Source of the DNA: Chloroflexota bacterium | Lineage (GTDB): Bacteria > Chloroflexota > Dehalococcoidia > Tepidiformales > Tepidiformaceae | DNA length: 64,000 bases | Assembly: GCA_026702615.1 (NCBI GenBank) | Contig: JAPPBY010000019.1 | Coordinates: forward strand, 1 to 64,000 | Direction of reading: 5' to 3' | Part shown: piece by piece, positions 1 through 64,000 of the stretch | Numbering within the stretch: position 1 is the stretch's first letter | Layout of the letters: the number at the start of each line of letters is the position of its first letter | The notes under the pieces: model-generated | What the model was told of the DNA's origin: nothing | The model's input: only the letters and a program-made list of their open reading frames with translations | The model's database searches: none | Program-made: the position numbers and the translations under genes

Positions 1-1668
1 GTGGCGCCGCCGCCGTCGCTGACGGACGTGCGGCGGATGATGGACTACCTCATCGGCGAGCATGTGAGCGACGAGTACCTGCCACTCCTGCTGGAGGAGC
101 TGGCCTTCGCGGACAAGGACGCGCGCGCGCCGGAGTGGAACAAGGACGCGATCAACGCTGACCGGTCGATGCGGGTGCTGATCATCGGGGCGGGGATGTC
201 GGGGATCCTGGCGGCGCACCGGCTGCAGCAGGCCGGCATCCCGTACGTGGTCATCGAGAAGAACGCGGACGTGGGGGGCACCTGGTTCGAGAACACGTAC
301 CCGGGGGCGCGCGTGGACTCGTCCAACCACGCCTATAGCTACTCCTTCATGCAGAAGTTCGACTGGCCCTACCACCATTCGCCCCAGGAGGTGCTGCTGG
401 AGTACTTCAGCGACTGCGCCACCGAGTTCGGCATCCGCGACAACATCCGCTTCAACACCGAGGTCGAGTCGGTCACGTACGACGAGGGGCGCGCGGTGTG
501 GGCGGTGAAGGTGCGGGGTCCGGAGGGCGACGAGACGCTGGAGGCGGAGGCGGTGGTGAGCGCTGTGGGGCAGCTGAACCGGCCGAAGATGCCGAACATC
601 GCAGGCGTGGGGGCCTTCGAAGGGCCGGCGTTCCACTCGGCGCAGTGGGACCACTCGATCGACTTCGCGGGGAAGACGGTAGGCGTAATCGGGACGGGTT
701 CGAGTGCGTCGCAGTTCATCCCGCACCTGTCGGACATGGCGGGGGAGGTGCGCATCTTCCAGCGCACGCCCAACTGGTACGCGCCCTCGCCGAACTACCA
801 CGAGCGGGTGTCGGAGGGCTTCCTCTGGCTGGCCACGCACGTGCCGACGTACGCGCAGTGGTACCGGTTCTGGCTGTTCTGGGCGATCTCGGACGGCTTC
901 CTGCCGATGGTCGAAGTAGACGACGACTGGCAGCCGGGCGATGAGGTGACGGGCAAGCTGAACGGGGAGCTGCGCGACCTGCTGGTGGGGTCGATGCGGA
1001 ACTACCTGGCGGACCGTCCGGACCTGATCGAGAAGACGCTGCCGGACTTCCCGCCGGCCTCGAAGCGGATCGTGGTCGACAACGGGACGTGGCCGAAGAC
1101 GCTGCTGAAGGAGCACGTGCACCTGATCACGGAACCGATCGAGCGGGTCACGCCGAGGGGCGTCCTGACGGAGGACGGCGAGGAGCACGAGCTGGACGTG
1201 CTGGTCTACGGGACGGGGTTCCAGGCCTCGAAGTTCCTGACGCCGATGAAGGTGGTGGGGCGAGGCGGGGCGGACATGCACGAGCAGTGGGACGGCGACG
1301 CGCGCGCCTACCTGGGCATCACGATGCCGAACTTCCCCAACTTCTTCTTCCTGTACGGGCCGAACACGAACATCGTGGTGAACGGCAGCATCGTGTACTT
1401 CTCGGAGTGCGAGGTGCAGTACGTGCTCGAGTGCCTGAAGTTCCTGCTGGAGAGCGGGCAGCAGGCGATCGACTGCCGCACGGACGTGCACGACGCCTAC
1501 AACGAGCGCATCGACGCGGGGAACCTGAAGCGGGCGTGGGGCGTCTCGAGCGTGCCGAGCTGGTACAAGAGCGACTCGGGGCGGGTGGCGCAGAACTGGC
1601 CGTTCACGCTGCTGGAGTACTGGCAGCAGACGAAGACGATGGACCCAGCCGACTACGTGCTGCTGTAG
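1..1668 (+). CDS. Flavin-containing (Baeyer-Villiger type) monooxygenase
   Basis: A predicted FAD- and NADPH-dependent monooxygenase that would insert oxygen next to a ketone carbonyl or oxidise a related substrate. The 555-residue protein has an N-terminal FAD-binding GAGMSG motif at residues 63-68, the VGGTWFENTYPGAR stretch typical of class B enzymes, the Baeyer-Villiger fingerprint FEGPAFHSAQW at 206-216, and a second dinucleotide-binding GTGSSASQ motif at 231-238. The length fits the family (500-600 residues). The reading frame opens with GTG at base 1, so the true start may lie upstream of the window; the roughly 55 residues before the FAD motif suggest little is missing. The substrate cannot be told from the sequence. 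Confidence 0.88.
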   Translation: MAPPPSLTDVRRMMDYLIGEHVSDEYLPLLLEELAFADKDARAPEWNKDAINADRSMRVLIIGAGMSGILAAHRLQQAGIPYVVIEKNADVGGTWFENTYPGARVDSSNHAYSYSFMQKFDWPYHHSPQEVLLEYFSDCATEFGIRDNIRFNTEVESVTYDEGRAVWAVKVRGPEGDETLEAEAVVSAVGQLNRPKMPNIAGVGAFEGPAFHSAQWDHSIDFAGKTVGVIGTGSSASQFIPHLSDMAGEVRIFQRTPNWYAPSPNYHERVSEGFLWLATHVPTYAQWYRFWLFWAISDGFLPMVEVDDDWQPGDEVTGKLNGELRDLLVGSMRNYLADRPDLIEKTLPDFPPASKRIVVDNGTWPKTLLKEHVHLITEPIERVTPRGVLTEDGEEHELDVLVYGTGFQASKFLTPMKVVGRGGADMHEQWDGDARAYLGITMPNFPNFFFLYGPNTNIVVNGSIVYFSECEVQYVLECLKFLLESGQQAIDCRTDVHDAYNERIDAGNLKRAWGVSSVPSWYKSDSGRVAQNWPFTLLEYWQQTKTMDPADYVLL

Positions 1669-1717
1669 GGGAAGGCTTCCCCCGCCAAGCTGAAGGACCG
1701 AAGAGAGTCCGGAACGG

Positions 1718-2155
1718 CTACTCGAAGACCGGGGTGCCCCTGATGCCCACCAGGAGCGTCGGGGCGGCGATGAGTTGGTGGTTCGTCGTGTCGGGAACCA
1801 GGTCCAGATTCTGGAGAGACGTCGCGCCGAACAGGTACATCCCCTCGTCGCCAAAGATGACGGGGGCCGTCCTCTCGCGGTCCCCAACGCTGAACCGCAC
1901 CTCACCAACCGGGTAGGTCTTCATCTCGGTATCGGCAAGCGAGAACTCTCGCTCGTCATCGGGCGTCACGCCGAGCTCCCTCAGGAACGAGGCCGGCAAT
2001 GCCGAGTGGGTCGCACCTGTGTCAACAAGCATGGTCCGCTTGTGGAAGACTCGGTCGGCCGGATTGGCGACCCTGACGACGACTTCAAACAGTCCCACTG
2101 CTACCCCGCCATTTCCGAGTGGTTTGACCAACGATACCACATTTGAGAAGCACAA
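1718..2155 (-). CDS. Retropepsin-like aspartic protease domain protein
   Basis: A small single-domain protein resembling bacterial clan AA aspartic proteases, which work as dimers with one catalytic Asp per chain. The key motif is LVDTGATHSALP, with the putative catalytic aspartate at residue 45 (DTGA). The following beta-rich segment, ending in the hydrophobic LFGATSLQNLDLVPD stretch, matches the flap and second half of such domains. The ATG start gives 145 residues. A GTG about 19 codons in (near base 2098), reading VGLFEVVVRV, fits the usual beginning of the family better and has a purine-rich stretch before it. It lies alone between the monooxygenase gene and a lipoprotein gene. Its substrate is unknown. 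Confidence 0.7.
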   Translation of the reverse strand: MCFSNVVSLVKPLGNGGVAVGLFEVVVRVANPADRVFHKRTMLVDTGATHSALPASFLRELGVTPDDEREFSLADTEMKTYPVGEVRFSVGDRERTAPVIFGDEGMYLFGATSLQNLDLVPDTTNHQLIAAPTLLVGIRGTPVFE

Positions 2156-2176
2156 GATTGGCCCCTGAACAGTTCA

Positions 2177-2749
2177 TTACGGTTCGACCCTCTCGGCGGG
2201 GATGGGCTCGCAGAAGATTTCGGTGCGGCCGGTGAAGTCGTCGTAATTGCCGGTGACGACGCGGATGCAGAAGTGCACGGCCACGACATCGGCGAAGCGG
2301 GCGGTGGCGAAGGTGAAGGTCCCCTGACCCCCAACGGTGTCGTCCCCGAACTCCGTGGGGTCGAGCTCACCGCCGACCCAGTCGATGGTTTCGCCTTCCG
2401 AATCGAGGAGGCCGATGTTCACGTTGGGCAGCAGGCCCATGTGCACGAAGACGTTGGCCTCGGGGGCGAGGTCGAGGTGGTAGTCGAAGGTCAGGGTGAC
2501 CTCCTCGGCAGAGGTGGCTTCGACGCGCACGTTCCAGACGCGGGACATGGGGATGTCGGGTGTGGGTTCGGGCGTCTCCTCCTCCCACCAGGCGGGGGCG
2601 GCCGTGGCTGTGGCGGTGGGGCTGGCGGTTGCGGAGGCAGCGGTTGCTGGGGCGGGGGTAGCGGCAGGAGTGGGGTCGTTCGAGCCACCCCCGCACGCGA
2701 TCGCGAGGGCGGCGGGGAGGGCGACCAGCGGCCAGAGAACGCGGCGCAT
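2177..2749 (-). CDS. Putative lipoprotein with Pro/Thr/Ala linker
   Basis: A 190-residue predicted lipoprotein of unknown function. It has a type II signal peptide with the lipobox LAIAC (Cys19), then a low-complexity segment rich in Ala, Thr and Pro (residues 24-65) that probably spaces the domain from the membrane, then a beta-rich domain of about 120 residues with two cysteines near the C-terminus. Such threonine/proline linkers after the lipobox are common in Chloroflexota exported proteins. Its ATG overlaps the TGA of the upstream VOC gene by one base, so it probably belongs to the gdhA-VOC transcript by translational coupling. I do not recognise the C-terminal domain. Confidence 0.75.
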   Translation of the reverse strand: MRRVLWPLVALPAALAIACGGGSNDPTPAATPAPATAASATASPTATATAAPAWWEEETPEPTPDIPMSRVWNVRVEATSAEEVTLTFDYHLDLAPEANVFVHMGLLPNVNIGLLDSEGETIDWVGGELDPTEFGDDTVGGQGTFTFATARFADVVAVHFCIRVVTGNYDDFTGRTEIFCEPIPAERVEP

Positions 2750-3189
2750 CAGTCGTCGAGCGGCGGGAGACCCCCGCGCGCGACGAGCTCCATGCGGACG
2801 CCGAGGTCATCCGTGACGTAGCAGAAGCCGGCGAGCATGCCGTCGCGATCGAGGCCGGCCATCTCGAGGGTCATGCCGGGGCCGAGCTCGTCGATGGCGG
2901 CCTGGACGCTATCGACATAGAGGCCGAAGTGGTGGAGCTGCGAGCGTTCGCCGACGTGCCAGACGGTGCCGGGGATGGCCTCGATCAGCTCGAGGGCGAT
3001 GGGCGTGCTCTGGTCGCAGAAGGTAACACGGGGGGAGAGGATGCGGTCGCCACCCTCGTCGCGGACACGGACGGTGGCGGTGGAGGGGTCGCGCCAGCCG
3101 CAGCCGAAGCGGCGGCCGAGCTCGTCCATGGCAGCTTCCATGTTCGGGACGATGATGCCGACGTGGTAGATGTCGTCGAAGGTGATCAT
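2749..3189 (-). CDS. VOC-family (glyoxalase/dioxygenase fold) protein
   Basis: A 146-residue protein of the vicinal oxygen chelate superfamily, whose paired beta-alpha-beta-beta-beta modules hold a divalent metal. The start reads MITFDDIYHVGIIVPNM, a typical first strand with the HVGIIV metal-side motif, and a second module (LHHFGLYVDSVQAAIDEL) follows. An in-frame extension reaches base 3300, but it would run into gdhA and look unlike the family, so ATG at 3189 is chosen; GGGGGC lies just upstream. Ten bases or so separate it from gdhA, with the lipoprotein gene overlapping its stop. It could be a methylmalonyl-CoA epimerase-like or ring-cleavage enzyme; the reaction is not assignable. Confidence 0.8.
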   Translation of the reverse strand: MITFDDIYHVGIIVPNMEAAMDELGRRFGCGWRDPSTATVRVRDEGGDRILSPRVTFCDQSTPIALELIEAIPGTVWHVGERSQLHHFGLYVDSVQAAIDELGPGMTLEMAGLDRDGMLAGFCYVTDDLGVRMELVARGGLPPLDD

Positions 3190-3200
3190 CGCAGCGCCCC

Positions 3201-4622
3201 CTAGGGGAAGATGCCCTGGACCTGGTAGGACTGGGCAACCCGGTTGATCGCGAGGGTGTAGGCGGCCACACGCAGGTCGGGCATGGCGCGCGACTTCCAC
3301 AGGTCGTGGACGGCGTGGTAGGCGTGGGTGATGGTGTCGGCGAGGGCGGCCTCAACGAGGTCGATTTCTTCGGGCCCTTTGACGGCCTTCATGAAGTCGA
3401 CTTCGCTGAGGTGGGCGCCGGTGGCCCCCTCAAGGGCCTTCACGACACGGGTGGTGGCTACCTCCTGATAGCGGCTCGTGAGCCGCTCCGGGGAGACGTG
3501 CTGGATGTTCTTGAGCCACTCGAAGTAGGAGACGGTGACGCCGCCGGCGTTGAGGAAGAGGTCGGGGATGACAAGGATGCCGCGGTCCCGAAGGATGGCG
3601 TCGCCCTCGCTGTCGACCGGTCCGTTGGCGGCCTCGCCGACGATGCGGGCCTTGATGCGGGGGGCGTTGTCGGCGGTTATCTGGTTCTCGAGAGCGGCGG
3701 GCACAAGGATGTCGCAGTCGAGTTCGAGCACCTGGAAGGGGCTGTCGATGGTGCGCGTGCCGGGGGCGCCGCGGATCGAGCCGGTCTCGGCGCGGTGGCG
3801 CTGGACCGCCTCAACATCGATGCCCGAGTCGGAGGCGATACCGCCGTCGTACTCGGCGATGGCAACGATGCGGGCGCCCGCTTCCTGGAGCAGCCGGGCG
3901 GCGTGGTAGCCGACTTTGCCCAGGCCCTGCACGATGACCCGCTTGCCCTCGATGCCGCGCGTGAGGCCAATGGCCTCCATGTCCTCGGCCGAGTCCGTCG
4001 CCTCAGCGATGCCGATGGCGACGCCACGGCCGGTGGCCTCGGTGCGGCCGGAGATGCCGTGCAGGGAGATGGGCTTGCCGGTGACGCAGGCGAAGGGGTT
4101 GAGCTGGTCGGGATTGAGGGCGGTGAAGGTGTCGACGATCCAGGCCATCTCACGCTCGCCCGTGCCGTAGTCGGGGGCGGGGACGTCGACGGCGGGGCCG
4201 ATCATGTTCTTGCGGTTGAGCTCGGCGACGTAGCGGCGGGTGGCGCGCTCGAGGAATCCCTCGCTCTCGTTGCGGGAGTCGAGGCAGACGCCGCCCTTGG
4301 CCCCGCCGAAGGGGGCCTCGACGATGGCGCACTTGTAGGTCATGAGGCTGGCGAGAGCGCAGACCTCGTCTTCGGTCACGTCAGGGCTGAAGCGGATGCC
4401 GCCCTTGGTTGGGAGACGGTGGAAGCTGTGCTCGGCGCGGTAGGCCTCGACGACGCGGATGGAGCCGTCGTCGTCGCGCACGGGGAAGCTCATACGGTGG
4501 ACGACGTTGCACATCTTGACCTGGTCGAGGAGGCCGCGGGGGTAGTCGCTGTAGACGGCGGCGCGCTCGAACTGGGCGTTGACATCGTCGAGCAGGTTGC
4601 CGGCGTGGGGGTCGCTTTCCAT
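3201..4622 (-). CDS. gdhA: Glu/Leu/Phe/Val dehydrogenase (glutamate dehydrogenase)
   Basis: Catalyses reversible oxidative deamination of glutamate to 2-oxoglutarate and ammonia with NAD(P). The 473-residue protein has the substrate-side KGGIRFSPDV motif, the catalytic-lysine stretch EAPFGGAKGG around residues 100-109, and the nucleotide-binding VIVQGLGKVG near residue 233. Length and order match hexameric bacterial glutamate dehydrogenases. A -10-like TATACT sits upstream on the same strand (bases 4655-4660) and an AGGGAG ribosome site precedes the ATG. It is the first gene of a likely three-gene operon with a VOC protein and a lipoprotein. Related amino-acid dehydrogenases (Leu, Phe) share these motifs, so specificity for glutamate is an inference from overall length and pattern. 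Confidence 0.92.
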   Translation of the reverse strand: MESDPHAGNLLDDVNAQFERAAVYSDYPRGLLDQVKMCNVVHRMSFPVRDDDGSIRVVEAYRAEHSFHRLPTKGGIRFSPDVTEDEVCALASLMTYKCAIVEAPFGGAKGGVCLDSRNESEGFLERATRRYVAELNRKNMIGPAVDVPAPDYGTGEREMAWIVDTFTALNPDQLNPFACVTGKPISLHGISGRTEATGRGVAIGIAEATDSAEDMEAIGLTRGIEGKRVIVQGLGKVGYHAARLLQEAGARIVAIAEYDGGIASDSGIDVEAVQRHRAETGSIRGAPGTRTIDSPFQVLELDCDILVPAALENQITADNAPRIKARIVGEAANGPVDSEGDAILRDRGILVIPDLFLNAGGVTVSYFEWLKNIQHVSPERLTSRYQEVATTRVVKALEGATGAHLSEVDFMKAVKGPEEIDLVEAALADTITHAYHAVHDLWKSRAMPDLRVAAYTLAINRVAQSYQVQGIFP

Positions 4623-4654
4623 GAGTCTCCCTGTCAGCGGTAGACCGCGACCGT

Positions 4655-4660
4655 AGTATA
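4655..4660 (-). promoter_or_regulatory. Putative -10 box of gdhA
   Basis: The hexamer TATACT lies 32 bases upstream of the gdhA start, in a 84-base gap between divergent genes. Spacing leaves room for a short leader with the AGGGAG ribosome site. No convincing -35 was identified. Confidence 0.45.
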
Positions 4661-4706
4661 GGCGGGCGTCCGGAAGCAGCCGGAAAGGCCTGCACAGGGA
4701 GCGGGC

Positions 4707-5252
4707 ATGTCCCTTGAAGAGCTAATCATCGCCGTCGTCCGCGTGCTGGGCTCGCTGCTTGTCTTCAAGTGGGCCTTCATCGGGGGCTGGGCCGCGATTC
4801 TCATCGACCTGAGCGACCTCTTCCTGCGGAACCTGCTCGACCTGGGCGGGGTGAGCAACTACCAGGCGTTCGACAAGTGGCTCGACCAGGTCTACATGGT
4901 GGCGTTCCTGATCGTGGCGCTGCGCTGGGCAGGGCCCGCGCGGAGCGTGGCCGTGGGGCTGTTCGCGTTCCGGCTGGTGGGGTTCGTGATCTTCGAGTTC
5001 ACGAACGAGCGCTACGTGCTGCTCGCCGTGCCGAACGTGTTCGAGGTGTGGTTCCTGTTCGTGGCGAGCCTGCCGCACTGGCGTCCGGACTTCCAGTTCT
5101 CGAAACGGAACATCATCCTGGCGCTCATCCCGCTGACGGCCCTGAAGGTGTTCCAGGAGTACGCCCTGCACGGGGGGAAGTGGCTCGACAGCTTCACCGC
5201 GATCGAGGCGGTGGAGGCGATCGCGGACTGGTTCGCGGGGCCGTTTACCTAG
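4707..5252 (+). CDS. Conserved hypothetical integral membrane protein
   Basis: A 181-residue protein with about five hydrophobic segments (roughly residues 6-35, 56-72, 76-96, 102-122 and 130-150), so it is probably a polytopic inner-membrane protein. No catalytic motif or transporter signature was recognised. A GGGAGCGGG ribosome site lies just before the ATG. It is transcribed divergently from gdhA and converges on the two-domain VOC gene, with the two stop codons overlapping by four bases at 5249-5252, which leaves no room for an intergenic terminator. Confidence 0.75.
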   Translation: MSLEELIIAVVRVLGSLLVFKWAFIGGWAAILIDLSDLFLRNLLDLGGVSNYQAFDKWLDQVYMVAFLIVALRWAGPARSVAVGLFAFRLVGFVIFEFTNERYVLLAVPNVFEVWFLFVASLPHWRPDFQFSKRNIILALIPLTALKVFQEYALHGGKWLDSFTAIEAVEAIADWFAGPFT

Positions 5253-6241
5253 CGGGGCGGGCGTCCCGTGGCCGAACGCCACGTGCCTTCGGGCATGAAC
5301 CCGAGGTAGCCGTCGATCTCCTCGGCGCAGTGGAACATCTCAAGGGAGAAGCCCTGGTCGTCGTTCACGTACGAGGAGGTGAACGGCCCTTCGTCGTTGG
5401 GCTGGACGTTGGCGGTGTAGCCGTTGTCGATGAGGCTGGTGAAGGCGGCGGTGAAGGCTTCGCGGGTGCGGTAGCCGAGGGCGATGTTGAGAATGCCGAC
5501 ATCGCTCAGGAGATAGCCGAGGGGGCGCGGCCTGGGCGCCGGGTCGCTGTACTGCTGGACCTCGATGAGCTGGTCGCCGGCGCGCAGGAGGAGCGTCTCG
5601 GACTCCGCGCCGGGGAGACCCCAGAGCGCTTCCATGTCGGGGGTGTGGAGGAGGGTGGGGTCGACTATTTTGAGAGAGAGCGTCTCGACCCAGAAGCGCC
5701 GGGCCTTGTCGAGGTCGGGCACGGAGAGGCTGACGGCGCGAATGGCGGCGCCGGACTCGGGCCAGCGGGGCGGACGGAGGTCGTCGAGCGGGTCGCGCTC
5801 CATGATCTCGATGATGCGGCCGTCCTGGTCGCGGATGCAGACTCGCCGGTCACCGTCGGGACCCATGGGCGGGGTGACCGTGGAGGCGCCGACGGTGGGA
5901 ACGCGGGCGACGACCGCGTCGAAGTCGTCGACGTGGAAGGACATGCGGGTGTAGCCGATGTCGCAGGGGCGCCAGTCGAGGGGGAGGGGGCGAGGGATGG
6001 GGCGGGTGTAGCCCCAGACCTCGAGCTGGACAAAGTCCTGGCGGTCGATGAGCCACCAGAGGGCGGCGGCGGGGTCGGGGACCTTCTGGAGGGTGGCGAG
6101 GAAGTCACCCCAGATGAGGAGGCCACCGGCCTTGAGGCACCCGATGACGTCACAGTAGAGCTGGGCGGCGCGGGGCATGTCGCTGGCGCTGACGGCGAAC
6201 TGGGCGACGCCGGGGTCGGGGCCTTGATCGGTGGTCGTCAT
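5249..6241 (-). CDS. Two-domain VOC-family protein
   Basis: A 330-residue protein with two tandem VOC domains. The N-terminal one (about 10-130) includes MSFHVDDFDAVVARV and the metal-side IIEIMERD; the C-terminal one (about 150-310) begins IRAVSLSVPDLDKARRFW and ends with FSLEMFHC. This is the arrangement of extradiol dioxygenases and of 4-hydroxyphenylpyruvate dioxygenase-like proteins, but the sequence is not close enough to name a substrate. A -10-like TACAAT lies at 6274-6279 and GGAGGC precedes the ATG. Its stop overlaps the stop of the facing membrane-protein gene. Confidence 0.8.
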   Translation of the reverse strand: MTTTDQGPDPGVAQFAVSASDMPRAAQLYCDVIGCLKAGGLLIWGDFLATLQKVPDPAAALWWLIDRQDFVQLEVWGYTRPIPRPLPLDWRPCDIGYTRMSFHVDDFDAVVARVPTVGASTVTPPMGPDGDRRVCIRDQDGRIIEIMERDPLDDLRPPRWPESGAAIRAVSLSVPDLDKARRFWVETLSLKIVDPTLLHTPDMEALWGLPGAESETLLLRAGDQLIEVQQYSDPAPRPRPLGYLLSDVGILNIALGYRTREAFTAAFTSLIDNGYTANVQPNDEGPFTSSYVNDDQGFSLEMFHCAEEIDGYLGFMPEGTWRSATGRPPR

Positions 6242-6283
6242 AGACGTGGCTGCCTCCGGGGGATAGGAGCGCGATTGTACGGC

Positions 6284-7558
6284 TCACGAGGCGGCAGCGA
6301 AGGGGCGGCGAGGCGGGGGCGAGAACACGATCAGGAGAGCGCCGGCGAGGGCGATGACAGCGAGGATGAAGAAGCCGGTCTCGAAGCCGCCGGTGAAGTC
6401 GCGCATGAGGCCCGCGAAGAGGGGACCGGTCATCATGCCTGAGGTCATGACGAGCTGGGAAAGCCCCATTATCTTGCCGAAGTCGCGGGGACCGAAGTAG
6501 TCGGCGCGGAGGGCGAGCAGAACGGGGCCGCGGACACCCCAGGCGAGTCCGTGCAGGAGGGCGAAGACGAAGATCATCCAGAGGGCGTTGGCGGCGACGA
6601 GGATGAGGATGGCGATGCCCGCGGTGATCATGGCTCCGGCTCCGAGGGCGCGCTTGTTCACGCGGTCCCCGAGGATGCCTCCCGCGAGCGTGCCAACGAC
6701 CATGGCGATAGGGATGATGCTCTGGATGATGCCGGCCTCGGTGAAGGAGTACCCGAGGCTTTCCGTGAGGTGCGTGATGAGGTGGACCATGACCGCGGAG
6801 ACGACGAGGAGGGCGGACCCGTGGCCGAGCGAGATGAACCAGAACTGGCGCGTCCTCAGGGCCTCGCCGACCCTGAAGCCAGAGGCCTCGTGGGGGACTT
6901 CGGCGATGGTCCCGGGGGCGGCGGAGGCGGGGCGTTCTGGGGGAGGAGCGCCATCGATGCGCTCTCCGTAGTCCTCGGGGCGAGTGCGAATGAGCTGGGA
7001 AGCGGGGAGGCCAAGGAGGAGCACGATGAGGGCGGAGCTGAACGCGGTTGTGCGCCAGCCGAAGGCCTCTATCGCGAGAACGATGGCGGCGACGATCACG
7101 CCGCCGATGGCGAAGCCACCGGTGATGAAGCTGATGGCCGTGGCGCGATAGCGTTCGAACCAGTTGACGATCGCGACCATGACGGAGAGGAAGCCGCCAA
7201 GGCTCATCCCGACCGCAACGACGAAGAGTGTGGGGAAGAGGTGGCCCAGCTGGGACATCTGGCTGAAGAGGATGAGTCCGCCGGCCAGAATTACGAGGCC
7301 GACGCGGATGACGGCGCGGGGGCCGAAGCGGTCGGTCAGATACCCCTGACCGGGGCCTACGACGCCGTTGGTGCCCTGGATGGTGGAGTAGCCGAGCGCG
7401 AGCATCGTGCTGCTCCAGCCGAACTCGGTCTTGAAGACGGCAACGTAGGCGCCGTAGGCATGCATGACAAGGGCGCCGATGAGGGCGTTGAGCACCATGC
7501 CCGCGCCCACGATCCACCAGCCGTAGAAGAGCTGGCTGGGGTGCGCGACTTGCTGCAA
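6284..7558 (-). CDS. MFS transporter
   Basis: A major facilitator superfamily permease with about twelve hydrophobic segments, starting FYGWWIVGAGMVLNALIG as in monocarboxylate and oxalate/formate-type transporters of the family. The GYLTDRFGPRAVIRVG loop between helices 2 and 3 matches the MFS signature (G-x-L-x-D-R-x-G). The frame stays open upstream to about 8185, but that extension has no membrane character and overlaps the divergent hemerythrin-like gene. A TTG at 7558 gives 424 residues, the normal family size; the exact start is uncertain. The transported compound is not evident. Confidence 0.82.
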   Translation of the reverse strand: MQQVAHPSQLFYGWWIVGAGMVLNALIGALVMHAYGAYVAVFKTEFGWSSTMLALGYSTIQGTNGVVGPGQGYLTDRFGPRAVIRVGLVILAGGLILFSQMSQLGHLFPTLFVVAVGMSLGGFLSVMVAIVNWFERYRATAISFITGGFAIGGVIVAAIVLAIEAFGWRTTAFSSALIVLLLGLPASQLIRTRPEDYGERIDGAPPPERPASAAPGTIAEVPHEASGFRVGEALRTRQFWFISLGHGSALLVVSAVMVHLITHLTESLGYSFTEAGIIQSIIPIAMVVGTLAGGILGDRVNKRALGAGAMITAGIAILILVAANALWMIFVFALLHGLAWGVRGPVLLALRADYFGPRDFGKIMGLSQLVMTSGMMTGPLFAGLMRDFTGGFETGFFILAVIALAGALLIVFSPPPRRPFAAAS

Positions 7559-7669
7559 TCCCGGCAGGCGAGCGAGAACGGGAGGCCTCCACAGGGCGAC
7601 GACGCTGCGGCGCGCCCGCCCGATGGTAGCAGCGCCGTCCGGTTGGGGATGCAGGCGGCAGGCGGCGGC

Positions 7670-7675
7670 TATGCT
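7670..7675 (+). promoter_or_regulatory. -10 box of a probable leaderless gene
   Basis: TATGCT lies six bases before the GTG at 7682, leaving no space for a ribosome site. The same spacing recurs at several other genes of the window, which supports leaderless transcription. Confidence 0.5.
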
Positions 7676-7681
7676 GGATGC

Positions 7682-8173
7682 GTGCAACGAGATCGAAGGC
7701 TTGCCCGGCTCTCGGAGGAGCATCACCACGGGCTCGTGTTCGCCCTCCGCTTGGAACGAGAGCTGCCGGCCGCAAGTGACGACGATGTCGAGCGCCTCTA
7801 CTCGCAGCTGTTGCAGTTCTGGTCGCGGGGGCTGCTGCCCCACTTCCACACGGAGAGCGAGTGCCTGCTGGCGCGACTCATCCGCCACCGGCCGCTGGAC
7901 GACCCGCAGATCGCGCGGCTCCACGCGGAACACCTGACGATGTACGGGCTGGTCTCGCGCATGCAGGACGCCGCAACGCCGACCGAACGACGCGAGGCGC
8001 TGCGGGAGTTCGGCCTGACCCTTCATGACCACATCCGGTGGGAAGAGCGCGAGCTGTTCGAATCCGCGCAGGCGGCGCTCACCGAAGGCGAGCTGGACGC
8101 GCTCGGGGACGAGATCGCGGCGCGGCACCCGAAGCTGACGTCGGCTCCGTGGGAGAACGCGGGAGACGGTTAG
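7682..8173 (+). CDS. Hemerythrin-like (HHE) protein
   Basis: A 163-residue all-helical protein resembling hemerythrin HHE cation-binding domains. Histidine and glutamate residues fall in the expected helices: EEHHHGLVFALRLERE near the start, HFHTESECL in helix 2, LHAEHLTMYGL in helix 3 and LHDHIRWEERELFE in helix 4. Such proteins bind a di-iron centre and oxygen or nitric oxide, or protect against oxidative damage. GTG at 7682 is preferred because a -10-like TATGCT lies six bases upstream; an ATG at 7649 would overlap that box. It is transcribed divergently from the MFS gene. Confidence 0.8.
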   Translation: MQRDRRLARLSEEHHHGLVFALRLERELPAASDDDVERLYSQLLQFWSRGLLPHFHTESECLLARLIRHRPLDDPQIARLHAEHLTMYGLVSRMQDAATPTERREALREFGLTLHDHIRWEERELFESAQAALTEGELDALGDEIAARHPKLTSAPWENAGDG

Positions 8174-8176
8174 CAG

Positions 8177-8215
8177 TGCTGGCAAAATGCTGGCAGTGGT
8201 GGCATAATGCCAGCA
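8177..8215 (+). promoter_or_regulatory. vapBC promoter and operator repeats
   Basis: TGCTGGCA occurs at 8177-8184 and again at 8188-8195, followed by its inverted copy TGCCAGCA at 8208-8215. A -10-like CATAAT (8203-8208) lies inside the repeats and six bases before the ATG at 8215. This arrangement suits autorepression by the VapB antitoxin or the VapBC complex. Confidence 0.65.
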
Positions 8216-8448
8216 TGGTCCAGATCACGATCAGGAACGTGCCCCAGGAAGTCCGCGACAAGCTCGCGTTGCGAGCAGCGCAAAACCGGCAGTCGATGCA
8301 GGAGTATCTACGCGCCGAACTTGAGCACCTCGCCTCCGAACCGACGGTGGATGAGTGGCTGGAAGAGGTCCGGGCTCACAAGGCCACCATGGAGAGCTCC
8401 GTTACCCGAGCTGCGATCCTTGAGGCACGAGACGCGGACCGCACGTGA
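8215..8448 (+). CDS. vapB: VapB/FitA-like antitoxin
   Basis: A 77-residue antitoxin with an N-terminal ribbon-helix-helix DNA-binding domain: MVQITIRNVPQEVRDKLALR gives the beta strand and first helix, and SMQEYLRAELEHLA the second helix. The C-terminal half would bind and block the PIN toxin. The gene ends in a GTGA overlap with vapC. Upstream repeats overlap the promoter, consistent with autoregulation. The start at the ATG places it six bases after a -10 box, so the mRNA is probably leaderless. Confidence 0.85.
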   Translation: MVQITIRNVPQEVRDKLALRAAQNRQSMQEYLRAELEHLASEPTVDEWLEEVRAHKATMESSVTRAAILEARDADRT

Positions 8449-8849
8449 CACTCGTCGTTGACGCCTCGGCGCTCATCGCTGCCATCGCCGAACAGGACGC
8501 CGTGGGACTCTGGGCGGAGGAAGCCCTAGAGGGCGAGCGGCTTGCCGGACCCGCCCTGCTCCTTGCTGAAGGCAGCAACATCCTCCGCCGCCTGGAACAC
8601 CGTGGTGACCTGTCACGCACCGACGCTACCGATGCACACCGCAGCCTCATGAGAAACCGAGTCTCGCTCCTCCCCTTCCCGCCGTTCGCCGACCGGGTCT
8701 GGGAACTCCGTGAAAATCTGACCAGCTACGACGCCTGGTATGTGGCGATCGCCGAAGCGCTGGACTGCCCGCTCGTGACTCTTGACCTCAGACTGAGTCG
8801 GGCCCCGGGGCCGACCTGCGCCTTCGTTACTCCGCCCGGCGAGGCATAG
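8445..8849 (+). CDS. vapC: VapC-like PIN-domain ribonuclease toxin
   Basis: A 134-residue PIN-domain endoribonuclease, the toxin partner of the preceding antitoxin. Conserved acidic residues are visible: Asp6 in LVVDASALI, a glutamate in LLLAEGSNIL, an aspartate in SYDAWYVAIAEAL and one in LVTLDLRLS. These coordinate Mg2+ or Mn2+ for RNA cleavage. GTG at 8445 overlaps the TGA of vapB by the four bases GTGA. The target RNA is not predictable from the sequence; VapC toxins commonly cut tRNA or the sarcin-ricin loop. Confidence 0.88.
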   Translation: MTLVVDASALIAAIAEQDAVGLWAEEALEGERLAGPALLLAEGSNILRRLEHRGDLSRTDATDAHRSLMRNRVSLLPFPPFADRVWELRENLTSYDAWYVAIAEALDCPLVTLDLRLSRAPGPTCAFVTPPGEA

Positions 8850-8899
8850 GAACCTCCCTACTCCCGCTCCCACGTGGAGAGATAGCCGGCGCGGGGCGT

Positions 8900-9757
8900 C
8901 TAGGCGGTGTCGCCCAGGAACCGGCGGAGGGCGCGGGCGGTTGCCTCGGGCTGTTCGACCCACGGGTCGTGGCCGGCCCCTTCGATGGTCAGGTGGCGGG
9001 CGTTCGGGATGAGCTCAGCGACCTGGGCGCGAGCCCAGCGTGGGCGCGGGTCCGCCTCGCCATCGAGTACGAGCGTTGGCGCCGCGATGCGAGCCATCTG
9101 GGCGGGCAGGGCGCCGCTGTCTTCGAGGCCGTTCATCTCGGCGTTGAGGGCAGCGTTGAGGTCGTAGTTGACAGGGAATCGGTCGTAGCGAGGCAGTTGC
9201 TCGAAGCGCGTCGCGTCGTAGTACTCGGTGGCTTCGAACAGGGTGGCACGCGCAGCGTTGATGCGGTCGAGCTCCGCACCAGTCGCTACGGTGCGTTCTT
9301 CCTCCAGACGGCGCAGGCGGTCGCGTGCGGCGGGCTGGAGCTTGGCCTCGCGGGCGCGGCGATAGTCGTTATGCCAGGCGGGGTCGATGCCCGTGCCCGA
9401 GATGTACACCAGCCGCTCGGTCCGTTCGGGGTAGCGGACTGCGTACAGAAGAGCGAGAGTGGCGCCCCAGGAGTGGCCGACGACCGTCCACGCCTCATGA
9501 CGCCAGTGCACGCGGAGGGCGTCGAGGTCGGCAAGGAAGGCTGCGATGTCGAAGGGTCCACGATCTTCCGACCGGCCACAGCCGCGCTGGTCGTAGCGGT
9601 ACACAGTGGCGAGGTCGTCGATCATGGCCGCGACGGGTTCCAGGTAGTCGTAGATCCCGGGTCCACCGTGACACAGCACGACAGGAGGCCCAGCGCCCTG
9701 GGTCGCAGTCCAGAGAGCAGCACCGTTTGCGGTCACGAGCTCCTCGAAGGCGGTCAC
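8900..9757 (-). CDS. Alpha/beta hydrolase, proline iminopeptidase-like
   Basis: A 285-residue alpha/beta hydrolase. It shows the oxyanion-hole motif HGGPG (residues 30-34), the nucleophile elbow GHSWG with Ser96, the acid in LDGEADPRP (Asp236) and the catalytic histidine in GAGHDPW (His263). The HGGPG/GHSWG pair is typical of prolyl iminopeptidases (family S33), but esterases and epoxide-hydrolase relatives can share it, so the substrate is uncertain. It is the last of four minus-strand genes in this stretch, about 30 bases downstream of the methyltransferase gene. No signal peptide is present, so it is cytoplasmic. Confidence 0.82.
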   Translation of the reverse strand: MTAFEELVTANGAALWTATQGAGPPVVLCHGGPGIYDYLEPVAAMIDDLATVYRYDQRGCGRSEDRGPFDIAAFLADLDALRVHWRHEAWTVVGHSWGATLALLYAVRYPERTERLVYISGTGIDPAWHNDYRRAREAKLQPAARDRLRRLEEERTVATGAELDRINAARATLFEATEYYDATRFEQLPRYDRFPVNYDLNAALNAEMNGLEDSGALPAQMARIAAPTLVLDGEADPRPRWARAQVAELIPNARHLTIEGAGHDPWVEQPEATARALRRFLGDTA

Positions 9758-9788
9758 GTTGCCCTGACCCTTCCAGGGACGGGCACCC

Positions 9789-10532
9789 CTATGCCCGCTC
9801 GTAGATCGAGACGTGGCCGGTGCTGGCAGCGGTGAAAGGGTTGCGGCGCCAGTCGGCCCAGCGGGAGCGGAGGCGCATGCCGGCGAGCCGGGCCATCAGG
9901 TCGAGCTCGGAGGGCCAGGCGTAGCGGATTTCGACGGGATACATCTCGACGCCTTCGGGTGTTATGTAGATATGGGATGAGGCGACCGTCTGGGTGGTGG
10001 GGTCGTGGCGGTCGAGGTCGATGGAGACGAGGTCGTGCTCGACGATGCCCGTGGAGACGCGCTGATCCCGGTCGAAGCGGGTCATGTCGGGCACGAACGC
10101 CTCGATGAGGAAGGCCCCATCGTCGGTGAGGTGCTCCGCGACGCTTCGGAAGCAGTTGACCTGCGCTTCCTGCGAGGGGAGGGCGAAGAGGGTGTTGAAG
10201 ACGACGTAGATGAGGGAGTAGCGCCCCTCGACCTCCGGCTGCTCGAAGTCGCCAAACGTGACGGGGATGCCTTCGCCTCCCGGCTTCTCGCGCATTTTCG
10301 CGACCATCGCCTCGGAGGCGTCGAGGCCGTGGACTTCGACGCCGCGCTGAGCGAGGGGCAGGGCAATGCGGCCGGTGCCGATCCCGAGCTCGAGCGCGCG
10401 TCCTCCGCCCGCGAGGTCCGCAAGCACATCGACCATGGGGTCGACAACTTCGGGCGTGCTGAGATGCGCGTGGACTTCGTCGTAGATTCCGGCGAAGCGG
10501 TCGCCGTAGGTTGAAGCGTCGACGTTGGCCAT
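9789..10532 (-). CDS. SAM-dependent class I methyltransferase
   Basis: A 247-residue methyltransferase with motif I at residues 46-54 (ALELGIGTG) and the acidic end of strand 2 in VHGLDASEAM, both contacting S-adenosylmethionine. The middle region (LIYVVFNTLFALPSQEAQ) is characteristic of a Methyltransf_25-like family. The acceptor cannot be deduced. A -10-like TACAGT lies on the same strand around 10566-10571, about 35 bases upstream of the ATG. Neighbours are a hydrolase and a HAD phosphatase, without a clear shared pathway. Confidence 0.82.
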   Translation of the reverse strand: MANVDASTYGDRFAGIYDEVHAHLSTPEVVDPMVDVLADLAGGGRALELGIGTGRIALPLAQRGVEVHGLDASEAMVAKMREKPGGEGIPVTFGDFEQPEVEGRYSLIYVVFNTLFALPSQEAQVNCFRSVAEHLTDDGAFLIEAFVPDMTRFDRDQRVSTGIVEHDLVSIDLDRHDPTTQTVASSHIYITPEGVEMYPVEIRYAWPSELDLMARLAGMRLRSRWADWRRNPFTAASTGHVSIYERA

Positions 10533-10616
10533 GGCGCGTCTCTCGTGGGCAGGAGCCCTGCTAACGACTGTAGCGCGACCTTCTCCTACGCGACGGGGCG
10601 GCGATTCCGCGCAGGC

Positions 10617-11336
10617 TCAGGCGAGCAGGTCCGATAGCGTGGCGATGATCCTGTCGGGCCGGACCGGGCTTCCGTCAGGCAGGCCGGCCCCGTCCGGGTC
10701 GACCCAGATCGCGTGGACACCGACCTGTTGGGCGCCGAGGATGTCCGCCTCCAGGTTGTCGCCAACCATCCAGGCATCCTCCGGCTCGACGCCGAGGGCT
10801 GCGAGGGCGTTCCGGAAGGCGCGCTCGTCGGGCTTCCCGACCCCGAACTCCCCTTCGATCTGGATGTGGTCGAAGTAGCTTTCGAGCGCGAATCGCTCGA
10901 TCTTGCCGCGCTGCGTCGGGCCGTCACCATTGCTGAGCAGGGCGAGGCGGATGCCCGCTTCCTTCAGGCATCCGAGGGTCTCCAAAGCGCCCGGGAAGGG
11001 CCGTATCGCCTCGTCGCGAAGGGCGGTGAAGCGGTCGGCCATGACTTCGGCCGCGGGGGAGTAGGGCAGGTCGAGGCGGCCGAGGGCCCGCCGCACGATC
11101 TCTCGACGTGTCCCGGTCATGTTGAGGCGGGCTCGACGGGAGCGGCCGGGGTCGCCCCAGATCCAGTCGCGCGCCTCGAGGATCGCCTCGTGGAGGGCTT
11201 CCGGAGACGCGGCGCCAAGGCGGCCGGCGAACTCGCGGCAGACGCCGATCCAGGCTTCGTCGGGGTTCCGGTGGGCATCGAGGATGGTGTCGTCGAGATC
11301 GACGAGGAGTGCCCGGGGAAGGTTCACGTCACCCAC
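10617..11336 (-). CDS. HAD-superfamily phosphatase (YjjG-like)
   Basis: A 239-residue haloacid dehalogenase-like hydrolase. Motif I is LVDLDDTIL with nucleophile Asp13 and general acid Asp15, motif II ALLSNGDG near 133-139, motif III Lys168, and motif IV MVGDNLEADILGA with Asp193. The helical cap between motifs I and II suits small phosphorylated substrates such as nucleotides or sugar phosphates. The start given is a GTG only four bases from the fumC stop; another GTG three codons in (11327) follows a GAGGTGGG ribosome site and may be the real start. It is likely cotranscribed with fumC. Confidence 0.8.
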   Translation of the reverse strand: MGDVNLPRALLVDLDDTILDAHRNPDEAWIGVCREFAGRLGAASPEALHEAILEARDWIWGDPGRSRRARLNMTGTRREIVRRALGRLDLPYSPAAEVMADRFTALRDEAIRPFPGALETLGCLKEAGIRLALLSNGDGPTQRGKIERFALESYFDHIQIEGEFGVGKPDERAFRNALAALGVEPEDAWMVGDNLEADILGAQQVGVHAIWVDPDGAGLPDGSPVRPDRIIATLSDLLA

Positions 11337-11340
11337 CTCA

Positions 11341-12729
11341 TCAGGGGCGGGTCATGTCCTCGGGTCGGACCCACTCGGCGAACTGCTCCTCGGTCAGGAG
11401 GCCGAGCGCGAGGCCGGCCTCGAGCAGCGTGCTGTTGTCGGCGTGGGCCTTCTTGGCGATTGCGGCGGCGTTGTCGTAGCCGATGTGCGGGTTGAGCGCG
11501 GTGACGAGCATCAGGGACGAGCGCATGAGCTCGTCGATGCGGGACAGGTTGGGCTCGGCGCCGGCGATGCAGTTGTCGGTGAAGGAGACGGCAGCGTCGC
11601 CGAGCAGCCGGATGCTCTGCAGGTTGTTGAAGGCGATGACCGGCTTGAAGACGTTGAGCTCGAAGTGGCCGGTGGCTCCGGCGACGGACACTGAGACGGC
11701 GTTCCCCATGACCTGCGCGCAGACCATGGTCATGGCCTCGGACTGCGTCGGGTTGACCTTGCCGGGCATGATCGAGGAGCCGGGCTCGTTCGCGGGGAGC
11801 TGCAGCTCGCCGAGGCCGGCGCGGGGGCCGGAGCCGAGCATGCGGACGTCGTTCGCGATCTTCATGAGGGACACAGCGATGGTGTTGAGGGCGCCGGCCA
11901 GCTCGACCTGGGCGTCGTGGGCGGCGAGAGCTTCGAACTTGTTGGGGGCGGTCACGAACGGGAGGCCGGTAAAGCGGGCGATCTCCTCCGCGACCCGTCT
12001 GGCGTACTGGGGGTGGGAGTTGATGCCGGTCCCCACGGCCGTGCCGCCGAGGGCGAGCTCGTAGAGGCGCGGGAGGACCTGCTCGGCGCGTTCGATACCG
12101 TAGGAGACCTGCTGCACGTAGCCGCTGAACTCCTGCCCGAGCGTAAGCGGAACCGCGTCCATGAAGTGGGTGCGGCCGATCTTGACGATCTCGGACCACT
12201 CGTCGGCTTTGGCCTGGAGGGCATCGCGCAGGTGCTGGAGGCCGGGGACGAGGTGATGCACGGTCTGCTCGGCGGTGGCGACCGCCATGGCTCCGGGGAA
12301 GACATCGTTCGAGGACTGCGACATGTTGACGTGGTCGTTGGGGTGGACGGGCGACTTGGAGCCGATCTCCCCGCCGAGGAGCTCGATGGCCCGGTTCGAG
12401 ATGACCTCGTTGGCGTTCATGTTCGATTGCGTGCCCGACCCGGTCTGCCAGACCACGAGGGGGAAGTGATCGTCGAGGTCGCCGTCGATGACCTGCTGGG
12501 CGGCGGTGCGAATGGCGCCGGCGAGCTCGGCATCAAGCTTGCCCAGCTCCTGGTTGGCGGTCGCGGAGGCGTGCTTCACGATCCCGAGGGCCCGGAGGAG
12601 GGGCCGGGGCATGCGTTCGCCGCCGATGCGGAAGTTCTGCAGGGAGCGCTGGGTCTGGGCGCCCCAGTAGCGATCGGCGGGAACCTCGACGGTTCCCATC
12701 GTGTCGGACTCGATGCGGATGTCGGTCAC
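11341..12729 (-). CDS. fumC: Class II fumarate hydratase
   Basis: Interconverts fumarate and L-malate in the TCA cycle; the class II enzyme is a homotetramer without an iron-sulfur cluster. The 462-residue protein carries the superfamily signature [11 protein letters not shown] near residues 315-326, the [12 protein letters not shown] substrate region and [14 protein letters not shown] near residue 100. Length and order match FumC rather than the related aspartase or argininosuccinate lyase. The start is GTG with a GAGGAG ribosome site about eight bases before it. It heads a minus-strand group with a HAD phosphatase. Confidence 0.93.
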
Positions 12730-12792
12730 TTCGGACTCCTCAGGCTTGTCTGGTCATGATGGGGCGCTTCGGCCACCCGCGCTCTTCGGCTG

Positions 12793-12798
12793 TAGTCT
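12793..12798 (+). promoter_or_regulatory. -10 box before the ABC transporter operon
   Basis: TAGTCT lies seven bases before a GTG that opens a 14-codon ORF. This is the same spacing as at the other probable leaderless genes here. Confidence 0.4.
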
Positions 12799-12805
12799 GT
12801 CAGGG

Positions 12806-12850
12806 GTGTCGCACTTCAGCGTGAACGTGCTCGGGGGAGAGCACAAGTGA
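12806..12850 (+). CDS. Possible 14-residue leader peptide of the ABC operon
   Basis: A short ORF that starts with GTG seven bases after a -10-like TAGTCT and ends in TGA at 12848-12850, overlapping the GTG start of the first permease as GTGA. The peptide would read MSHFSVNVLGGEHK. It covers the GGGGGAGA ribosome site of the permease, so ribosomes translating it could affect or feed permease initiation. It is too short for codon statistics; the support is purely its position. Confidence 0.35.
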   Translation: MSHFSVNVLGGEHK

Positions 12851-13629
12851 TCGAGTGGGGCTACGTGCACGCCTTCGTGGGGTCGTACACGAAGGGGCTG
12901 CGCGAGGGCCGGGATTTCGACGCGTTCCTGATGGGATTGGCCACGGGCGTGCCGACGGCGGCGGTGGTGGCGTGGGTGGCGAACTCCCGCGGCGACGAGG
13001 CGATCTTCACCTACCTGTGCGTGGGGGTGGTGCTGTTCGGGGTGTGGAACGGGGCGGCCTTCCGGACGGGGTTCTCGCTGCAGACGGAGTTCTTCCTGGG
13101 GACCCTCGGACCGAGCCTGCTGACGCGCGCGCCGCTGTTCGTAATCCTCGCGGGGCGGGTCGCCTCCGACCTGACGCTGGGGCTGGTGGCGGCGGTCGGG
13201 GGCGTCCTCACGATCGCGGCGATCGCGGACGTACCGCTCCAGGTCGCGAACGCGCCGCTGTTCGCCCTCTCGGCGGTGTTCGGGTACGTCACGCTGCTGT
13301 GCCTGGGGCTGCTGCTCTCGCCGCTGATGGTGCTCTCGCGGGAGCGGAGCGGGTTCACGAATGCGGTGCGCCCCTTCGCCGCGGTCATCAGCGGGTTCAC
13401 GTTCGCGGCCCCGGTGCTTCCCATAGGACTGGAGGTATTCACCTGGTTCTGGCCGACGGCCTGGGCGATGCGGGCGGTTGACGGCTCGATCCGCGGGGCT
13501 CCCTCGGGGGAGATCGCCGGCCAGCTGGCCCTGGGCGTGCTGCTGATGGTCGTGTTCTTCGGCTTCGCCCAGGCGCTGTTGCGGGTGGTCGAACGCAAGG
13601 TACGAGTCTCGGGAGACCTGGCGTTGTGA
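12847..13629 (+). CDS. ABC-2 type transporter permease (first subunit)
   Basis: A 260-residue membrane protein with about six hydrophobic segments, of the ABC-2 permease type used for export of drugs, lipids or polysaccharides. GTG at 12847 follows GGGGGAGA. It overlaps the next permease gene as GTGA, indicating translational coupling. The two permeases are unlike in sequence and would form a heterodimer with the ATPase encoded third. No substrate can be assigned. Confidence 0.8.
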   Translation: MIEWGYVHAFVGSYTKGLREGRDFDAFLMGLATGVPTAAVVAWVANSRGDEAIFTYLCVGVVLFGVWNGAAFRTGFSLQTEFFLGTLGPSLLTRAPLFVILAGRVASDLTLGLVAAVGGVLTIAAIADVPLQVANAPLFALSAVFGYVTLLCLGLLLSPLMVLSRERSGFTNAVRPFAAVISGFTFAAPVLPIGLEVFTWFWPTAWAMRAVDGSIRGAPSGEIAGQLALGVLLMVVFFGFAQALLRVVERKVRVSGDLAL

Positions 13630-14429
13630 TGATGCTGACCACCGTTCGCCGCTTCGCCCTGCAGTCGTACCTGTCGTACCGGGGACTCTTCCTGTGGCTC
13701 ACACCCGTGAGCTACGTGTCGAACGTCGTCCTGCGGCCGGTGCTCGCGGTGATGATGTTCGGGTTCCTCGCGCAGTACGCCATCGACGAGGAGACGGCCC
13801 GCGTCTATGCGGTAGGGCTGGCTGGGTACTCGGTGGGACGCATCATCGCCGGTGGCGTGATGCAGTCGCTCTATCGCGATGCCGCTTTCGGGACGCTGGC
13901 AGCCGTCTACGCCTCACCCGTGAACCGGGGGATGCTCTACTTCAGCCGCTGCATCCTGCACGTGCCCAACGCCATCCTCGTGGCGGCAAGCGTGCTCGTG
14001 TCGGGGGCGGTGTTCCTGAATCTCGGGTTCGCGGAGGTCGACTGGGGCGGATTGGTAGCGGCGTTCGCCGTGATGACGTTCTCGACGATGCTGTTCTCGC
14101 TGTTCGTGGCCACGCTCATCCTGCTCTCGGGGACGGGATGGGCGAACTGGATCATCATCCTCGACGGGCTGCTCCTGAGCCTGACCGGGATCATCATCCC
14201 GACGGCGGAGCTGCCGCCAGTGCTGTTCGAGCTCGGGCAGATGCTGCCGGTGACGCACGGGCTCGACGGGCTACGGGAGGCCTTCGCGGGCGGGCCCAGC
14301 TCGGGCTACTGGCCCGACCTCGCGCGGGAAGCGATTCTTGGGCTGGGGTACGGCGTGGTGGGGCTGCTGCTCTTCCGGCTGGCCGAAGTGCAGGCGAAGC
14401 GGCGCGGCGTGCTGGCGCGGGCGGGTTAG
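13626..14429 (+). CDS. ABC-2 type transporter permease (second subunit)
   Basis: A 267-residue ABC-2 permease with about six membrane segments. The C-terminal part contains LTGIIIPTAELPPVLFELGQMLPVTHGLDGLREAF in family-typical form: a hydrophobic stretch, then a P-V-T-H-x-L-D-x-L-R motif. The gene starts with GTG inside the stop of the first permease and is followed nine bases on by the ATPase gene. It would span the cytoplasmic membrane together with its partner. Confidence 0.82.
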   Translation: MMMLTTVRRFALQSYLSYRGLFLWLTPVSYVSNVVLRPVLAVMMFGFLAQYAIDEETARVYAVGLAGYSVGRIIAGGVMQSLYRDAAFGTLAAVYASPVNRGMLYFSRCILHVPNAILVAASVLVSGAVFLNLGFAEVDWGGLVAAFAVMTFSTMLFSLFVATLILLSGTGWANWIIILDGLLLSLTGIIIPTAELPPVLFELGQMLPVTHGLDGLREAFAGGPSSGYWPDLAREAILGLGYGVVGLLLFRLAEVQAKRRGVLARAG

Positions 14430-14438
14430 GAGCGGGCG

Positions 14439-15422
14439 ATGACGGGCGGCTATGCAATCGAGTGCGAGGGTCTGCGGCGCGTGTTTCGCTCGCGACGGCT
14501 GACAGGCCAGGTGGAGGAGGTGGTGGCGCTGGACTCGCTCAGCCTGCAGGTGCAGCCGGGCGAGGTGTACGGCGTGCTGGGACCGAACGGGGCGGGCAAG
14601 ACGACCGCCATCCGCATCTTCTCGACGCTCCTCATCCCCACAGCGGGCTCCGCCCACGTGATGGGGCACGACGTGGTGAAGGCGGCGGGGGACGTGCGAC
14701 GGCGCATCGGGCTCATCCTCGGCGGTGAACGCGGGCTCTACGAGCGCCTTACGGGGCGGCAGAACCTCCAGTACTTCGCCTCGCTCTACCTGATGAGCCC
14801 CCGGCGGGGCGCGGAACGGGCGGATGCGGCGCTGGAGGAGGTGGGGCTGACGCACGCGGCCGATCGCAAGGTCGAGCAGTACTCGCGGGGGATGCGGCAG
14901 CGGCTCCACGTCGCGAGAGGGTTGCTACCGGACCCTGACGTCATCTTCATGGACGAGCCCACGATCGGGCTGGACCCGGAAGCGGCGCAGGACTTCCGGC
15001 GGCTCGTGCCAGAACTGCGGGAGCGGGGCAAGACGGTGCTGCTCACGACGCACTACATGCTGGAGGCGGACGTCCTCTGCGAGCGCATCGCCGTGATCGA
15101 CCACGGGAGGCTCGTCGCGCTCGACACGCCGGAGGGACTGAAGCGGCGGTTCGGCCAGGGACAGGTGACCGAGGCGACGCTGCGAGCGGCAACCCCGGAA
15201 CTGGCGGACCGGCTGCGTGCCCTGCGGGGCGTCACGGCGGTCGAGTCCGACATGGAGGGGGCGGCGCAGCGCGTGAAGGTCTACGCCGATGCGGGGCGGG
15301 ACATCGCCTCCGGCCTCCGGAACCTGGCGGGGACGGACGCGATCCAGAGCATCGTGACGCGCGAGCCGTCTCTGGAGGAGGCGTACCTGAGCCTCATCCG
15401 GGAGAGCAGCGCCGGCGAGTAG
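14439..15422 (+). CDS. ABC transporter ATP-binding protein
   Basis: The 327-residue ATPase of the three-gene exporter. Walker A is GPNGAGKTT (about 48-56), the signature YSRGMRQRLHVARGL near 148, Walker B VIFMDEPTIGLDPE near 168, and the H-loop in LLTTHYMLEAD. The C-terminal 80 residues form the extra domain seen in DrrA/CcmA-like daunorubicin- and lipid-type exporters. Its position after two ABC-2 permeases supports an efflux or lipid-export role. A GGAGCGGGCG ribosome site precedes ATG. Confidence 0.9.
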   Translation: MTGGYAIECEGLRRVFRSRRLTGQVEEVVALDSLSLQVQPGEVYGVLGPNGAGKTTAIRIFSTLLIPTAGSAHVMGHDVVKAAGDVRRRIGLILGGERGLYERLTGRQNLQYFASLYLMSPRRGAERADAALEEVGLTHAADRKVEQYSRGMRQRLHVARGLLPDPDVIFMDEPTIGLDPEAAQDFRRLVPELRERGKTVLLTTHYMLEADVLCERIAVIDHGRLVALDTPEGLKRRFGQGQVTEATLRAATPELADRLRALRGVTAVESDMEGAAQRVKVYADAGRDIASGLRNLAGTDAIQSIVTREPSLEEAYLSLIRESSAGE

Positions 15423-15433
15423 ACGGGCGGCGG

Positions 15434-16090
15434 CTAGGTCGCCTCGACGACGCCAACGGGACAGCCGACGCCAGTGCCGCCGATACCGCAGTAGCCGAAG
15501 GGGTTCTTGGCGAGGTACTGCTGGTGGTAATCCTCGGCGTAGTAGAACTCGGGAGCGTCGAGAATCTCGGTGGTGATGGGGCCGTAGCCGGCGGCGGTGA
15601 GCGCCTGCTGATAGCGGTCGCGACTCTGCTCGGCGGCCTCGCGCTGGGCCTCGTCGTACACGTAGATGCCGGAGCGGTACTGCGTGCCGACGTCGTTGCC
15701 CTGACGCATGCCCTGGGTGGGGTCGTGGCCCTCCCAGAAGGCGCGCAGCAGGTCGGCGTAGCTAATCTGCGACGGGTCGAAGACGACGAGGACGACTTCG
15801 TTGTGGCCGGTGAGGGCGCTGCAGACCTCGTGGTAGGTAGGGTTGGGCGTGTGCCCGGCGGCGTAGCCGACGGCGGTGCTGTAGACGCCCGGGAGCTCCC
15901 AGAAGATGCGCTCCGCGCCCCAGAAGCAGCCCAGCCCGAAGACTGCGCGCTCGGTGCCCTCGGGAAACGGCCCCTCGAGGGGGCTGCCGTGGACGTAGTG
16001 CTGCGGGGGAACGGGCATGCGCTCGGAGCGGCCCGGCAGGGCCTCCTCCGCGGTGGAAATCTCGTGCTTCTTGCCGAAGAGCCAGGCCAT
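15434..16090 (-). CDS. msrA: Peptide methionine sulfoxide reductase A
   Basis: Reduces methionine-S-sulfoxide in proteins and free methionine, using thioredoxin. The 218-residue protein has the catalytic GCFWGAE motif with Cys55 and resolving cysteines near the C-terminus (Cys201 and Cys210). The [20 protein letters not shown] region matches the family. An in-frame extension to base 16171 adds only a disordered sequence, so the ATG at 16090, preceded by GAGAGGCG, is chosen. It faces the ABC transporter operon, with 11 bases between their stops. Confidence 0.92.
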
Positions 16091-16304
16091 GGCTGCGCCT
16101 CTCGATCTGTGTGTGTTGCGGGTGGGCGGCCCGGGACGCCTCGACGGTACGGGCTGCGGTTCGCCATCCATGATACGGGGTGCGCTGTCGCTGCCTGGTC
16201 AGGTGGCTTAACCGGATGGCGCCCACATTGTGGGCTCGGTGACGGGAGTGACCGGCCAGATCAGTACACTGGCCCGGACCAGTTGCGCTGCTAAGAGGTG
16301 CGCC

Positions 16305-17486
16305 TTGCCCAAGTTCGCCGTTCGCCTGCTTGCCCTCTTTCGACGGATCTCCCTGCTGCTCTGGAAGCTGCGGGGCAAGACAGAAGGCGATGTGACCGCG
16401 CAACGCGTGACCCACGGTGACTCATGGGGCGACTTCTGTGACACGTTGAAGGCCGCCGGGGCGGCGCTGCAGTTCCCCGGCGCGCCCCGGGACGCGTTCA
16501 GCCAGGCAGAGGGCTACCGGTATCTGAGCCGCATCACGCGGGCGGGCTTGATGGCGTTCATCGAACACTCCGACCCGAAGGCGCCGGTGCTTCACCGCGT
16601 CGTGAACGAAGACACGAAGTTGGGCGCCGACAACCCCGACAACTTCTATCAGACGGCCGCGCTGCATGGCGACTACGAATACAAGATCACCGGGCGGCGA
16701 AACACGATCGCCTACCTGAGCCTTGGCACGCAGTCCGGAAACTACGGCCAGGGACGGGGTCTGCCGCCCACGGGCCACATCGAGTCCGACCAGATCGAGA
16801 TGGATGCCGACGGCTCTTTCGAGCTGATCCTGAGCGGCCGTCCCCAGGAAGGGAACTGGCTCCCGATGACGCCGGACACCCGGACCCTGGTCGTGCGGCA
16901 GACGTACCGGGACCGGGAGACGGAAGTACCGGCCGACCTCCACATCGAGCGCATCAACTGCCCGGAAGACGAGCGCAGGCCCTCGCCGTTCACGGCCAGC
17001 CAGCTCGACGAGGGCCTGCAGCAGGCGGGCGCGCTGGTGGCGGGCGCGCCCCTGCTCTTCGCCAAGTGGGCACGCGACTTCCAGCAGCACAGCAACGAGC
17101 TGCCCCAGTTCGATCCCGACCGATCACTCGCGGCGGGAGGCGACCCCAACATCGCCTACTACCACAGCCACTGGGCCGTGGCGGAGGACGAGGCGCTCGT
17201 GATCGAGGTGATGCCGCCTGAGTGCGAGTACTGGAATTTCCAGCTGAACAACTACTGGATGGAGTCGCTGGACTACCGCCACCACCGCATCCACACGAAC
17301 AAGCATCTCGCCAGCTACGAGGCTGACGGTTCCATTCGGCTGGTGGTGGCGCACACGGATCCCGGCCACCCCAACTGGCTCGAGACCACGGGACACACGT
17401 CGGGGACCATGTGCTTCCGCTGGGTGCAGGCGGAGGAGCACCCCCAACCCCAGACGCGGCTGGTCAAGCTGAGCAGCCTGCGCTAG
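16305..17486 (+). CDS. DUF1214-domain protein
   Basis: A 393-residue protein whose C-terminal half resembles DUF1214: the stretch ALVIEVMPPECEYWNFQL, the YRHHRIHTNKHLASYEADGS region and the end PNWLETTGHTSGTMCFRW are typical. Function is not established for this family, which often pairs with DUF1254 and often sits near lipid or steroid genes; no DUF1254 is present here. TTG at 16305 follows AAGAGGTG, a good ribosome site, and a -10-like TACACT lies at 16265-16270. It is the first gene of an operon with a sulfotransferase 14 bases downstream and then an SDR. Confidence 0.72.
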   Translation: MPKFAVRLLALFRRISLLLWKLRGKTEGDVTAQRVTHGDSWGDFCDTLKAAGAALQFPGAPRDAFSQAEGYRYLSRITRAGLMAFIEHSDPKAPVLHRVVNEDTKLGADNPDNFYQTAALHGDYEYKITGRRNTIAYLSLGTQSGNYGQGRGLPPTGHIESDQIEMDADGSFELILSGRPQEGNWLPMTPDTRTLVVRQTYRDRETEVPADLHIERINCPEDERRPSPFTASQLDEGLQQAGALVAGAPLLFAKWARDFQQHSNELPQFDPDRSLAAGGDPNIAYYHSHWAVAEDEALVIEVMPPECEYWNFQLNNYWMESLDYRHHRIHTNKHLASYEADGSIRLVVAHTDPGHPNWLETTGHTSGTMCFRWVQAEEHPQPQTRLVKLSSLR

Positions 17487-17500
17487 CCGGACACACCGAC

Positions 17501-18760
17501 ATGGCCACCCGCACCGAAGCGACCTCCACCGACTACCGGCACCCCTACCGTCCTCTCCCGGTGAAGGCGTTCAATGCCCTTGGTCGGGCCGCGGGAGCCG
17601 TTGGCTGGTCGAACGCACTGAGCGTCGAGGCACTCGTCGATTCCGCGAAGCGGAAGACCGGGCTTTCGGACTTCGGGGACGACGGCCACGTCGAGGCGTT
17701 GGACGTGCTGGTGCGGTCGATGAACGAGGAGGCGCAACTGACCGCCACCGGCAGAGTGGTGCAACGGTCGCGGCTCGAGGGGGCGCTTGTGCAGCGCCTG
17801 CGCATCGAGGAGTTGGTCAAGCGCCATCCGGATATCCAGGAGATCGACCTCGGTACCATCATCGTCATCACGGGGCTGCAGCGGACCGGCACCACCGTGC
17901 TGCACCGCCTGCTGTTCTCGCATCCAGACATCCGAGGCGTGACGGGTTTCGAAGCCATGGAGCCTGTTCCAGCAGGCGCCGTGAACGCACGGGGGTCGGC
18001 CATCCCGATCACCCGCGCCACGCTCGCACAACGCGCGATCGGGTACCTGTCGCCAAACTTCAATGCGATCCACCCGATGGACCCGGGTGAGCCGGAGGAA
18101 GACATCCTGCTGCTCGATCTGAGCCTCATGAGTCAGACACCGGAAGCGACGATGCATGTCCCGACGTACGCCCGCTGGCTGGAGGAGCAGGACCAGGAAC
18201 GGGCCTACGAGTACTTCGCGAAGGTGCTGAGGATCCTGTGCTGGCGGCATCCCGGCCGGCACTGGGTGCTCAAGACGCCCCAGCACATGGAGTACCTCAA
18301 CGTGTTCCTGAAGGTCTTTCCCGAGGCGCTGGTGGTCCAGACCCATCGGGATCCGCGCAAGACAGTGCCGTCGTTCTGCAGCATGGTCGCGCACGGGCGA
18401 GGCATCTTCAGCGACGCCGTCGACCCGCAGGAAATCGCCAGCCACTGGCTCCGGAAGACGCAGCGGATGGTGGACTCGGCCATGGACACGCGGGTCACGG
18501 CGAATCCCGACCAGTTCATCGACGTCTCGTACTACGACCTCATGGACGACCCAATCGGCCAGCTCCGGCGCATTACCGACCGCGCGGGGGTCGCGTTCGA
18601 CGGTGAGGCGGTGCGGAACGCCGAGGAGTACCTGGAGGCCAACCCCCAGAACCGGTTCGGCAGGCACAGCTACCGGCTTGACGACTTCGGGCTGGACGAG
18701 GAAACGATCGACGAGCACTTCTCCGCCTATCGGGAGAAGCACGACATCCCCTTCGAATAG
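17501..18760 (+). CDS. Sulfotransferase-family protein (Sulfotransfer_3 type)
   Basis: A 419-residue putative PAPS-dependent sulfotransferase. The 5'-phosphosulfate-binding loop reads GLQRTGTTVLHRLL (about 125-138) and the 3'-phosphate-binding region VVQTHRDPRKTVPSFCSM lies near residue 275. The size and the conserved HPGRHWVLKTPQHMEYL segment fit a group of bacterial sulfotransferases found beside SDR and DUF1214 genes. The acceptor could be a sterol-like or hydroxylated lipid, but this rests on context only. Starts at ATG 17501 with no strong ribosome site; translation may be coupled to the preceding gene. Confidence 0.8.
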   Translation: MATRTEATSTDYRHPYRPLPVKAFNALGRAAGAVGWSNALSVEALVDSAKRKTGLSDFGDDGHVEALDVLVRSMNEEAQLTATGRVVQRSRLEGALVQRLRIEELVKRHPDIQEIDLGTIIVITGLQRTGTTVLHRLLFSHPDIRGVTGFEAMEPVPAGAVNARGSAIPITRATLAQRAIGYLSPNFNAIHPMDPGEPEEDILLLDLSLMSQTPEATMHVPTYARWLEEQDQERAYEYFAKVLRILCWRHPGRHWVLKTPQHMEYLNVFLKVFPEALVVQTHRDPRKTVPSFCSMVAHGRGIFSDAVDPQEIASHWLRKTQRMVDSAMDTRVTANPDQFIDVSYYDLMDDPIGQLRRITDRAGVAFDGEAVRNAEEYLEANPQNRFGRHSYRLDDFGLDEETIDEHFSAYREKHDIPFE

Positions 18761-18787
18761 GGCACTCAGGAGGCAGGGACAGGCCAC

Positions 18788-19795
18788 ATGAGAAAAGATC
18801 CGAGGCAGACGGGCGGTGGCAGTGTCATCGACGCCCTCATCGCGGCCGTACGGGACCTGAGGGAACCCAAGGTGGCGGAAGTAAGCCCCACCCCCGACGA
18901 CGTGCGAATCGACGGGAAGACCTGCCTGGTGACGGGCACGAACAGCGGGTTGGGGAAGGCTGCAGCGGTGGAGCTGGCCAGGCGCGGCGGCAACATGATC
19001 CTCGCCTGCAGGCCGGGGCATCCCGAAGCCCGCGACGAGATCAGGCGGCTGTCCGGCTCAGGCAGCGTGGAACTGCTGGAGGTGGACCTCTCCGACCTGG
19101 AATCCGTTCACCGGTTCTGTGACGTCCTGGTTCAACGCGGGATCCGGATCGACATCGCCGTGCTGAATGCCGGTTTGATGCCGCGCAACGCGAAGAAGAC
19201 CCCGCAAGGCTACGAGACGATGTTCGCGGTGCACTTCCTCGCGAATCGGGTGATGGTTGACCGCTGGCTGGGGGACGGCGTGATTCGCCCATCCGGCCCC
19301 GACGGCGACATTCCGCGCATCGTCTTCATTTCGTCGGAGGCGCACCGATCGGCCCACACCGCTGACTTCGATGACCCCGGGACGTACGTGGAGTATGGCC
19401 CTGGCGAGAGCATGAATCGGTACGGGCTCACCAAACTCCTGCAGTGCACGTTCGCAACCGAACTCTCTCGCCGGCTCAGCCCGGACGACACGGTCGAAGT
19501 GGCTGTGCACTCCATGTGCCCGGGAGGCGTGGCGACCAACATCGCCCGAGACACGCCGCTGCTGCTGAAGCCACTGGTGAGGGCCATCCTCGGGCACTTC
19601 TTCCAATCGCCGGAAGAGGCGATCGGGCCCGTCATCTACCTCTGTTGCGCGGAGGAGGCGGGCCGGACGACGGGGATGTACCTGCACCTGATGCAGCGCA
19701 AGGCCGTCTCTCCACTGGCACTGGATCCGGAAAACGGCGCCAGGCTGTGGGAAGCGAGCGAGCCCCTGGTGGCGAGGTCACGGGAGTCCCGCTGA
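18788..19795 (+). CDS. Short-chain dehydrogenase/reductase (retinol dehydrogenase-like)
   Basis: A 335-residue classical SDR that would oxidise or reduce an alcohol/ketone with NAD(P). The cofactor motif TGTNSGLG is at about 49-56, NAG follows in VLNAGLM, the catalytic serine is in VFISSEAH near 182, and the active-site Tyr212/Lys216 pair is in YGLTK. The longer N- and C-terminal parts resemble retinol or protochlorophyllide-reductase-like SDRs that act on lipophilic substrates. Third gene of the DUF1214-sulfotransferase operon, 27 bases after the sulfotransferase; the ribosome site is GGAGGCAGGG. Confidence 0.87.
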   Translation: MRKDPRQTGGGSVIDALIAAVRDLREPKVAEVSPTPDDVRIDGKTCLVTGTNSGLGKAAAVELARRGGNMILACRPGHPEARDEIRRLSGSGSVELLEVDLSDLESVHRFCDVLVQRGIRIDIAVLNAGLMPRNAKKTPQGYETMFAVHFLANRVMVDRWLGDGVIRPSGPDGDIPRIVFISSEAHRSAHTADFDDPGTYVEYGPGESMNRYGLTKLLQCTFATELSRRLSPDDTVEVAVHSMCPGGVATNIARDTPLLLKPLVRAILGHFFQSPEEAIGPVIYLCCAEEAGRTTGMYLHLMQRKAVSPLALDPENGARLWEASEPLVARSRESR

Positions 19796-19811
19796 CCCGT
19801 GCCACCCGGGT

Positions 19812-20591
19812 TTACTCCGCGGGAAACTCGTCGGCCGGGAACACGTCGTTGACGATTTGCAGGTCGCCAGCGGGGCAGTGCGGAAGCCAGATGCGCCGCC
19901 ACTCCTCCCTGGGAATGTGGTGGAGTATCTCGCCGCCGGCCACGATCTCGGCTTCCAGCTCGTAGCGGTGGTGGCGACTGATTTCGACGCCCTCGTGCGG
20001 GAGTTCGAGCTCGATCGGGAACCCATCAAGGTCACCCTTGCTTGCTTCGGTGACAAGCAGTCGCTCTTCGGGATCCGTGACATCGATCAGGCGAACGCGG
20101 AGCACGGCCTCGGCGGGCAGCTCCCGATCGGGAAAGCCCGAGTGAATGACCACCGGCAAGGGCTCGACGCACGTGTCGAAGGGATTCGTGGAGATGACCA
20201 CGACATCGCTGTTGCGCGGAGCGCCCCGCGTGAGGACCGTGTGGACGGTGTCGTTGATGTAGAGCAGGTCATCACCAAGCTCGACCCTGGCGCTGAGCGA
20301 GTATTCGTTGCGGTCGGAGACCTGGTCGGGGTCGTACTCGATGCGGAAGCGAACGGGGAGGCGTTCGGCGTTCGCGATCACGTCACGGCCGAGCTCCACG
20401 GAAGACGCATCAGCCAGCGAGGTATCGAGCAGCCTGACCGTGACGACGGCGCCTTCCGGCAGGTCGACCTCGCGAGCGAAGCGCACCTCGCCGGTGATCA
20501 CGCCCGTGGACCCGGACCCACAGGCGGCTGAAACAGCCGCGACCACTGCGAAGACGGCGACAACGAGAGCATGCGAAACGAGAAGCGTCAC
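19812..20591 (-). CDS. YbaY-like lipoprotein with two domains
   Basis: A 259-residue lipoprotein with a type II signal peptide (lipobox VSAAC, Cys24). Two similar beta domains follow (about 30-125 and 135-235), each with the LPEGAVVTVRLLD-like opening, a central FRIEYDP or IELELP strand and a later YxLxAxV strand; these resemble the YbaY/YscW lipoprotein domain. A role in the cell envelope is likely but unproven. The start is GTG, preceded by GGGAGGAG. The gene converges on the SDR gene with a 16-base gap. Confidence 0.7.
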   Translation of the reverse strand: MTLLVSHALVVAVFAVVAAVSAACGSGSTGVITGEVRFAREVDLPEGAVVTVRLLDTSLADASSVELGRDVIANAERLPVRFRIEYDPDQVSDRNEYSLSARVELGDDLLYINDTVHTVLTRGAPRNSDVVVISTNPFDTCVEPLPVVIHSGFPDRELPAEAVLRVRLIDVTDPEERLLVTEASKGDLDGFPIELELPHEGVEISRHHRYELEAEIVAGGEILHHIPREEWRRIWLPHCPAGDLQIVNDVFPADEFPAE

Positions 20592-20905
20592 CGGTTCACT
20601 CTCCTCCCGCCGTACACAGAGTATGCGGCCCGTACGGAAGTCGTTTCCTGACGGGGGCTTTACGGGCCCACGGGTGGGGCGAGGCGAAACGGACAGATGA
20701 GGAACCCGCTGTGGTCAGGGGTGGCTCACCAAGGGAGACGGTACGACGAACTTTCGAACTGACGGTGGCGCTGTAGGTACCGAGGCGCTTCGCCCACCGA
20801 ACGCTCTCTGCCACTGGACGGACATCGGTTTGACGCTCCGCTCATGCGAAGTGGGCTGCACTCGCTTCTTCGTGGTGCTCTCGTTCTGAGGGTGACCACG
20901 AGCAC
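20592..20905. other. Gap between lipoprotein and giant protease gene
   Basis: No gene was recognised in this 314-base stretch. The side next to the protease (about 20829-20905) is similar to the 3' flank of the RCC1 protein gene (about 29812-29884), including the GCTCATGCG and AGCACCTACT blocks, so the duplication of these genes includes some downstream DNA. The other side holds the promoter and GGGAGGAG ribosome site of the YbaY-like gene, with CATACT as a possible -10. No clear terminator hairpin with a T run was seen. Confidence 0.5.
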
Positions 20906-23900
20906 CTACTCTCCGTCGGCTGCGGTTCTCCCCACCTTCCAGCTGGCGGCCTCGGTGGCCACGACCCAGTAGGTCGTGCCAGACGAGAACGTGGTCAAGG
21001 TGTTGACGCCGGGCACCTCGTCCAGTCCGGGGAAGTACCCGAGCCACCGGCCTGCGGTTTCGTCCCAGGTGTAGACCGCGACAACCTCCTCCGGAAGGCC
21101 AGCCTCGCCGATGACGACGCCATCGGCGCCGGGCCACTCGAACGATGTCCACGAGGGGCCCACCTCCAGCTCCATCAACGCGGCCTCGAGACCCACGGAG
21201 TAGACCCTCGTGCGGGTGCCGTCGGCCGAGGTCACCGTGACGGTGATCTCCGAGAGGCCCGCAAGGGTGACCTGGTGGCCGTTGGTGTCGGTGCCGTCGG
21301 CGTCAGGCGGGTCGATGGCGACTTCCGTGCGGCGCTGCAACCCCCCTGCCTCGACGCTCGTCTCCGTCACGCCCTCGGCGATGACGCCCTCGTAGTCGGT
21401 CCGGTCTGGGTCGAACGTCCCGATGTCGATGCCGCTGAGAGAGAGCGAGGAGAGGCGCGCGTCAATGGCATCGGGCATGTTGTAGGTGTAGACCTTGCCG
21501 TCGCTTTCGTCGGCCACGTACATGACGGCGCCGTCAGACCAGATGCCCCGCGGGCTGTTATTGCTGGCCTGGCTGAGCTTCTCGAACTCCTCGTCCCTGA
21601 CTCGTTCAAGGCTGGCGTCTTCAGTCGCCGCTACCGCCTCCTCGCGGGTTGGGAGGCGGTAGGCGAAGAGACGTCGTGGGCTTGAGCCGGGGTCGGAGAC
21701 CCAGAGCGTGACGCCATCGGACCAGATGTCTGTGGGAGAGCCGTTGGCGGAGTCGAGAGCGTATTCGGCAAGAAGGTCACCACTCTCAAGGTCGTAGGCG
21801 AAGACGGCGTTGCGGCGTTCGTCGAGGACCCACATGGTCTCGCCGTCGGACCAGATGCCGCGTGCGTCGGCGTTGCGCTCGTCCAGGTCGATGTCGCGGT
21901 CCTCGAGGCGCTCCCCGGTGGTCAAGTCGTACGCGAAGAGCTTCTCCCGACCGCTGTCCGAGACCCATGCCACGCCCTCGTCGTCGGACCACACCCCACG
22001 GGGCGCCCGGTTGCGCTCGTCGAGCGCGAACTCGCGGTCCTCGACGCGCTCGCCGCTCTCAACGTCGTAGGCGTAGATGGCGTCGTCGGCGCCGTCTCCG
22101 TTGTGGAGGAGCCAGAGGGTGGCGCCGTTGGACCAGGAGCCGGTGGGGCGGTCGTGGCCGCTTTCGAGCGCCTCGATGTCGTGCTTCACCGTCCACTCAA
22201 AGTCGGCTGTGCTAGGCGTCGGGCCACTCGGGCCGCCGCCACCACCGCCACCGCCGCCACCGCCGCCACCGCCGGTGAAGATGGCGGGCGCGACCGTCAC
22301 CGGACCTTCCGTGACGGTGATCGTGATGCCGATGGTGGCGGAGGCGCCGTCCGGGTCGCGGACGGTCACGGTCAGCATGTACTCGGCCTGCACCGCCACG
22401 TCGAGGATGGCGTCGGTCGCCACCATGACTTGCCCGGTGTGCTCCTCGATCTCGAAGGCGTCGGCGCCAGCGCCGCTGAGCGAGTAGGACAGGGTCAGCG
22501 GCTCGTGGTCTACATCTATGGCCGTGAAGGGCGCGCCGACGAGGTCGCCTTCCCGAGCGGTCTCGCCGATCTCACGCTCGGTCGGCTGTTCCTCGAACCG
22601 CGGCGGGTCGTTCACGGACTGCACGGTGACGTACACGTTCGCGCTGACGGGGGCGTTCACACCGTCGGAGGCCGTGTAGGTGAAGCTGTGGACGCCGTGC
22701 TCGTTGGGATTGGGGGTGTACGTGAAGGTGTTGTCGCTCTCCAGGGTCGGGGTGCCCTGCGCAGGGTTGGCCCGCCCCAGCGCGACCGTCAGGGATACGC
22801 CTTCAGGGTCGCTGTCGTTGCCCAGCACGTCGATGGTGACGGGGGTGTCCTCGGGGGTGGTGGGGCGGTCGTCCCTCGCCACGGGGGGCTCGTCGATGTC
22901 GTTGACCGTGATGGTGACGGTCGTGCTGTCGCTCTCGTCCGAGGGGTCGGTGGCCGTGACGACTACCGTGTACGTGTCCTCCGTCTCCCGGTCGAGGACG
23001 GTTCCCGGGCCGACGCGGATCTGGCCGCTCGACCCGTCGATGGTGAATTCGGCGGCGTCAGGCCCGGACAGTGTGTACGTCAGCACGTCGTTGTCGGCGT
23101 CGGTGGCCCGGACCCGCGCCCCGACCAGCGTCCGCTCGGCCGCGTTCTCGTCGACGGAGCGGTCCATCGAGGGGCTGTCGAACTCCGGAGCGTTGTTGAC
23201 GGGGGGCGGCGCCTGTACGGAGCGGGCGGAGACCCTCAGCACGCGCTTGCCGGAGTCGTGCCCATCGGTGTAGTCGACGGTCACGCGCAAGGAACGGCCG
23301 ACGTCGTCGTCGACCGGGGTGTAGAAACCGCTGTTCGCGCCGCTGATTGGCGTCCACGTCGCCCCGGCCCCGCGCTCCCAAGTCCACGACTCCCCGCTGA
23401 TGCTGCCGTCGGGGTCGGCCAGGGTCGCCTCGAGCTGCGTGCCGACCTGGGGCTGTCCGGAGGAGAGTGTGAGCGTGCCGGCCTCGTCGACGTTCCCGAC
23501 ATTCACCGTCACGGCGTGACGCGCCGTGTGCGCCGCGTCCGCGGCCTCGATCGTCAGGAAGTACGATGCGCGGTCCTCGAAGTCGGGCGGCGCTGCGAAG
23601 GCGAGCGCACCGCCGCTGAACGTGAAGTGGGTGGCGTCGGCGCCGGCGAGCGTGATGATGACCGTGCCGCCCTCCGGGTCGGTGGCGCTGTAGTTGCCGA
23701 GCGTGCGGGTGTTCTCCTCGATCTCGAAGCTGGCGGGTCCGGTGATGACCGGCGGTTCGTCCACGTTCGTCACAGTGACGATGACGTCGAAACCGCCGTC
23801 ATGGGTCCCATCGGTCGCGTTGAGGGTGACGTTGAAGACGCTATCGCGGTTGGAATCGGCAGGGTCGTCATGATCGGGCACATCGGCGAAGGTCAGCTCG

Positions 23901-26900
23901 CCCGTGGTCTCGTCGAATGCGAAGTCGAGGGCGTCCGGCCCGGAGAGCGGCTTCCAGCTCGCGGGCTGCCCCTCCGGGTCGGCCTTGGTGTATGTGCCGA
24001 CGAAGTCCGTCGCGTTCTCCGCGATCGTGACGTGGGCCGGGCCACTGATCTCGGGCGCCTCATCGACATCCGTCGGCCGGACGAGCACATCGAGTCTGCC
24101 AACGAGGAAGGAGTCGCTGGCAAGGATCTCGACTTCGTAGACATCGTCATCGTTGGCATCATCGCTGTCCTCGTAGTTGGGTCGCTGCTTGAAGCGGAGT
24201 TCGCCCGAGTTCGCGTCGATGGTGAACAGCCCGCCATCGTCCCCGCCGACGTCGAAGGTGATTGCCCGGGTCGGCTCTTCCGGGTCGCTGGCCTGGTAGG
24301 TGGCAACCGCGCCCAGCCCGTCCTCGGGAAAATCGACATCCGCGGGGCCCGTGACGAGGGGCGGTTCGTCTACGTCCTGGACGGTGATGCGTACAGCATG
24401 CTCAGTGTGGCGGGCGGCATCGGCGACGCGGACAGTCACGTTGTATTCGTTGTCCTTGCCCACGTCTCCCGGTTCGTCGTAGTCCGGCGGCATCTTGAAC
24501 TCGAGGGCGCCGTCCGCGACCGCAGCGTCCTGTCCATCGTCCGGCGTCTCGTCTTCGGGGCCTCCGAGGGTGAAGGCGTCTTTGTCGGGCCCCAGGAGGG
24601 TGTACGTGAGGGGCTCGTCCTCGATGTCCATACCCACATACTCCGCCACGATCCCTTCGGAGTTCTCGAGGACGCTGACCTCGCGCGGCCCGCTGATGGT
24701 CGGAGCGTCGTTCTCGTTCAGGACGTTGACCGTCACGGTGATGCGGTCGTCGATCAGGTCGTTGCTGTTGCCTTCCACGTTCTTCCGGTCGCTGACGCTC
24801 ACCTCGACCGTGTAGGTGTCCTGTGTTTCGTAGTCGAGGTTGAGGGAGGCGCGCACCCGCAGTTGCCCGGTCAGTTCGTCGATCACGAACGGGGCGATGG
24901 GGGGCACGCTGTAGTAGAGCTGATCGCCATCGGGGTCAATCGCGAGCACGGGCGCTCCGACCGCCGCGGGACTCACCGCGTGCTCGCCGATCTCGCGCAC
25001 GCCCGTCTCGGTGGCAGGGAACAGGGGCCCGAGGTTCGCAGGCTCCGGCTCGGCGGTGATGGTCGCTGCACCGCCGGCGCCCGCCCTGTTGACCGCTCGC
25101 ACCTGGACGTCGTAGCGAGTGTGGTTGGCGAGGCCGGTGACGGAAGCGCGCAGGTCGCCGTCGCCGCTGCTCCACGCGGTCTGCCACCCGGTCCAGCTGT
25201 CCGCGTCGGCGACGCTGCTCCGGATGTCGTAACGCACGATGTCCGCGCCGCCGTCGGAGGCCGGCGGACTCCAGGTGATGGCAAGTCCGCTGGTGAAGGC
25301 CGTGGCGGCCATGTTGGTGGGCGCGCCCGGCGCCACCGCCACGCTGCCGACGTAGGTTTGCGACCACGGGCCGGCGCCGGCGTCGTTGTTGGCCCGGACC
25401 TGGATGTCGTAGCGGACGCCGCTGGTCAGGCCCGTGAGATCGTGGGAGAGGGCGCCCGAGGTCTGGGCGTCCGTGACCTCCGTCCAGTGCTCGGCGGCCT
25501 TGTCCGCGGCGTTGCTGCGGATATAGCGCAGGTCGTAGGAGGTAATCGCGGAAGCGCCGGTTTCGCTCGGGGCATTCCACGTGAGCAGCAGCGAGTCGGC
25601 GTCGGACGTCCCGGAGGGGGTCGCAGGCGCGCCGGGCCTCAGGCTGAGGCCATAGAACTTGATGCGGAACTCCCTGAACGTCCCTCCGTTGCCGGCAAAT
25701 TCATCGGTGATGTGCAGCTTCCAGGCGCCAACCGGGCTTTCGCCCAGGTGCTTCGCCGAGCCGAAACGGATCGCCCCGTCAAAGGCGTAGGGGCGGTCCA
25801 GGTAGTCTCGCACTTCGCCGGAGTGCGTCAGCAGGGACGTGGCGCCCGTGGGGGACTCGAGCTCGATTTTCAGGTCACGGAAGCTGTCGTGGTCGATCTC
25901 GGCGGTGATCTCCACGAACTCGATAAAGTCGATGCTGCTCTGAGAGATTGTGACGGTGCGCGTGTAGGGCGTGTTGATGACGGTGGAGAACCGTGTCGGG
26001 CCCGTCCAGCGCACCTCGTGCGTGCGCTGATCCTGCACGTTGGTCCAGTCCGCTGCGAGGTCGACCGCCGCGCCGGCGTCGACCACGCCGAAGCCGTACT
26101 TGTGGTTGAACGAGTAGACCTCCGTGTCGGAGCCATACTGCAGCGCGCCATCCTCCCAACCGCCATCGGACGCATCGTTCTTGCGCGCGGACGCGGCCAG
26201 GATCAGCTTCACGTCGCGCCAGGTGAGCGAGGAGTTGGCAGACTTGATCAGCGCCACGACGCCGGACACGATGGGCGCAGCCGCAGAGGTGCCGCCGAAG
26301 TCGCCCCAATACAGACCGGGCGTAAAGTCCGAGCCGTCGCCGTAGGCGTACAGCAGCGCGGCGGACTTCGTGGTCGTGATGAATGCGCCATCCCCGTGGG
26401 ACGGGGCGCACACCCACAGGTTGGCGCCAGGCTCGGAGTAGCGGCTCTTCTTGCCGTTATGGTCGACCGCGCAGACGGCCGTGACGCCGTAGAAGTTTGC
26501 GTACCCGTCCAGGTTGGCGTTGTCCAGGGCGTAGTCGTCCGGATCGCCGCCGTTGCCGGCGGCCCAGACGTAGGAGATGCCCCGGCCGCCGTCCCCTTCT
26601 CTCAGCCCTGTTTCGATCGCCGCGATCCAGGTAGCTTCGGCGGGGTGGGGCGCGCCATCATCCGAGAATCCCCAGCTGTTGGACGACACCTGCGTGCCCC
26701 GCCTGTGGCGGGTCATCGCATCCACCAGGTCGCGGGTCTCCGCCTCGCCTGCGTCCAGCCAGTCGACGAAGTTATAGCTGTAGATCGTCGCTCCGGGCGC
26801 CACGCCCCGGACACCGAGCTTGTTGTGCTCGGCGGCGATCAGCCCTGCAACGGACGTTCCATGATTCACCCAGAAGAGATTTGAGACGCCCCCCGGCACT

Positions 26901-28645
26901 CCGGTCCAGTAGTCGTAGTTGCGGCTGGTGTTCACGTTGTCCTTCAGGTCTTCGTGGTCGAGGTACAGGCCGTCGTCCACGATCGCGATGTTCACGCCCG
27001 CTCCGGTGTTCCCGCTCTCCCACACCTCCACGACGTTGATGTCCTCGCCGACTCCGCCGCCGAACTGGCCTGTGTTGTCGAGGTGCCACTGGCAGCCGTA
27101 GAACGCGTCGACGGTGTCGTCCGCTGTCAGGTCCATGCACTCCTGCGTGAACGCGGTGTAGCCCTCCTCGCGCAGAGCGAACAGGAAGTAGGCTCCAATC
27201 TCGCGCCCGTCCGCCTGCACACGGATGCCGTACGTTTTCCCCGCCTCTGCGGGTACGAGCGCGTAGTCCGCCAGGTGGGCCCGCCCGAAGTCGTCCCACT
27301 CGCTGTGTGGGATCCTGAGCGCGTCGAGGGTGGAACCCCCCTCGTCGTAGACCGTGATCCCCGCCGCCATCGGGTCGTCGATGAGCGTCGCGGCCGCGAG
27401 CGAGAGATAGCCGTCCTCCTCCGCCGTGACGCTGAAATAGTCGGCATCCGACGAGGAGGAGATGCGCCCGGGCGCGCCCGCACCGATCTCGATAGGCGTT
27501 GCCGTGCTCAGCGATGTCCCGGGGCTGGGCGCCCCGGCCACCATCATCCAGTACGGCCCCGTGAAGAACGACCGATTGCCGACGATCTTGATGTAGTACG
27601 TGCCGGCGGCGACCGTGCGCCGCAACATGAAGCCCAGGGCATTATCGAAACTGCCGAACGGGTAATGCTGGAACAGCTCACCGGCAAGGAAGAACCTGTA
27701 GCTTGTCTGAAGGTCGTTGCCGCTGCTGTCGAGGAGCTGGCCGGTGATGACCGTGTCGCTGAAGGCCACGACGTAGAAGTCGGTCGCCGTGTCAAAGTCG
27801 AGCTTGTAGTAGTCCGCATCGTGGCTGCTGGTGTCGCCGGGCCGCCCGATCCGCCCCGCTGTCACCATGCCGAGGTGCGCGGGAGCCGCCGAGGGGAGAC
27901 TGTTCCCCACGTCGTCGGGCACGAGCATCCCGTGGAGCTCGTACGCGCCCGTGGCGCCGCCGTCGCCCGTGACCTCGATGTAGTAGGTTCCGGCGTCCAG
28001 GCGGGCGCGGACCAGGAAGTTCCAGGGACTCTCCGGGAACCTGCCGTCGTTGTTCGACACCACGGACGTCCCATCGCTCGCCTGCAGCTCGCCGTGCGTA
28101 TCGAGGAGCCCGCTGCTGTAGAGCACCAACTCCCTCGTCTCGGTCACCACGAAGCTGAAGAAGTCCGCATCGGTGTCCGAGTGGATTCGTCCCGCCACGC
28201 TGGCAGTCGAGTCGCTCAGCGCGAAGCTGGCGGCGGACGAGCGGGTACTGCCGAAGTCGTCCGTGGCCTGGGTGGTCGAGGCTGACCAGGCGCCGTCACC
28301 CTCGCTGTTGACCGCGCGCAGCTGCACGTCGTAGCTCGTGCTGTCTCGCAGGTCCGGGATGGAGTAGGAGAGCGCGCCGCTGGTCCAGGCGTCCTCGACG
28401 AGGGTCCAGTTGGCGTCGGCCGTTTCGTCGTCGTCGGTCTCGATGTAGCGGAGGTCGTATGCGGTGACGGTGGCGCCGCCGTCGTCGTCGGGGGCGGCCC
28501 ATGTGACGGTGAGGGAGTCCGCTGCCGAGGTGATCGCGATGCTGGTAGGGACGCCCGGGATAGTCACGGTCTGCGCCAGGGTGCGGCCCCCCGGGAGCAG
28601 GAGGCCGAGCGCGGCGCAGACTGCGATCAGGGCGCCCCACCTCAT
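20906..28645 (-). CDS. Giant secreted kexin-like S8 protease with adhesion modules
   Basis: A 2579-residue exported protein. A signal peptide (1-24) is followed by a fibronectin III domain (about 30-128), three PPC-like beta domains (about 140-500), a subtilase domain (about 510-850), a P-type domain (about 860-1000), two fibronectin III domains, then about seven cadherin-like and one VCBS-like domain (about 1215-2115). A glycine tract (about 2120-2137), a WSDG-type propeller domain (about 2145-2390), a cadherin-like sandwich (about 2400-2495) and a W-rich C-terminal end complete it. The catalytic triad is Asp557 (VDDG), His595 (HGTSVAG) and Ser787 (GGTSAAAP); the VDDG form plus P domain points to the kexin/furin subfamily. 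No prodomain lies between signal peptide and catalytic domain. The gene start overlaps the upstream lipoprotein stop by ATGA. Confidence 0.85.
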   Translation of the reverse strand: MRWGALIAVCAALGLLLPGGRTLAQTVTIPGVPTSIAITSAADSLTVTWAAPDDDGGATVTAYDLRYIETDDDETADANWTLVEDAWTSGALSYSIPDLRDSTSYDVQLRAVNSEGDGAWSASTTQATDDFGSTRSSAASFALSDSTASVAGRIHSDTDADFFSFVVTETRELVLYSSGLLDTHGELQASDGTSVVSNNDGRFPESPWNFLVRARLDAGTYYIEVTGDGGATGAYELHGMLVPDDVGNSLPSAAPAHLGMVTAGRIGRPGDTSSHDADYYKLDFDTATDFYVVAFSDTVITGQLLDSSGNDLQTSYRFFLAGELFQHYPFGSFDNALGFMLRRTVAAGTYYIKIVGNRSFFTGPYWMMVAGAPSPGTSLSTATPIEIGAGAPGRISSSSDADYFSVTAEEDGYLSLAAATLIDDPMAAGITVYDEGGSTLDALRIPHSEWDDFGRAHLADYALVPAEAGKTYGIRVQADGREIGAYFLFALREEGYTAFTQECMDLTADDTVDAFYGCQWHLDNTGQFGGGVGEDINVVEVWESGNTGAGVNIAIVDDGLYLDHEDLKDNVNTSRNYDYWTGVPGGVSNLFWVNHGTSVAGLIAAEHNKLGVRGVAPGATIYSYNFVDWLDAGEAETRDLVDAMTRHRRGTQVSSNSWGFSDDGAPHPAEATWIAAIETGLREGDGGRGISYVWAAGNGGDPDDYALDNANLDGYANFYGVTAVCAVDHNGKKSRYSEPGANLWVCAPSHGDGAFITTTKSAALLYAYGDGSDFTPGLYWGDFGGTSAAAPIVSGVVALIKSANSSLTWRDVKLILAASARKNDASDGGWEDGALQYGSDTEVYSFNHKYGFGVVDAGAAVDLAADWTNVQDQRTHEVRWTGPTRFSTVINTPYTRTVTISQSSIDFIEFVEITAEIDHDSFRDLKIELESPTGATSLLTHSGEVRDYLDRPYAFDGAIRFGSAKHLGESPVGAWKLHITDEFAGNGGTFREFRIKFYGLSLRPGAPATPSGTSDADSLLLTWNAPSETGASAITSYDLRYIRSNAADKAAEHWTEVTDAQTSGALSHDLTGLTSGVRYDIQVRANNDAGAGPWSQTYVGSVAVAPGAPTNMAATAFTSGLAITWSPPASDGGADIVRYDIRSSVADADSWTGWQTAWSSGDGDLRASVTGLANHTRYDVQVRAVNRAGAGGAATITAEPEPANLGPLFPATETGVREIGEHAVSPAAVGAPVLAIDPDGDQLYYSVPPIAPFVIDELTGQLRVRASLNLDYETQDTYTVEVSVSDRKNVEGNSNDLIDDRITVTVNVLNENDAPTISGPREVSVLENSEGIVAEYVGMDIEDEPLTYTLLGPDKDAFTLGGPEDETPDDGQDAAVADGALEFKMPPDYDEPGDVGKDNEYNVTVRVADAARHTEHAVRITVQDVDEPPLVTGPADVDFPEDGLGAVATYQASDPEEPTRAITFDVGGDDGGLFTIDANSGELRFKQRPNYEDSDDANDDDVYEVEILASDSFLVGRLDVLVRPTDVDEAPEISGPAHVTIAENATDFVGTYTKADPEGQPASWKPLSGPDALDFAFDETTGELTFADVPDHDDPADSNRDSVFNVTLNATDGTHDGGFDVIVTVTNVDEPPVITGPASFEIEENTRTLGNYSATDPEGGTVIITLAGADATHFTFSGGALAFAAPPDFEDRASYFLTIEAADAAHTARHAVTVNVGNVDEAGTLTLSSGQPQVGTQLEATLADPDGSISGESWTWERGAGATWTPISGANSGFYTPVDDDVGRSLRVTVDYTDGHDSGKRVLRVSARSVQAPPPVNNAPEFDSPSMDRSVDENAAERTLVGARVRATDADNDVLTYTLSGPDAAEFTIDGSSGQIRVGPGTVLDRETEDTYTVVVTATDPSDESDSTTVTITVNDIDEPPVARDDRPTTPEDTPVTIDVLGNDSDPEGVSLTVALGRANPAQGTPTLESDNTFTYTPNPNEHGVHSFTYTASDGVNAPVSANVYVTVQSVNDPPRFEEQPTEREIGETAREGDLVGAPFTAIDVDHEPLTLSYSLSGAGADAFEIEEHTGQVMVATDAILDVAVQAEYMLTVTVRDPDGASATIGITITVTEGPVTVAPAIFTGGGGGGGGGGGGGGPSGPTPSTADFEWTVKHDIEALESGHDRPTGSWSNGATLWLLHNGDGADDAIYAYDVESGERVEDREFALDERNRAPRGVWSDDEGVAWVSDSGREKLFAYDLTTGERLEDRDIDLDERNADARGIWSDGETMWVLDERRNAVFAYDLESGDLLAEYALDSANGSPTDIWSDGVTLWVSDPGSSPRRLFAYRLPTREEAVAATEDASLERVRDEEFEKLSQASNNSPRGIWSDGAVMYVADESDGKVYTYNMPDAIDARLSSLSLSGIDIGTFDPDRTDYEGVIAEGVTETSVEAGGLQRRTEVAIDPPDADGTDTNGHQVTLAGLSEITVTVTSADGTRTRVYSVGLEAALMELEVGPSWTSFEWPGADGVVIGEAGLPEEVVAVYTWDETAGRWLGYFPGLDEVPGVNTLTTFSSGTTYWVVATEAASWKVGRTAADGE
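21156..21505 (-). repeat. 350-bp identical block, copy 1
   Basis: By eye, identical base for base to 30135-30484 (constant offset 8979). It encodes residues about 2381-2497 of the protease: the end of the propeller and the cadherin-like sandwich. Sequences on both sides in the two genes are alike but clearly diverged, so the identity stops sharply. Confidence 0.85.
22231..22276 (-). repeat. Poly-glycine codon tract
   Basis: A run of GGC/GGT glycine codons (CCGCCACCG units on the plus strand) separates the cadherin part from the propeller part of the protease. A similar tract sits at the same place in the RCC1 protein gene. It is probably a flexible linker and may vary in length by slippage without changing the frame. 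Confidence 0.75.
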
Positions 28646-29607
28646 CTCAGGACGACTTGGGAGCGCCAGTTGGGGCTGGAGATCAGCACCCCCTCCTCGT
28701 CGGCCAGGTCGTTCGCGAGCAAGAGCGAGGGCAGGCCGGGATCGGTCGAGATGAAGTAGGCGTTGGTGGCAAAGTCCTCCTCCTCGACGCGGCTGAGCGC
28801 GATACCGTTGGCGGCGAAGAAGCCCTTGACCCGGCTCTCATCCCACTCCGGATCGAGCACCAGCAGCACGCCGCCGGGCAGGGTCATCCGTCGCCCGGAG
28901 TCGTCGTAAAAGACGGGGGCGCCATCGGAGTCCGCTTGCGAGTCGGCACGCTCGGAGGCGCCCCCTTCGCCCGAGGCGCCCGTGTTTTCGGCAGGCCCCA
29001 GCCACACGCGCCGCGTGTGTTCGCCGTCCTGCCAGGTGTATTCGGTGGCCCCCTCGGGAGGTGCTCGCCGCGTGCCGTTGTCGCCCGCCGAGCCGGGACC
29101 GCGTGCGCCGGCCGGCAGCCTCCCCGCCGGCTGGGCGGCGCTCCCCCCGGCCGGCGTTGGAGCTGCCCTGTCGGGCGTTGCGTTCGCTGTCGGAGTGTCC
29201 GCCGGCGTGGTCCCCTCGCTGTTCCGACCCGCAGGAGAAGGGGTGGCGTTCGCTACGGGAGTGGTCGGCGTGGCAGTCGCGGCGGCACTCTGGCTATCGG
29301 GTACCGGGGTGGTCGGCGCCGGCGCTGCCGTTGGCGCCGGCGGCATCCCTGCCGGCGTGGCTTCACGCTGGCTGTCCGGTACCGGGGTGGCCGGCGTTGG
29401 TGTTGCCGTCGGCGTCGGCGGCATCCCTGCCGGCGCGGTTGCCGCCGGTTCGCTGAGTGTGGACTGACAGGCGACCAGCAACACCGCGGCGCCGAGCCAG
29501 AGAGCGACCATCGCGGGGGCAGTGGGGAAGGGAACGGACGGTCTTCTTGTACGCACTTCATGGACCACCTGAGTGGCCGTACGCCGACACGTCGAGGCTA
29601 GTGCCAT
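28642..29607 (-). CDS. Lipoprotein carrying a subtilase-propeptide-like domain
   Basis: A 321-residue predicted lipoprotein. The signal peptide ends in VLLVAC (Cys47) and is followed by a long Pro/Thr/Ala/Ser linker with repeated PVPDSQ and AGMPP units (about 50-180). The last 75 residues read like a subtilase propeptide (inhibitor I9 type): a GGVLLVLDPEWDES opening, the middle strand DFATNAYFISTD, LLLANDLADEEGV and an end SPNWRSQVVLR. Its TGA overlaps the ATG of the protease gene, so both are translated from one mRNA. The inference is that it acts in trans as a membrane-bound chaperone or inhibitor of the protease. ATG at 29607 is chosen because it gives a basic n-region; an ATG at 29511 is possible. 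Confidence 0.7.
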   Translation of the reverse strand: MALASTCRRTATQVVHEVRTRRPSVPFPTAPAMVALWLGAAVLLVACQSTLSEPAATAPAGMPPTPTATPTPATPVPDSQREATPAGMPPAPTAAPAPTTPVPDSQSAAATATPTTPVANATPSPAGRNSEGTTPADTPTANATPDRAAPTPAGGSAAQPAGRLPAGARGPGSAGDNGTRRAPPEGATEYTWQDGEHTRRVWLGPAENTGASGEGGASERADSQADSDGAPVFYDDSGRRMTLPGGVLLVLDPEWDESRVKGFFAANGIALSRVEEEDFATNAYFISTDPGLPSLLLANDLADEEGVLISSPNWRSQVVLR

Positions 29608-29771
29608 GAGACCGTCGCTCGCCCGCGCCGCTGCTGTCCGCCCAGCCAGGCGCCTGGCTGAGGTTGCTTGCCAGCTCACGTGCTCTCGCCGCCGGTGTCG
29701 CAACACGGGCCGTAAACGATAGTCGGATGATCCCTGGAGAAAGTGAGGGAGCTATAAAACTACGGTCTTAC

Positions 29772-29790
29772 TGCATGATATTTCTGTTAG
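29772..29790 (-). promoter_or_regulatory. Shared upstream element, copy A
   Basis: Read on the minus strand this site begins CTAACAGAAATATCATGCA. It lies about 180 bases upstream of the lipoprotein start and resembles a site at the same distance upstream of the RCC1 protein gene (34761-34779). It sits in the most AT-rich stretch of the intergenic region. It may be a common promoter or regulator site for the two large-protein transcripts. Confidence 0.35.
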
Positions 29791-29884
29791 CTCTGGGCTA
29801 AGACCTACTTGACGACCGGCTCATGCGGAGCGGAGTGTGCTCCGTGCTGCGTCGTGCTGTCGTTCTGACAGGAGCGTCAAGCAC

Positions 29885-32800
29885 CTACTGTTCGCCGGCG
29901 TCGGCCCAACCCGGCGTCCAGGTAGCGTCCTCTTCGGCGGCGACCCAGTAGGTGGTGTCGGAGGAGAACGCGGTCAAGGTGTTGAGGGCAGGCACGTCCT
30001 CCCGGCCCGGGAAGTAGCCAAGCCACCGGCCCGTGGTCTCGTCCCAGGTGTAGACGGCGACCACCGCCTCGGGGAGGCCGGCTTCGGCGATGGGCGCGCC
30101 TTCCGGTCCTGGCCACTCGAACGATGTCCAGGAAGGGCCCACCTCCAGCTCCATCAACGCGGCCTCGAGACCCACGGAGTAGACCCTCGTGCGGGTGCCG
30201 TCGGCCGAGGTCACCGTGACGGTGATCTCCGAGAGGCCCGCAAGGGTGACCTGGTGGCCGTTGGTGTCGGTGCCGTCGGCGTCAGGCGGGTCGATGGCGA
30301 CTTCCGTGCGGCGCTGCAACCCCCCTGCCTCGACGCTCGTCTCCGTCACGCCCTCGGCGATGACGCCCTCGTAGTCGGTCCGGTCTGGGTCGAACGTCCC
30401 GATGTCGATGCCGCTGAGAGAGAGCGAGGAGAGGCGCGCGTCAATGGCATCGGGCATGTTGTAGGTGTAGACCTTGCCGTCGCTCTCGTCGGCGACGTAC
30501 ACGACGTCGCCGTCGGCCCACACGCCCCGCGGGCTGTTGTTGCTCGCGCCGCTCAGTTCCGTGAAGTCCTCCTCGCGGATGCGCTCAAGGGCGGGTGGTT
30601 CCCCGGGAGCGGCCTCCCCCTCGTCCGGCAGAACGGGCAGGCGGTAGGCCCACAGGTCCTTGAGACCGTGATCCGATACCCAGACGGTGACGCCGTCGGA
30701 CCAGATGCCGCGAGGGTCGCGGTTGCGTGGGTCGAGGCTGTACTCGGTAAGGAAGTCACCACTCGTGAGGTCGTAGGCGAAGAGGGATGGGTTGCGGTTG
30801 AGCACCCACATCGTCTCGCCGTCGGACCAGATACCGCGAGCGTCGGCGTTCCGCTCGGTGAGCTCGATGTCACGGTCCTCGCGCCGCTCCCCGGTGGCGA
30901 GGTCGTAGGCGAAGAGCTTCTCCTGGCCGCTGTCGCTGACCCACACCACCCCCTGGCCGTCGGACCAGAGGCCGCGGGGCGCGCGGTTGCGCCCGTCAAG
31001 CTCGAACTCGCGCTCCCCGACGCGCTCCCCGGTGGCTAGGTCGTAGGCGTAGACGGCGTCGTCGGCGCCGTCGCCGTTCTCGAGCAGCCAGAACGTGGCG
31101 CCGTCGGACCACATCCCGGTGGGCTTGTCGTGGCCACCGGTCAGCGCCTCGATGTCGTGCTTCACGGTCCACTCGAAGTCGGCCGTGCTGGGGGTAGGCC
31201 CGTCCCCACCGCCGCCTCCCCCACCACCGCCTCCGCTTCCACCACCGCCGGGCGACCGTCGCGTCTGCCCACCGATCGTCACCGTCGTCTCGAACGCGGG
31301 TCCCAGAGTCACCCGGTCCGCCGTTGGCGTGTCGATGCTGATCGCCACGGTCTCGGCGTCGTCCTCCTCGTCGTCCGTGAGCGAACTGAAGGTGAAGGTC
31401 TGTTCCGTCACGCCCGCGTCGAAGACGAGCCGGCCCGGGTTGCCGGGGTCAGGCCACGCGATGGCGAAGTCGGCCTGGCTTGCGTCCGCGGGCGTCACGG
31501 TGAGCGTGATCTCGACTCGCCGCTCGGGATCCCGGCTCAGCACCACCGCGATGGTCCCGGCGTCGCCCTCCGCGATCGTGTAGGCGTTCTGCTGAAAGCT
31601 GACGGTCACCGCCGGATGGTCGTCGTCGACGATGCTGACGACCGTCTCGTTGGGCGTGCCCGCCGCGACCCCGGCGGGCAGGTTGGTGAAGCCGAACCTG
31701 ACCGACTCGCCGTCGTCGTCAACCGAATCCTGCGTCGCCGAGAAGCTGACGGTCCTGGTCGTCTCGCCGCTGTTGAAGGTGACATCGGAGGGGAAGCTGT
31801 AGTCGCTGCCCGACGCGCCGCCCTGGTTCGTCCGGCTCAGGGGAATCGTGACCGTGCGCTGCGGGTCCGCGCTCAGGTTGACCGTGACGCTCCGCGAGGC
31901 GCCCTCGTCCACGCGGTAGGCATCGCTGCCGAAGCTGACCGTGACTTGCACGACATCGTCGTCGGTGATGTTGACCACCGTCTCGTTGGTCGAACCGGCG
32001 ATGTATCCGGGGGGCAGGCTGCCGAGGCTCAGCCTGACTGACTCGCCCGACTCCACGGCCGAGTCGTCCACGGCTGTGAACGTCACCGTACCCAGGTTGG
32101 CCCCGCTATTGATGGTCACGCTCGCCGGCAGGGTCGTGTAGTCGGCGCTGGTGGCGCCGCCCTGGTTCGTGACGCTGACGGGAATGTCCACCTGGGCGCT
32201 GGCCGCGGAGTCCAGCGTCACCCTGACCGTGACGGAGCCGCCTTCGCCAACGGTGTAACTCGGTTGCGCGAAGTTCACGGTCTTCGTGTTGTCGATGATG
32301 TCGACCCGTGTCTGGGCCGGCGCGGTTGCTGACACGCCGCTCGGCAGCGCGCCCAGGCCGATCAGGACGCTCTCGCCAGCATCGTTGACGGAGTCGGGAG
32401 TTGCGGTGAGGGAGAATGCCTGCTCGGCCACCCCTCTGAGGGCGACCGTGGCCGGCACCCCGAAGTAGTCGTCGCTGCCGGCGCCCCCCTGGTTCGTCGT
32501 CGTGAGCGGAATCACGACCGTGCGCCTGGGGTTGGCGCTGAGACGGAGCGTCACGGTCACGGCGCTTCCCTCCGACACGGTGTGGCTGGCTGCGTCGAAC
32601 ATCACTGTCACGTCCGGGCGGTCGTGGACGGTCATGGCGTCCGCCGTCGACCAAGTCACGCCCTCGGGGAGCCGCGGCCAGCAGGTGACGGAGTCGTCGC
32701 TCCTGATCCCGCAGCTGTGCCGGTGGCCCGCCGAGAGAGCCTTGAAGGTTCCTTCAAGGGGGTCGGACTGTCCGTTTGAATTACCTCCCCAGCAGGCGAC

Positions 32801-34603
32801 GCTGCCGTCGCTCCCGAGGCCGCAGGTATGGTCGTGGCCGAGGACGAGCGACGTGAATGTGCCTGCGGGCGCGCGGCTGCTGGGACCCCAGCAGGTGACG
32901 GTGTCGTCCAGTGCAGTGGCGCAGGTGCGCTTCCGGCCCCCGGCGAGGGTCTTGTAGGAACCGGTCGGCGCACGGCGTTCACGGTTGGCATTGGTGCCCC
33001 AGCAGGCAATGGTGTCGTCGGTTCTGATCGCGCAGCTGTGGGCATCGCCCACGGAGATGGCCTTGTAGGCCCCCGCCGGGGCGTCGGCCTGTCCATCCCT
33101 GTTGCGCCCCCAGCAGACGACGGTGTCGTCGTTCCTGATGGCGCAGGTGTGGAAGTACCCGGTTTCGAGGGCCTTGAACGCGCCGGCGGGCGCGCTGGTG
33201 TACCCGTCCGTGCTCGATCCCCAACAGGCGATGGTGTCGTCGGTTCTGATCGCGCAGGTGTGGAAGTCTCCCGCTCTCACGGCCTTGTAGGTACCGGCGG
33301 GGTCGTTGGCCTGGCCAAACACGTTGTATCCCCAGCAGGTGACGGCCCCATCGAAGCCGAGGGCGCACGTGTGCTCCCCGCCCACGGACATGGCGCTGAA
33401 GGCGCCGGCTGGCGCATCCAATTGCCCCTGGTCGTTGTATCCCCAGCAGGCGATGGTGTCGTCGGTAGCGATCGCGCAGGTGTGGTTCCGGCCGCTCTGG
33501 ATCGTTCGGTAGTGGCCCTCCACTTCCTCCGTCTGCCCGAAGTGCTGGGTTCCCCAGCAAACGATGGCGGTGTCCGTCCGCACCGCACAGGTATGCAAGT
33601 CCCCGAGGCCTATCTCCGTGAAAGTGCCCTGGGGTGCTTCCGACTCCTCTTGCACGTTCGATCCCCAACACGTGATGGTGTCGTCCATCCGCATCGCGCA
33701 GGTGCGATTGTTGTGCGCCTTCACGGCCTTGAAGGTGCCCGTGGGGGCGTCGGTCTGCCCTGCTGTATTGACCCCCCAACAAGTGATCGTGTCGTCCATC
33801 TTGATGGCGCAGTTGTGGTGCCGGCCCGCAGTTACGGCCTTGAAGGTTCCCGCGGGCGCGATCGTCGCTCCACGGTTCAGGTCGTTGCGCTCTCCCGCGC
33901 AGACCATGGTGTCGTCGTCCTTGATCGCGCAGATGTGCACCGAGCCCGAGGCGAGCGCCTTATATGTGCCACCGAATGGTGGTGATGGGCGCCCGAAGTG
34001 ATAGCCCCAGCACGAGACGGCGCCGTCGGTGGCGATGGCGCAGGAGTGCTCCCAGCCGACCGCGAGGGCAACGTACGTGCCCTCCGGAGAGTTGAGCTGC
34101 CCCCAGGCGTTGTATCCCCAGCAGGAGATGCTCTCGTCAGCGCCAATCGCGCACGCGTGATTTCCTCCGGCGACGAGGGACGTGAACGTGCCTCCCGGCG
34201 CCGCCTCGACATCGCCGCCGAAGCTCTCACCCCAGCAGGTTATGGCGCCGTCGGTGCCGAGCGCGCATGAGTAGCGCGCCCCGGCATGGATCGACGTGAA
34301 GGTGCCCTCCGGGGCATTCACCTGCCCGCTACCGGCGCCCCCCCAGCACGTGAGCGTGCCGTCCGTTTCGATCGCACAGGTGTGGTAGGTACCGGCGGCC
34401 ACGGCCTGGTAGGCGCCGCTCTGAGAGGCGGCCTGAACCGAGGTGTCTCCCAGGGTGGCGGGGGCCGTCGCCATGGCCGAACGCCCCGCGGAGTCGAGAG
34501 CGAGCGCGGCAACGGCCAGCGCCGCCAGCATCAGGGTGGTAGCCGCCGCCACTGCCGCCGTTGGCGGCGTCGCCGTTCTGGGCCACCTGGCGCACCTCGA
34601 CAT
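29885..34603 (-). CDS. Giant exported RCC1-repeat / Calx-beta protein
   Basis: A 1572-residue exported protein with a hydrophobic N-terminal segment (about 15-37). Residues about 65-665 hold 16 repeats of about 37 residues with the pattern GTF-x-A-x-x-x-G-x-x-H-(T/S)-C-A-x-x-x-D-x-x-x-x-C-W-G, an RCC1-like propeller repeat with two cysteines each. Four Calx-beta-like domains follow (about 680-1130), then a glycine tract, the same WSDG propeller, cadherin-like sandwich and W-rich C-terminal end as in the protease. No catalytic motif was seen, so it is probably structural, adhesive or ligand-binding. It is alone on its transcript; an upstream element resembles that of the protease operon. Confidence 0.82.
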   Translation of the reverse strand: MSRCARWPRTATPPTAAVAAATTLMLAALAVAALALDSAGRSAMATAPATLGDTSVQAASQSGAYQAVAAGTYHTCAIETDGTLTCWGGAGSGQVNAPEGTFTSIHAGARYSCALGTDGAITCWGESFGGDVEAAPGGTFTSLVAGGNHACAIGADESISCWGYNAWGQLNSPEGTYVALAVGWEHSCAIATDGAVSCWGYHFGRPSPPFGGTYKALASGSVHICAIKDDDTMVCAGERNDLNRGATIAPAGTFKAVTAGRHHNCAIKMDDTITCWGVNTAGQTDAPTGTFKAVKAHNNRTCAMRMDDTITCWGSNVQEESEAPQGTFTEIGLGDLHTCAVRTDTAIVCWGTQHFGQTEEVEGHYRTIQSGRNHTCAIATDDTIACWGYNDQGQLDAPAGAFSAMSVGGEHTCALGFDGAVTCWGYNVFGQANDPAGTYKAVRAGDFHTCAIRTDDTIACWGSSTDGYTSAPAGAFKALETGYFHTCAIRNDDTVVCWGRNRDGQADAPAGAYKAISVGDAHSCAIRTDDTIACWGTNANRERRAPTGSYKTLAGGRKRTCATALDDTVTCWGPSSRAPAGTFTSLVLGHDHTCGLGSDGSVACWGGNSNGQSDPLEGTFKALSAGHRHSCGIRSDDSVTCWPRLPEGVTWSTADAMTVHDRPDVTVMFDAASHTVSEGSAVTVTLRLSANPRRTVVIPLTTTNQGGAGSDDYFGVPATVALRGVAEQAFSLTATPDSVNDAGESVLIGLGALPSGVSATAPAQTRVDIIDNTKTVNFAQPSYTVGEGGSVTVRVTLDSAASAQVDIPVSVTNQGGATSADYTTLPASVTINSGANLGTVTFTAVDDSAVESGESVRLSLGSLPPGYIAGSTNETVVNITDDDVVQVTVSFGSDAYRVDEGASRSVTVNLSADPQRTVTIPLSRTNQGGASGSDYSFPSDVTFNSGETTRTVSFSATQDSVDDDGESVRFGFTNLPAGVAAGTPNETVVSIVDDDHPAVTVSFQQNAYTIAEGDAGTIAVVLSRDPERRVEITLTVTPADASQADFAIAWPDPGNPGRLVFDAGVTEQTFTFSSLTDDEEDDAETVAISIDTPTADRVTLGPAFETTVTIGGQTRRSPGGGGSGGGGGGGGGGDGPTPSTADFEWTVKHDIEALTGGHDKPTGMWSDGATFWLLENGDGADDAVYAYDLATGERVGEREFELDGRNRAPRGLWSDGQGVVWVSDSGQEKLFAYDLATGERREDRDIELTERNADARGIWSDGETMWVLNRNPSLFAYDLTSGDFLTEYSLDPRNRDPRGIWSDGVTVWVSDHGLKDLWAYRLPVLPDEGEAAPGEPPALERIREEDFTELSGASNNSPRGVWADGDVVYVADESDGKVYTYNMPDAIDARLSSLSLSGIDIGTFDPDRTDYEGVIAEGVTETSVEAGGLQRRTEVAIDPPDADGTDTNGHQVTLAGLSEITVTVTSADGTRTRVYSVGLEAALMELEVGPSWTSFEWPGPEGAPIAEAGLPEAVVAVYTWDETTGRWLGYFPGREDVPALNTLTAFSSDTTYWVAAEEDATWTPGWADAGEQ
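30135..30484 (-). repeat. 350-bp identical block, copy 2
   Basis: The partner of 21156-21505, encoding residues about 1374-1490 of the RCC1 protein. Same orientation, 8979 bases apart, so recombination between them could delete the protease, the lipoprotein and part of this gene, or convert one copy to the other. Confidence 0.85.
31203..31254 (-). repeat. Poly-glycine codon tract (RCC1 protein)
   Basis: A run of glycine codons, with a few Ser or Pro, joins the Calx-beta part to the shared propeller cassette. It corresponds in position to the tract at 22231-22276 in the protease gene, marking the cassette boundary. Confidence 0.7.
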
Positions 34604-34796
34604 CGCCCCACAACCCCGTCGGGAGTGCTGTTGGCGTCGACGAGAGCGTCGATGTCGCGCTCGGCGTTCCAGTCGAACTCGACGCTGCAGGGACGCCCGC
34701 CGAGACGATAGGGAACTGAACCCGAAAAGATGTCAGGAGGCTGTGAGAGTCGTGCCCCCATGCGTCAAATATCTGTTAGACCCTCACGGGAAACAC
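34604..34796. other. Upstream region of the RCC1 protein gene
   Basis: No intact gene. A site at 34761-34779 (minus strand CTAACAGATATTTGACGCA) matches the element upstream of the protease operon. Nearer the gene, minus-strand codons at about 34610-34678 would read EFDWNAERDIDALVDA, which resembles the start of the shared propeller domain (DFEWTVKHDIEAL). This may be the remnant of another copy of the cassette; the match is short. Confidence 0.35.
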
Positions 34797-34955
34797 CTAC
34801 CCTCCGCCCGCTGCGGTCCTCCCCAGCCTTCAGGTGACGGCCCTAGTGGCCGCGACCCAATAGGTGGTGCCGGACGAGAACGCGGCCAGGGTATTAGGGC
34901 GGGCACGTCCTCCAGGCCGGGGAAGTACCCGAGCCACCGGCCCGTGGCCTGGTAG
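34797..34955 (-). pseudogene. 3' relic of a third paralog of the C-terminal cassette
   Basis: Clearly similar to the last 160 bases of the protease gene (from about 20906) and of the RCC1 gene (from about 29885), down to the position of the TAG stop (34797-34799) and the ACACCTAC context around it. The block GGGGAAGTACCCGAGCCACC is identical to the protease gene. A one-base deletion near 34898 shifts the frame, and the similarity ends abruptly near 34955, so only the C-terminal end of a lost third gene remains. Confidence 0.75.
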
Positions 34956-35264
34956 GGCTGACTACGGGTTTCACCCGCATCGACGGGACGGGGCCCCAGG
35001 CCCCGCGATGCCTACCCCCGGTGTCATGAAGGTGCCCGACGAACCTGGCTGCCGTGAAGGGTGCGACGTCGCGGCGCTGACCTCCCAGGCGGCGGATCTC
35101 GCTGCGAGTCTTGAGACCCCACCACTTGGTCACGGCTGAGATGTCAAGCTAAAGGCACCGCGCCCCTGCCGCGCTCGAGGAATAGGCACTGCACCCCCAA
35201 GCCCGAACCCTAAGGCTCATCCGGTGAGGCTTGCTCCGTTGGCGTGTGAGGGCAAGACGGGTGC
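34956..35264. other. Non-coding stretch between the paralog relic and tRNA-Asn
   Basis: No gene could be supported. A minus-strand ORF of 79 codons (34894-35133) crosses the relic boundary and has no recognisable family. A GC-rich hairpin lies at 34989-35005 (CGGGGCC-CCA-GGCCCCG). An imperfect hairpin at about 35211-35231 (AAGGCTCA/TGAGGCTT) sits about 35 bases beyond the tRNA 3' end and could end the tRNA transcript. No integrase or transposase gene is present. Confidence 0.4.
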
Positions 35265-35335
35265 TCCCCGGCGAGGATTCGAACCTCGAACCTAGCGGTT
35301 AACAGCCGCTCGCTCTACCGTTGAGCTACCGGGGA
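35265..35335 (-). tRNA. trnN: tRNA-Asn (anticodon GTT)
   Basis: A 71-base cloverleaf on the minus strand. The acceptor stem is TCCCCGG/CCGGGGA, the D arm contains AGCTCAACGGTAGAGC, the anticodon stem AGCGG/CCGCT closes the loop CTGTTAA with anticodon GTT, and the T arm reads GAGGTTCGAATCCTC. The 3' CCA is not encoded. It borders the island of large surface-protein genes, on the side of its 3' end. Confidence 0.95.
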
Positions 35336-35424
35336 ACGGGCTCTCAGTTTCCGGCGGGGCGGGGGAACGGGCAACAGGTGAAGCCCTCCTACTTGGCTCC
35401 GTCAGCCCCTATCGGGGGCTCTGC

Positions 35425-35430
35425 TACAGT
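35425..35430 (+). promoter_or_regulatory. -10 box of the leaderless ABC1 kinase gene
   Basis: TACAGT lies six bases before the ATG at 35437 and no ribosome site is present. A GC-rich hairpin (AGCCCC-TATC-GGGGGCT, 35404-35420) lies just upstream. Confidence 0.55.
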
Positions 35431-35436
35431 GGATTT

Positions 35437-36777
35437 ATGGCCAGGATTCACACGGGTCTCCAACCCCTTCCCTGGCCCCGACGCATCTGGCGGTTCCTGC
35501 TCGTCGCTTGGAATTTCGTCGTCCTCTACCTGGGCTACAAGCGCATCCAGAAGACGCCCGGTCTGAGCGAGGCGGAGCGCAAGACGCGCTACCGCGAACA
35601 GCACCGCGCGACGGGCGAACGGCTCTACCGGCTGGCGATCCGGATGCAGGGGCTGCTGATCAAGTCGTGCCAGTTCCTGAGCAGTCGGGCGGACGTGGCG
35701 CCGCCGGAGCTGGTAGCGGTGCTGAGCCGGCTACAGGACTCGGTGCCGCCGCGGTCGTACGGGGAGATCGCGGGGCAGGTGCGGCGGGAGCTCGGCGCGG
35801 CGCCGGAAGAGGCGTTCGCGAGCTTCGAGCGCGAGCCGATCGCGGCGGCGTCGCTGGCGCAGGTTCACCGGGCGGTCACGCACGACGGTCGCGAGGTGGC
35901 GGTGAAGGTGCAGTACCCGGGCATTTCGCGGGTGGTGGAGACGGACCTTCGCAGCATCAGCGTGCTCATCGAGATCCTGGCCCGCATCGAGCGGCGGTGG
36001 GACTTCCGCATGCTGATCGCGGAGATCGCGGACTACACGCCACGGGAGCTGGACTTCGTGGCGGAAGGGCGGAGCGCGGAGCGGGTGGCACGGGAGTTGT
36101 CGCACCGGACGGACGTGCGCGTCCCGGAGATCATCTGGGAGCACACCGCGCGGCGCGTCTTGACGATGGAGTACATCGACGGCATCAAGATTTCGGCGAC
36201 GGACGAGCTGGTGGCGGCGGGGATCGACCCGGACGTGGTGGCGCGCATCATGATGGAGGCGTACTGCGAGCAGATCCTCGTGAACGGTTTCTTCCACGCC
36301 GACCCACACCCGGGGAACCTGCTGGTGCTGCCGGGTCCGGTGGTGGTGTTTCTCGACTTCGGCATGAGCAAGCACCTCCCCGACGACTTCCGCAAGACCT
36401 ACAACCTCTTCACGCTGGCCGTCCTGAGCCAGAACGACGCCGGGATGCTGAAGGGATTCCAGGACCTCGGGTTCAAGACCCGATACGACGACCCGGAGAT
36501 GCTGGTGGCGCTGGGGCGCTCGTTCTTCGAGTCGGCGGGACCGGAGCAGCGTCCCTACGCCGACGCCGAAGTGATCGGCGAGGTGAACGAACGGCTCGCG
36601 CGGCTGCTGTCGGAGAACCCGGTGACGGAGATGCCGCCGGACATCCTGCTAATCCTGCGGGTGCTGGGTCTGATGAGCGGTCTGCAGAAGCGGCTCGACA
36701 GCACAGTGGACGTGGCGGAGACGATCACGCCGTTCGCGGAGGCGCAGATCGCGGGCGAGGCGGCAGCCGGCAGCTAG
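35437..36777 (+). CDS. ABC1 (AarF/UbiB)-family atypical kinase
   Basis: A 446-residue protein of the ABC1 family, atypical kinases or ATPases linked to quinone biosynthesis and membrane lipid metabolism. The ATP-lysine motif is VAVKVQYPG, the family KxGQ-like motif is replaced by LIKSCQFLSSR in the N-terminal extension, and the catalytic and metal motifs are FFHADPHPGNLLV and VFLDFGMSK. A first hydrophobic segment (about 17-30, WRFLLVAWNFVVLYLG) may touch the membrane. In UbiB-like proteins the N-terminal motif is KxGQ; SCQ here departs slightly. The start is leaderless. Confidence 0.86.
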   Translation: MARIHTGLQPLPWPRRIWRFLLVAWNFVVLYLGYKRIQKTPGLSEAERKTRYREQHRATGERLYRLAIRMQGLLIKSCQFLSSRADVAPPELVAVLSRLQDSVPPRSYGEIAGQVRRELGAAPEEAFASFEREPIAAASLAQVHRAVTHDGREVAVKVQYPGISRVVETDLRSISVLIEILARIERRWDFRMLIAEIADYTPRELDFVAEGRSAERVARELSHRTDVRVPEIIWEHTARRVLTMEYIDGIKISATDELVAAGIDPDVVARIMMEAYCEQILVNGFFHADPHPGNLLVLPGPVVVFLDFGMSKHLPDDFRKTYNLFTLAVLSQNDAGMLKGFQDLGFKTRYDDPEMLVALGRSFFESAGPEQRPYADAEVIGEVNERLARLLSENPVTEMPPDILLILRVLGLMSGLQKRLDSTVDVAETITPFAEAQIAGEAAAGS

Positions 36778-36861
36778 GGGTTTTCTCCGTGGCGAGCCCG
36801 AACACATGACAGCTGGCTCCCCCAGCAGGTAAAGTTGACCCGAACAACGGAGGCGAGAGGG

Positions 36862-37245
36862 ATGGTATCCAGCGACCCGAGCGTGATCGCGGACCATGAG
36901 AGCCAGGCGCGGGAGTTCCTGGGGAAGGCGCGGGATTACCTGAAAGCCGGCGACCTGCATCAGGCGTCGGAGAAGGGCTGGGGGGCGGCGGCTCACATGG
37001 CGAAGGCGGTGGCGATCGCTCAAGGGTGGGAATACGAGACGCATGCCGACTTCAGCGTTGTCCTGAACCAGGCGTGGCAGGCCACCGGCAACGATCGCCT
37101 GCGCGATCTCCGCGGCATCGCGAACGAACTGCATGGCAACTACTACCGGCGCAAGCGGCACCTGAACGCCGAGGTCATCGGGCAGGACATCGAGAGCGTG
37201 GCGGAACTCATGACGGCGCTGGCGCCGCTGGCGGGCCAAAGCTAG
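36862..37245 (+). CDS. PaREP1-family (HEPN-like) protein
   Basis: A 127-residue helical protein that resembles the PaREP1 family: the motif QASEKGWGAAAHMAKAVAIA is the conserved core. These proteins have a HEPN-like four-helix fold and are common in archaea and Chloroflexota; their function is not settled, and some HEPN proteins are RNases of toxin-antitoxin pairs. The typical HEPN Rx4-6H motif is not obvious here, though RDLRGIANELH has arginines near a histidine. No nucleotidyltransferase partner lies beside it. The ribosome site GGAGGCGAGAGG precedes ATG 36862. Confidence 0.65.
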   Translation: MVSSDPSVIADHESQAREFLGKARDYLKAGDLHQASEKGWGAAAHMAKAVAIAQGWEYETHADFSVVLNQAWQATGNDRLRDLRGIANELHGNYYRRKRHLNAEVIGQDIESVAELMTALAPLAGQS

Positions 37246-37292
37246 ACGTTCGGCGCTGGTGTTATACGAGGACACTCGCTAATCTTGGTTAG

Positions 37293-37325
37293 CCCTTTAA
37301 GGCGGTCCCGAGAGGCTGCCAAGGG
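37293..37325 (+). promoter_or_regulatory. PyrR-binding hairpin in the pyr leader
   Basis: The RNA would form a lower stem CCCTT/AAGGG, a bulge TAA, an upper stem GGCGG/CTGCC and the loop TCCCGAGAGG. This matches the PyrR-binding element (consensus with a GAGAGG-type loop and a following CAAGG). The 3' strand of the lower stem runs into the GGAGGAGG ribosome site of a short leader ORF. No terminator hairpin with a T tract follows, so control is probably at translation initiation. Confidence 0.75.
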
Positions 37326-37338
37326 AGGAGGCGCCGCC

Positions 37339-37401
37339 ATGAGCGGCTGGCCCTGCGCAGGCCCGAATACCCCCCACCTGACCGAGGCATTCCCGCTGTG
37401 A
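37339..37401 (+). CDS. 20-residue pyr leader peptide
   Basis: ATG at 37339, seven bases after a strong GGAGGAGG site, opens a 20-codon ORF (MSGWPCAGPNTPHLTEAFPL) that ends in TGA at 37399-37401. The TGA overlaps the pyrR GTG start as GTGA. pyrR itself has no good ribosome site of its own, so it probably depends on coupling to this ORF. If PyrR binding blocks the leader's ribosome site, the operon would be repressed. Confidence 0.6.
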   Translation: MSGWPCAGPNTPHLTEAFPL

Positions 37402-37952
37402 GTCCCGTTGAGCTGCAACGGGGGCAGGAAGTTGCGCGCACGATCCGGCGGCTCGCCCACGAGATCGTCGAGAGCAACGGCGGCGCGGAGAACCTGGTGC
37501 TGGTGGGGCTGCTGACGCGGGGTGCGCCCCTGGCGGGGCGGCTGGCGTCGGCGATCGAGGCGTTCGAGGGCGAGTGCCCGCCGGTCGGACGGCTGGACGT
37601 GGGGCTCTACCGGGACGACGTGGCCCACCGCGACCCCCCTCCTCCCGTACGCCCCAGCGACATCCCCCTCGGGGTCGACGGCGCCACGGTCGTGCTCGTC
37701 GACGACGTGCTCTTCACGGGACGCACGATCCGGGCGGCGATGGACGCAATCATGGATTTCGGGCGGCCGGCGCGGGTGCGCCTGGCGGTGATGGTGGACC
37801 GCGGCCACCGCGAGCTGCCAATTCGCCCCGACTACGTTGGCCGCAACATCCCGACGGCGCCCTCGCAAACGGTCGAGGTGCGGTTGGCGGAAACAGACGG
37901 CGAGGACGCGATCTACCTGATGGAGGGAGCCGACAGTCATGGTGAGCATTGA
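37398..37952 (+). CDS. pyrR: PyrR, pyrimidine operon regulator / uracil phosphoribosyltransferase
   Basis: A 184-residue bifunctional protein: it binds the pyr mRNA leader when UMP is high and has uracil phosphoribosyltransferase activity. The PRPP-binding motif is VVLVDDVLFTGRT (about 97-109). The N-terminal VSPVELQRGQEVARTIRRLAHEI-type helix and LVGLLTRGAPLAGRLA match PyrR. GTG at 37398 overlaps the stop of the leader ORF; the next gene pyrB starts 14 bases before the pyrR stop. The RNA element it should bind lies about 100 bases upstream. Confidence 0.93.
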   Translation: MSPVELQRGQEVARTIRRLAHEIVESNGGAENLVLVGLLTRGAPLAGRLASAIEAFEGECPPVGRLDVGLYRDDVAHRDPPPPVRPSDIPLGVDGATVVLVDDVLFTGRTIRAAMDAIMDFGRPARVRLAVMVDRGHRELPIRPDYVGRNIPTAPSQTVEVRLAETDGEDAIYLMEGADSHGEH

Positions 37953-38964
37953 ACCGGCCGCCCCGACAGCCACTGAGCCGGAAGAGCAGCAAACGCCGGC
38001 CGTCACAGAGGACCCCACCGTCTGGGAGCGGAAGGACCTGCTCGATACGGACACGCTCTCGGCCGAGGAGATCGACCTCGTGCTGGAGACGGCGGACGCG
38101 ATGGCGGAGGTGCGGGAGCGGCCCGTGGGGCGGGTCGCCACGCTGCGGGGCACGACCGTCGTGACGCTCTTCTACGAGAACAGCACGCGCACGCGCGCCA
38201 GCTTCGAGATTGCGGCAAAGGCGCTCGGCGCGGACGTCATCAATCTCGCGGCGGCGGGGAGCAGCGTGGGCAAGGGCGAGTCGCTGGTGGACACCGTGCG
38301 CACGATCGAGGCAGTGGGGGCGGACGTGGTGGTGATGCGCCACCCGAACTCGGGGGCGGCGGCGCTGGCGGCCCGGCACACGAGCGCGAGCGTCGTGAAC
38401 GGGGGCGACGGGTCGCATGCGCACCCGACGCAAGCCTTGCTCGACCTGTACACGATGCGCCGGCACGTGGGCGAGATCGAGGGGCGCAAGGTCGTCATCG
38501 TGGGCGACATCCTCCACAGCCGCGTGGCGCGCTCAAACCTGTGGGCGCTACAGGCGGCTGGGGCGCGGGTGACGCTTTGCGGTCCGGCGACGCTGCTGCC
38601 GCAGTCACTGCGCTCGTTGCCCGGATACGAGGGGCCGGGGGGCTGCGAGGTGACGACCGACCTCAAGGGGGCGCTCACGGGCGCGGACGTGGTGATGGCG
38701 CTCCGCATCCAGCGGGAACGGCAGGACCAGGGCTTGCTGCCCTCCCTGCGCGAATACATCCGGCAGTACCAGATCACGGAGGAGCGGCTGGCGCGGGCGA
38801 ACGCAGGGGCGCTGGTGATGCATCCCGGGCCGATGAACGAGGGTGTCGAGCTGGCGCCCGAGGTCGCGCACGGGTTGCGCTCGGTGGTCGAGGAGCAGGT
38901 TACGAACGGGGTGGCAGTTCGCATGGCCATCCTCTACTTGATGGCGACAGCGAGGCGTCAATGA
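37939..38964 (+). CDS. pyrB: Aspartate carbamoyltransferase catalytic subunit
   Basis: Condenses carbamoyl phosphate and aspartate to carbamoyl aspartate, the second step of pyrimidine synthesis. The 341-residue protein has the carbamoyl-phosphate motif FYENSTRTRASFE near residues 78-90, HPTQALLDLYTM near 162 and the MHPGPMNEGVEL aspartate-side motif near 295. The N-terminus is about 30 residues longer than usual and probably disordered. No pyrI regulatory subunit is present. The start overlaps pyrR by 14 bases and the stop overlaps pyrC as ATGA. Confidence 0.95.
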   Translation: MVSIEPAAPTATEPEEQQTPAVTEDPTVWERKDLLDTDTLSAEEIDLVLETADAMAEVRERPVGRVATLRGTTVVTLFYENSTRTRASFEIAAKALGADVINLAAAGSSVGKGESLVDTVRTIEAVGADVVVMRHPNSGAAALAARHTSASVVNGGDGSHAHPTQALLDLYTMRRHVGEIEGRKVVIVGDILHSRVARSNLWALQAAGARVTLCGPATLLPQSLRSLPGYEGPGGCEVTTDLKGALTGADVVMALRIQRERQDQGLLPSLREYIRQYQITEERLARANAGALVMHPGPMNEGVELAPEVAHGLRSVVEEQVTNGVAVRMAILYLMATARRQ

Positions 38965-40283
38965 GCGTGGTACTTATTCGTGGGGGACGGCTGATCGACC
39001 CGGCAACGGGTCGCGACGAGCACGGTGACGTGCTCATCGAAAACGGCCACATACGGGCGGCCGGCGGCATCCTCGCCGCCGACGGGGCGGAGGTGGTGGA
39101 CGCCACGGGGTGCATCGTGACCCCGGGGTTCATCGACCTGCATGCGCACCTGCGCGAACCCGGATTCGAGCAGAAGGGCACGCTCGCGACGGAGACGGAG
39201 GCGGCCCTGCGGGGCGGCTTCACCACCGTGTGCGCGATGCCGAACACGAACCCGGCGCCCGACAGCGCTCCGGCGGTGGAGGGATTCCTGAAGCTGGTGG
39301 CGCAGAAGGCGCGCATACGTGTCCTGCCAGTTGGGTCGACGACGGTGGGGCGCAAGGGGGAGCGGCTGGCGGCGCTGAGCGAGCTGGCGGAGGCGGGGTG
39401 CGTCGCGCTGAGCGACGACGGCAGCCCCGTTCCCGGCGGCAACCTCATGCGCAACGCGCTCACGCTGGCGGGTGCGCTGGGGCTGGCGGTGGCGGAGCAC
39501 TGCGATGAGCCATCGCTGAGCGGCAACGGCTCGATGCACGAGGGAGCGGTGAGCGAACGGCTGGGGCTGCCGGGGCAACCGGCGGCGGCGGAGACGGTCG
39601 CGATAGCCCGAAACATCGAACTCTGCGAGCTTACCGGCGGACGTTTCCACATCATGCACGTGACGACGGCGAGAGGCGTAGAGCAAGTGGCGCAAGCGAA
39701 GGAGCGTGGGTTGCCGGTGACGTGCGAGGTCACCCCCAGCCACCTCTTCCTGACCGACGAGGCGGTCGCGGGGAGTGACCTGACTCCCGCCTATGACACC
39801 TCGGCGAAGGTGAACCCGCCACTGCGCACCGAGACTGACCGGCTGGCCCTGCTGGCGGGCGTCAATTCGGGCGTGATCGACGCGATCGCAACGGACCACG
39901 CGCCGCACGCGCCGGAAGAGAAGCTGCGCGAGTTCGACCACGCGCCGTTCGGCATCAGCTGCGCCGAGACGGCGCTCGCAACGGTCACGACGCTCGTGTC
40001 GCGCGGGGAGCTTGAGCTGGGGGCGGCGCTGCGGGCGCTGACGCAGGGACCGGCGGAGACGTTCGCGCTCCATGGCCATATTCCCGGCATCGGGACGCTC
40101 GCGGTCGGGGCGCCCGGTGACGTGACCGTGTTCGACCCCGAGGAGCGCTGGACGGTCGACCCGGCGGCGTTCGCGTCGAAGGGGAAGAACACACCGCTCG
40201 CGGGCCTCGAACTGCAGGGGCAGGTGCGGGCGGTCGTGGTCGGCGGAGATCTGCGGCACTTGCTGGAGGCGGTGCATGTCTAG
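38961..40283 (+). CDS. pyrC: Dihydroorotase
   Basis: Cyclises carbamoyl aspartate to dihydroorotate. The 440-residue amidohydrolase has the metal-binding DLHAHLREPG motif (His61, His63), the conserved AMPNTNPAPDS region, metal-site histidines in VAEHCDE and FHIMHVTT, and the catalytic aspartate in ATDHAPHAPEEK near residue 312. It is the type I class seen in Gram-positive-like operons. ATG at 38961 overlaps the pyrB stop as ATGA and the gene overlaps carA by eight bases. Confidence 0.94.
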   Translation: MSVVLIRGGRLIDPATGRDEHGDVLIENGHIRAAGGILAADGAEVVDATGCIVTPGFIDLHAHLREPGFEQKGTLATETEAALRGGFTTVCAMPNTNPAPDSAPAVEGFLKLVAQKARIRVLPVGSTTVGRKGERLAALSELAEAGCVALSDDGSPVPGGNLMRNALTLAGALGLAVAEHCDEPSLSGNGSMHEGAVSERLGLPGQPAAAETVAIARNIELCELTGGRFHIMHVTTARGVEQVAQAKERGLPVTCEVTPSHLFLTDEAVAGSDLTPAYDTSAKVNPPLRTETDRLALLAGVNSGVIDAIATDHAPHAPEEKLREFDHAPFGISCAETALATVTTLVSRGELELGAALRALTQGPAETFALHGHIPGIGTLAVGAPGDVTVFDPEERWTVDPAAFASKGKNTPLAGLELQGQVRAVVVGGDLRHLLEAVHV

Positions 40284-41442
40284 CGCGAGGCTCGTGCTCG
40301 CCGACGGGAGCGTTTTCGAGGGCCGCGCAGTGGGCGCGACCGGGTCGGTGGGCGGCGAGGTGGTGTTCAACACCTCGATGACGGGCTACCAGGAGATGCT
40401 GACGGACCCCTCCTACGCGGGGCAGCTGCTCACGCTGACCTACCCGATGATCGGGAACTACGGGGTCGACACGGCGGTGGAGGAGTCGGGACAGATCCAG
40501 CCGCGGGGGCTGATCGTGCGCGAGGTGGCGCCGGTCTCGAGCCACCCGCTTTCGACGAGCGATCTCGCGACGTTCCTGGCCGAGCGCGGCGTTGTCGCTA
40601 TCGATGGCGTCGACACCCGCGCGATCACGCGGCGCATCCGGCGTCACGGGGTGATGCTGGGCGTGATCACAACGGAGCGGGTCGAGGAGGCGCGGGAGCG
40701 CGTGCAGTCGCTCCCCGGCTATGACGGTATCGACTGGGCGTCGCAGGTCTCGACGGCGGAGCAGTACGCCTGGGAGTCGTTCGCGGAGAAGCACGAGCTC
40801 CGGCCCGCCATGGAGTCGCGGTCGAACAAGGCAATCGTGAAGCCTGAGAAAGCGGAGGCGGCGGGGAGCCCGAAGCGGGTGGCGCTCATCGACGGCGGGG
40901 TGAAGCGCAACATCATGCGTTCGCTCGTCGCGCGAAACTGCGAGGTCACCGTTCTCCCGATCGACGCGAACGCGGAAGAGGTGCTCGCGCTCAGGCCGGA
41001 CGGCGTCCTGTGGTCGCCGGGGCCGGGCGACCCACAGGTGCAGAACTCGCAAGTCGAGGAAACCCGCAAGCTGATCGGGAGGGTTCCCCTGTTCGGCATC
41101 TGCCTGGGGCACCAGGTGATCGCACGGGCGCTGGGAGCGGGCACGTTCAAGCTGCCGTTCGGCCACCGGGGCGGGAACCACCCCGTTCGCGACGAGCGCA
41201 CGGGCACGGTGACGATCACGGCGCAGAACCACGGCTACGCGGTTGACCCCGAGCGTCTGGCGGCATCGGCGGCAGTGAGCCACGTGAACCTGAACGACGG
41301 CACGGTCGAAGGGCTCAGCATGCGCGACGAGCCGGTCATGACCATCCAGTACCACTCAGAAGCGAGTCCGGGCCCGCTCGACAGCATGGACATGTTCGAC
41401 CGCTTCGTGGAAATGATGGACTCGGCAGGAAGCGGGCGATGA
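40276..41442 (+). CDS. carA: Carbamoyl-phosphate synthase small subunit
   Basis: The glutaminase subunit that supplies ammonia to CarB. The 388-residue protein has the CarA-specific N-terminal domain ([19 protein letters not shown]) and a class I glutamine amidotransferase domain with Cys276 in FGICLGHQ, followed by [13 protein letters not shown] and the catalytic histidine in [10 protein letters not shown] near the end. ATG at 40276 lies inside pyrC. A GNAT gene starts in its stop (ATGA), so carA and carB are separated by two genes. Confidence 0.95.
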
Positions 41443-41891
41443 CGCGCACCACGGCCATGCGGCAGGCGACGACCGACGATGCGGCAGCCGTTGCCTCCAT
41501 CGCGCATGCCCTGCGCGACGAGCCGAACACAAGCCTTCCACCCAGTCTCGACACCGAGATGGCGCGAGGCTGGCTCTCGCGCATCGGGGAGCACGGAGCC
41601 GCCGCGATCGCGCTGGACGGGTCGATCCCGGTCGCGTTCGGGATGGTCGAGGCGAGCCCCGACGAGCCGGAGACGGCGGAGCTCGGGGTCTGGGTGCTGC
41701 CCGACCACCGCCAGCGGGGCATCGCCACGCAGCTCGCGGAGGAGCTGCTGGCGCTCGCACGCGAGCGCGGCCTGCGTCGCATCCGCGGGCGGCTGCCGGA
41801 AGGCAACGAGCCGGCGCTCAGCTTCCTTTCCTCGATCGGGGGGATGGTTCCCCTGCGCAACCCCGACATGACGTTCGAGCTGCCCCTCTAG
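41439..41891 (+). CDS. GNAT-family N-acetyltransferase
   Basis: A 150-residue acetyltransferase of the GNAT fold. The acetyl-CoA pyrophosphate-binding motif A reads [20 protein letters not shown] (beta4-alpha3), with the Q/R-x-x-G-x-G/A pattern in RQRGIA. The substrate is unknown. It is inserted between carA and carB and overlaps the carA stop as ATGA, so it is expressed with the pyrimidine genes; whether it has a role in that pathway is unclear. Confidence 0.82.
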
Positions 41892-42368
41892 ATGGCAGCC
41901 GTGAGCAGCACACGCCGCCCCCTGCCGCCAACCCGCGGCGGAGCCGTCCGGCGCGACCCGTCGCGCGCGGCCGCGAGCTGGACGGACGTGCTCATCGCCC
42001 TCGCGGCGACGGCGCTCGCGATGGCCGTGTTCGTCCTAGTCGCGACCTTCGCCGGCGAGAACGTGGCCGGCGACGAGGCGGGGCGGTTCTGGGCGCTGCT
42101 GTTCGCGGCCGGGCTTGGCCTCTCCGGGCTGTTCCTGGGGATGCTGGGGCTGGTGTTGCTGGGCGAGGGGGCGCGCGAGGGCGGCCGCTACCTGGTTCCG
42201 GTCGCCACAGGCATCGCGACGGGCGCAGTCGTGGGAGCGCTGGTGCTGGACGGGGCGGGCCGCGGAGCGGTGCTCGCACCGCTGCTGCTGCTCCTGCTCG
42301 CGACGCCACCGCTGCGGGAGGGGCTGAGGTGGCTGATGCGGCGCGGGGCCGGAGGGAGGACGCGATGA
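41892..42368 (+). CDS. Small membrane protein in the pyr operon
   Basis: A 158-residue protein with an arginine- and proline-rich N-terminal 25 residues and about four hydrophobic segments (roughly 32-52, 66-90, 98-118 and 121-140). No family was recognised. It begins directly after the GNAT stop codon, and its own stop overlaps the carB start as ATGA. The tight packing makes it a true operon member. Confidence 0.72.
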
Positions 42369-45300
42369 CGAAGCCGGAAAGCGTCCTGATCATCGGCTCC
42401 GGCGCGATCGTGATCGGGCAGGCGGCGGAGTTCGACTACGCCGGCACGCAGGCCTGCAAGGCGGTGCGCGAGGAGGGGGTGCGCAGCATCCTCGTGAACT
42501 CGAATCCGGCCACGATCATGACCGACCTCGACGTGGCGGATGCCGTCTACATCGAACCGCTTACGGTTCCGACGATTGAGCGCATCATCGCGCGGGAGCG
42601 GCCAGACGGGCTGCTCCCGACGCTCGGAGGCCAGACGGGCCTCAACCTCGCCGTGGACCTCGCGAACGCGGGGATTCTCGAGAAGTACAACGTGCAGCTT
42701 CTGGGCACGCCGCTGGAGTCGATCCGGCGAGCGGAGGACCGGGAGCTGTTCAACGACCTGCTGGCGAAGATCGGCGAACCCGTGCTCGAGAGCGAGCCCT
42801 GCGAAACGGTCGAGGCGTGCGAAGCGGCGGCGGAGCGGATCGGGCTGCCGGTCGTTATCCGGCCCGCCTACACGCTCGGGGGTACGGGCGGGGGCATCGC
42901 CTTCACACCGGAGGAACTGCGCACGATTGCGACGAGCGGTCTGGCTGCCAGCCCCATCACGCAGGTGCTGGTCGAGCGCTACCTCGGCGGCTGGAAAGAG
43001 GTCGAGTACGAGGTGATGCGGGACAGCGCGGGCAACTGCGTGACGATCTGCAACATGGAGAACCTCGACCCGATGGGCGTCCACACGGGCGACTCGATCG
43101 TGGTCGCGCCCTCACAGACGTTGACGGACAAGGACTACCAGATGCTGCGCTCGGCGGCGCTGCGCATCATCGACGAGCTCGGCATCGAGGGCGGCTGCAA
43201 CATCCAGTTCTCGATGGCGCCGCGTAAGGACGTGCGCGACTGGGAGGGTGACCCGAGCGAACCGCTTCCCTACTTCGTGATCGAGGTGAACCCGCGCGTC
43301 TCGCGCTCGTCGGCGCTGGCCTCGAAGGCAACCGGGTACCCGATCGCACGGGTGGCGGCGAAGATCGCCTGCGGCAAGACGCTCGACGAGATCCCCAACG
43401 CGGTTACGCAGCGCACGACGGCGGCGTTCGAGCCGGCGCTCGACTACTGCGTCGTCAAGATTCCGCGCTGGCCGTTCGACAAGTTCGCCCTGGGCGACCG
43501 GGGGCTGGGCACACAGATGAAAGCCACCGGCGAGGTGATGGCCATCGACCGCACCTTCGAGGGAGCGCTGAACAAGGCCGTGCGTTCGCTCGAATTCGGG
43601 CGCCGCACCCTGCTCTGGGAGGACGCCGCGTGGCGCGACGCCAAGGCGATCGATCTGCGAGCCACCGACACGCGCCTCTGGGCGCTGATGGCGGCGCTGC
43701 GCCGGGACGTGCCGGTCGCCGACCTTGCGACGGAGACGGGGGTCGACCCGTGGTTCCTGGAGCGGCTGCAGCGGATCGTCGGGGTCGAGCGCCGACTGCT
43801 CTCGGAGCCGCTCGACGCCGAGCTGCTGCTGGAAGCGAAGCAGATGGGGTTCAGTGACGAGATGGTGGGACAGCTCGCCGACCGGCTCGCTGAGCACGTG
43901 CGGGAGCTGCGCCTCCAGCTGGGGATGCGACCGGTCTACAAGATGGTCGACACCTGCGCGGCCGAGTTCGATGCGTTCACGCCCTACTTCTATTCGACCT
44001 ACGAGCAGGAGAACGAGGCCACCCCCGAACCGGGCGTCTCGACCGTGGTGCTGGGGAGCGGGCCAATCAGGATCGGGCAGGGGATCGAGTTCGACTACGC
44101 GAGCGTGCACGCCGCCTGGGCGCTCCAGGACGCAGGCCGTCGCGCCATCCTCGTGAATTCGAACCCGGAGACGGTCTCGACGGACTTCGACACCAGCGAC
44201 CGGCTCTACTTCGAGCCGCTGGACGAGGAGGCGGTACGGAACATCCTCGAGAACGAGGCGGGGGAAACGGGCGAGACGCCCACGAGCATCGTGCAGTTCG
44301 GGGGGCAAACGGCGGTGAACCTGGCGGAGCCACTGTGGCGGGCGGGACAGGGGATCATCGGGTCGAGCGCCGAGGCGATCGATACGGCCGAAGACCGCGA
44401 GCTGTTCGAACGGTTCCTCCAGAACCTCGGCATTCCCCAGCCTCCCGGCGCGGCCGTGCGCACGCTCGAGGAGGGGTTGAAGACGGCGCAGACGATCGGC
44501 TACCCCGTGCTCGTGCGGCCCTCGTACGTACTCGGGGGGCGGGCGATGGAGATCGTGCAGAACCCGCGCGAAATGGTCGGGTTCCTCGCGCAGGCGGCGG
44601 AGGCGGCGGAAGGGCGGCCGATCCTCATCGACAAGTACCTGGAGGGCCGAGAGGTGGAGGTGGACGCGATCTGCGACGGTGAGCGCGTCCTCATCCCCGG
44701 GATCATGGAACACATCGAGCGGGCCGGGGTGCACTCGGGCGACTCGATGGCGGTCTACCCGCCCGTGCACCTCGACGACGAGGAGCGGGAGACGATCTGC
44801 CGCCACACGGAGCAGATCGTGCTCGGCATGGGAGCGATCGGGCTCACGAATATCCAGTACGTGGTGTTGCCCCGGGACGCCTCGGGGGCGCCGCAGGTGT
44901 ACGTGCTGGAGGTGAACCCGCGGGCGAGCCGCACGGTGCCGTTCATCTCGAAAGTGACGGGCGTGCCGATGGTGCAGCTGGCGGTGCGGGCGATGTGCGG
45001 CGAGTCGCTGGAGAGCCAGGGGTACGAGGGCGGCCTCTGGCCGGAACGGAACCTGGTAGCGGTGAAGGCGCCCGTCTTCTCGATGTCGAAACTGGCCGAG
45101 GTCGACACGTATCTCGGGCCGGAGATGAAGAGTACGGGCGAGGTGATGGGCATCGACAGCGCCTACGAACCGGCGCTGGCGAAGGCGCTCGTGGCCTCCG
45201 ACCTGGCGCTGGAGCCGGGAACGCCCGTGCTCCTCTCGCTGAGCGACCGCACGAAGGCGGAGGCGCTGCCGCTCGTGCACGCGCTGCACGACGCCGGCTG

Positions 45301-45619
45301 CGACCTCTACGCCACGGAGGGCACGGGGGCGATGCTGGACGCGCTCGGCATCCCCTCAACGGTCGTGACGAAGGTGCTGAGCGGCGCCCATCCGAACGTG
45401 GTGGACGTGATCGAGGACGGTACGGTTCGCTGCGTGCTCAACACGTCCGAAAACCGGATGACGGGGTCGCTACGGGACGGCTTCCACATCCGGCGGGCAG
45501 CGGCGGAGAAGCGCATCCCCTGCTTCACGTCGATCGACACGGCGCGGGCGGCCATCGAGACGATGCGCGGGACCGTGACGCCGGCGGTCGCCCGGCTGGA
45601 CGAGTACGTGGCGCGATGA
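42365..45619 (+). CDS. carB: Carbamoyl-phosphate synthase large subunit
   Basis: Makes carbamoyl phosphate from bicarbonate, ammonia and two ATP. The 1084-residue protein has the two homologous halves, each beginning with a pre-ATP-grasp motif ([19 protein letters not shown] and [18 protein letters not shown]), each with an ATP-grasp domain, the oligomerisation domain between them and the C-terminal MGS-like allosteric domain ([18 protein letters not shown]). Length is normal. It overlaps the preceding gene and pyrK, both as ATGA. Confidence 0.96.
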
Positions 45620-46380
45620 TCCGCGAAGAGGCGACGGTCCTCTCGAACGAGCCGTGCTACGAAGGCGGCTACGTCATCTGGCTCGATGCACCCACCCTGG
45701 CGGCGGCGGGACACACGCCCGGACAGTTCGTGATGGTGCGCTGCGCCGCCGAAGGCGGGGATCCGGAGTTCTCACGCGCGTTCAGCTACCACCGCGCGGA
45801 GGAGGGGCGGGTCGCACTGCTCTACACAGTCGCGGGGCGAGGGACGGCCTGGCTGGCAGCGCGCCGCCGGGGGGACACGGTGTCGCTCTACGGCCCGCTC
45901 GGGAACGGCTTCCGGCTTCCGGACGGCTCCGGAAACCTGCTGCTGGTGGCAGGGGGCGTGGGCGTCGCGCCAATGGTCGACCTGGCCGAGGTGGCACTGG
46001 CGCAGGGTCACCAGGTGACGGCGATGATGGGCGCACGGACGGCCTCGCAGCTCCTGCCGGCCTCGGCCTGGCCGAGCGAGGTCGAGTACGTGGTCGTGAC
46101 GGAGGATGGGTCGCAGGGGCTGCGGGGACGGGTCACGGAGCACCTCGACGAGTACGTGGCGTGGTCGAGCAGGCTGTACGCGTGCGGTCCGAACCCGATG
46201 TTCGCGTCGATGGCGGAGGCGCTGCGGCAGAACGGACGCCGCCAGCGCCCCGAGATCCTGATGGAAGAGAACATGCCCTGCGGCTGGGGCCTCTGCTACG
46301 GGTGCGCGATTTTCACGCGCCATGGCGTTCGGCTGTGCTGCAAGGACGGGCCTCGGTTCAACCTGTTCGACGTGTTCTAG
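45616..46380 (+). CDS. pyrK: Dihydroorotate dehydrogenase electron-transfer subunit
   Basis: The FAD and [2Fe-2S] protein that passes electrons from class 1B dihydroorotate dehydrogenase (PyrD) to NAD+. The 254-residue protein has a ferredoxin-reductase-type FAD/NAD domain ([36 protein letters not shown]) and the C-terminal cluster motif [10 protein letters not shown] followed by CC in RLCCKDGP. The start overlaps carB as ATGA. pyrD, its partner, normally follows but is not in this window; pyrE and pyrF are also absent. Confidence 0.92.
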
Positions 46381-46396
46381 TCTGACATTCCCGTGC

Positions 46397-46402
46397 TACA
46401 AT
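46397..46402 (+). promoter_or_regulatory. -10 box upstream of the coiled-coil gene
   Basis: TACAAT lies 17 bases after the pyrK stop and about 30 bases before the ATG of the next gene, suggesting a new promoter rather than continuation of the pyr operon. Confidence 0.5.
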
Positions 46403-46432
46403 GCTTCCCGCACACAACGTGTGGGCGGCAAG

Positions 46433-46855
46433 ATGGCATCAGCGGAACAGTCAGGCGAAACGCTCCGGGATTTCAGCAGCCCTGCAACGTGGGGTGACGT
46501 TGAGCAGGTGCGCCTCTCGCTAGAGACCAAGATCGATACGAGCATCGCGGATGTGAAGACGCAGATGGCAGAGGTGGAGACCCGACTCGTATCACGCATC
46601 GTCGGACTAGAGACACAGGTTGAAAGTCGATTCGGCGCGCTCGAGACACAGGTTGAGAGTCGATTCGGCGCGCTCGAAAGGCAGGGCGAGAACCGTTCCA
46701 GTGGCCTGGAGGCTCGGCTGAGCGAGTTTGAGACCGGACTGGAAAGACGACTGGCTCAACTGGAGGTTCGCCTCACCCGGCTTTTCCTTGGGGCGGTGGC
46801 GGCGGGGGTGGCCGTTCTCGGAGTTCTCGTTGGAATCCTTCAAGCCGTCGACTGA
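46433..46855 (+). CDS. Coiled-coil protein with C-terminal membrane anchor
   Basis: A 140-residue protein with a predicted long coiled coil (about 22-115) and one C-terminal transmembrane helix (about 117-137, LFLGAVAAGVAVLGVLVGIL). The coil contains perfect or near-perfect 11-residue repeats (LETQVESRFGA) encoded by 33-bp tandem repeats. It resembles DUF1640-like or other small tail-anchored coiled-coil proteins. ATG 46433 is chosen; a GTG at 46421 is possible. It lies between pyrK and recA with its own likely promoter. Confidence 0.68.
   Translation: MASAEQSGETLRDFSSPATWGDVEQVRLSLETKIDTSIADVKTQMAEVETRLVSRIVGLETQVESRFGALETQVESRFGALERQGENRSSGLEARLSEFETGLERRLAQLEVRLTRLFLGAVAAGVAVLGVLVGILQAVD
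46607..46672 (+). repeat. Two tandem 33-bp repeats in the coiled-coil gene
   Basis: Units at 46607-46639 and 46640-46672 differ at only two positions; a third, diverged unit follows. They encode the 11-residue coil unit, so gain or loss of units would keep the frame and change coil length. Confidence 0.8.
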
Positions 46856-46898
46856 GGGCGGGCGTGCAACGACGCGTCCGGTGCCTGGGAATCGGGGG

Positions 46899-46928
46899 TT
46901 GCGTACATACGTTCTAGTGCCGTAGCAT
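46899..46928 (+). promoter_or_regulatory. recA promoter
   Basis: TTGCGT (46899-46904) and TAGCAT (46923-46928) form a -35/-10 pair with an 18-base spacer. An SOS-type box lies within the spacer and -35. The transcription start would be about 20 bases before the GGGGAGA ribosome site of recA. Confidence 0.55.
46902..46915 (+). promoter_or_regulatory. LexA (SOS) box of recA
   Basis: CGTACATACGTTCT matches 12 of 14 positions of the Gram-positive/actinobacterial SOS consensus CGAACATACGTTCG form. It overlaps the recA promoter, as expected for repression by LexA. lexA itself is not in the window. Confidence 0.7.
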
Positions 46929-46957
46929 TGCCATCCAGCACACGGGGAGAGCACGAC

Positions 46958-48028
<1,071 letters not shown>

Positions 48029-48036
48029 GCGGTTCG

Positions 48037-48696
48037 ATGGCCCCGGACGAACGGGACGGACCTCCCCGAGTCACGGCGATCAAGCGGCGGCCGGAGGGGC
48101 CTGCGGTGCTGACCACAAGCGACGGCGAGACCGTCATCGTGCATGCGGAAGCGCTCAAGCTGGCGGGGATACGCGAAGGGGACATCTTCGACCACAAGGC
48201 GCGAAAGAAGCTGGACCTTGAGAAGTACCGCCAGACTGCGCACAACGGAGCGCTCCGTCACCTGTCGCGCCGACCCCGCAGCGAGAAGGAGTTGCGCACG
48301 TACCTGCGGCAGCGGCGCATCCCAGCGGACATCATCGAGGAAGAGGTGGAGCGGCTGAGGGGGACGGGCCTGGTGGACGACGAGGCGTTCGCGCAGTCGT
48401 GGGTGGGGGAGCGGCAGTCGAGCGCACCGCGGGGGCAGCGCCTCTTGCGCTCCGAGTTGCTGGGCAAGGGCGTTCAGGCCGAGGTAGCCGACGAGGCGGT
48501 GTTGTCGGTCGACGACCGGACGGCCGCCCTGGCGGTGGCGCGGGGCCGGGCGCACCGATTGGCGGACCTCGAATTCCGGGTGTTCAGCCAGCGGCTCGGG
48601 GGCTTCCTGCGGCGTCGCGGGTTCGCGTACGACGACATCGAGGAGGCGGTGCGAACCGTCTGGAACGAGACAGCACCGGAGTCGGAGCGGCGGTAA
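48037..48696 (+). CDS. recX: Regulatory protein RecX
   Basis: A 219-residue RecX-like protein that modulates RecA filament growth. Three helical repeats are visible: ALRHLSRRPRSEKELRTYLR (about 70-90), GTGLVDDEAFAQSWVGER and the C-terminal FLRRRGFAYDDIEEAV. The N-terminal 65 residues form an extra domain (AIKRRPEGPAVLTTSDGE) seen in several RecX proteins. The gene begins eight bases after the recA stop, so the two are cotranscribed under SOS control. Confidence 0.88.
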   Translation: MAPDERDGPPRVTAIKRRPEGPAVLTTSDGETVIVHAEALKLAGIREGDIFDHKARKKLDLEKYRQTAHNGALRHLSRRPRSEKELRTYLRQRRIPADIIEEEVERLRGTGLVDDEAFAQSWVGERQSSAPRGQRLLRSELLGKGVQAEVADEAVLSVDDRTAALAVARGRAHRLADLEFRVFSQRLGGFLRRRGFAYDDIEEAVRTVWNETAPESERR

Positions 48697-48736
48697 GGGC
48701 ACGTCCCCTGGCGGCGCTCATTGCATCGCGAAAGTT

Positions 48737-48766
48737 TTGACGGGTTCTTGGCAAGACACGTACCAT
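48737..48766 (+). promoter_or_regulatory. Putative promoter of rny
   Basis: TTGACG (48737-48742) and TACCAT (48761-48766) are in promoter orientation with an 18-base spacer, in the 140-base gap after recX. The transcript would carry a leader of about 65 bases before the rny ATG. Confidence 0.5.
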
Positions 48767-48836
48767 CGCCGCAGAGCGGCGCACCGCCGCTTTGGGAACA
48801 CGATGTCGCAACTTGCGATTCACCTGGAGCAAGACC

Positions 48837-50366
48837 ATGCCGGCGATCATTGCCGTTGTCGCCGGCCTCGTGGGCATTCTGATCGGGATCGGCGTGGGCT
48901 ACGTCCTGCGCCGCCGCTCTGCGCAACACTCATTGCAGCAGGCGGAGGAGGACGCCCGGCAGATACTCTCTGAGGCCGAAACCAAGAGCCGCGAGCTTGA
49001 GCTGGAAACCAAGGAGGAGGCGCTCAAGCTCAGAAACGAAGCAGAAGCCAATATTCGCGAGTGGCGTTCGGAGCTCTCGCGGACGGAAAACCGCCTCTCC
49101 CAGCGCGAGGAGAACCTCGACCGCAAGGCCGAGGGGATTGATTCGCGCGAAATTGCCCTGCAGGACCGGTCGGAGGCGCTACGCGCTTCCGAGGAAGACA
49201 TGGCGGAGTTGCGTGCGGAGCAGGAGCGCGCCATCGAGCGCGTCAGCGGGCTGAGCCGCGAAGAGGCTCGCGAACAGCTTCTCGCCGCCGTGGATGATGA
49301 AATCCGGGACGAAGCAAGCCGCCGCGTTCGAGAGATGGAGCGCGAAGCGGAGCAGACCGCGGCGACGCGCGCCCGCGACGTCATTGCCACGGCGATCCAG
49401 CGGTACGCAGGCGAGGTGACCGCGGAGACAACCGTCTCCGTCGTGCCCATCGGCAGCGATGACATGAAGGGCCGCATCATCGGGCGCGAGGGGCGCAACA
49501 TCCGCGCCATCGAGGCCGCGACGGGCGTCGACCTGATCATCGACGACACGCCCGACGCCGTGACGATCAGCTCGTTCGACCCGGTGAGGCGCGAGGTAGC
49601 GCGGGTGGCGCTTGCCGGCCTTGTACAGGACGGCCGCATCCACCCGACCCGCATCGAAGAGGCGGTCTCGAAGGCGCAGCGCAACGTCGAAACGACCATG
49701 GCCGAATCGGCGGAGGCCGCAGCCGCCGAGGCGGACGTGCTCAACCTGCACCCAGAGGTGATGAAGACCCTCGGGCGATTGCGGTACCGCACGAGCTACG
49801 GCCAAAACGTCATGCGCCACTCCGTGGAGACGGCGCACATCGCGGCGATGATCGCGCGGGAGGTGGGCGCCGACGAGGACATCGCGCGCGCCGGTGGCTT
49901 CCTGCACGACCTCGGCAAGGCCGTCGACCACGAGGTCGAAGGGACGCACGCCCTCATCGGGGCGGACATCGCGCGGCGCTACCGCATCCGCGAGGAGGTC
50001 GCGCACTGCATCGAGGCGCACCACGAGGAGGTCGAGCTCGGCACGGTGGAGGCCGTGATCGTGCAGATGGCGGACGCCATCAGCGGCGGGCGCCCCGGCG
50101 CGCGGCGCGAATCGCTCGACAGCTACGTGAAGCGGCTCGAGACGCTTGAAGAGATCGCGAAGGACCAGAAGGGCGTGGAGCAGGCGTTCGCCATCCAGGC
50201 GGGCCGCGAGCTCCGCATCGTTGTCAGCCCCGAGCAGGTCGACGACCTCGAATCGATGCGCATCGCGCGCGACGTGAGCCAGAAGATCGAGGAGAGCGTC
50301 GACTACCCGGGACAGATCAAGGTGACCGTCGTGCGGGAGACGCGCGCGACGGAGTACGCGCGTTAG
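48837..50366 (+). CDS. rny: Ribonuclease Y
   Basis: A membrane-anchored endoribonuclease that starts mRNA decay. The 509-residue protein has an N-terminal membrane helix (about 3-22, IIAVVAGLVGILIGIGVGYVL in part), a long coiled coil (about 25-190), a KH RNA-binding domain with GRIIGREGRNIRAIE (about 216-230) and an HD phosphohydrolase domain with MRHSVETAHI and LHDLGKAVDHE (His356/Asp357). ATG 48837 is chosen because GGAG lies seven bases before it and the membrane helix then starts at once. A PHP-domain gene follows after eight bases. Confidence 0.95.
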   Translation: MPAIIAVVAGLVGILIGIGVGYVLRRRSAQHSLQQAEEDARQILSEAETKSRELELETKEEALKLRNEAEANIREWRSELSRTENRLSQREENLDRKAEGIDSREIALQDRSEALRASEEDMAELRAEQERAIERVSGLSREEAREQLLAAVDDEIRDEASRRVREMEREAEQTAATRARDVIATAIQRYAGEVTAETTVSVVPIGSDDMKGRIIGREGRNIRAIEAATGVDLIIDDTPDAVTISSFDPVRREVARVALAGLVQDGRIHPTRIEEAVSKAQRNVETTMAESAEAAAAEADVLNLHPEVMKTLGRLRYRTSYGQNVMRHSVETAHIAAMIAREVGADEDIARAGGFLHDLGKAVDHEVEGTHALIGADIARRYRIREEVAHCIEAHHEEVELGTVEAVIVQMADAISGGRPGARRESLDSYVKRLETLEEIAKDQKGVEQAFAIQAGRELRIVVSPEQVDDLESMRIARDVSQKIEESVDYPGQIKVTVVRETRATEYAR

Positions 50367-50374
50367 GCGGCAAC

Positions 50375-51238
50375 GTGGCGATCGGCGACTTCCACATGCA
50401 CAGCACCGCCTCCGACGGCGTGCACAGCCCTACGTGGGTGATGGAAACAGCGGCGGCGAACGGCGTACGTACGCTTGCGTTGACCGACCACGACACGACT
50501 GAAGGGTTGGAGGAAGCGGGCGCCGCCGCGGAGCGGGTTGGACTGCGTCTCATCTCCGGGATCGAGCTGAGCGTGGACATCGACGAGGCGGATGCACACC
50601 TGCTCGGCTTCGGGTTCGACGTCGGGCACGGGCCGCTGCAGGCGTACCTGAGCGAGCAGCGGGAGGGCCGGGTGGGGCGCATGAAGCGCATGGTGCGAGT
50701 GCTGGGCGAACACGGCGTCACGCTGGATGTCGAGCGAGTGCAGGAGATCGCCGGTGATGCGAGCGTCGGGCGGCCCCACGTGGCGCGCGCGCTCGTCGAG
50801 GCGGGGTACGTCGAGAGCGTGGCCGAGGCGTTCAGCACCTGGCTCGGCGACGGCAAGCCCGCCCACATCACCCGCGACCGGCTGACGCCGGCGGAAGCGA
50901 TCGCACTGCTGCACGAAGCGGGCGGGGCGGTCTTCGTGGCGCATCCCATCTACCTCGGGGAAAACTACGGGGAACGCGTGGCCGAACTCACAGGGATGGG
51001 ACTCGACGGTATCGAGACCTACTACAAGTTCTACGACGCGGAAACCATAGCCACGCACGAAGCGCTCTCGGAGAAGCTCGGACTGGCCCGCTCGGGTGGG
51101 AGCGACTACCACGGGCTGGGCAATGCGAACGACCGCGAAATCGGCGACATCCCCTTCGAGGACAGCGCCGTCGGAGAGTTCGTGGCCTTCCTCGAAGAGC
51201 GCGCGGTCCCCGGGCTCGCGCGGGCAGGAGCATCGTGA
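50375..51238 (+). CDS. PHP-domain metal-dependent phosphoesterase
   Basis: A 287-residue PHP protein resembling the YciV/RNase AM and nucleoside 3',5'-bisphosphate phosphatase group. Metal ligands appear in GDFHMHSTASDG (His7, His9), LALTDHDTTEG, SGIELSVD and, near the end, SGGSDYHG. The family acts on phosphate monoesters or on RNA 5' ends. GTG at 50375 lies nine bases after the rny stop, so a link to RNA turnover is plausible. fabZ starts at its stop codon (GTGATG). Confidence 0.85.
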   Translation: MAIGDFHMHSTASDGVHSPTWVMETAAANGVRTLALTDHDTTEGLEEAGAAAERVGLRLISGIELSVDIDEADAHLLGFGFDVGHGPLQAYLSEQREGRVGRMKRMVRVLGEHGVTLDVERVQEIAGDASVGRPHVARALVEAGYVESVAEAFSTWLGDGKPAHITRDRLTPAEAIALLHEAGGAVFVAHPIYLGENYGERVAELTGMGLDGIETYYKFYDAETIATHEALSEKLGLARSGGSDYHGLGNANDREIGDIPFEDSAVGEFVAFLEERAVPGLARAGAS

Positions 51239-51687
51239 TGGACGTGAACCTGGGCGCCGACGAGATTGAGCAGATCATCCCCCACCGCTACCCGATGCTG
51301 CTGGTCGACCGGATGGTCGAAATCGAGGACGGCGCGCGCGGCGTCGGCATCAAGAGCGTGACGGCGAACGAGTGGTTCTTCGAGGGGCACTTCCCCGGGA
51401 ACCGGGTGATGCCCGGCGTGCTCATCGTGGAGGCGCTGGCGCAGGTGGCGGCGATCACGCTGCTGCGGGACGTGGACCAGGCGGGGAAGATCCCAATGTT
51501 CGGGGGCATCGAGAAGATGCGTTTCCGGCGCCCCGTGACTCCGGGCGACCAGCTGCGGCTGTCGTTCACGCTGGAGCGGATGCGGGGGCCGGTGGGGCGC
51601 GGGGCGGTCGAGGCGAGCGTCGACGGGCAGGTGGTGGCGGACGGCACGATCTCGTTCGCGCTGGTGGAGAACCCGACCGGCCAGTAG
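51238..51687 (+). CDS. fabZ: 3-hydroxyacyl-ACP dehydratase FabZ
   Basis: Dehydrates 3-hydroxyacyl-ACP to trans-2-enoyl-ACP in type II fatty acid synthesis. The 149-residue hot-dog-fold protein starts with IEQIIPHRYPMLLVDR, has catalytic His51 in FEGHFPGNRVMPG and Glu65 in LIVEALAQ. ATG 51238 sits in the TGA of the PHP gene (a GTG at 51235 is an alternative). No lpx genes are nearby, so a fatty acid rather than lipid A role is implied. Confidence 0.94.
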   Translation: MDVNLGADEIEQIIPHRYPMLLVDRMVEIEDGARGVGIKSVTANEWFFEGHFPGNRVMPGVLIVEALAQVAAITLLRDVDQAGKIPMFGGIEKMRFRRPVTPGDQLRLSFTLERMRGPVGRGAVEASVDGQVVADGTISFALVENPTGQ

Positions 51688-51752
51688 GGCTGCTCACACC
51701 CCCTCACGGTCCGTTACCGGAGGCGTCCGGGGCGTCTGCTAGCATGGAATCG

Positions 51753-52235
51753 ATGCCCGAAACGGTGGAGTGCCCCTGCAACGCCAGGGTCCAGACCGCC
51801 CTGCGCTGCAGCCGCTGCGAAGCCCCGATCTGCCCGTCCTGCCTGGTCCAATCGCCCGTAGGGGCGCGCTGTCTCGACTGCGCCCAGGTGGTTCGTGCGC
51901 CCATGTACGTGCTGTCCGGCCAGAACATGCTGCGGGCGGGGCTGGCGTCGGTCGTGGGCGGGGTGGTGATGGGCCTTCTCTGGGCGCTCATCCTGTTGCC
52001 GTTCACACGAGGGTTCTTCGCGCTCATCGTGGGGGTGGCGCTGGGCTACGGATTCACGCGGCTGCTGGAGTTCGCGACGGGCGGGAAGCGCGGTCCGGGG
52101 ATGGTGGGATTCGCGATCGGCGGGATCGTGCTGGCGTGGGTGGTGCTGATCCTGTTCGGCGGGCAGCACTTCGCGCTGTGGGGGCTGGTGGCGGCGGGTA
52201 TCGGGGTCTGGTTCGCGTACCAGAACCTGCGGTAA
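51753..52235 (+). CDS. Zinc-ribbon/B-box-like membrane protein
   Basis: A protein of 160 residues with an N-terminal cysteine-rich domain: CPC, LRCSRCEAPICPSCLVQ and ARCLDCAQ make paired CxxC knuckles like a B-box-type zinc finger. Four membrane segments follow (about 53-78, 80-98, 110-132, 137-155). Similar finger-plus-membrane proteins occur beside rhomboid-like families. ATG 51753 is preferred because a -10-like TAGCAT lies seven bases upstream (leaderless); an ATG at 51744 overlaps that box. Function unknown. Confidence 0.72.
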   Translation: MPETVECPCNARVQTALRCSRCEAPICPSCLVQSPVGARCLDCAQVVRAPMYVLSGQNMLRAGLASVVGGVVMGLLWALILLPFTRGFFALIVGVALGYGFTRLLEFATGGKRGPGMVGFAIGGIVLAWVVLILFGGQHFALWGLVAAGIGVWFAYQNLR

Positions 52236-52285
52236 CGCACAGGCTTTCGTCTACTGTGAACAGCCGCTCTGTGGCTCCCGATAGG

Positions 52286-54859
52286 CTACTCGGCGCGGAT
52301 GCGGGCGTAGCCGAGCACGTCGATCTCGGCACCGATGAACGGCGTCCTGCTCGCGTCCGGGAATCCCCAGGCCAGGATGACGTAGTCCGTCGGAGCGCCG
52401 ATCGCCCCCGGGAACCGGAACGTGACGGTGAACGTCCTGCCGTCCAGTTCGTACTTACTGGCGACAACGTCGCCCGGGTCGTCGAGGTTCCAGCCCCACG
52501 AGACGAGCGGAGGGAGAATCGAGCCCACAGGCTCGTAGCCATCGGCCGACATCAGTGTGAAAGTCGTGGACCCACCCTTTCGGGCGTCGGCCAGAGTCTC
52601 CCAGGAGAGAACCGCGTCGCCAAGCAGTATGCCGCTGAAGGTGACGAATCCGCCGTCATGGGTGGGGTGCTGGTCCCACTGGATCAGGTCGTGGCTGGTT
52701 CGGGTGACGCCCTCGTCAAAGGGACGGCTCTCGGGGCTGTTCAGAGCGCCGGACCAGTGCTTCTCGAGGATGGCCGCCTGGCTGTCAAACGCCTGCCGGA
52801 CCTCGGCGATGCCAGCGGCCTCACCGTCCTCGTCGGTCGTGAACGCCAGCCTGTACAACTCACGCAGTTTCTGCGTGAACGCCTCTCGCCCTAAAGTCTC
52901 CAGCAGTTCCTCGAAGAGCATCTGGCCGAGGAAGTAGTTGCAACCGTAGCGTCCCTCCTGCCCCGGCGATGGACTCCACTCCGTCAGCATCGCCAGGTCG
53001 TGGGCCTCGCAGCCGTCGCGGCGGGGCGCTACCAGCAGCCCCGGACTCACCGCGGCGTCCACTCCGTACAGGTACTCGAAGATGCGCGCCACGCCTTCGT
53101 CCATCCAACCGCTGTGGCCCCTCCAGAAGAAGTGGGCGATCTCGTGGACGAGGTTCGTTCGGAAGACGAGCGTGTCGTGTGGCGTCCCGTGCTGCTCGCT
53201 CTCCGACAGGAGGCTGAGGGCATAGCCGAAATTCGTTCCGCCGTAGTTCTCGGTGACGGCGTAGTCGTCCAACACGACGACGACGTGGTCCACGGGCAGG
53301 GGGCGCTGCATGATGCGCTCCACGAACTCCACCGTGTCCCTGACGTCATCCACCGTCGACGGTCGAGACTGGGTGCCGGTGCGGACGATGCTGATCTTGA
53401 GGTCCGGCGTTTGCTCCGTCGCCTCGAACGCCACTTCGGTGCGTGCGACACCGTGGCCCAGGATGTTGCGGATCGCGCTCGCGGTGCGGATCGTGCCCGC
53501 CGCCACGACGAGGGTCGTCTGGTCATCGGTGATACCGTCGCGGAAGTTCTGGTGCTCCAGCACAGCGTCCAGGCGGTCATCTTGCTGGAAGGCCAAACTC
53601 TGGAGGCTACGCAGGGCCAGTACATCGTCGCCCTCGACAGAAGCCAGGAAGGGCATGCCGATCACTGCCAGGGCTGCTTCCTCGCTCCAGTAGTCCAGCG
53701 AACGCAGCCATGTAAGCACCTCAGCTTCGACTTCGGTGATGCCGTCCCGGAACCATGGCAGGGCCACCACCAACTCGATGACGGCTGTACCGCTGGCATC
53801 GTCTTCATCATGTAGCCAGCTCACGGAACGGATAGCCCCAGCTTCCGTTGCCGTGACCCCATCCCGGAACCAGGGCAGGGCGATCACTGCCAGGGCACCT
53901 TCCTCGCTCCAGTAGTCCAGCGACCGCAGCCGTGTGAGCGCCTCACCCTCGACTCCGGTGATGCCGTCCCGGAACCACGGCAGGGCCACGATCGACTCGA
54001 TGGCGGCTGTACCGCTGGCATCGTCTTCATCATGTAGCAAACTCACGGAACGGATAGCCCCGGCTTCCGTCGCCGTGGGCCCGTCCCGGAACCACGGCAG
54101 GGCGATCACGCTGGCGGCGTCCTGCGCGCTGGCATAGCCCAGCCAGTAGAGCCACTCGATGGCGTCGGCTTCCCCATCGGTTACGCCATCCCGGACCCAT
54201 CCCAAGGCCAGAGTGGAACGCAGATTGTCGATGTCTGTCACGCCGATATACAGCAGGTTGTCAACGGCCGTGGTCTCCGTCGCGGTCACACCATCACTGA
54301 CCCAGAGCAGCGTCGTGAGCTGCCGGTGCAGGTCCGGGTAGTGGTGCTGCAGCCAGCGCAGGTTCTGGGTCTCGGCAAGCGGCTGCGACGGTTCGCCCGG
54401 CGGGAGCGGCACATCAAGGGCGATGTCGCCGTAGCGGAAGGTGCCGCGGCTGCTCACGCCGTCGAGGCTGAGGGGGATCGTGCCGAGCGTGGCCCAACTC
54501 CCCGTTTCGTGGCGAGCGCTCACGTAGATGCGGAGCGGATTCGCAATGTGCTGCCAGACGCGAAGCTGCACGGTTGTCGCCAGGTTCCCGGAGGCCAACG
54601 GCACTTCGAGCGAGGTGTCGCCGTAACGGAAGGTGCCACGACTGTTCTCGCGGTCGAGAGCGAGCGGGATCGTGCCGAGCGTGGCCCAACTGCCCTCTTC
54701 GTGGCGGGCGCTGACATAGATACGGAGCGGGTCTCCGATGCGCTGCCAGACGCGCAACTCGACGGTCGCGGTCGAGTCCTGCGCGCCGGCGGGAAGCGCC
54801 ACCGCGAGCGCGAGCGCCCCCGCAAGAGCGGCGATGAACCAGCGAGTAGCAGGAGACAT
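52286..54859 (-). CDS. Secreted zinc metallopeptidase with internal repeats
   Basis: An exported 857-residue protein. A signal peptide (1-26, ending PAGAQ) is followed by two copies of a 60-residue beta unit (about 29-150) with VWQRIGDPLRIYVSARHE. Then come about eight 37-residue helical units with the motif ALPWFRDGITxxE (about 165-470). The C-terminal half is a gluzincin-type peptidase: HEIAH at 572-576 and a WMDEGVARIFEYL segment with Glu588 or Glu595 as third ligand, as in peptidase MA-like families. The end is a beta domain. ATG 54859 is preferred, with AGGAGA-like context; an in-frame extension to 54988 would precede the signal peptide. Confidence 0.8.
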   Translation of the reverse strand: MSPATRWFIAALAGALALAVALPAGAQDSTATVELRVWQRIGDPLRIYVSARHEEGSWATLGTIPLALDRENSRGTFRYGDTSLEVPLASGNLATTVQLRVWQHIANPLRIYVSARHETGSWATLGTIPLSLDGVSSRGTFRYGDIALDVPLPPGEPSQPLAETQNLRWLQHHYPDLHRQLTTLLWVSDGVTATETTAVDNLLYIGVTDIDNLRSTLALGWVRDGVTDGEADAIEWLYWLGYASAQDAASVIALPWFRDGPTATEAGAIRSVSLLHDEDDASGTAAIESIVALPWFRDGITGVEGEALTRLRSLDYWSEEGALAVIALPWFRDGVTATEAGAIRSVSWLHDEDDASGTAVIELVVALPWFRDGITEVEAEVLTWLRSLDYWSEEAALAVIGMPFLASVEGDDVLALRSLQSLAFQQDDRLDAVLEHQNFRDGITDDQTTLVVAAGTIRTASAIRNILGHGVARTEVAFEATEQTPDLKISIVRTGTQSRPSTVDDVRDTVEFVERIMQRPLPVDHVVVVLDDYAVTENYGGTNFGYALSLLSESEQHGTPHDTLVFRTNLVHEIAHFFWRGHSGWMDEGVARIFEYLYGVDAAVSPGLLVAPRRDGCEAHDLAMLTEWSPSPGQEGRYGCNYFLGQMLFEELLETLGREAFTQKLRELYRLAFTTDEDGEAAGIAEVRQAFDSQAAILEKHWSGALNSPESRPFDEGVTRTSHDLIQWDQHPTHDGGFVTFSGILLGDAVLSWETLADARKGGSTTFTLMSADGYEPVGSILPPLVSWGWNLDDPGDVVASKYELDGRTFTVTFRFPGAIGAPTDYVILAWGFPDASRTPFIGAEIDVLGYARIRAE
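53660..54103 (-). repeat. Two tandem 222-bp repeats in the metallopeptidase gene
   Basis: Copies at about 53660-53881 and 53882-54103 are nearly identical, including the blocks GTACCGCTGGCATCGTCTTC and GCTCCAGTAGTCCAGCGA. Each encodes two 37-residue helical units. Recent duplication is likely. Confidence 0.8.
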
Positions 54860-54884
54860 CCTTCGACTTAGCTGCCGCAGGGCG

Positions 54885-55127
54885 TCAGGCGATGACGGCC
54901 ATGACCAGGACGAAGGCGAGCGTGACCACGCTGACGACGGCGACGGCGACGAGGTCGCGCCGAACGTAGCGGTAGTCGGTGGCGACATGGTGTTCGCGGG
55001 GGGTCTGATCGGGGATGGTCGCGGGGGTTGCGCCGGCGGGCTGAGGGGTGGGGGTCGCGCCGGGGCGCGGAAGGGTCGAGGCGCGGTCGCGGCGGCGGCG
55101 CTGGCGTCGGGGGCGACGGGAACTCAT
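54885..55127 (-). CDS. Small basic protein with C-terminal membrane helix
   Basis: An 80-residue protein with a very basic start (MSSRRPRRQRRRRDR), a Pro/Ala/Thr-rich middle and a conserved-looking DYRYVRRDLVAVAVVSVV before a single membrane helix (about 58-79). It resembles small single-pass proteins seen in Chloroflexota genomes, of unknown function. It lies between the metallopeptidase gene and acsA. Confidence 0.62.
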   Translation of the reverse strand: MSSRRPRRQRRRRDRASTLPRPGATPTPQPAGATPATIPDQTPREHHVATDYRYVRRDLVAVAVVSVVTLAFVLVMAVIA

Positions 55128-55180
55128 CGCACGCGATCGTAACGCGGGGCGGTGTGGCGCGGAAGCTCGGAGCGTATCGG

Positions 55181-55186
55181 TAGAAT
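55181..55186 (+). promoter_or_regulatory. Putative -10 box of acsA
   Basis: TAGAAT lies about 50 bases upstream of the acsA GTG. The leader contains the CAGGAGG ribosome site. Confidence 0.5.
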
Positions 55187-55237
55187 CTCGCGCACGACCT
55201 GATTGAGGCGTGCCTGTGGGCGCGCAGGAGGCCAGAC

Positions 55238-57204
<1,967 letters not shown>

Positions 57205-57208
<4 letters not shown>

Positions 57209-57576
57209 GGGGCGTCCGGGTTCAGCGGCAGGCGTAGCTGGTCGCGCTCCGGAGCGCTGCCGGCGAGCAGGAGCTCGACGGCGGCGACCGCCGCCTCACG
57301 CTGGTCGCGAGCCTCGGCGCGGTCGAGCAGCAGAGGCGCCAGCGCCTCGATGGCTCGGGCGAGCTCGGGGTCTTCGGCGCAGAGGCGGTCATGCGCTTCG
57401 GCGGCGCTGAGGCCCTCGGCCCAGTAGCGACGGACGGCCGCGGCCACGAACGCTCCGCCCAGCACATCGACGCGGTCGCTTGCCTCGTAGCCAGCGTCGA
57501 CAAGGGCGCGCTGGACGATCTCGATGGCCTCGTTGCGGTCACGGCCGCGCAGGTCGAGGGGGCGGTCCTCGCTCAT
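57205..57576 (-). CDS. Hypothetical protein coupled to ligD
   Basis: A 123-residue helical protein with no family I recognise. It is rich in Ala, Glu, Leu and Arg with segments [20 protein letters not shown] and [16 protein letters not shown]. The ATG at 57576 overlaps the ligD stop as ATGA, so it is translated with ligD. Its stop overlaps the acsA stop. A role in DNA repair is possible only by association. Confidence 0.62.
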
Positions 57577-60293
57577 GCGTCGATCCCAAGGAGGGCCGTC
57601 AGATCCTGCTTGGCGTCGAGGATGCCGGCCCAGAGGTCGCCGGTCTCGGCGAAGCGTTCGGGGGCGGTGAGCACGGTGAAGTCGGTCGGATAGAGGTCGT
57701 CGAGCTCGTCCCAGCGGACGGGCACGGAAACGGGGGCGCCGGGCTTCGCGCGAGGGGAGAAGATGGCGGCGACGTTCTTGGCGCGCGCGTTCTGGTTCAC
57801 GTCGAGGAAGATCTTGCCGGTGCGCTTCTCGGAGGCCCACTCAAGGGTGACGTCGTGGGGTATGCGGGCGAGCAACTCGCCGCTGACGGTCTCGCAAAGG
57901 GAGCGGATGACGGGGTAGGGGAACTGGCGGAGGACGGGCACGTAGATGTGCAGGCCGGTCGCTCCCGAGGTCTTCACGTAGGAGGGGAGGGCGGCGGCAT
58001 CGAGGATCTCCTTGAAGGCGCGGGCCACCTCGACGGTCTTGGCGAAGGCCTTGCGGTTGAGCTGGGGCTCCTCGCCGGCGGCCTCGTCGCCGCGATAGAT
58101 GTACGGGTCGAGGTCGAAGAGGAGGAAGTCCGGGTAGTTGAGGACGGATGCCTCGACGTTTTCGCGGGAGCCGGTGAAGTCGCGGGGGAGGCCGTGGGCG
58201 TCGGGCTCGGCCGAGACGCGGGCCATGGTCGCGTGGAATTCGAGGTTGGCGAGCTGCCCGAGCCAGAGCAGCGTCGCGAGGTTGTTGCAGAGCAGGAACT
58301 CGCGGTCACCGCCGGCGCCCTCGGAGTGGTGGGTCACGGTCTCGACGAAGTCCGGAGGCGGAGCTTCGGAGTGCTTCTGGTAGAAGTGCAGGTCGCCGAT
58401 GCCATTGGGGTAGCGGGTGAGGGTGATGAGGCGGTCACGCAGGTGGGGGAGCATCATCGGGGCGACCGTCGCGAGGTAGCGCAGCAGGTCGCGTTTGGTG
58501 ACGGCACGCTGGGAGCCGTGCTCGGGCCAGAGCGCCTTGCCGAGGTTCGTGACCGGAATCTCGTGGCCGTCGACATCAAGGCGTAGCTCCTCGCGATCGT
58601 CGTCGAGCTGGGCGAGCACCGAGGCGGCCTGGCTCGCCAGCGACGGAGCGGTGGAAGGCGGGGGGGCCGCCGACGGCGGTTCCGCGAGGAATACGACGTC
58701 GTCGGGGGCGATATCGGAGCGGAGGCGCTTGAAGACGGGGGCGCGTAGCAGGCCCTGCGACGTGACCTCGGTGTACTCGACCTCGACGACGAGCTCGGGG
58801 CGGACGAACGTGGCGGCCTGCGCCTCGGGTGGCGTCTCCGGGAAGGGGGAGGCGTCCGTCGTCAGCGTGTCGAGCTGGGCGCGGAGGTCGACGAGCAGGG
58901 CGTCGGTGAAACCGCCGCCGGCGCGGCCGCGGTAGGTCAGGGCTCCGTCCTCCTCGCGGGCGGCGAGGAGGAGCGCCCCGAACGTCGGCTCACGAAGCCC
59001 TTCGCCGGGTGTGAAGCCGGCCACCACGAACTCGGCGGTCTGGCGAGCCTTGATCTTGGCCCAGGAGTCGGAGCGCTTGCCGGGGAGGTAGCGGCTCCCG
59101 CGGCGCTTGGCGACAACCCCTTCCAACCCGAGCGCGACGGCGCCCTCGTAGGCCTCCTTGCCCTCGGCCTGGAAGTGGTCGACGAGTGCGACAGGTCCGA
59201 CCGGCAAGAGGACGCGAGCCAGAGCCTCCTTACGCTCCTCCAGGACGACGGCGGTCAGGTCGAAGCCGTCGAGGTGGAGCAGGTCGAAGGCCATGTAGCT
59301 GACGGGGACGCGCGCCTCGGCTCCGGCGATATCGAGCTCGCCGGCGAGGTTCATGCGCTGCTGGAGCAGCTCGAAGGAGGGCACACCACGCTCGTCGAAG
59401 GCGCAGATCTCGCCGTCGTAGACGGCCTGGGCGACGGGCTGGGCGGCGAGGGCGGCGACAAGGCCGGGGTAGGTGGCGGTGAGGTCAGTGCCACGACGCG
59501 AATAGAGGCGGGCCTCGCCGCCGGAGACGTGGGCGACGGCCCGAATGCCGTCGAGTTTCGGCTCGAAGAGCCAGTCCGGGTGGGAGAAGGGCTCGCGGAC
59601 GCTGGCCATCATGGGCGGGAGGGTGTCGGGGAAGGGCGCGGGCTGGGAGCCGTTGAGAGCGTCGGGGGTGTAGTCGGAGGGGGCCTTGCGGTGGCGGGGG
59701 AGGTGGCCATCGCGGATGTCATCAAGGGTGAGGCCGGAGACGACAGACCAGGCGGCGTCGGTGAGGTCGGCGTCGGGGTCGGCGAGGGGGTCGTCGTGCT
59801 TGAGGAGGAGCCAGTCGGTGGAGGTCTTGACGAGCGACCAGGAACCCTTGAGCTTGCGTCCCCGCATCTGGACCGAGATCTTGCCGGCCTCGATGGCCGC
59901 CTCCATCGCCGCCTCTGCCTGCTCGCGGGAGGAGAAGTCGTAGACGCGTTCGTGCTCGGGCGCGTAGGTGCCGGCGTCCCAGACGATGACCTGGCCGGCG
60001 CCGTACTGGCCCTTCGGGATGACGCCCTCAAAGGCGGAGTAGGCGATGGGGTGGTCCTCGGTCATGACGGCGTGGCGGCGGACGGCGGGGTCGCTGGAGG
60101 GGCCGCGGGGCACGGCCCAGGACTTCATGACGCCGCCGACCTCAAGGCGGAGGTCGTAGTGGAGGCGAGTGGCGTCGTGCTTCTGGACGACGAAGGTGAG
60201 GGGTCCGGCACGCCCCTCAGGGACGGCGTCGGGGGGTTCGGGGGTGGCCGCGAAGTCGCGCTTCTCGCGGTATTGGTCGAGGGGTTCCGTCAT
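57573..60293 (-). CDS. ligD: ATP-dependent DNA ligase LigD (PE-LIG-POL)
   Basis: The multidomain ligase of bacterial non-homologous end joining. Domains in the 906-residue protein are a 3'-phosphoesterase (about 1-170; [14 protein letters not shown]), an ATP-dependent ligase (about 215-530; lysine motif EPKLDGIR near 243) and a primase-polymerase (about 600-900; [34 protein letters not shown]). The order PE-LIG-POL is that of Pseudomonas, unlike POL-PE-LIG of mycobacteria. It is downstream of ku with about 15 bases between, on the same strand. Confidence 0.95.
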
Positions 60294-60308
60294 CGGTGAG
60301 CCCGGCGG

Positions 60309-61148
60309 CTAGTCGGCGGCGACGGCGGCTTTCTCGTCGGCTGTGGCGCCGTTGTCCGCGGCCGGCGTGGACTCGCTCTCCTTGCGGGCTTTGGCGGCCT
60401 CGACGCTCGCGCGGAGGGCGGCCATGAGGTCGACGGCGGGCTGCGGCGCGGCCGCCTCGGGGGTCGCAACCTCCTGCCCCTCGAGCTTGGCGTTGATGAT
60501 GGTCATCAGGGCTTCGCGGTACTGGTCCTTGTACTTCTCCGGGTCGAACGGCTCCTCGAGCATCTCGATGAGCGCGCGGGCCATCTCCATCTCCTCCTCG
60601 GAGACTTCGTCGACGGCGACGGACTCGCCGGGGTCGCGGATCTCGTCGGGGTAGTAGAGGGTTTCGAGGATGAGCTGGTCGCCGCGCGCACGGAGAGCGC
60701 AGAGGCGTTCCTTCGTTCGAATGGCGACCTTGGCGATGGCGATGAGCCCCTTGGCCTGCATGGCGCGGATGAGGAGGGAGTAGGGCTTGAGGCCCGCGTC
60801 CTCGGGCGAGAGGTAGTAGGACTTCTCGTAGTGGACCGGGTCGATCTCGGATTCCTCAACGAAGGCGGTGAGCTCGATGGTGTGCTTGGTGGGGAGGGGC
60901 AGCTTCTCCAGGTCCTCGTCGTCGAGGACAACGTAGCGGTCCTTGGCGTACTCGTAGCCCTTGACGATCTCGTCGTAGGGCACTTCCTTCTCTTCGACGG
61001 GATCCCAGCGGAGCATGCGGACGCGGGTGTTCGTGTCGCGCCGAAGCTGGCGAAACCCGATGTCCTTGCTCTCGGTGGCGGGGAAGAGGCGGATGGGGAT
61101 GCTCACCATGCCGAAGCTGATGACACCCTTCCAGATGGCTCGGGGCAT
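60309..61148 (-). CDS. ku: Ku DNA end-binding protein
   Basis: Homodimeric Ku that binds double-strand ends and recruits LigD. The 279-residue protein starts MPRAIWKGVISFGMVSIPI, typical of bacterial Ku, with FRQLRRDTNTRVRM and the KTHTIELTAFVEESEIDPVHY-like core (KHTIELTAFVEE). The C-terminal part (about 225-279) is an Ala/Lys/Glu-rich tail that may contact LigD or DNA. GGGAGG lies about eight bases before the ATG and a -10-like TACACT at 61193-61198. It forms an operon with ligD. Confidence 0.95.
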   Translation of the reverse strand: MPRAIWKGVISFGMVSIPIRLFPATESKDIGFRQLRRDTNTRVRMLRWDPVEEKEVPYDEIVKGYEYAKDRYVVLDDEDLEKLPLPTKHTIELTAFVEESEIDPVHYEKSYYLSPEDAGLKPYSLLIRAMQAKGLIAIAKVAIRTKERLCALRARGDQLILETLYYPDEIRDPGESVAVDEVSEEEMEMARALIEMLEEPFDPEKYKDQYREALMTIINAKLEGQEVATPEAAAPQPAVDLMAALRASVEAAKARKESESTPAADNGATADEKAAVAAD

Positions 61149-61493
61149 GGCACGCCTCCCGGGAACGCCAACTTATGTCGGCGGCACTTGTCAGTGTACG
61201 ACCACTGGCACGTGTAGGTCAGATCACGGCGGGGGGTTCCATAACGCGTGATAAACTGGAAGGGCCGAATCCTCGGGGGGCTCACTCGGGTCGCACGGGG
61301 AGCGGGGGACCCATTGTTGGGGTGCAGTGCGTGAAAGCGCACAGGCGATCTCCGACGCCGAACCCGTCAGCTAACCCCGCAGGCGTTCGGAGGCTCGCGA
61401 CTACGCGACCAGCCTCCCAGTCGGTGGTCTCGAGCAGAGATCGCCCGCACCGCCAGGATGGCGGGTATACAGTAGCCAGAGGAGGCGCCCCTT
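61149..61493. other. Divergent promoter region between ku and kamA
   Basis: No gene was recognised. The minus-strand side has the ku ribosome site and the TACACT box; the plus-strand side has a TACAGT box (61468-61473) and the AGAGGAGG ribosome site of kamA. The middle (about 61215-61460) shows a TAAACT hexamer at 61252-61257 but no clear structure. Confidence 0.45.
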
Positions 61494-62867
61494 ATGACGA
61501 GCACAGTAGTTGACCTCTCCGAGGAATCCCCGGAGCGCGCCAAATACCGCGCGATCACCCTGCACAACGTGGAAGGTCTGCCCCAGGCGGAGCGGCTGAC
61601 CGACGATCAGCGCTTCGCGATCGACGTGGTGTCCCGGGTGCTGCCGTTCAAGACGAACAATTATGTCGTGAACGAGCTGATCAACTGGGACGACGTTCCC
61701 AACGACCCGATCTTCACGCTGACGTTCCCGCAGCAGAACATGCTGCGCGAAGACCACTTCGACGAGGTGGCGACGCTGGTCTCGCGGGACGCTTCCCGGG
61801 CCGAGATCGACGAGGCGGCAAACCGCATTCGCATGACGCTCAACCCGCATCCGGCGGGGCAGCTCGAGCACAACGTGCCGGTCCTCTACGAGGAGACCGT
61901 CGAGGGCTTGCAGCACAAGTACGAGGAGACGGTTCTCCTCTTCCCGAGCAACGGGCAGACCTGCCACGCGTACTGCACCTTCTGCTTCCGCTGGCCGCAG
62001 TTCGTCGGGCTCGACGACCTGAAGTTCGCGACGAAGCAGGCGAACGGGCTCGTCGCCTACCTGCGGGAGCGGCCGCGCGTGAGCGACGTGCTCATCACCG
62101 GCGGCGACCCGATGGTGATGAAGACGCGGCGCTTCAAGCAGTACATCGACCCGATTCTGGAGGATGACCCGCCCAACCTGCGGACGATCCGCATCGGGAC
62201 GAAGGCGCTGGGGTACTGGCCGTACCGGTTCACGACGGACGACGACGCGGAGGAGATGCTGGACATCTTCCGGCGCATCACGGCCACCGGGCGGCACCTC
62301 TCGATCATGGCGCACTTCAACCACCCGCGAGAGCTGAGCACACCGGCGGTGCGCGAGGCGACGGAGCGCATCCGCGAGACAGGCGCGCAGATCCGGACGC
62401 AGTCGCCGATCATGCGGAACATCAACGACCACTCTGATGCGTGGGCGGAGATGTGGCGCGAGCAGGTGCGGCTCGGAATGATCCCGTACTACATGTTCGT
62501 CGCGCGCGACACGGGCGCGAAGCACTTCTTCGAGATCCCGCTCGTGCGAGCGTGGGAAATCTTCCGCGGCGCATACAACCAGGTCAGCGGCCTGGCGCGA
62601 ACGGTGCGCGGGCCGAGCATGTCGGCGGAGCCCGGAAAGGTTGCCGTGAGCGGTCCGGCCGAGGTCGCGGGACAGAAGGTGCTCACGCTGAACTTCCTGC
62701 AGGGTCGCGACCCGGACTGGGTCGGGCGCCCGTTCTTCGCACAGTACGACGAGTCGGCAACCTGGCTGAACGAGCTTCGCCCGGCCTTCGGGGAAGAGAA
62801 ATTCTTCTTCGAGGACGAGCTGGCGCACCGCTACGAGGCCGGCATCGGCGCCGGTACGGAAGGCTAG
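61494..62867 (+). CDS. kamA: KamA-family radical SAM aminomutase
   Basis: A predicted lysine 2,3-aminomutase or close relative, which uses a [4Fe-4S] cluster, S-adenosylmethionine and PLP to move an amino group. The 457-residue protein has the radical SAM motif CHAYCTFC (Cys157, Cys161, Cys164), the following FRWPQF, the VLITGGDPMVMKTRR strand-loop and the LSIMAHFNHPRE segment. A glutamate-acting or beta-lysine-osmolyte enzyme is possible; in marine bacteria beta-lysine derivatives act as osmolytes, but the acetyltransferase ablB is not adjacent. AGAGGAGG precedes the ATG. Confidence 0.85.
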   Translation: MTSTVVDLSEESPERAKYRAITLHNVEGLPQAERLTDDQRFAIDVVSRVLPFKTNNYVVNELINWDDVPNDPIFTLTFPQQNMLREDHFDEVATLVSRDASRAEIDEAANRIRMTLNPHPAGQLEHNVPVLYEETVEGLQHKYEETVLLFPSNGQTCHAYCTFCFRWPQFVGLDDLKFATKQANGLVAYLRERPRVSDVLITGGDPMVMKTRRFKQYIDPILEDDPPNLRTIRIGTKALGYWPYRFTTDDDAEEMLDIFRRITATGRHLSIMAHFNHPRELSTPAVREATERIRETGAQIRTQSPIMRNINDHSDAWAEMWREQVRLGMIPYYMFVARDTGAKHFFEIPLVRAWEIFRGAYNQVSGLARTVRGPSMSAEPGKVAVSGPAEVAGQKVLTLNFLQGRDPDWVGRPFFAQYDESATWLNELRPAFGEEKFFFEDELAHRYEAGIGAGTEG

Positions 62868-62894
62868 CCAGCCGGCGACTCGGCACAAGGCCAG

Positions 62895-62921
62895 ACGGGG
62901 CCCGTTCGACGGGCCCCGTTT
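62895..62921 (+). terminator. Intrinsic-type terminator after kamA
   Basis: An 11-bp perfect stem (ACGGGGCCCGT with ACGGGCCCCGT) closes a 3-base loop and is followed by TTTCAT. It lies 27 bases after the kamA stop. The T tract is short, as in high-GC genomes. Confidence 0.75.
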
Positions 62922-62965
62922 CATGTCCGGGGACGGGCGGACGAACGGCGGCCGAGCGGGGCGGC

Positions 62966-62971
62966 TATCCT
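62966..62971 (+). promoter_or_regulatory. -10 box of a probable leaderless gene
   Basis: TATCCT lies six bases before the GTG at 62978, with no ribosome site between them. Confidence 0.5.
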
Positions 62972-62977
62972 TGGCGC

Positions 62978-63376
62978 GTGACCGATCCGGGAACGCACAC
63001 GGAAGCGGAGCAGGAAGCGCTCCTCGCGAACGAGGGGTTCTACCGTGCGCTGGGCAACTCGGACATGGGCGCGATGGAGCAGGTCTGGGCGCGCATGGCG
63101 CGGGTGACGTGCCTGCACCCCGGCTGGACGCTGCTGACCGGCCGCGAGGACGTGCTGGAGAGCTGGCGCACGATCCTCTCGAACCCGAACCAGCCCCGCA
63201 TCGTCGGGGGCGGCGCGAGCGTGAGCGTGCTCGGCGACACGGCGGTCATCCTCTGCCGGGAGGTGGTCTCGGGCAGCCCCCTCTACGCAACGAACGTGTT
63301 CGTGCGCGAGGAGGGGTCGTGGCGCATGACGCACCACCACTCGGGTCCGGTGATGGTGCCGGGGACGGAGGCGTAG
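62978..63376 (+). CDS. SnoaL/NTF2-like protein (DUF4440 type)
   Basis: A 132-residue protein of the NTF2-like fold: helix LANEGFYRALGNSDMGAMEQ, then WARMARVTCLHPGWTLLTGR, then strands VSVLGDTAVILCREVV and ATNVFVREEGSWRMTHHHSG. This is the typical DUF4440/SnoaL-like order; such domains serve as small enzymes or binding proteins. The cavity residues do not point to a substrate. GTG 62978 is chosen because of the upstream -10 box (leaderless). Confidence 0.8.
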   Translation: MTDPGTHTEAEQEALLANEGFYRALGNSDMGAMEQVWARMARVTCLHPGWTLLTGREDVLESWRTILSNPNQPRIVGGGASVSVLGDTAVILCREVVSGSPLYATNVFVREEGSWRMTHHHSGPVMVPGTEA

Positions 63377-63433
63377 TGGTCGGTGGTCGGTGGTCGGTGG
63401 TGGGTGAGGCGTAACCCCAACCACTAACCACTA
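63374..63433. repeat. Imperfect inverted repeat between convergent genes
   Basis: Repeats of GGTCGGT on one side and AACCACT on the other form an imperfect 17-base stem (14 matches) around a loop rich in G and C. It spans the stop codons of both neighbouring genes, so it may act as a bidirectional terminator, though no T tract is present. Confidence 0.5.
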
Positions 63434-64000
63434 TGGGCGGAAGCCTTCGCGGTTGAAGGGCTCGTCGCGCCAGGCGAGGGCGGCACGCAGGCCTTCGGCG
63501 TTGGAGATGCGGCCGAACTCGCCGGCGCCGGGACGCATGCGCCCGCTGAGGGCGTGCCACTGGGGGCCGGTGTTGAGGGCGGTGCGGATGCCCTGGATCT
63601 CGTAGGTCTGGTTGATGGCGAGCTTGTTCGCGGCGAGCAGGTCGGGGGCGATGCTGGAGAGGGCGCGGACTTCCTTCATGACCTCCTCCTCGAGGGAGTC
63701 GGCGGGGAAGCTCTTCGCGATCCAGCCCCACTCGGCGGCTTCCTTGCCGGTCAGGCTGTTGCCGCTGAGCTGGAGGTACTTGGCGCGGCCCATCTGCAGC
63801 TTCCAGGGGAAGTAGATGACGTCGGGCGTGGTCATGCCGCGCATGGGCGGGTAGCCGATCTTGCAGTCGTCGGAGGCGAAGGCAATGTCGCACATCGACA
63901 TGAGCTCGGAGCCGCCGGCGAGGCAGTAGCCGTGAACCATGGCGACGACGGGCTTGAGCAGGTCCCAGATGGTCATCCAGTCGCGGACGCAGCTGCGGGC
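63431..64000 (-). CDS. Enoyl-CoA hydratase/isomerase family protein (5' end outside window)
   Basis: The C-terminal 189 residues or so of a crotonase-fold protein. Visible features are the oxyanion-hole motif VVAMVHGYCLAGGSELMSMCDIAF in family form, with AGG, and a later GYPPMRGMTTPD segment where the catalytic residues of hydratases usually lie; the expected glutamates are not clear, so another crotonase activity is possible. The extended C-terminus (GRMRPGAGEFGRISNAEG) is longer than usual. The frame continues through base 64000 and the start lies beyond it. Confidence 0.82.
   Translation of the reverse strand, partial: ARSCVRDWMTIWDLLKPVVAMVHGYCLAGGSELMSMCDIAFASDDCKIGYPPMRGMTTPDVIYFPWKLQMGRAKYLQLSGNSLTGKEAAEWGWIAKSFPADSLEEEVMKEVRALSSIAPDLLAANKLAINQTYEIQGIRTALNTGPQWHALSGRMRPGAGEFGRISNAEGLRAALAWRDEPFNREGFRP

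Follow-up and report, generated by a model that had tools for sequence, protein, structure and literature searches.

A single C-terminal module is carried by many unrelated secreted bodies in the case of the T9SS CTD, PEP-CTERM and myxosortase tags. In the PE/PPE genes of Mycobacterium tuberculosis, the genes which convert one another are paralogous as genes. Gene conversion is well established in bacterial gene families, this set among them, where ectopic homologous recombination copies tracts between the paralogs of one genome without a dedicated enzyme (PMC12046097). The exchange of 3′ ends is likewise known for the meningococcal tpsA, a giant secreted-protein gene in which variable 3′ ends are joined to a conserved 5′ part by recombination with tpsC cassettes, genomic copies without a signal sequence (PMC3848433). 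A report on recombination in Bartonella henselae contains little on gene conversion (PMC3483213). A study on sponge-associated genomes describes cadherin and fibronectin III genes as enriched in, and laterally transferred among, these genomes (PMC8163846).

The locus considered here lies in a window of 64,000 nucleotides (contig JAPPBY010000019.1 of the Chloroflexota assembly GCA_026702615.1, positions 1 to 64,000), in which two giant genes, A and B, share an identical block of 350 bp. The favoured explanation, to which a probability of about 0.8 is assigned, is that unrelated giant bodies are carried on one C-terminal module and that RecA-type recombination copies segments between the genes, which recently made the block. 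The sharing of one tail by unrelated bodies resembles the T9SS CTD, PEP-CTERM and myxosortase tags, but the module of A and B is about 450 aa long, includes a propeller, matches no NCBIfam model when searched alone, and no dedicated partner enzyme was found for it. The copying of tracts without a dedicated enzyme is common to the PE/PPE genes, whereas A and B have unrelated bodies and only the 3′ module in common. As in tpsA, other copies in the genome supply a new 3′ end to a giant secreted-protein gene; unlike there, the partners are full-length genes whose bodies differ and whose common tail is homogenised. Attachment-type genes common to distant sponge-microbe lineages are also described in the sponge-symbiont study, which reports gene transfer (PMC8163846); the A/B set would add the re-tailing with the lineage's own module. 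The combination of unrelated bodies, a homogenised tail and the transfer of bodies across families without the tail was not found in the open-access literature searched.

The 350-bp block in genes A and B

Gene A (20906-28645, minus strand, as all features of the cluster given below) encodes 2579 aa, in which a signal peptide, read by eye, is followed by fn3, PPC, an S8 subtilase, a P-domain, fn3, cadherin/Big_9 repeats, a poly-Gly linker and the C-terminal module. The assignment of the protease to S8 relies on the match to PF00082 (E 7.2e-38) and on the D/H/S triad motifs read in the sequence. Gene B (29885-34603, 1572 aa) carries RCC1 repeats and Calx-beta repeats ahead of its own poly-Gly linker and module. 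The module, located at 20906-22273 in A and at 29885-31240 in B, consists of the poly-Gly linker, a beta-propeller, a PF12733 beta-sandwich and a small beta tail; PF12733 is the one curated Pfam domain in it. The homology of A and B around the block covers about 1.45 kb at 81.9% identity, from near the poly-Gly linker to about 75 bp beyond the stop codons.

The block lies within this homology, at 21156-21505 in A and at 30135-30484 in B, and the two copies match at 350 of 350 positions, which confirms the identity claimed by eye in the first-pass annotation. The sharp edges and diverged flanks claimed with it are also borne out by the alignment: mismatches restart immediately on either side, and identity within the homologous module falls to 76.0% in the 5′ flank (coding direction) and to 77.2% in the 3′ flank. 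The chance of 350 consecutive matches at 79% identity is about 10^-36, and the block is the longest repeat of the window, ten-fold above the next one (35 bp). It covers residues ~2381-2497 of A, that is, the last propeller strand and the entire PF12733 domain (residues 2398-2484), and residues ~1374-1490 of B (PF12733 at 1391-1477). A GENECONV-like permutation test restricted to modules of the window genome gives the A/B fragment a length of 207 informative columns (P<0.001), compared with 38 for the next-longest fragment, between C34a and C34c. Sharp-edged identity within an older homology, with a length beyond that expected from the polymorphic sites, is the pattern of gene conversion. The block is not an isolated cassette and is better seen as one event in an ongoing exchange of the whole 3′ module.

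Bodies and modules between species and families

All genomes compared are metagenome assemblies. In the sister species (G004, MAG IRC1_bin_31), the orthologs of A and B are A4 and B4. The codon-aligned identity of A and A4 is 95.7% before codon 2112 and 82.0% after it, and that of B and B4 is 95.3% before codon ~1082 and 79.2% after it. These change points fall at the poly-Gly linkers (22226-22312 in A; 31200-31360 in B, codon 1082-1083), and they are found again at codons 2112 and 1083 when third positions alone are used (block-permutation P 0.002). Such a fall at the linker does not occur in the isolated control ortholog pair C16/G4C6, so a generally high rate of change in the module does not explain it. 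The modules of A and A4 are scarcely nearer to each other than to paralogs, and the nearest relative switches between successive segments of the module, giving a mosaic. This is the relation expected under concerted evolution, in which the modules are about equally far from orthologs and paralogs while the bodies stay at 95% to their orthologs. The stretch of the window which carries the core genes pyrB, carA and carB is 94-96% identical to the sister species.

With zero differences in 350 bp, the two block copies have diverged by less than about 0.9% (3/350, the 95% bound), whereas the A and A4 bodies are 4.3% apart. This places the block event well after the species split and, if the rates were even, probably in about the last fifth of the time since then.

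Comparable tracts occur elsewhere. An independent tract is present in the MAG SB0662_bin_38, which belongs to another family: two different genes, each on its own contig, agree at all of 844 bp in the same module. Both copies lie away from the contig ends, and the sequence beside them is about 82-89% identical. Shorter tracts of 75 and 92 bp, the traces of older events, are present in the window genome. A second pair of near-identical tracts, with an exact run of 92 bp, lies outside the module on contig C34 of this genome, between L051 (11565-11903) and L052 (10806-11145).

Among the 393 genomes of the class which were searched, close gene A bodies were found in three genomes of another family, and L106, one of the two genes with the 844-bp tract, has a gene A body (94-98% nucleotide identity over the first 200 bases). 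Compared with genome G085, the window genome has 90.8% identity in the A body (83% at 4-fold sites), 73.8% in carB (54%) and 62% in the A module (51%), and the identity drops again at codon 2112. Every A tail is nearest to the modules of its own family, and a tree uniting all A-gene tails as one clade is rejected (p-AU 1.4e-6). Misbinning of the G085 contig is unlikely, because the gene beside its cluster shares 89% identity with G139 and 31% with the window's family. The presence of A bodies across families, joined to family-specific tails, thus indicates that bodies travel and tails are local. The transfer of the body without the tail is less clear for two other cases. The C16-type body in L105 is 85-95% identical to C16 across long stretches, and the best change point lies within the module. 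Most 100-bp windows of the B/B085 body are 71-94% identical, and the change point there precedes the GPxPS motif by about 74 codons.

At least eight copies of the module are present in the window genome, one of them split into different frames, in addition to a remnant at 34.8 kb. The bodies of the other module genes contain cadherin, SWM, Calx-beta, fn3 and Spondin_N domains; PPDK_N is also present in the sister species. The AlphaFold model of the module shows the propeller, the beta-sandwich and the small beta tail with a mean pLDDT of 75.8; the Foldseek matches are beta-propellers in general and give no function. The position of one common C-terminal module on many secreted-type proteins suggests a role in display, docking or export at the cell surface, and its lineage specificity would fit contact with the surface of the producing cell itself.

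The MAG series to which these genomes belong come from marine sponges. A tentative extension, rated somewhat below even odds, is that giant secreted bodies move between sponge-associated Chloroflexi families and are systematically re-tailed with the recipient's own module by homologous recombination, the module being a lineage-specific display or docking device and the linker in effect a universal splice point. Such an anchoring or docking module would explain the local tails on imported bodies. Symbionts could then share large adhesin-like or protease-like bodies across families, keeping the foreign front and using the native tail. The identity drop at the poly-Gly linker offers a testable rule for spotting exchanged surface proteins, and it also carries the warning that gene trees and short-read assemblies of such proteins mix different histories.

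Recombination and competing explanations

In the proposed mechanism, A and B are members of a set of secreted or surface giants whose unrelated bodies are placed on a common C-terminal module. The module DNA is homologous between the genes, so general (RecA-type) recombination could copy segments from gene to gene, and the block would be shared because the common tail segment is repeatedly copied. One recent copying event would have made the identical 350 bp, and earlier events would have left the mosaic modules and the drop of ortholog identity at the linker. Homologous recombination may act sometimes as conversion, as in the 350- and 844-bp tracts, and sometimes by attaching a newly arrived body to a tail already present in the genome. 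RecA is the probable agent, and recA is present in the window at 46928-48025. Non-reciprocal copying, not a double crossover, is the presumed origin of the block; the tract is about equally distant from A4 (81.1%) and B4 (81.4%) and so points to neither gene as the donor.

One rival explanation is an assembly artefact, in which a gap or misassembly put the sequence of one copy into both genes. The metagenome assembly consists of 38 contigs and the exact repeat exceeds the typical short-read length, yet sequences 22% apart are not normally merged by assemblers, the change points at the linkers are independent of the block, and similar tracts recur both in this genome (75-92 bp) and, at 844 bp, in the separate assembly, inside two contigs. 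Such an artefact is therefore considered unlikely. About equally unlikely is a recent partial duplication, or an unequal crossover in a tandem array, as the source of the block. The copies are in direct orientation, the gene order differs between the species (C-A-X-W-Y-B against Y remnant-B-C-A), and the 3′ untranslated homology downstream of A (20830-20905) is common to B (29809-29884) and B4 and absent from the ortholog A4. A single crossover, however, leaves one sharp edge per product, whereas here two edges lie within old homology and both full genes are kept. A crossover between the copies would remove gene C together with the A body and join B in frame to the tail of A, because the copies are direct and the frame is shared. 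The risk of deletion or duplication raised by the first-pass annotation is in this respect plausible, but the relatives examined for such rearrangements show changes of gene order and no such deletion.

In principle, strong selection on the domain, at either the nucleotide or the protein level, could also keep the copies identical without any recombination, and the block does closely match the PF12733 domain. This hidden constraint is refuted by the divergence of the other family members, all of which differ by about 12-38% in the same stretch, including just 81% identity between the orthologs A and A4. The stretch diverges there as its flanks do, for example between A4 and B4 (81.9 / 79.4 / 83.0%), so the block sequence is not constrained, and the probability left to selection is negligible. 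A dedicated system, that is, a site-specific recombinase, integron-like cassettes or a diversity-generating retroelement which swaps the domain, would agree with the coincidence of block and domain and with the placement of the cluster in a variable slot adjoining a tRNA-Asn gene. Against it, the neighbouring genes checked in the window include no recombinase, integrase, transposase or reverse transcriptase, and the tracts vary in length and place (350, 844, 75 and 92 bp), with edges which differ between cases. The block shows zero changes, whereas a diversity-generating retroelement would leave adenine-specific changes between template and variable repeat. A system of this type is very improbable. 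Of the exchange of a cadherin-like domain first proposed, gene conversion across the PF12733 region is the best-supported form, and the cassette form is unsupported.

A conserved element of 40-60 bp beside A (20713-20778) was considered as an attachment or recombination site and rejected, because it reads as the coding 3′ end of another gene, '...VRRTFELTVAL*'. A pattern search gave few copies of it, and it resembles the end of B in G139. The B homolog in that genome (L117, contig C64) no longer has the module; its end, '...VLRTFELVVDLR*', looks like an alternative tail, a short conserved remnant of which adjoins gene A and occurs in several relatives.

Gene surroundings and other features of the window

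Gene C (28642-29706, 354 aa) overlaps the start of gene A and travels with it, also across families. It has a lipoprotein-like N-terminus and, by eye, a C-terminus like an S8 prodomain; the Pfam search of this C-terminus gave no match up to E 10. From its sequence, it looks like a stand-alone lipoprotein bearing a subtilase prodomain and overlapping the protease gene.

Directly upstream of B (34701-34800) and of C/A (29701-29800) lies an element of about 80 nt (TAACAGAAAT...TCTCATAG..CCCTCACATCT...TTCAG...CTATCGT), which also precedes several genes of the set in the sister species and on contig C13 and is likely a common promoter or operator. The degenerate remnant of a third module, at 34791-34953, matches the gene Y region upstream of B in the sister species.

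The B-C-A cluster occupies a slot (20778-35263) bounded by a conserved YscW-like lipoprotein gene on one side and by tRNA-Asn(GTT), at 35263-35335, on the other. The contents of the slot differ among the relatives examined, with an LRR protein in the sister species and an RCC1-like protein in G003, and by this comparison it appears to be a variable-gene hotspot.

Further along the window, an ORF of 900 aa without a Pfam match contains direct repeats at 53650-54766, with offsets of 222 and 192 bp and 81-90% identity. A LigD-type ligase/primase gene (57573-61148, minus strand) adjoins Ku, and the two form a complete-looking putative non-homologous end-joining pair. A c-di-AMP (ydaO/yuaA) riboswitch is located at 61253-61397 on the plus strand, with a score of 75.7 bits.

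Follow-up and report, generated by a model that had tools for sequence, protein, structure and literature searches.

A probable propeptide encoded apart from its kexin-like protease, on an overlapping lipoprotein gene, in Chloroflexota

In the textbook picture, subtilases carry their chaperone propeptide in cis, and most secreted subtilases need one in order to fold. Factors that act in trans have been studied as well. The protease ASP of Aeromonas sobria has a separate chaperone, ORF2, which ends in a lysine that reaches the catalytic centre and which inhibits the enzyme with an IC50 of 84 nM (PMC5638518). The prodomain of the clostridial protease CspB restores folding when supplied in trans and blocks the active site with its last three residues (PMC3567191). 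Stand-alone propeptide-like inhibitors have been described as well, among them Pleurotus POIA1, yeast Pbi2, Arabidopsis SPI-1, TgMIC5 and SUB1-ProM (PMC6993865). In lactococci, the lipoprotein PrtM is needed for maturation of the giant subtilase PrtP, which is encoded next to it (PMC13374181 and its reference 32).

The locus described here lies in the window, a stretch of 64,000 nucleotides from a Chloroflexota bacterium, in which a lipoprotein gene overlaps the gene of a giant kexin-like protease. An initial annotation, made from the letters alone, had suggested that the lipoprotein carries a subtilase propeptide. We put a probability of roughly 80% on the reading that its C-terminal 92 residues are the separately encoded propeptide of the adjacent protease, acting in trans as a chaperone and product-like inhibitor. 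Among known systems, ASP and its external chaperone ORF2 come nearest. As in that pair, a kexin-like S8 protease with a P-domain has no cis propeptide recognisable by Pfam or alignment, and a neighbouring separate gene encodes a partner with a basic C-terminal residue. Unlike ORF2, which is encoded downstream, the window partner is encoded upstream and, in some lineages, is a lipoprotein; its domain also has a homologue fused in cis, in genome G436. No ORF2 chain was found among the PDB sequence matches of the domain profile up to E 10, nor among the 50 structural matches listed, and the window partner may work like ORF2 by analogy while standing outside the ORF2 family. The annotation had called split propeptides not known for Chloroflexota; the idea has a studied precedent in ASP/ORF2 (PMC5638518), and is hence less unprecedented than that remark implied.

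The gene, its strand, its length, the lipobox and the overlap with the protease gene were all found as annotated, and are collected with the other features in Table 1. From its N-terminus the lipoprotein consists of the LVAC lipobox, a long linker rich in Thr, Pro and Ala, a short YTW..DG motif and the C-terminal domain. The longest ATG start is at 29607; a GTG start at 29706 and an internal ATG (residue 33) are alternatives, and under any of these candidates the lipobox is retained and the C-terminal domain is unaffected. The split genes share the conserved motif upstream of the propeptide domain, which reads YTW.DG...RV at 28999-29040. Around the two genes, no pattern of a sigma-70 promoter or of a terminator turned up. 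Elsewhere in the window, 37398-45619 on the plus strand reads, from translations only, as an ordinary pyrimidine operon: pyrR, pyrB, pyrC, carA, then carB.

Table 1. Coordinates of the lipoprotein and protease features in the window.
Feature	Position	Strand	Remarks
Lipoprotein gene with putative split-off propeptide	28642..29607	-	321 aa, start codon uncertain; conserved pairs in L004, L005, L006, L010/L023, L011/L024, L026/L029
Lipobox LVA-C (LVAC), residues 44-47	29467..29478	-	Read from translation; identical in L005, L004/L025
Short conserved motif YTWQDGEHTRRVWL ahead of the domain, 3' of the low-complexity Thr/Pro/Ala linker	28999..29040	-	Conserved in G008, G006, G117
C-terminal 92-residue domain of the lipoprotein	28645..28920	-	AlphaFold mean pLDDT 91.9, pTM 0.80; cis homologue in G436
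C-terminal tail WRSQVVLR, last residue Arg	28645..28668	-	Alignment; Arg or Lys in 7/7 split homologues
ATGA stop/start overlap coupling lipoprotein and protease genes	28642..28645	-	ATGA or GTGA in 6/7 split pairs
Giant kexin-like S8 protease gene, 2579 aa	20906..28645	-	
FN3 domain of the protease, residues ~28-127	28265..28564	-	Pfam fn3
Three PPC-like domains of the protease, residues ~130-490	27176..28258	-	Pfam PPC E 3.9e-4 on the first; alignment
S8 catalytic domain, Asp/His/Ser triad intact, S1 acids kept (SWGFSDDG, NLDGYAN)	26087..27004	-	PF00082 E 7e-38; kexin alignment E 4e-49
P-domain, proprotein convertase type	25655..25921	-	PF01483 E 3e-14

The window protease begins with a signal peptide, an FN3 domain and three PPC-like domains, and a short linker of about 25 residues joins the third of these to the S8 catalytic domain, which is followed by the P-domain. 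The proteases of G008 and G117 are built alike, and that of G006, which has no FN3 and one PPC fewer, goes from its signal peptide through two PPC-like domains to the catalytic domain. Some Pfam assignments of the PPC copies are weak or missing (the second copy gives 2e-5 and 4e-5 in G008 and G117, the third a weak 0.056 in the window), and the assignments are consistent in the alignment. Just as annotated, FN3 and PPC-like domains and no propeptide precede the catalytic domain: a propeptide inside the protease N-terminus was looked for with Pfam and alignment, and none was recognisable in the split proteases of the window, G006, G008 and G117. Their N-terminal architecture leaves no space for one.

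Kexin and furin give the best alignments to the catalytic domain. The S1 pocket of those two enzymes is lined by aspartates, and two acids give a preference for Arg or Lys at P1; these aspartates align with Asp in the two motifs of the window protease given in Table 1, and Asp or Glu stands at both sites in the aligned homologues. Two PDB chains named "extracellular serine protease", 3hjr_A and 3wqb_A, which we take to be ASP structures, match the window protease at about 1e-35. At its other end, the protease has a C-terminal region of several hundred residues which is near-identical to that of an adjoining RCC1-repeat/Calx-beta-like protein (29885-34603, minus strand). The region contains a poly-Gly hinge, propeller-like repeats, a cadherin-like domain and a terminal WTSFEWPG...YWV domain, and may be a surface module common to both proteins. 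Apart from the window protease, the genome has one complete subtilase (L001 1117-3282, contig C30); judged by eye, it has an ordinary short cis prodomain, and its C-terminal domain (GAGWSQVAYLGP...YQALWVYSEG) is similar to that of the window protease.

AlphaFold was used to predict the structure of the lipoprotein's C-terminal 92 residues on their own, from an alignment of eight sequences. The model has strands at 18-22, 45-48, 54-57 and 78-83 and helices at 28-37 and 63-73, an order of strand-helix-strand-strand-helix-strand that matches the published topology of subtilase propeptides (PMC6993865). The strand-helix pattern that had been noticed in the last 75 or so residues is thus present in the predicted structure. 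Searches by fold and family were less clear. With Foldseek against the PDB, the domain matched mostly generic ferredoxin-like folds at E above 0.04, with no match under E 0.001. At rank 11 was 8gkq_A from the A. fumigatus alkaline protease, a chain of 93 residues which is taken by that length to be the propeptide chain, and its TM-score of 0.52 is the highest among the 50 matches listed. The domain matches no Pfam family, the whole lipoprotein has no Pfam domain up to E 10, and the curated cut-offs of PF22148 (Fervidolysin_NPro-like) and PF05922 (Inhibitor_I9) are not exceeded. Compared as a profile with typical prodomains of the class, the split members alone gave no match; once the fused member was added, a nearly full-length, in-register but weak match appeared (P 0.016). 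On their own, searches by sequence and by fold would have left the assignment unproven.

The decisive evidence is the fused form in G436, a genome of the same class as the window. A profile built from the split genes only was searched against 400 genomes of the phylum and found a G436 domain at E 5.5e-10, which lies within a single protease ORF, directly before the S8 catalytic domain. It is 32% identical to the window domain, and the two catalytic domains, which are orthologous, are 46% identical (45-50% between split and fused forms within the phylum). The G436 domain model has the same element order, and the predicted elements coincide. A stretch similar to the YTWQDGEHTRRVWL motif, VYRLRDGGGAIELRL, precedes the fused domain as judged by eye, although MAFFT did not align it. 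The cis domain of G436 also matches the PF22148 Fervidolysin prodomain weakly (E 0.0024, 18.6 bits against a cut-off of 21), and prodomains of the fervidolysin type occur in 40 of 148 genomes of the class. A model of the fused prodomain with its catalytic domain had a pLDDT of 41 overall, good only over the prodomain, and is thus uninformative on docking. G436 is the only cis homologue found, and the orders around G117 and G436 held no further members when searched. Like the cis propeptides of the fervidolysin and I9 types (PF22148, PF05922), the window domain has the propeptide fold, and its G436 homologue likewise stands directly before a catalytic domain; it differs in being on another gene and in having diverged beyond the reach of the Pfam models. 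Its homology to the cis domain makes it probably a diverged subtilase prodomain, one that belongs to neither family, and the fused form would show where the split propeptide came from.

The domain is conserved in six other split genes at 53-97% identity. Among close relatives its dN is 0.015-0.066 against a dS of 0.125-0.194, and the linker ahead of it has a dN of 0.17-0.19, so the domain is under purifying selection, with a stronger constraint than on the linker. Because of this conservation and selection, the strand-helix domain is not a product of chance. Besides the window's own, the 400 genomes held two further members: the fused G436 and G117, which lies outside the class and in which a second split gene precedes the same type of protease. 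Domain and protease type are both found in the same three genomes (G000, G117 and G436, from three families), and at the thresholds applied both are absent from the other 397; if the two were independent, the chance of this co-occurrence would be about 1e-7. In the genus, both genes are present in the same four of nine genomes (G000, G004, G006, G008) and neither in the other five. Other genomes, where the annotation had proposed looking for the pair and its overlap, yielded six further split pairs, and six of the seven overall have ATGA or GTGA. Homologues with more similar propeptide domains also have more similar catalytic domains (r = 0.88 between the pairwise identities). In both domains, G006 (L024) is closer to G117 (L029), which lies outside the class, than to the rest of its genus, which suggests that the gene pair may have moved together by horizontal transfer.

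No relative of the domain was found on viral contigs. Weak matches at L012-L022 and L037-L041 were discarded as chance, those that were read (most of them, singly) sitting in unrelated ORFs or frames. The Latescibacterota match, L007, lies in a region that encodes no protease, and the profile matches nothing in that genome.

Three other explanations of the lipoprotein were weighed. The one with most in its favour, though we think it unlikely, is a stand-alone regulatory inhibitor of propeptide descent, which would inhibit the protease and so protect the cell surface but would not fold the enzyme. Such a role has been proposed for fungal and parasite propeptide-like inhibitors. Stand-alone inhibitors of the I9 type exist (PMC6993865), a lipid anchor would suit self-protection, and the basic C-terminus suits inhibition. 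The window domain shares with POIA1 and the others a separate gene and a propeptide fold that would likewise act in trans. Those inhibitors are regulatory and, as far as described, independent of chaperone function (PMC6993865), whereas no propeptide can be recognised within the window protease, and its gene overlaps that of the lipoprotein; strict one-to-one co-occurrence, together with that overlap, better fits an obligate partner.

A general lipoprotein chaperone like PrtM/PrsA, acting by prolyl isomerisation and not as a propeptide, is very improbable, even though in the lactococcal pair, too, the gene of a lipoprotein maturation factor adjoins that of a giant surface subtilase (PMC13374181). 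Yet PrtM, which is no propeptide but a prolyl isomerase, is transcribed divergently, while the window lipoprotein has no parvulin-type isomerase or other Pfam domain up to E 10, its model has the ferredoxin-like fold of the propeptide type, and a cis homologue precedes the catalytic domain in G436. We give equally little credence to a coincidental ferredoxin-like domain in an unrelated lipoprotein that happens to lie upstream. The top Foldseek matches are indeed generic ferredoxin-like proteins, but coincidence is contradicted by homology to the cis domain of G436, by co-occurrence across families and by the conserved order of the pair. Based on the G436 fusion, the lack of a recognisable cis propeptide and the perfect co-distribution in the sampled genomes, a split propeptide is the best reading, and the annotated suggestion of a subtilase propeptide on a separate lipoprotein is supported.

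If the lipoprotein is a split propeptide, both it and the protease would be exported, and the propeptide would pack onto the catalytic domain and aid its folding. The terminal Arg of its tail would then sit in the S1 pocket like a cleaved product and keep the enzyme inactive until the propeptide is broken down or comes off. Binding, chaperone activity and inhibition are inferred here by analogy with the described systems. All seven split propeptides, from four lineages, end in Arg or Lys in the alignment; since 9 of 46 window ORFs (about 20%) also do, this is suggestive but not proof.

The annotation had further proposed that the propeptide is tethered to the membrane, and the sequences would allow this in some lineages and not in others. 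Read from the sequence, the LVAC lipobox is present in the window and its close relatives, a weaker AVGC is present in G008, and two of the four split lineages, G006 and G117, have no lipobox and only an ordinary signal or anchor; therefore anchoring would seem to be a lineage trait outside the core design. By its lipobox the window protein reads as a bacterial lipoprotein and would be lipidated, so that lipid tethering is plausible in the window organism. There and in close relatives, a lipid-anchored propeptide would carry out folding and inhibition at the cell surface. A more ambitious scenario, which we hold only tentatively and think somewhat doubtful, is that a prodomain permanently split from its enzyme became a surface chaperone and inhibitor, anchored in the membrane and coupled in translation to the protease. 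This would free the N-terminus of the protease for FN3 and PPC domains and leave the protease held at the surface and silent until the tethered propeptide is destroyed.

A kexin-like protease without its own propeptide and with an external partner was already known; here the partner is a lipoprotein, the two genes overlap, and a fused homologue shows the origin of the arrangement. The ASP/ORF2 case did not explain how dependence on an external partner arises in a kexin-like protease, and homologous split and fused forms within one phylum make the transition from cis to external directly comparable. The pair is a natural two-piece protease and propeptide from an uncultured Chloroflexota, and offers material for studying folding in trans and surface anchoring. 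It also suggests that such lipoproteins, which match no family model, are probably required for the protease encoded next to them.
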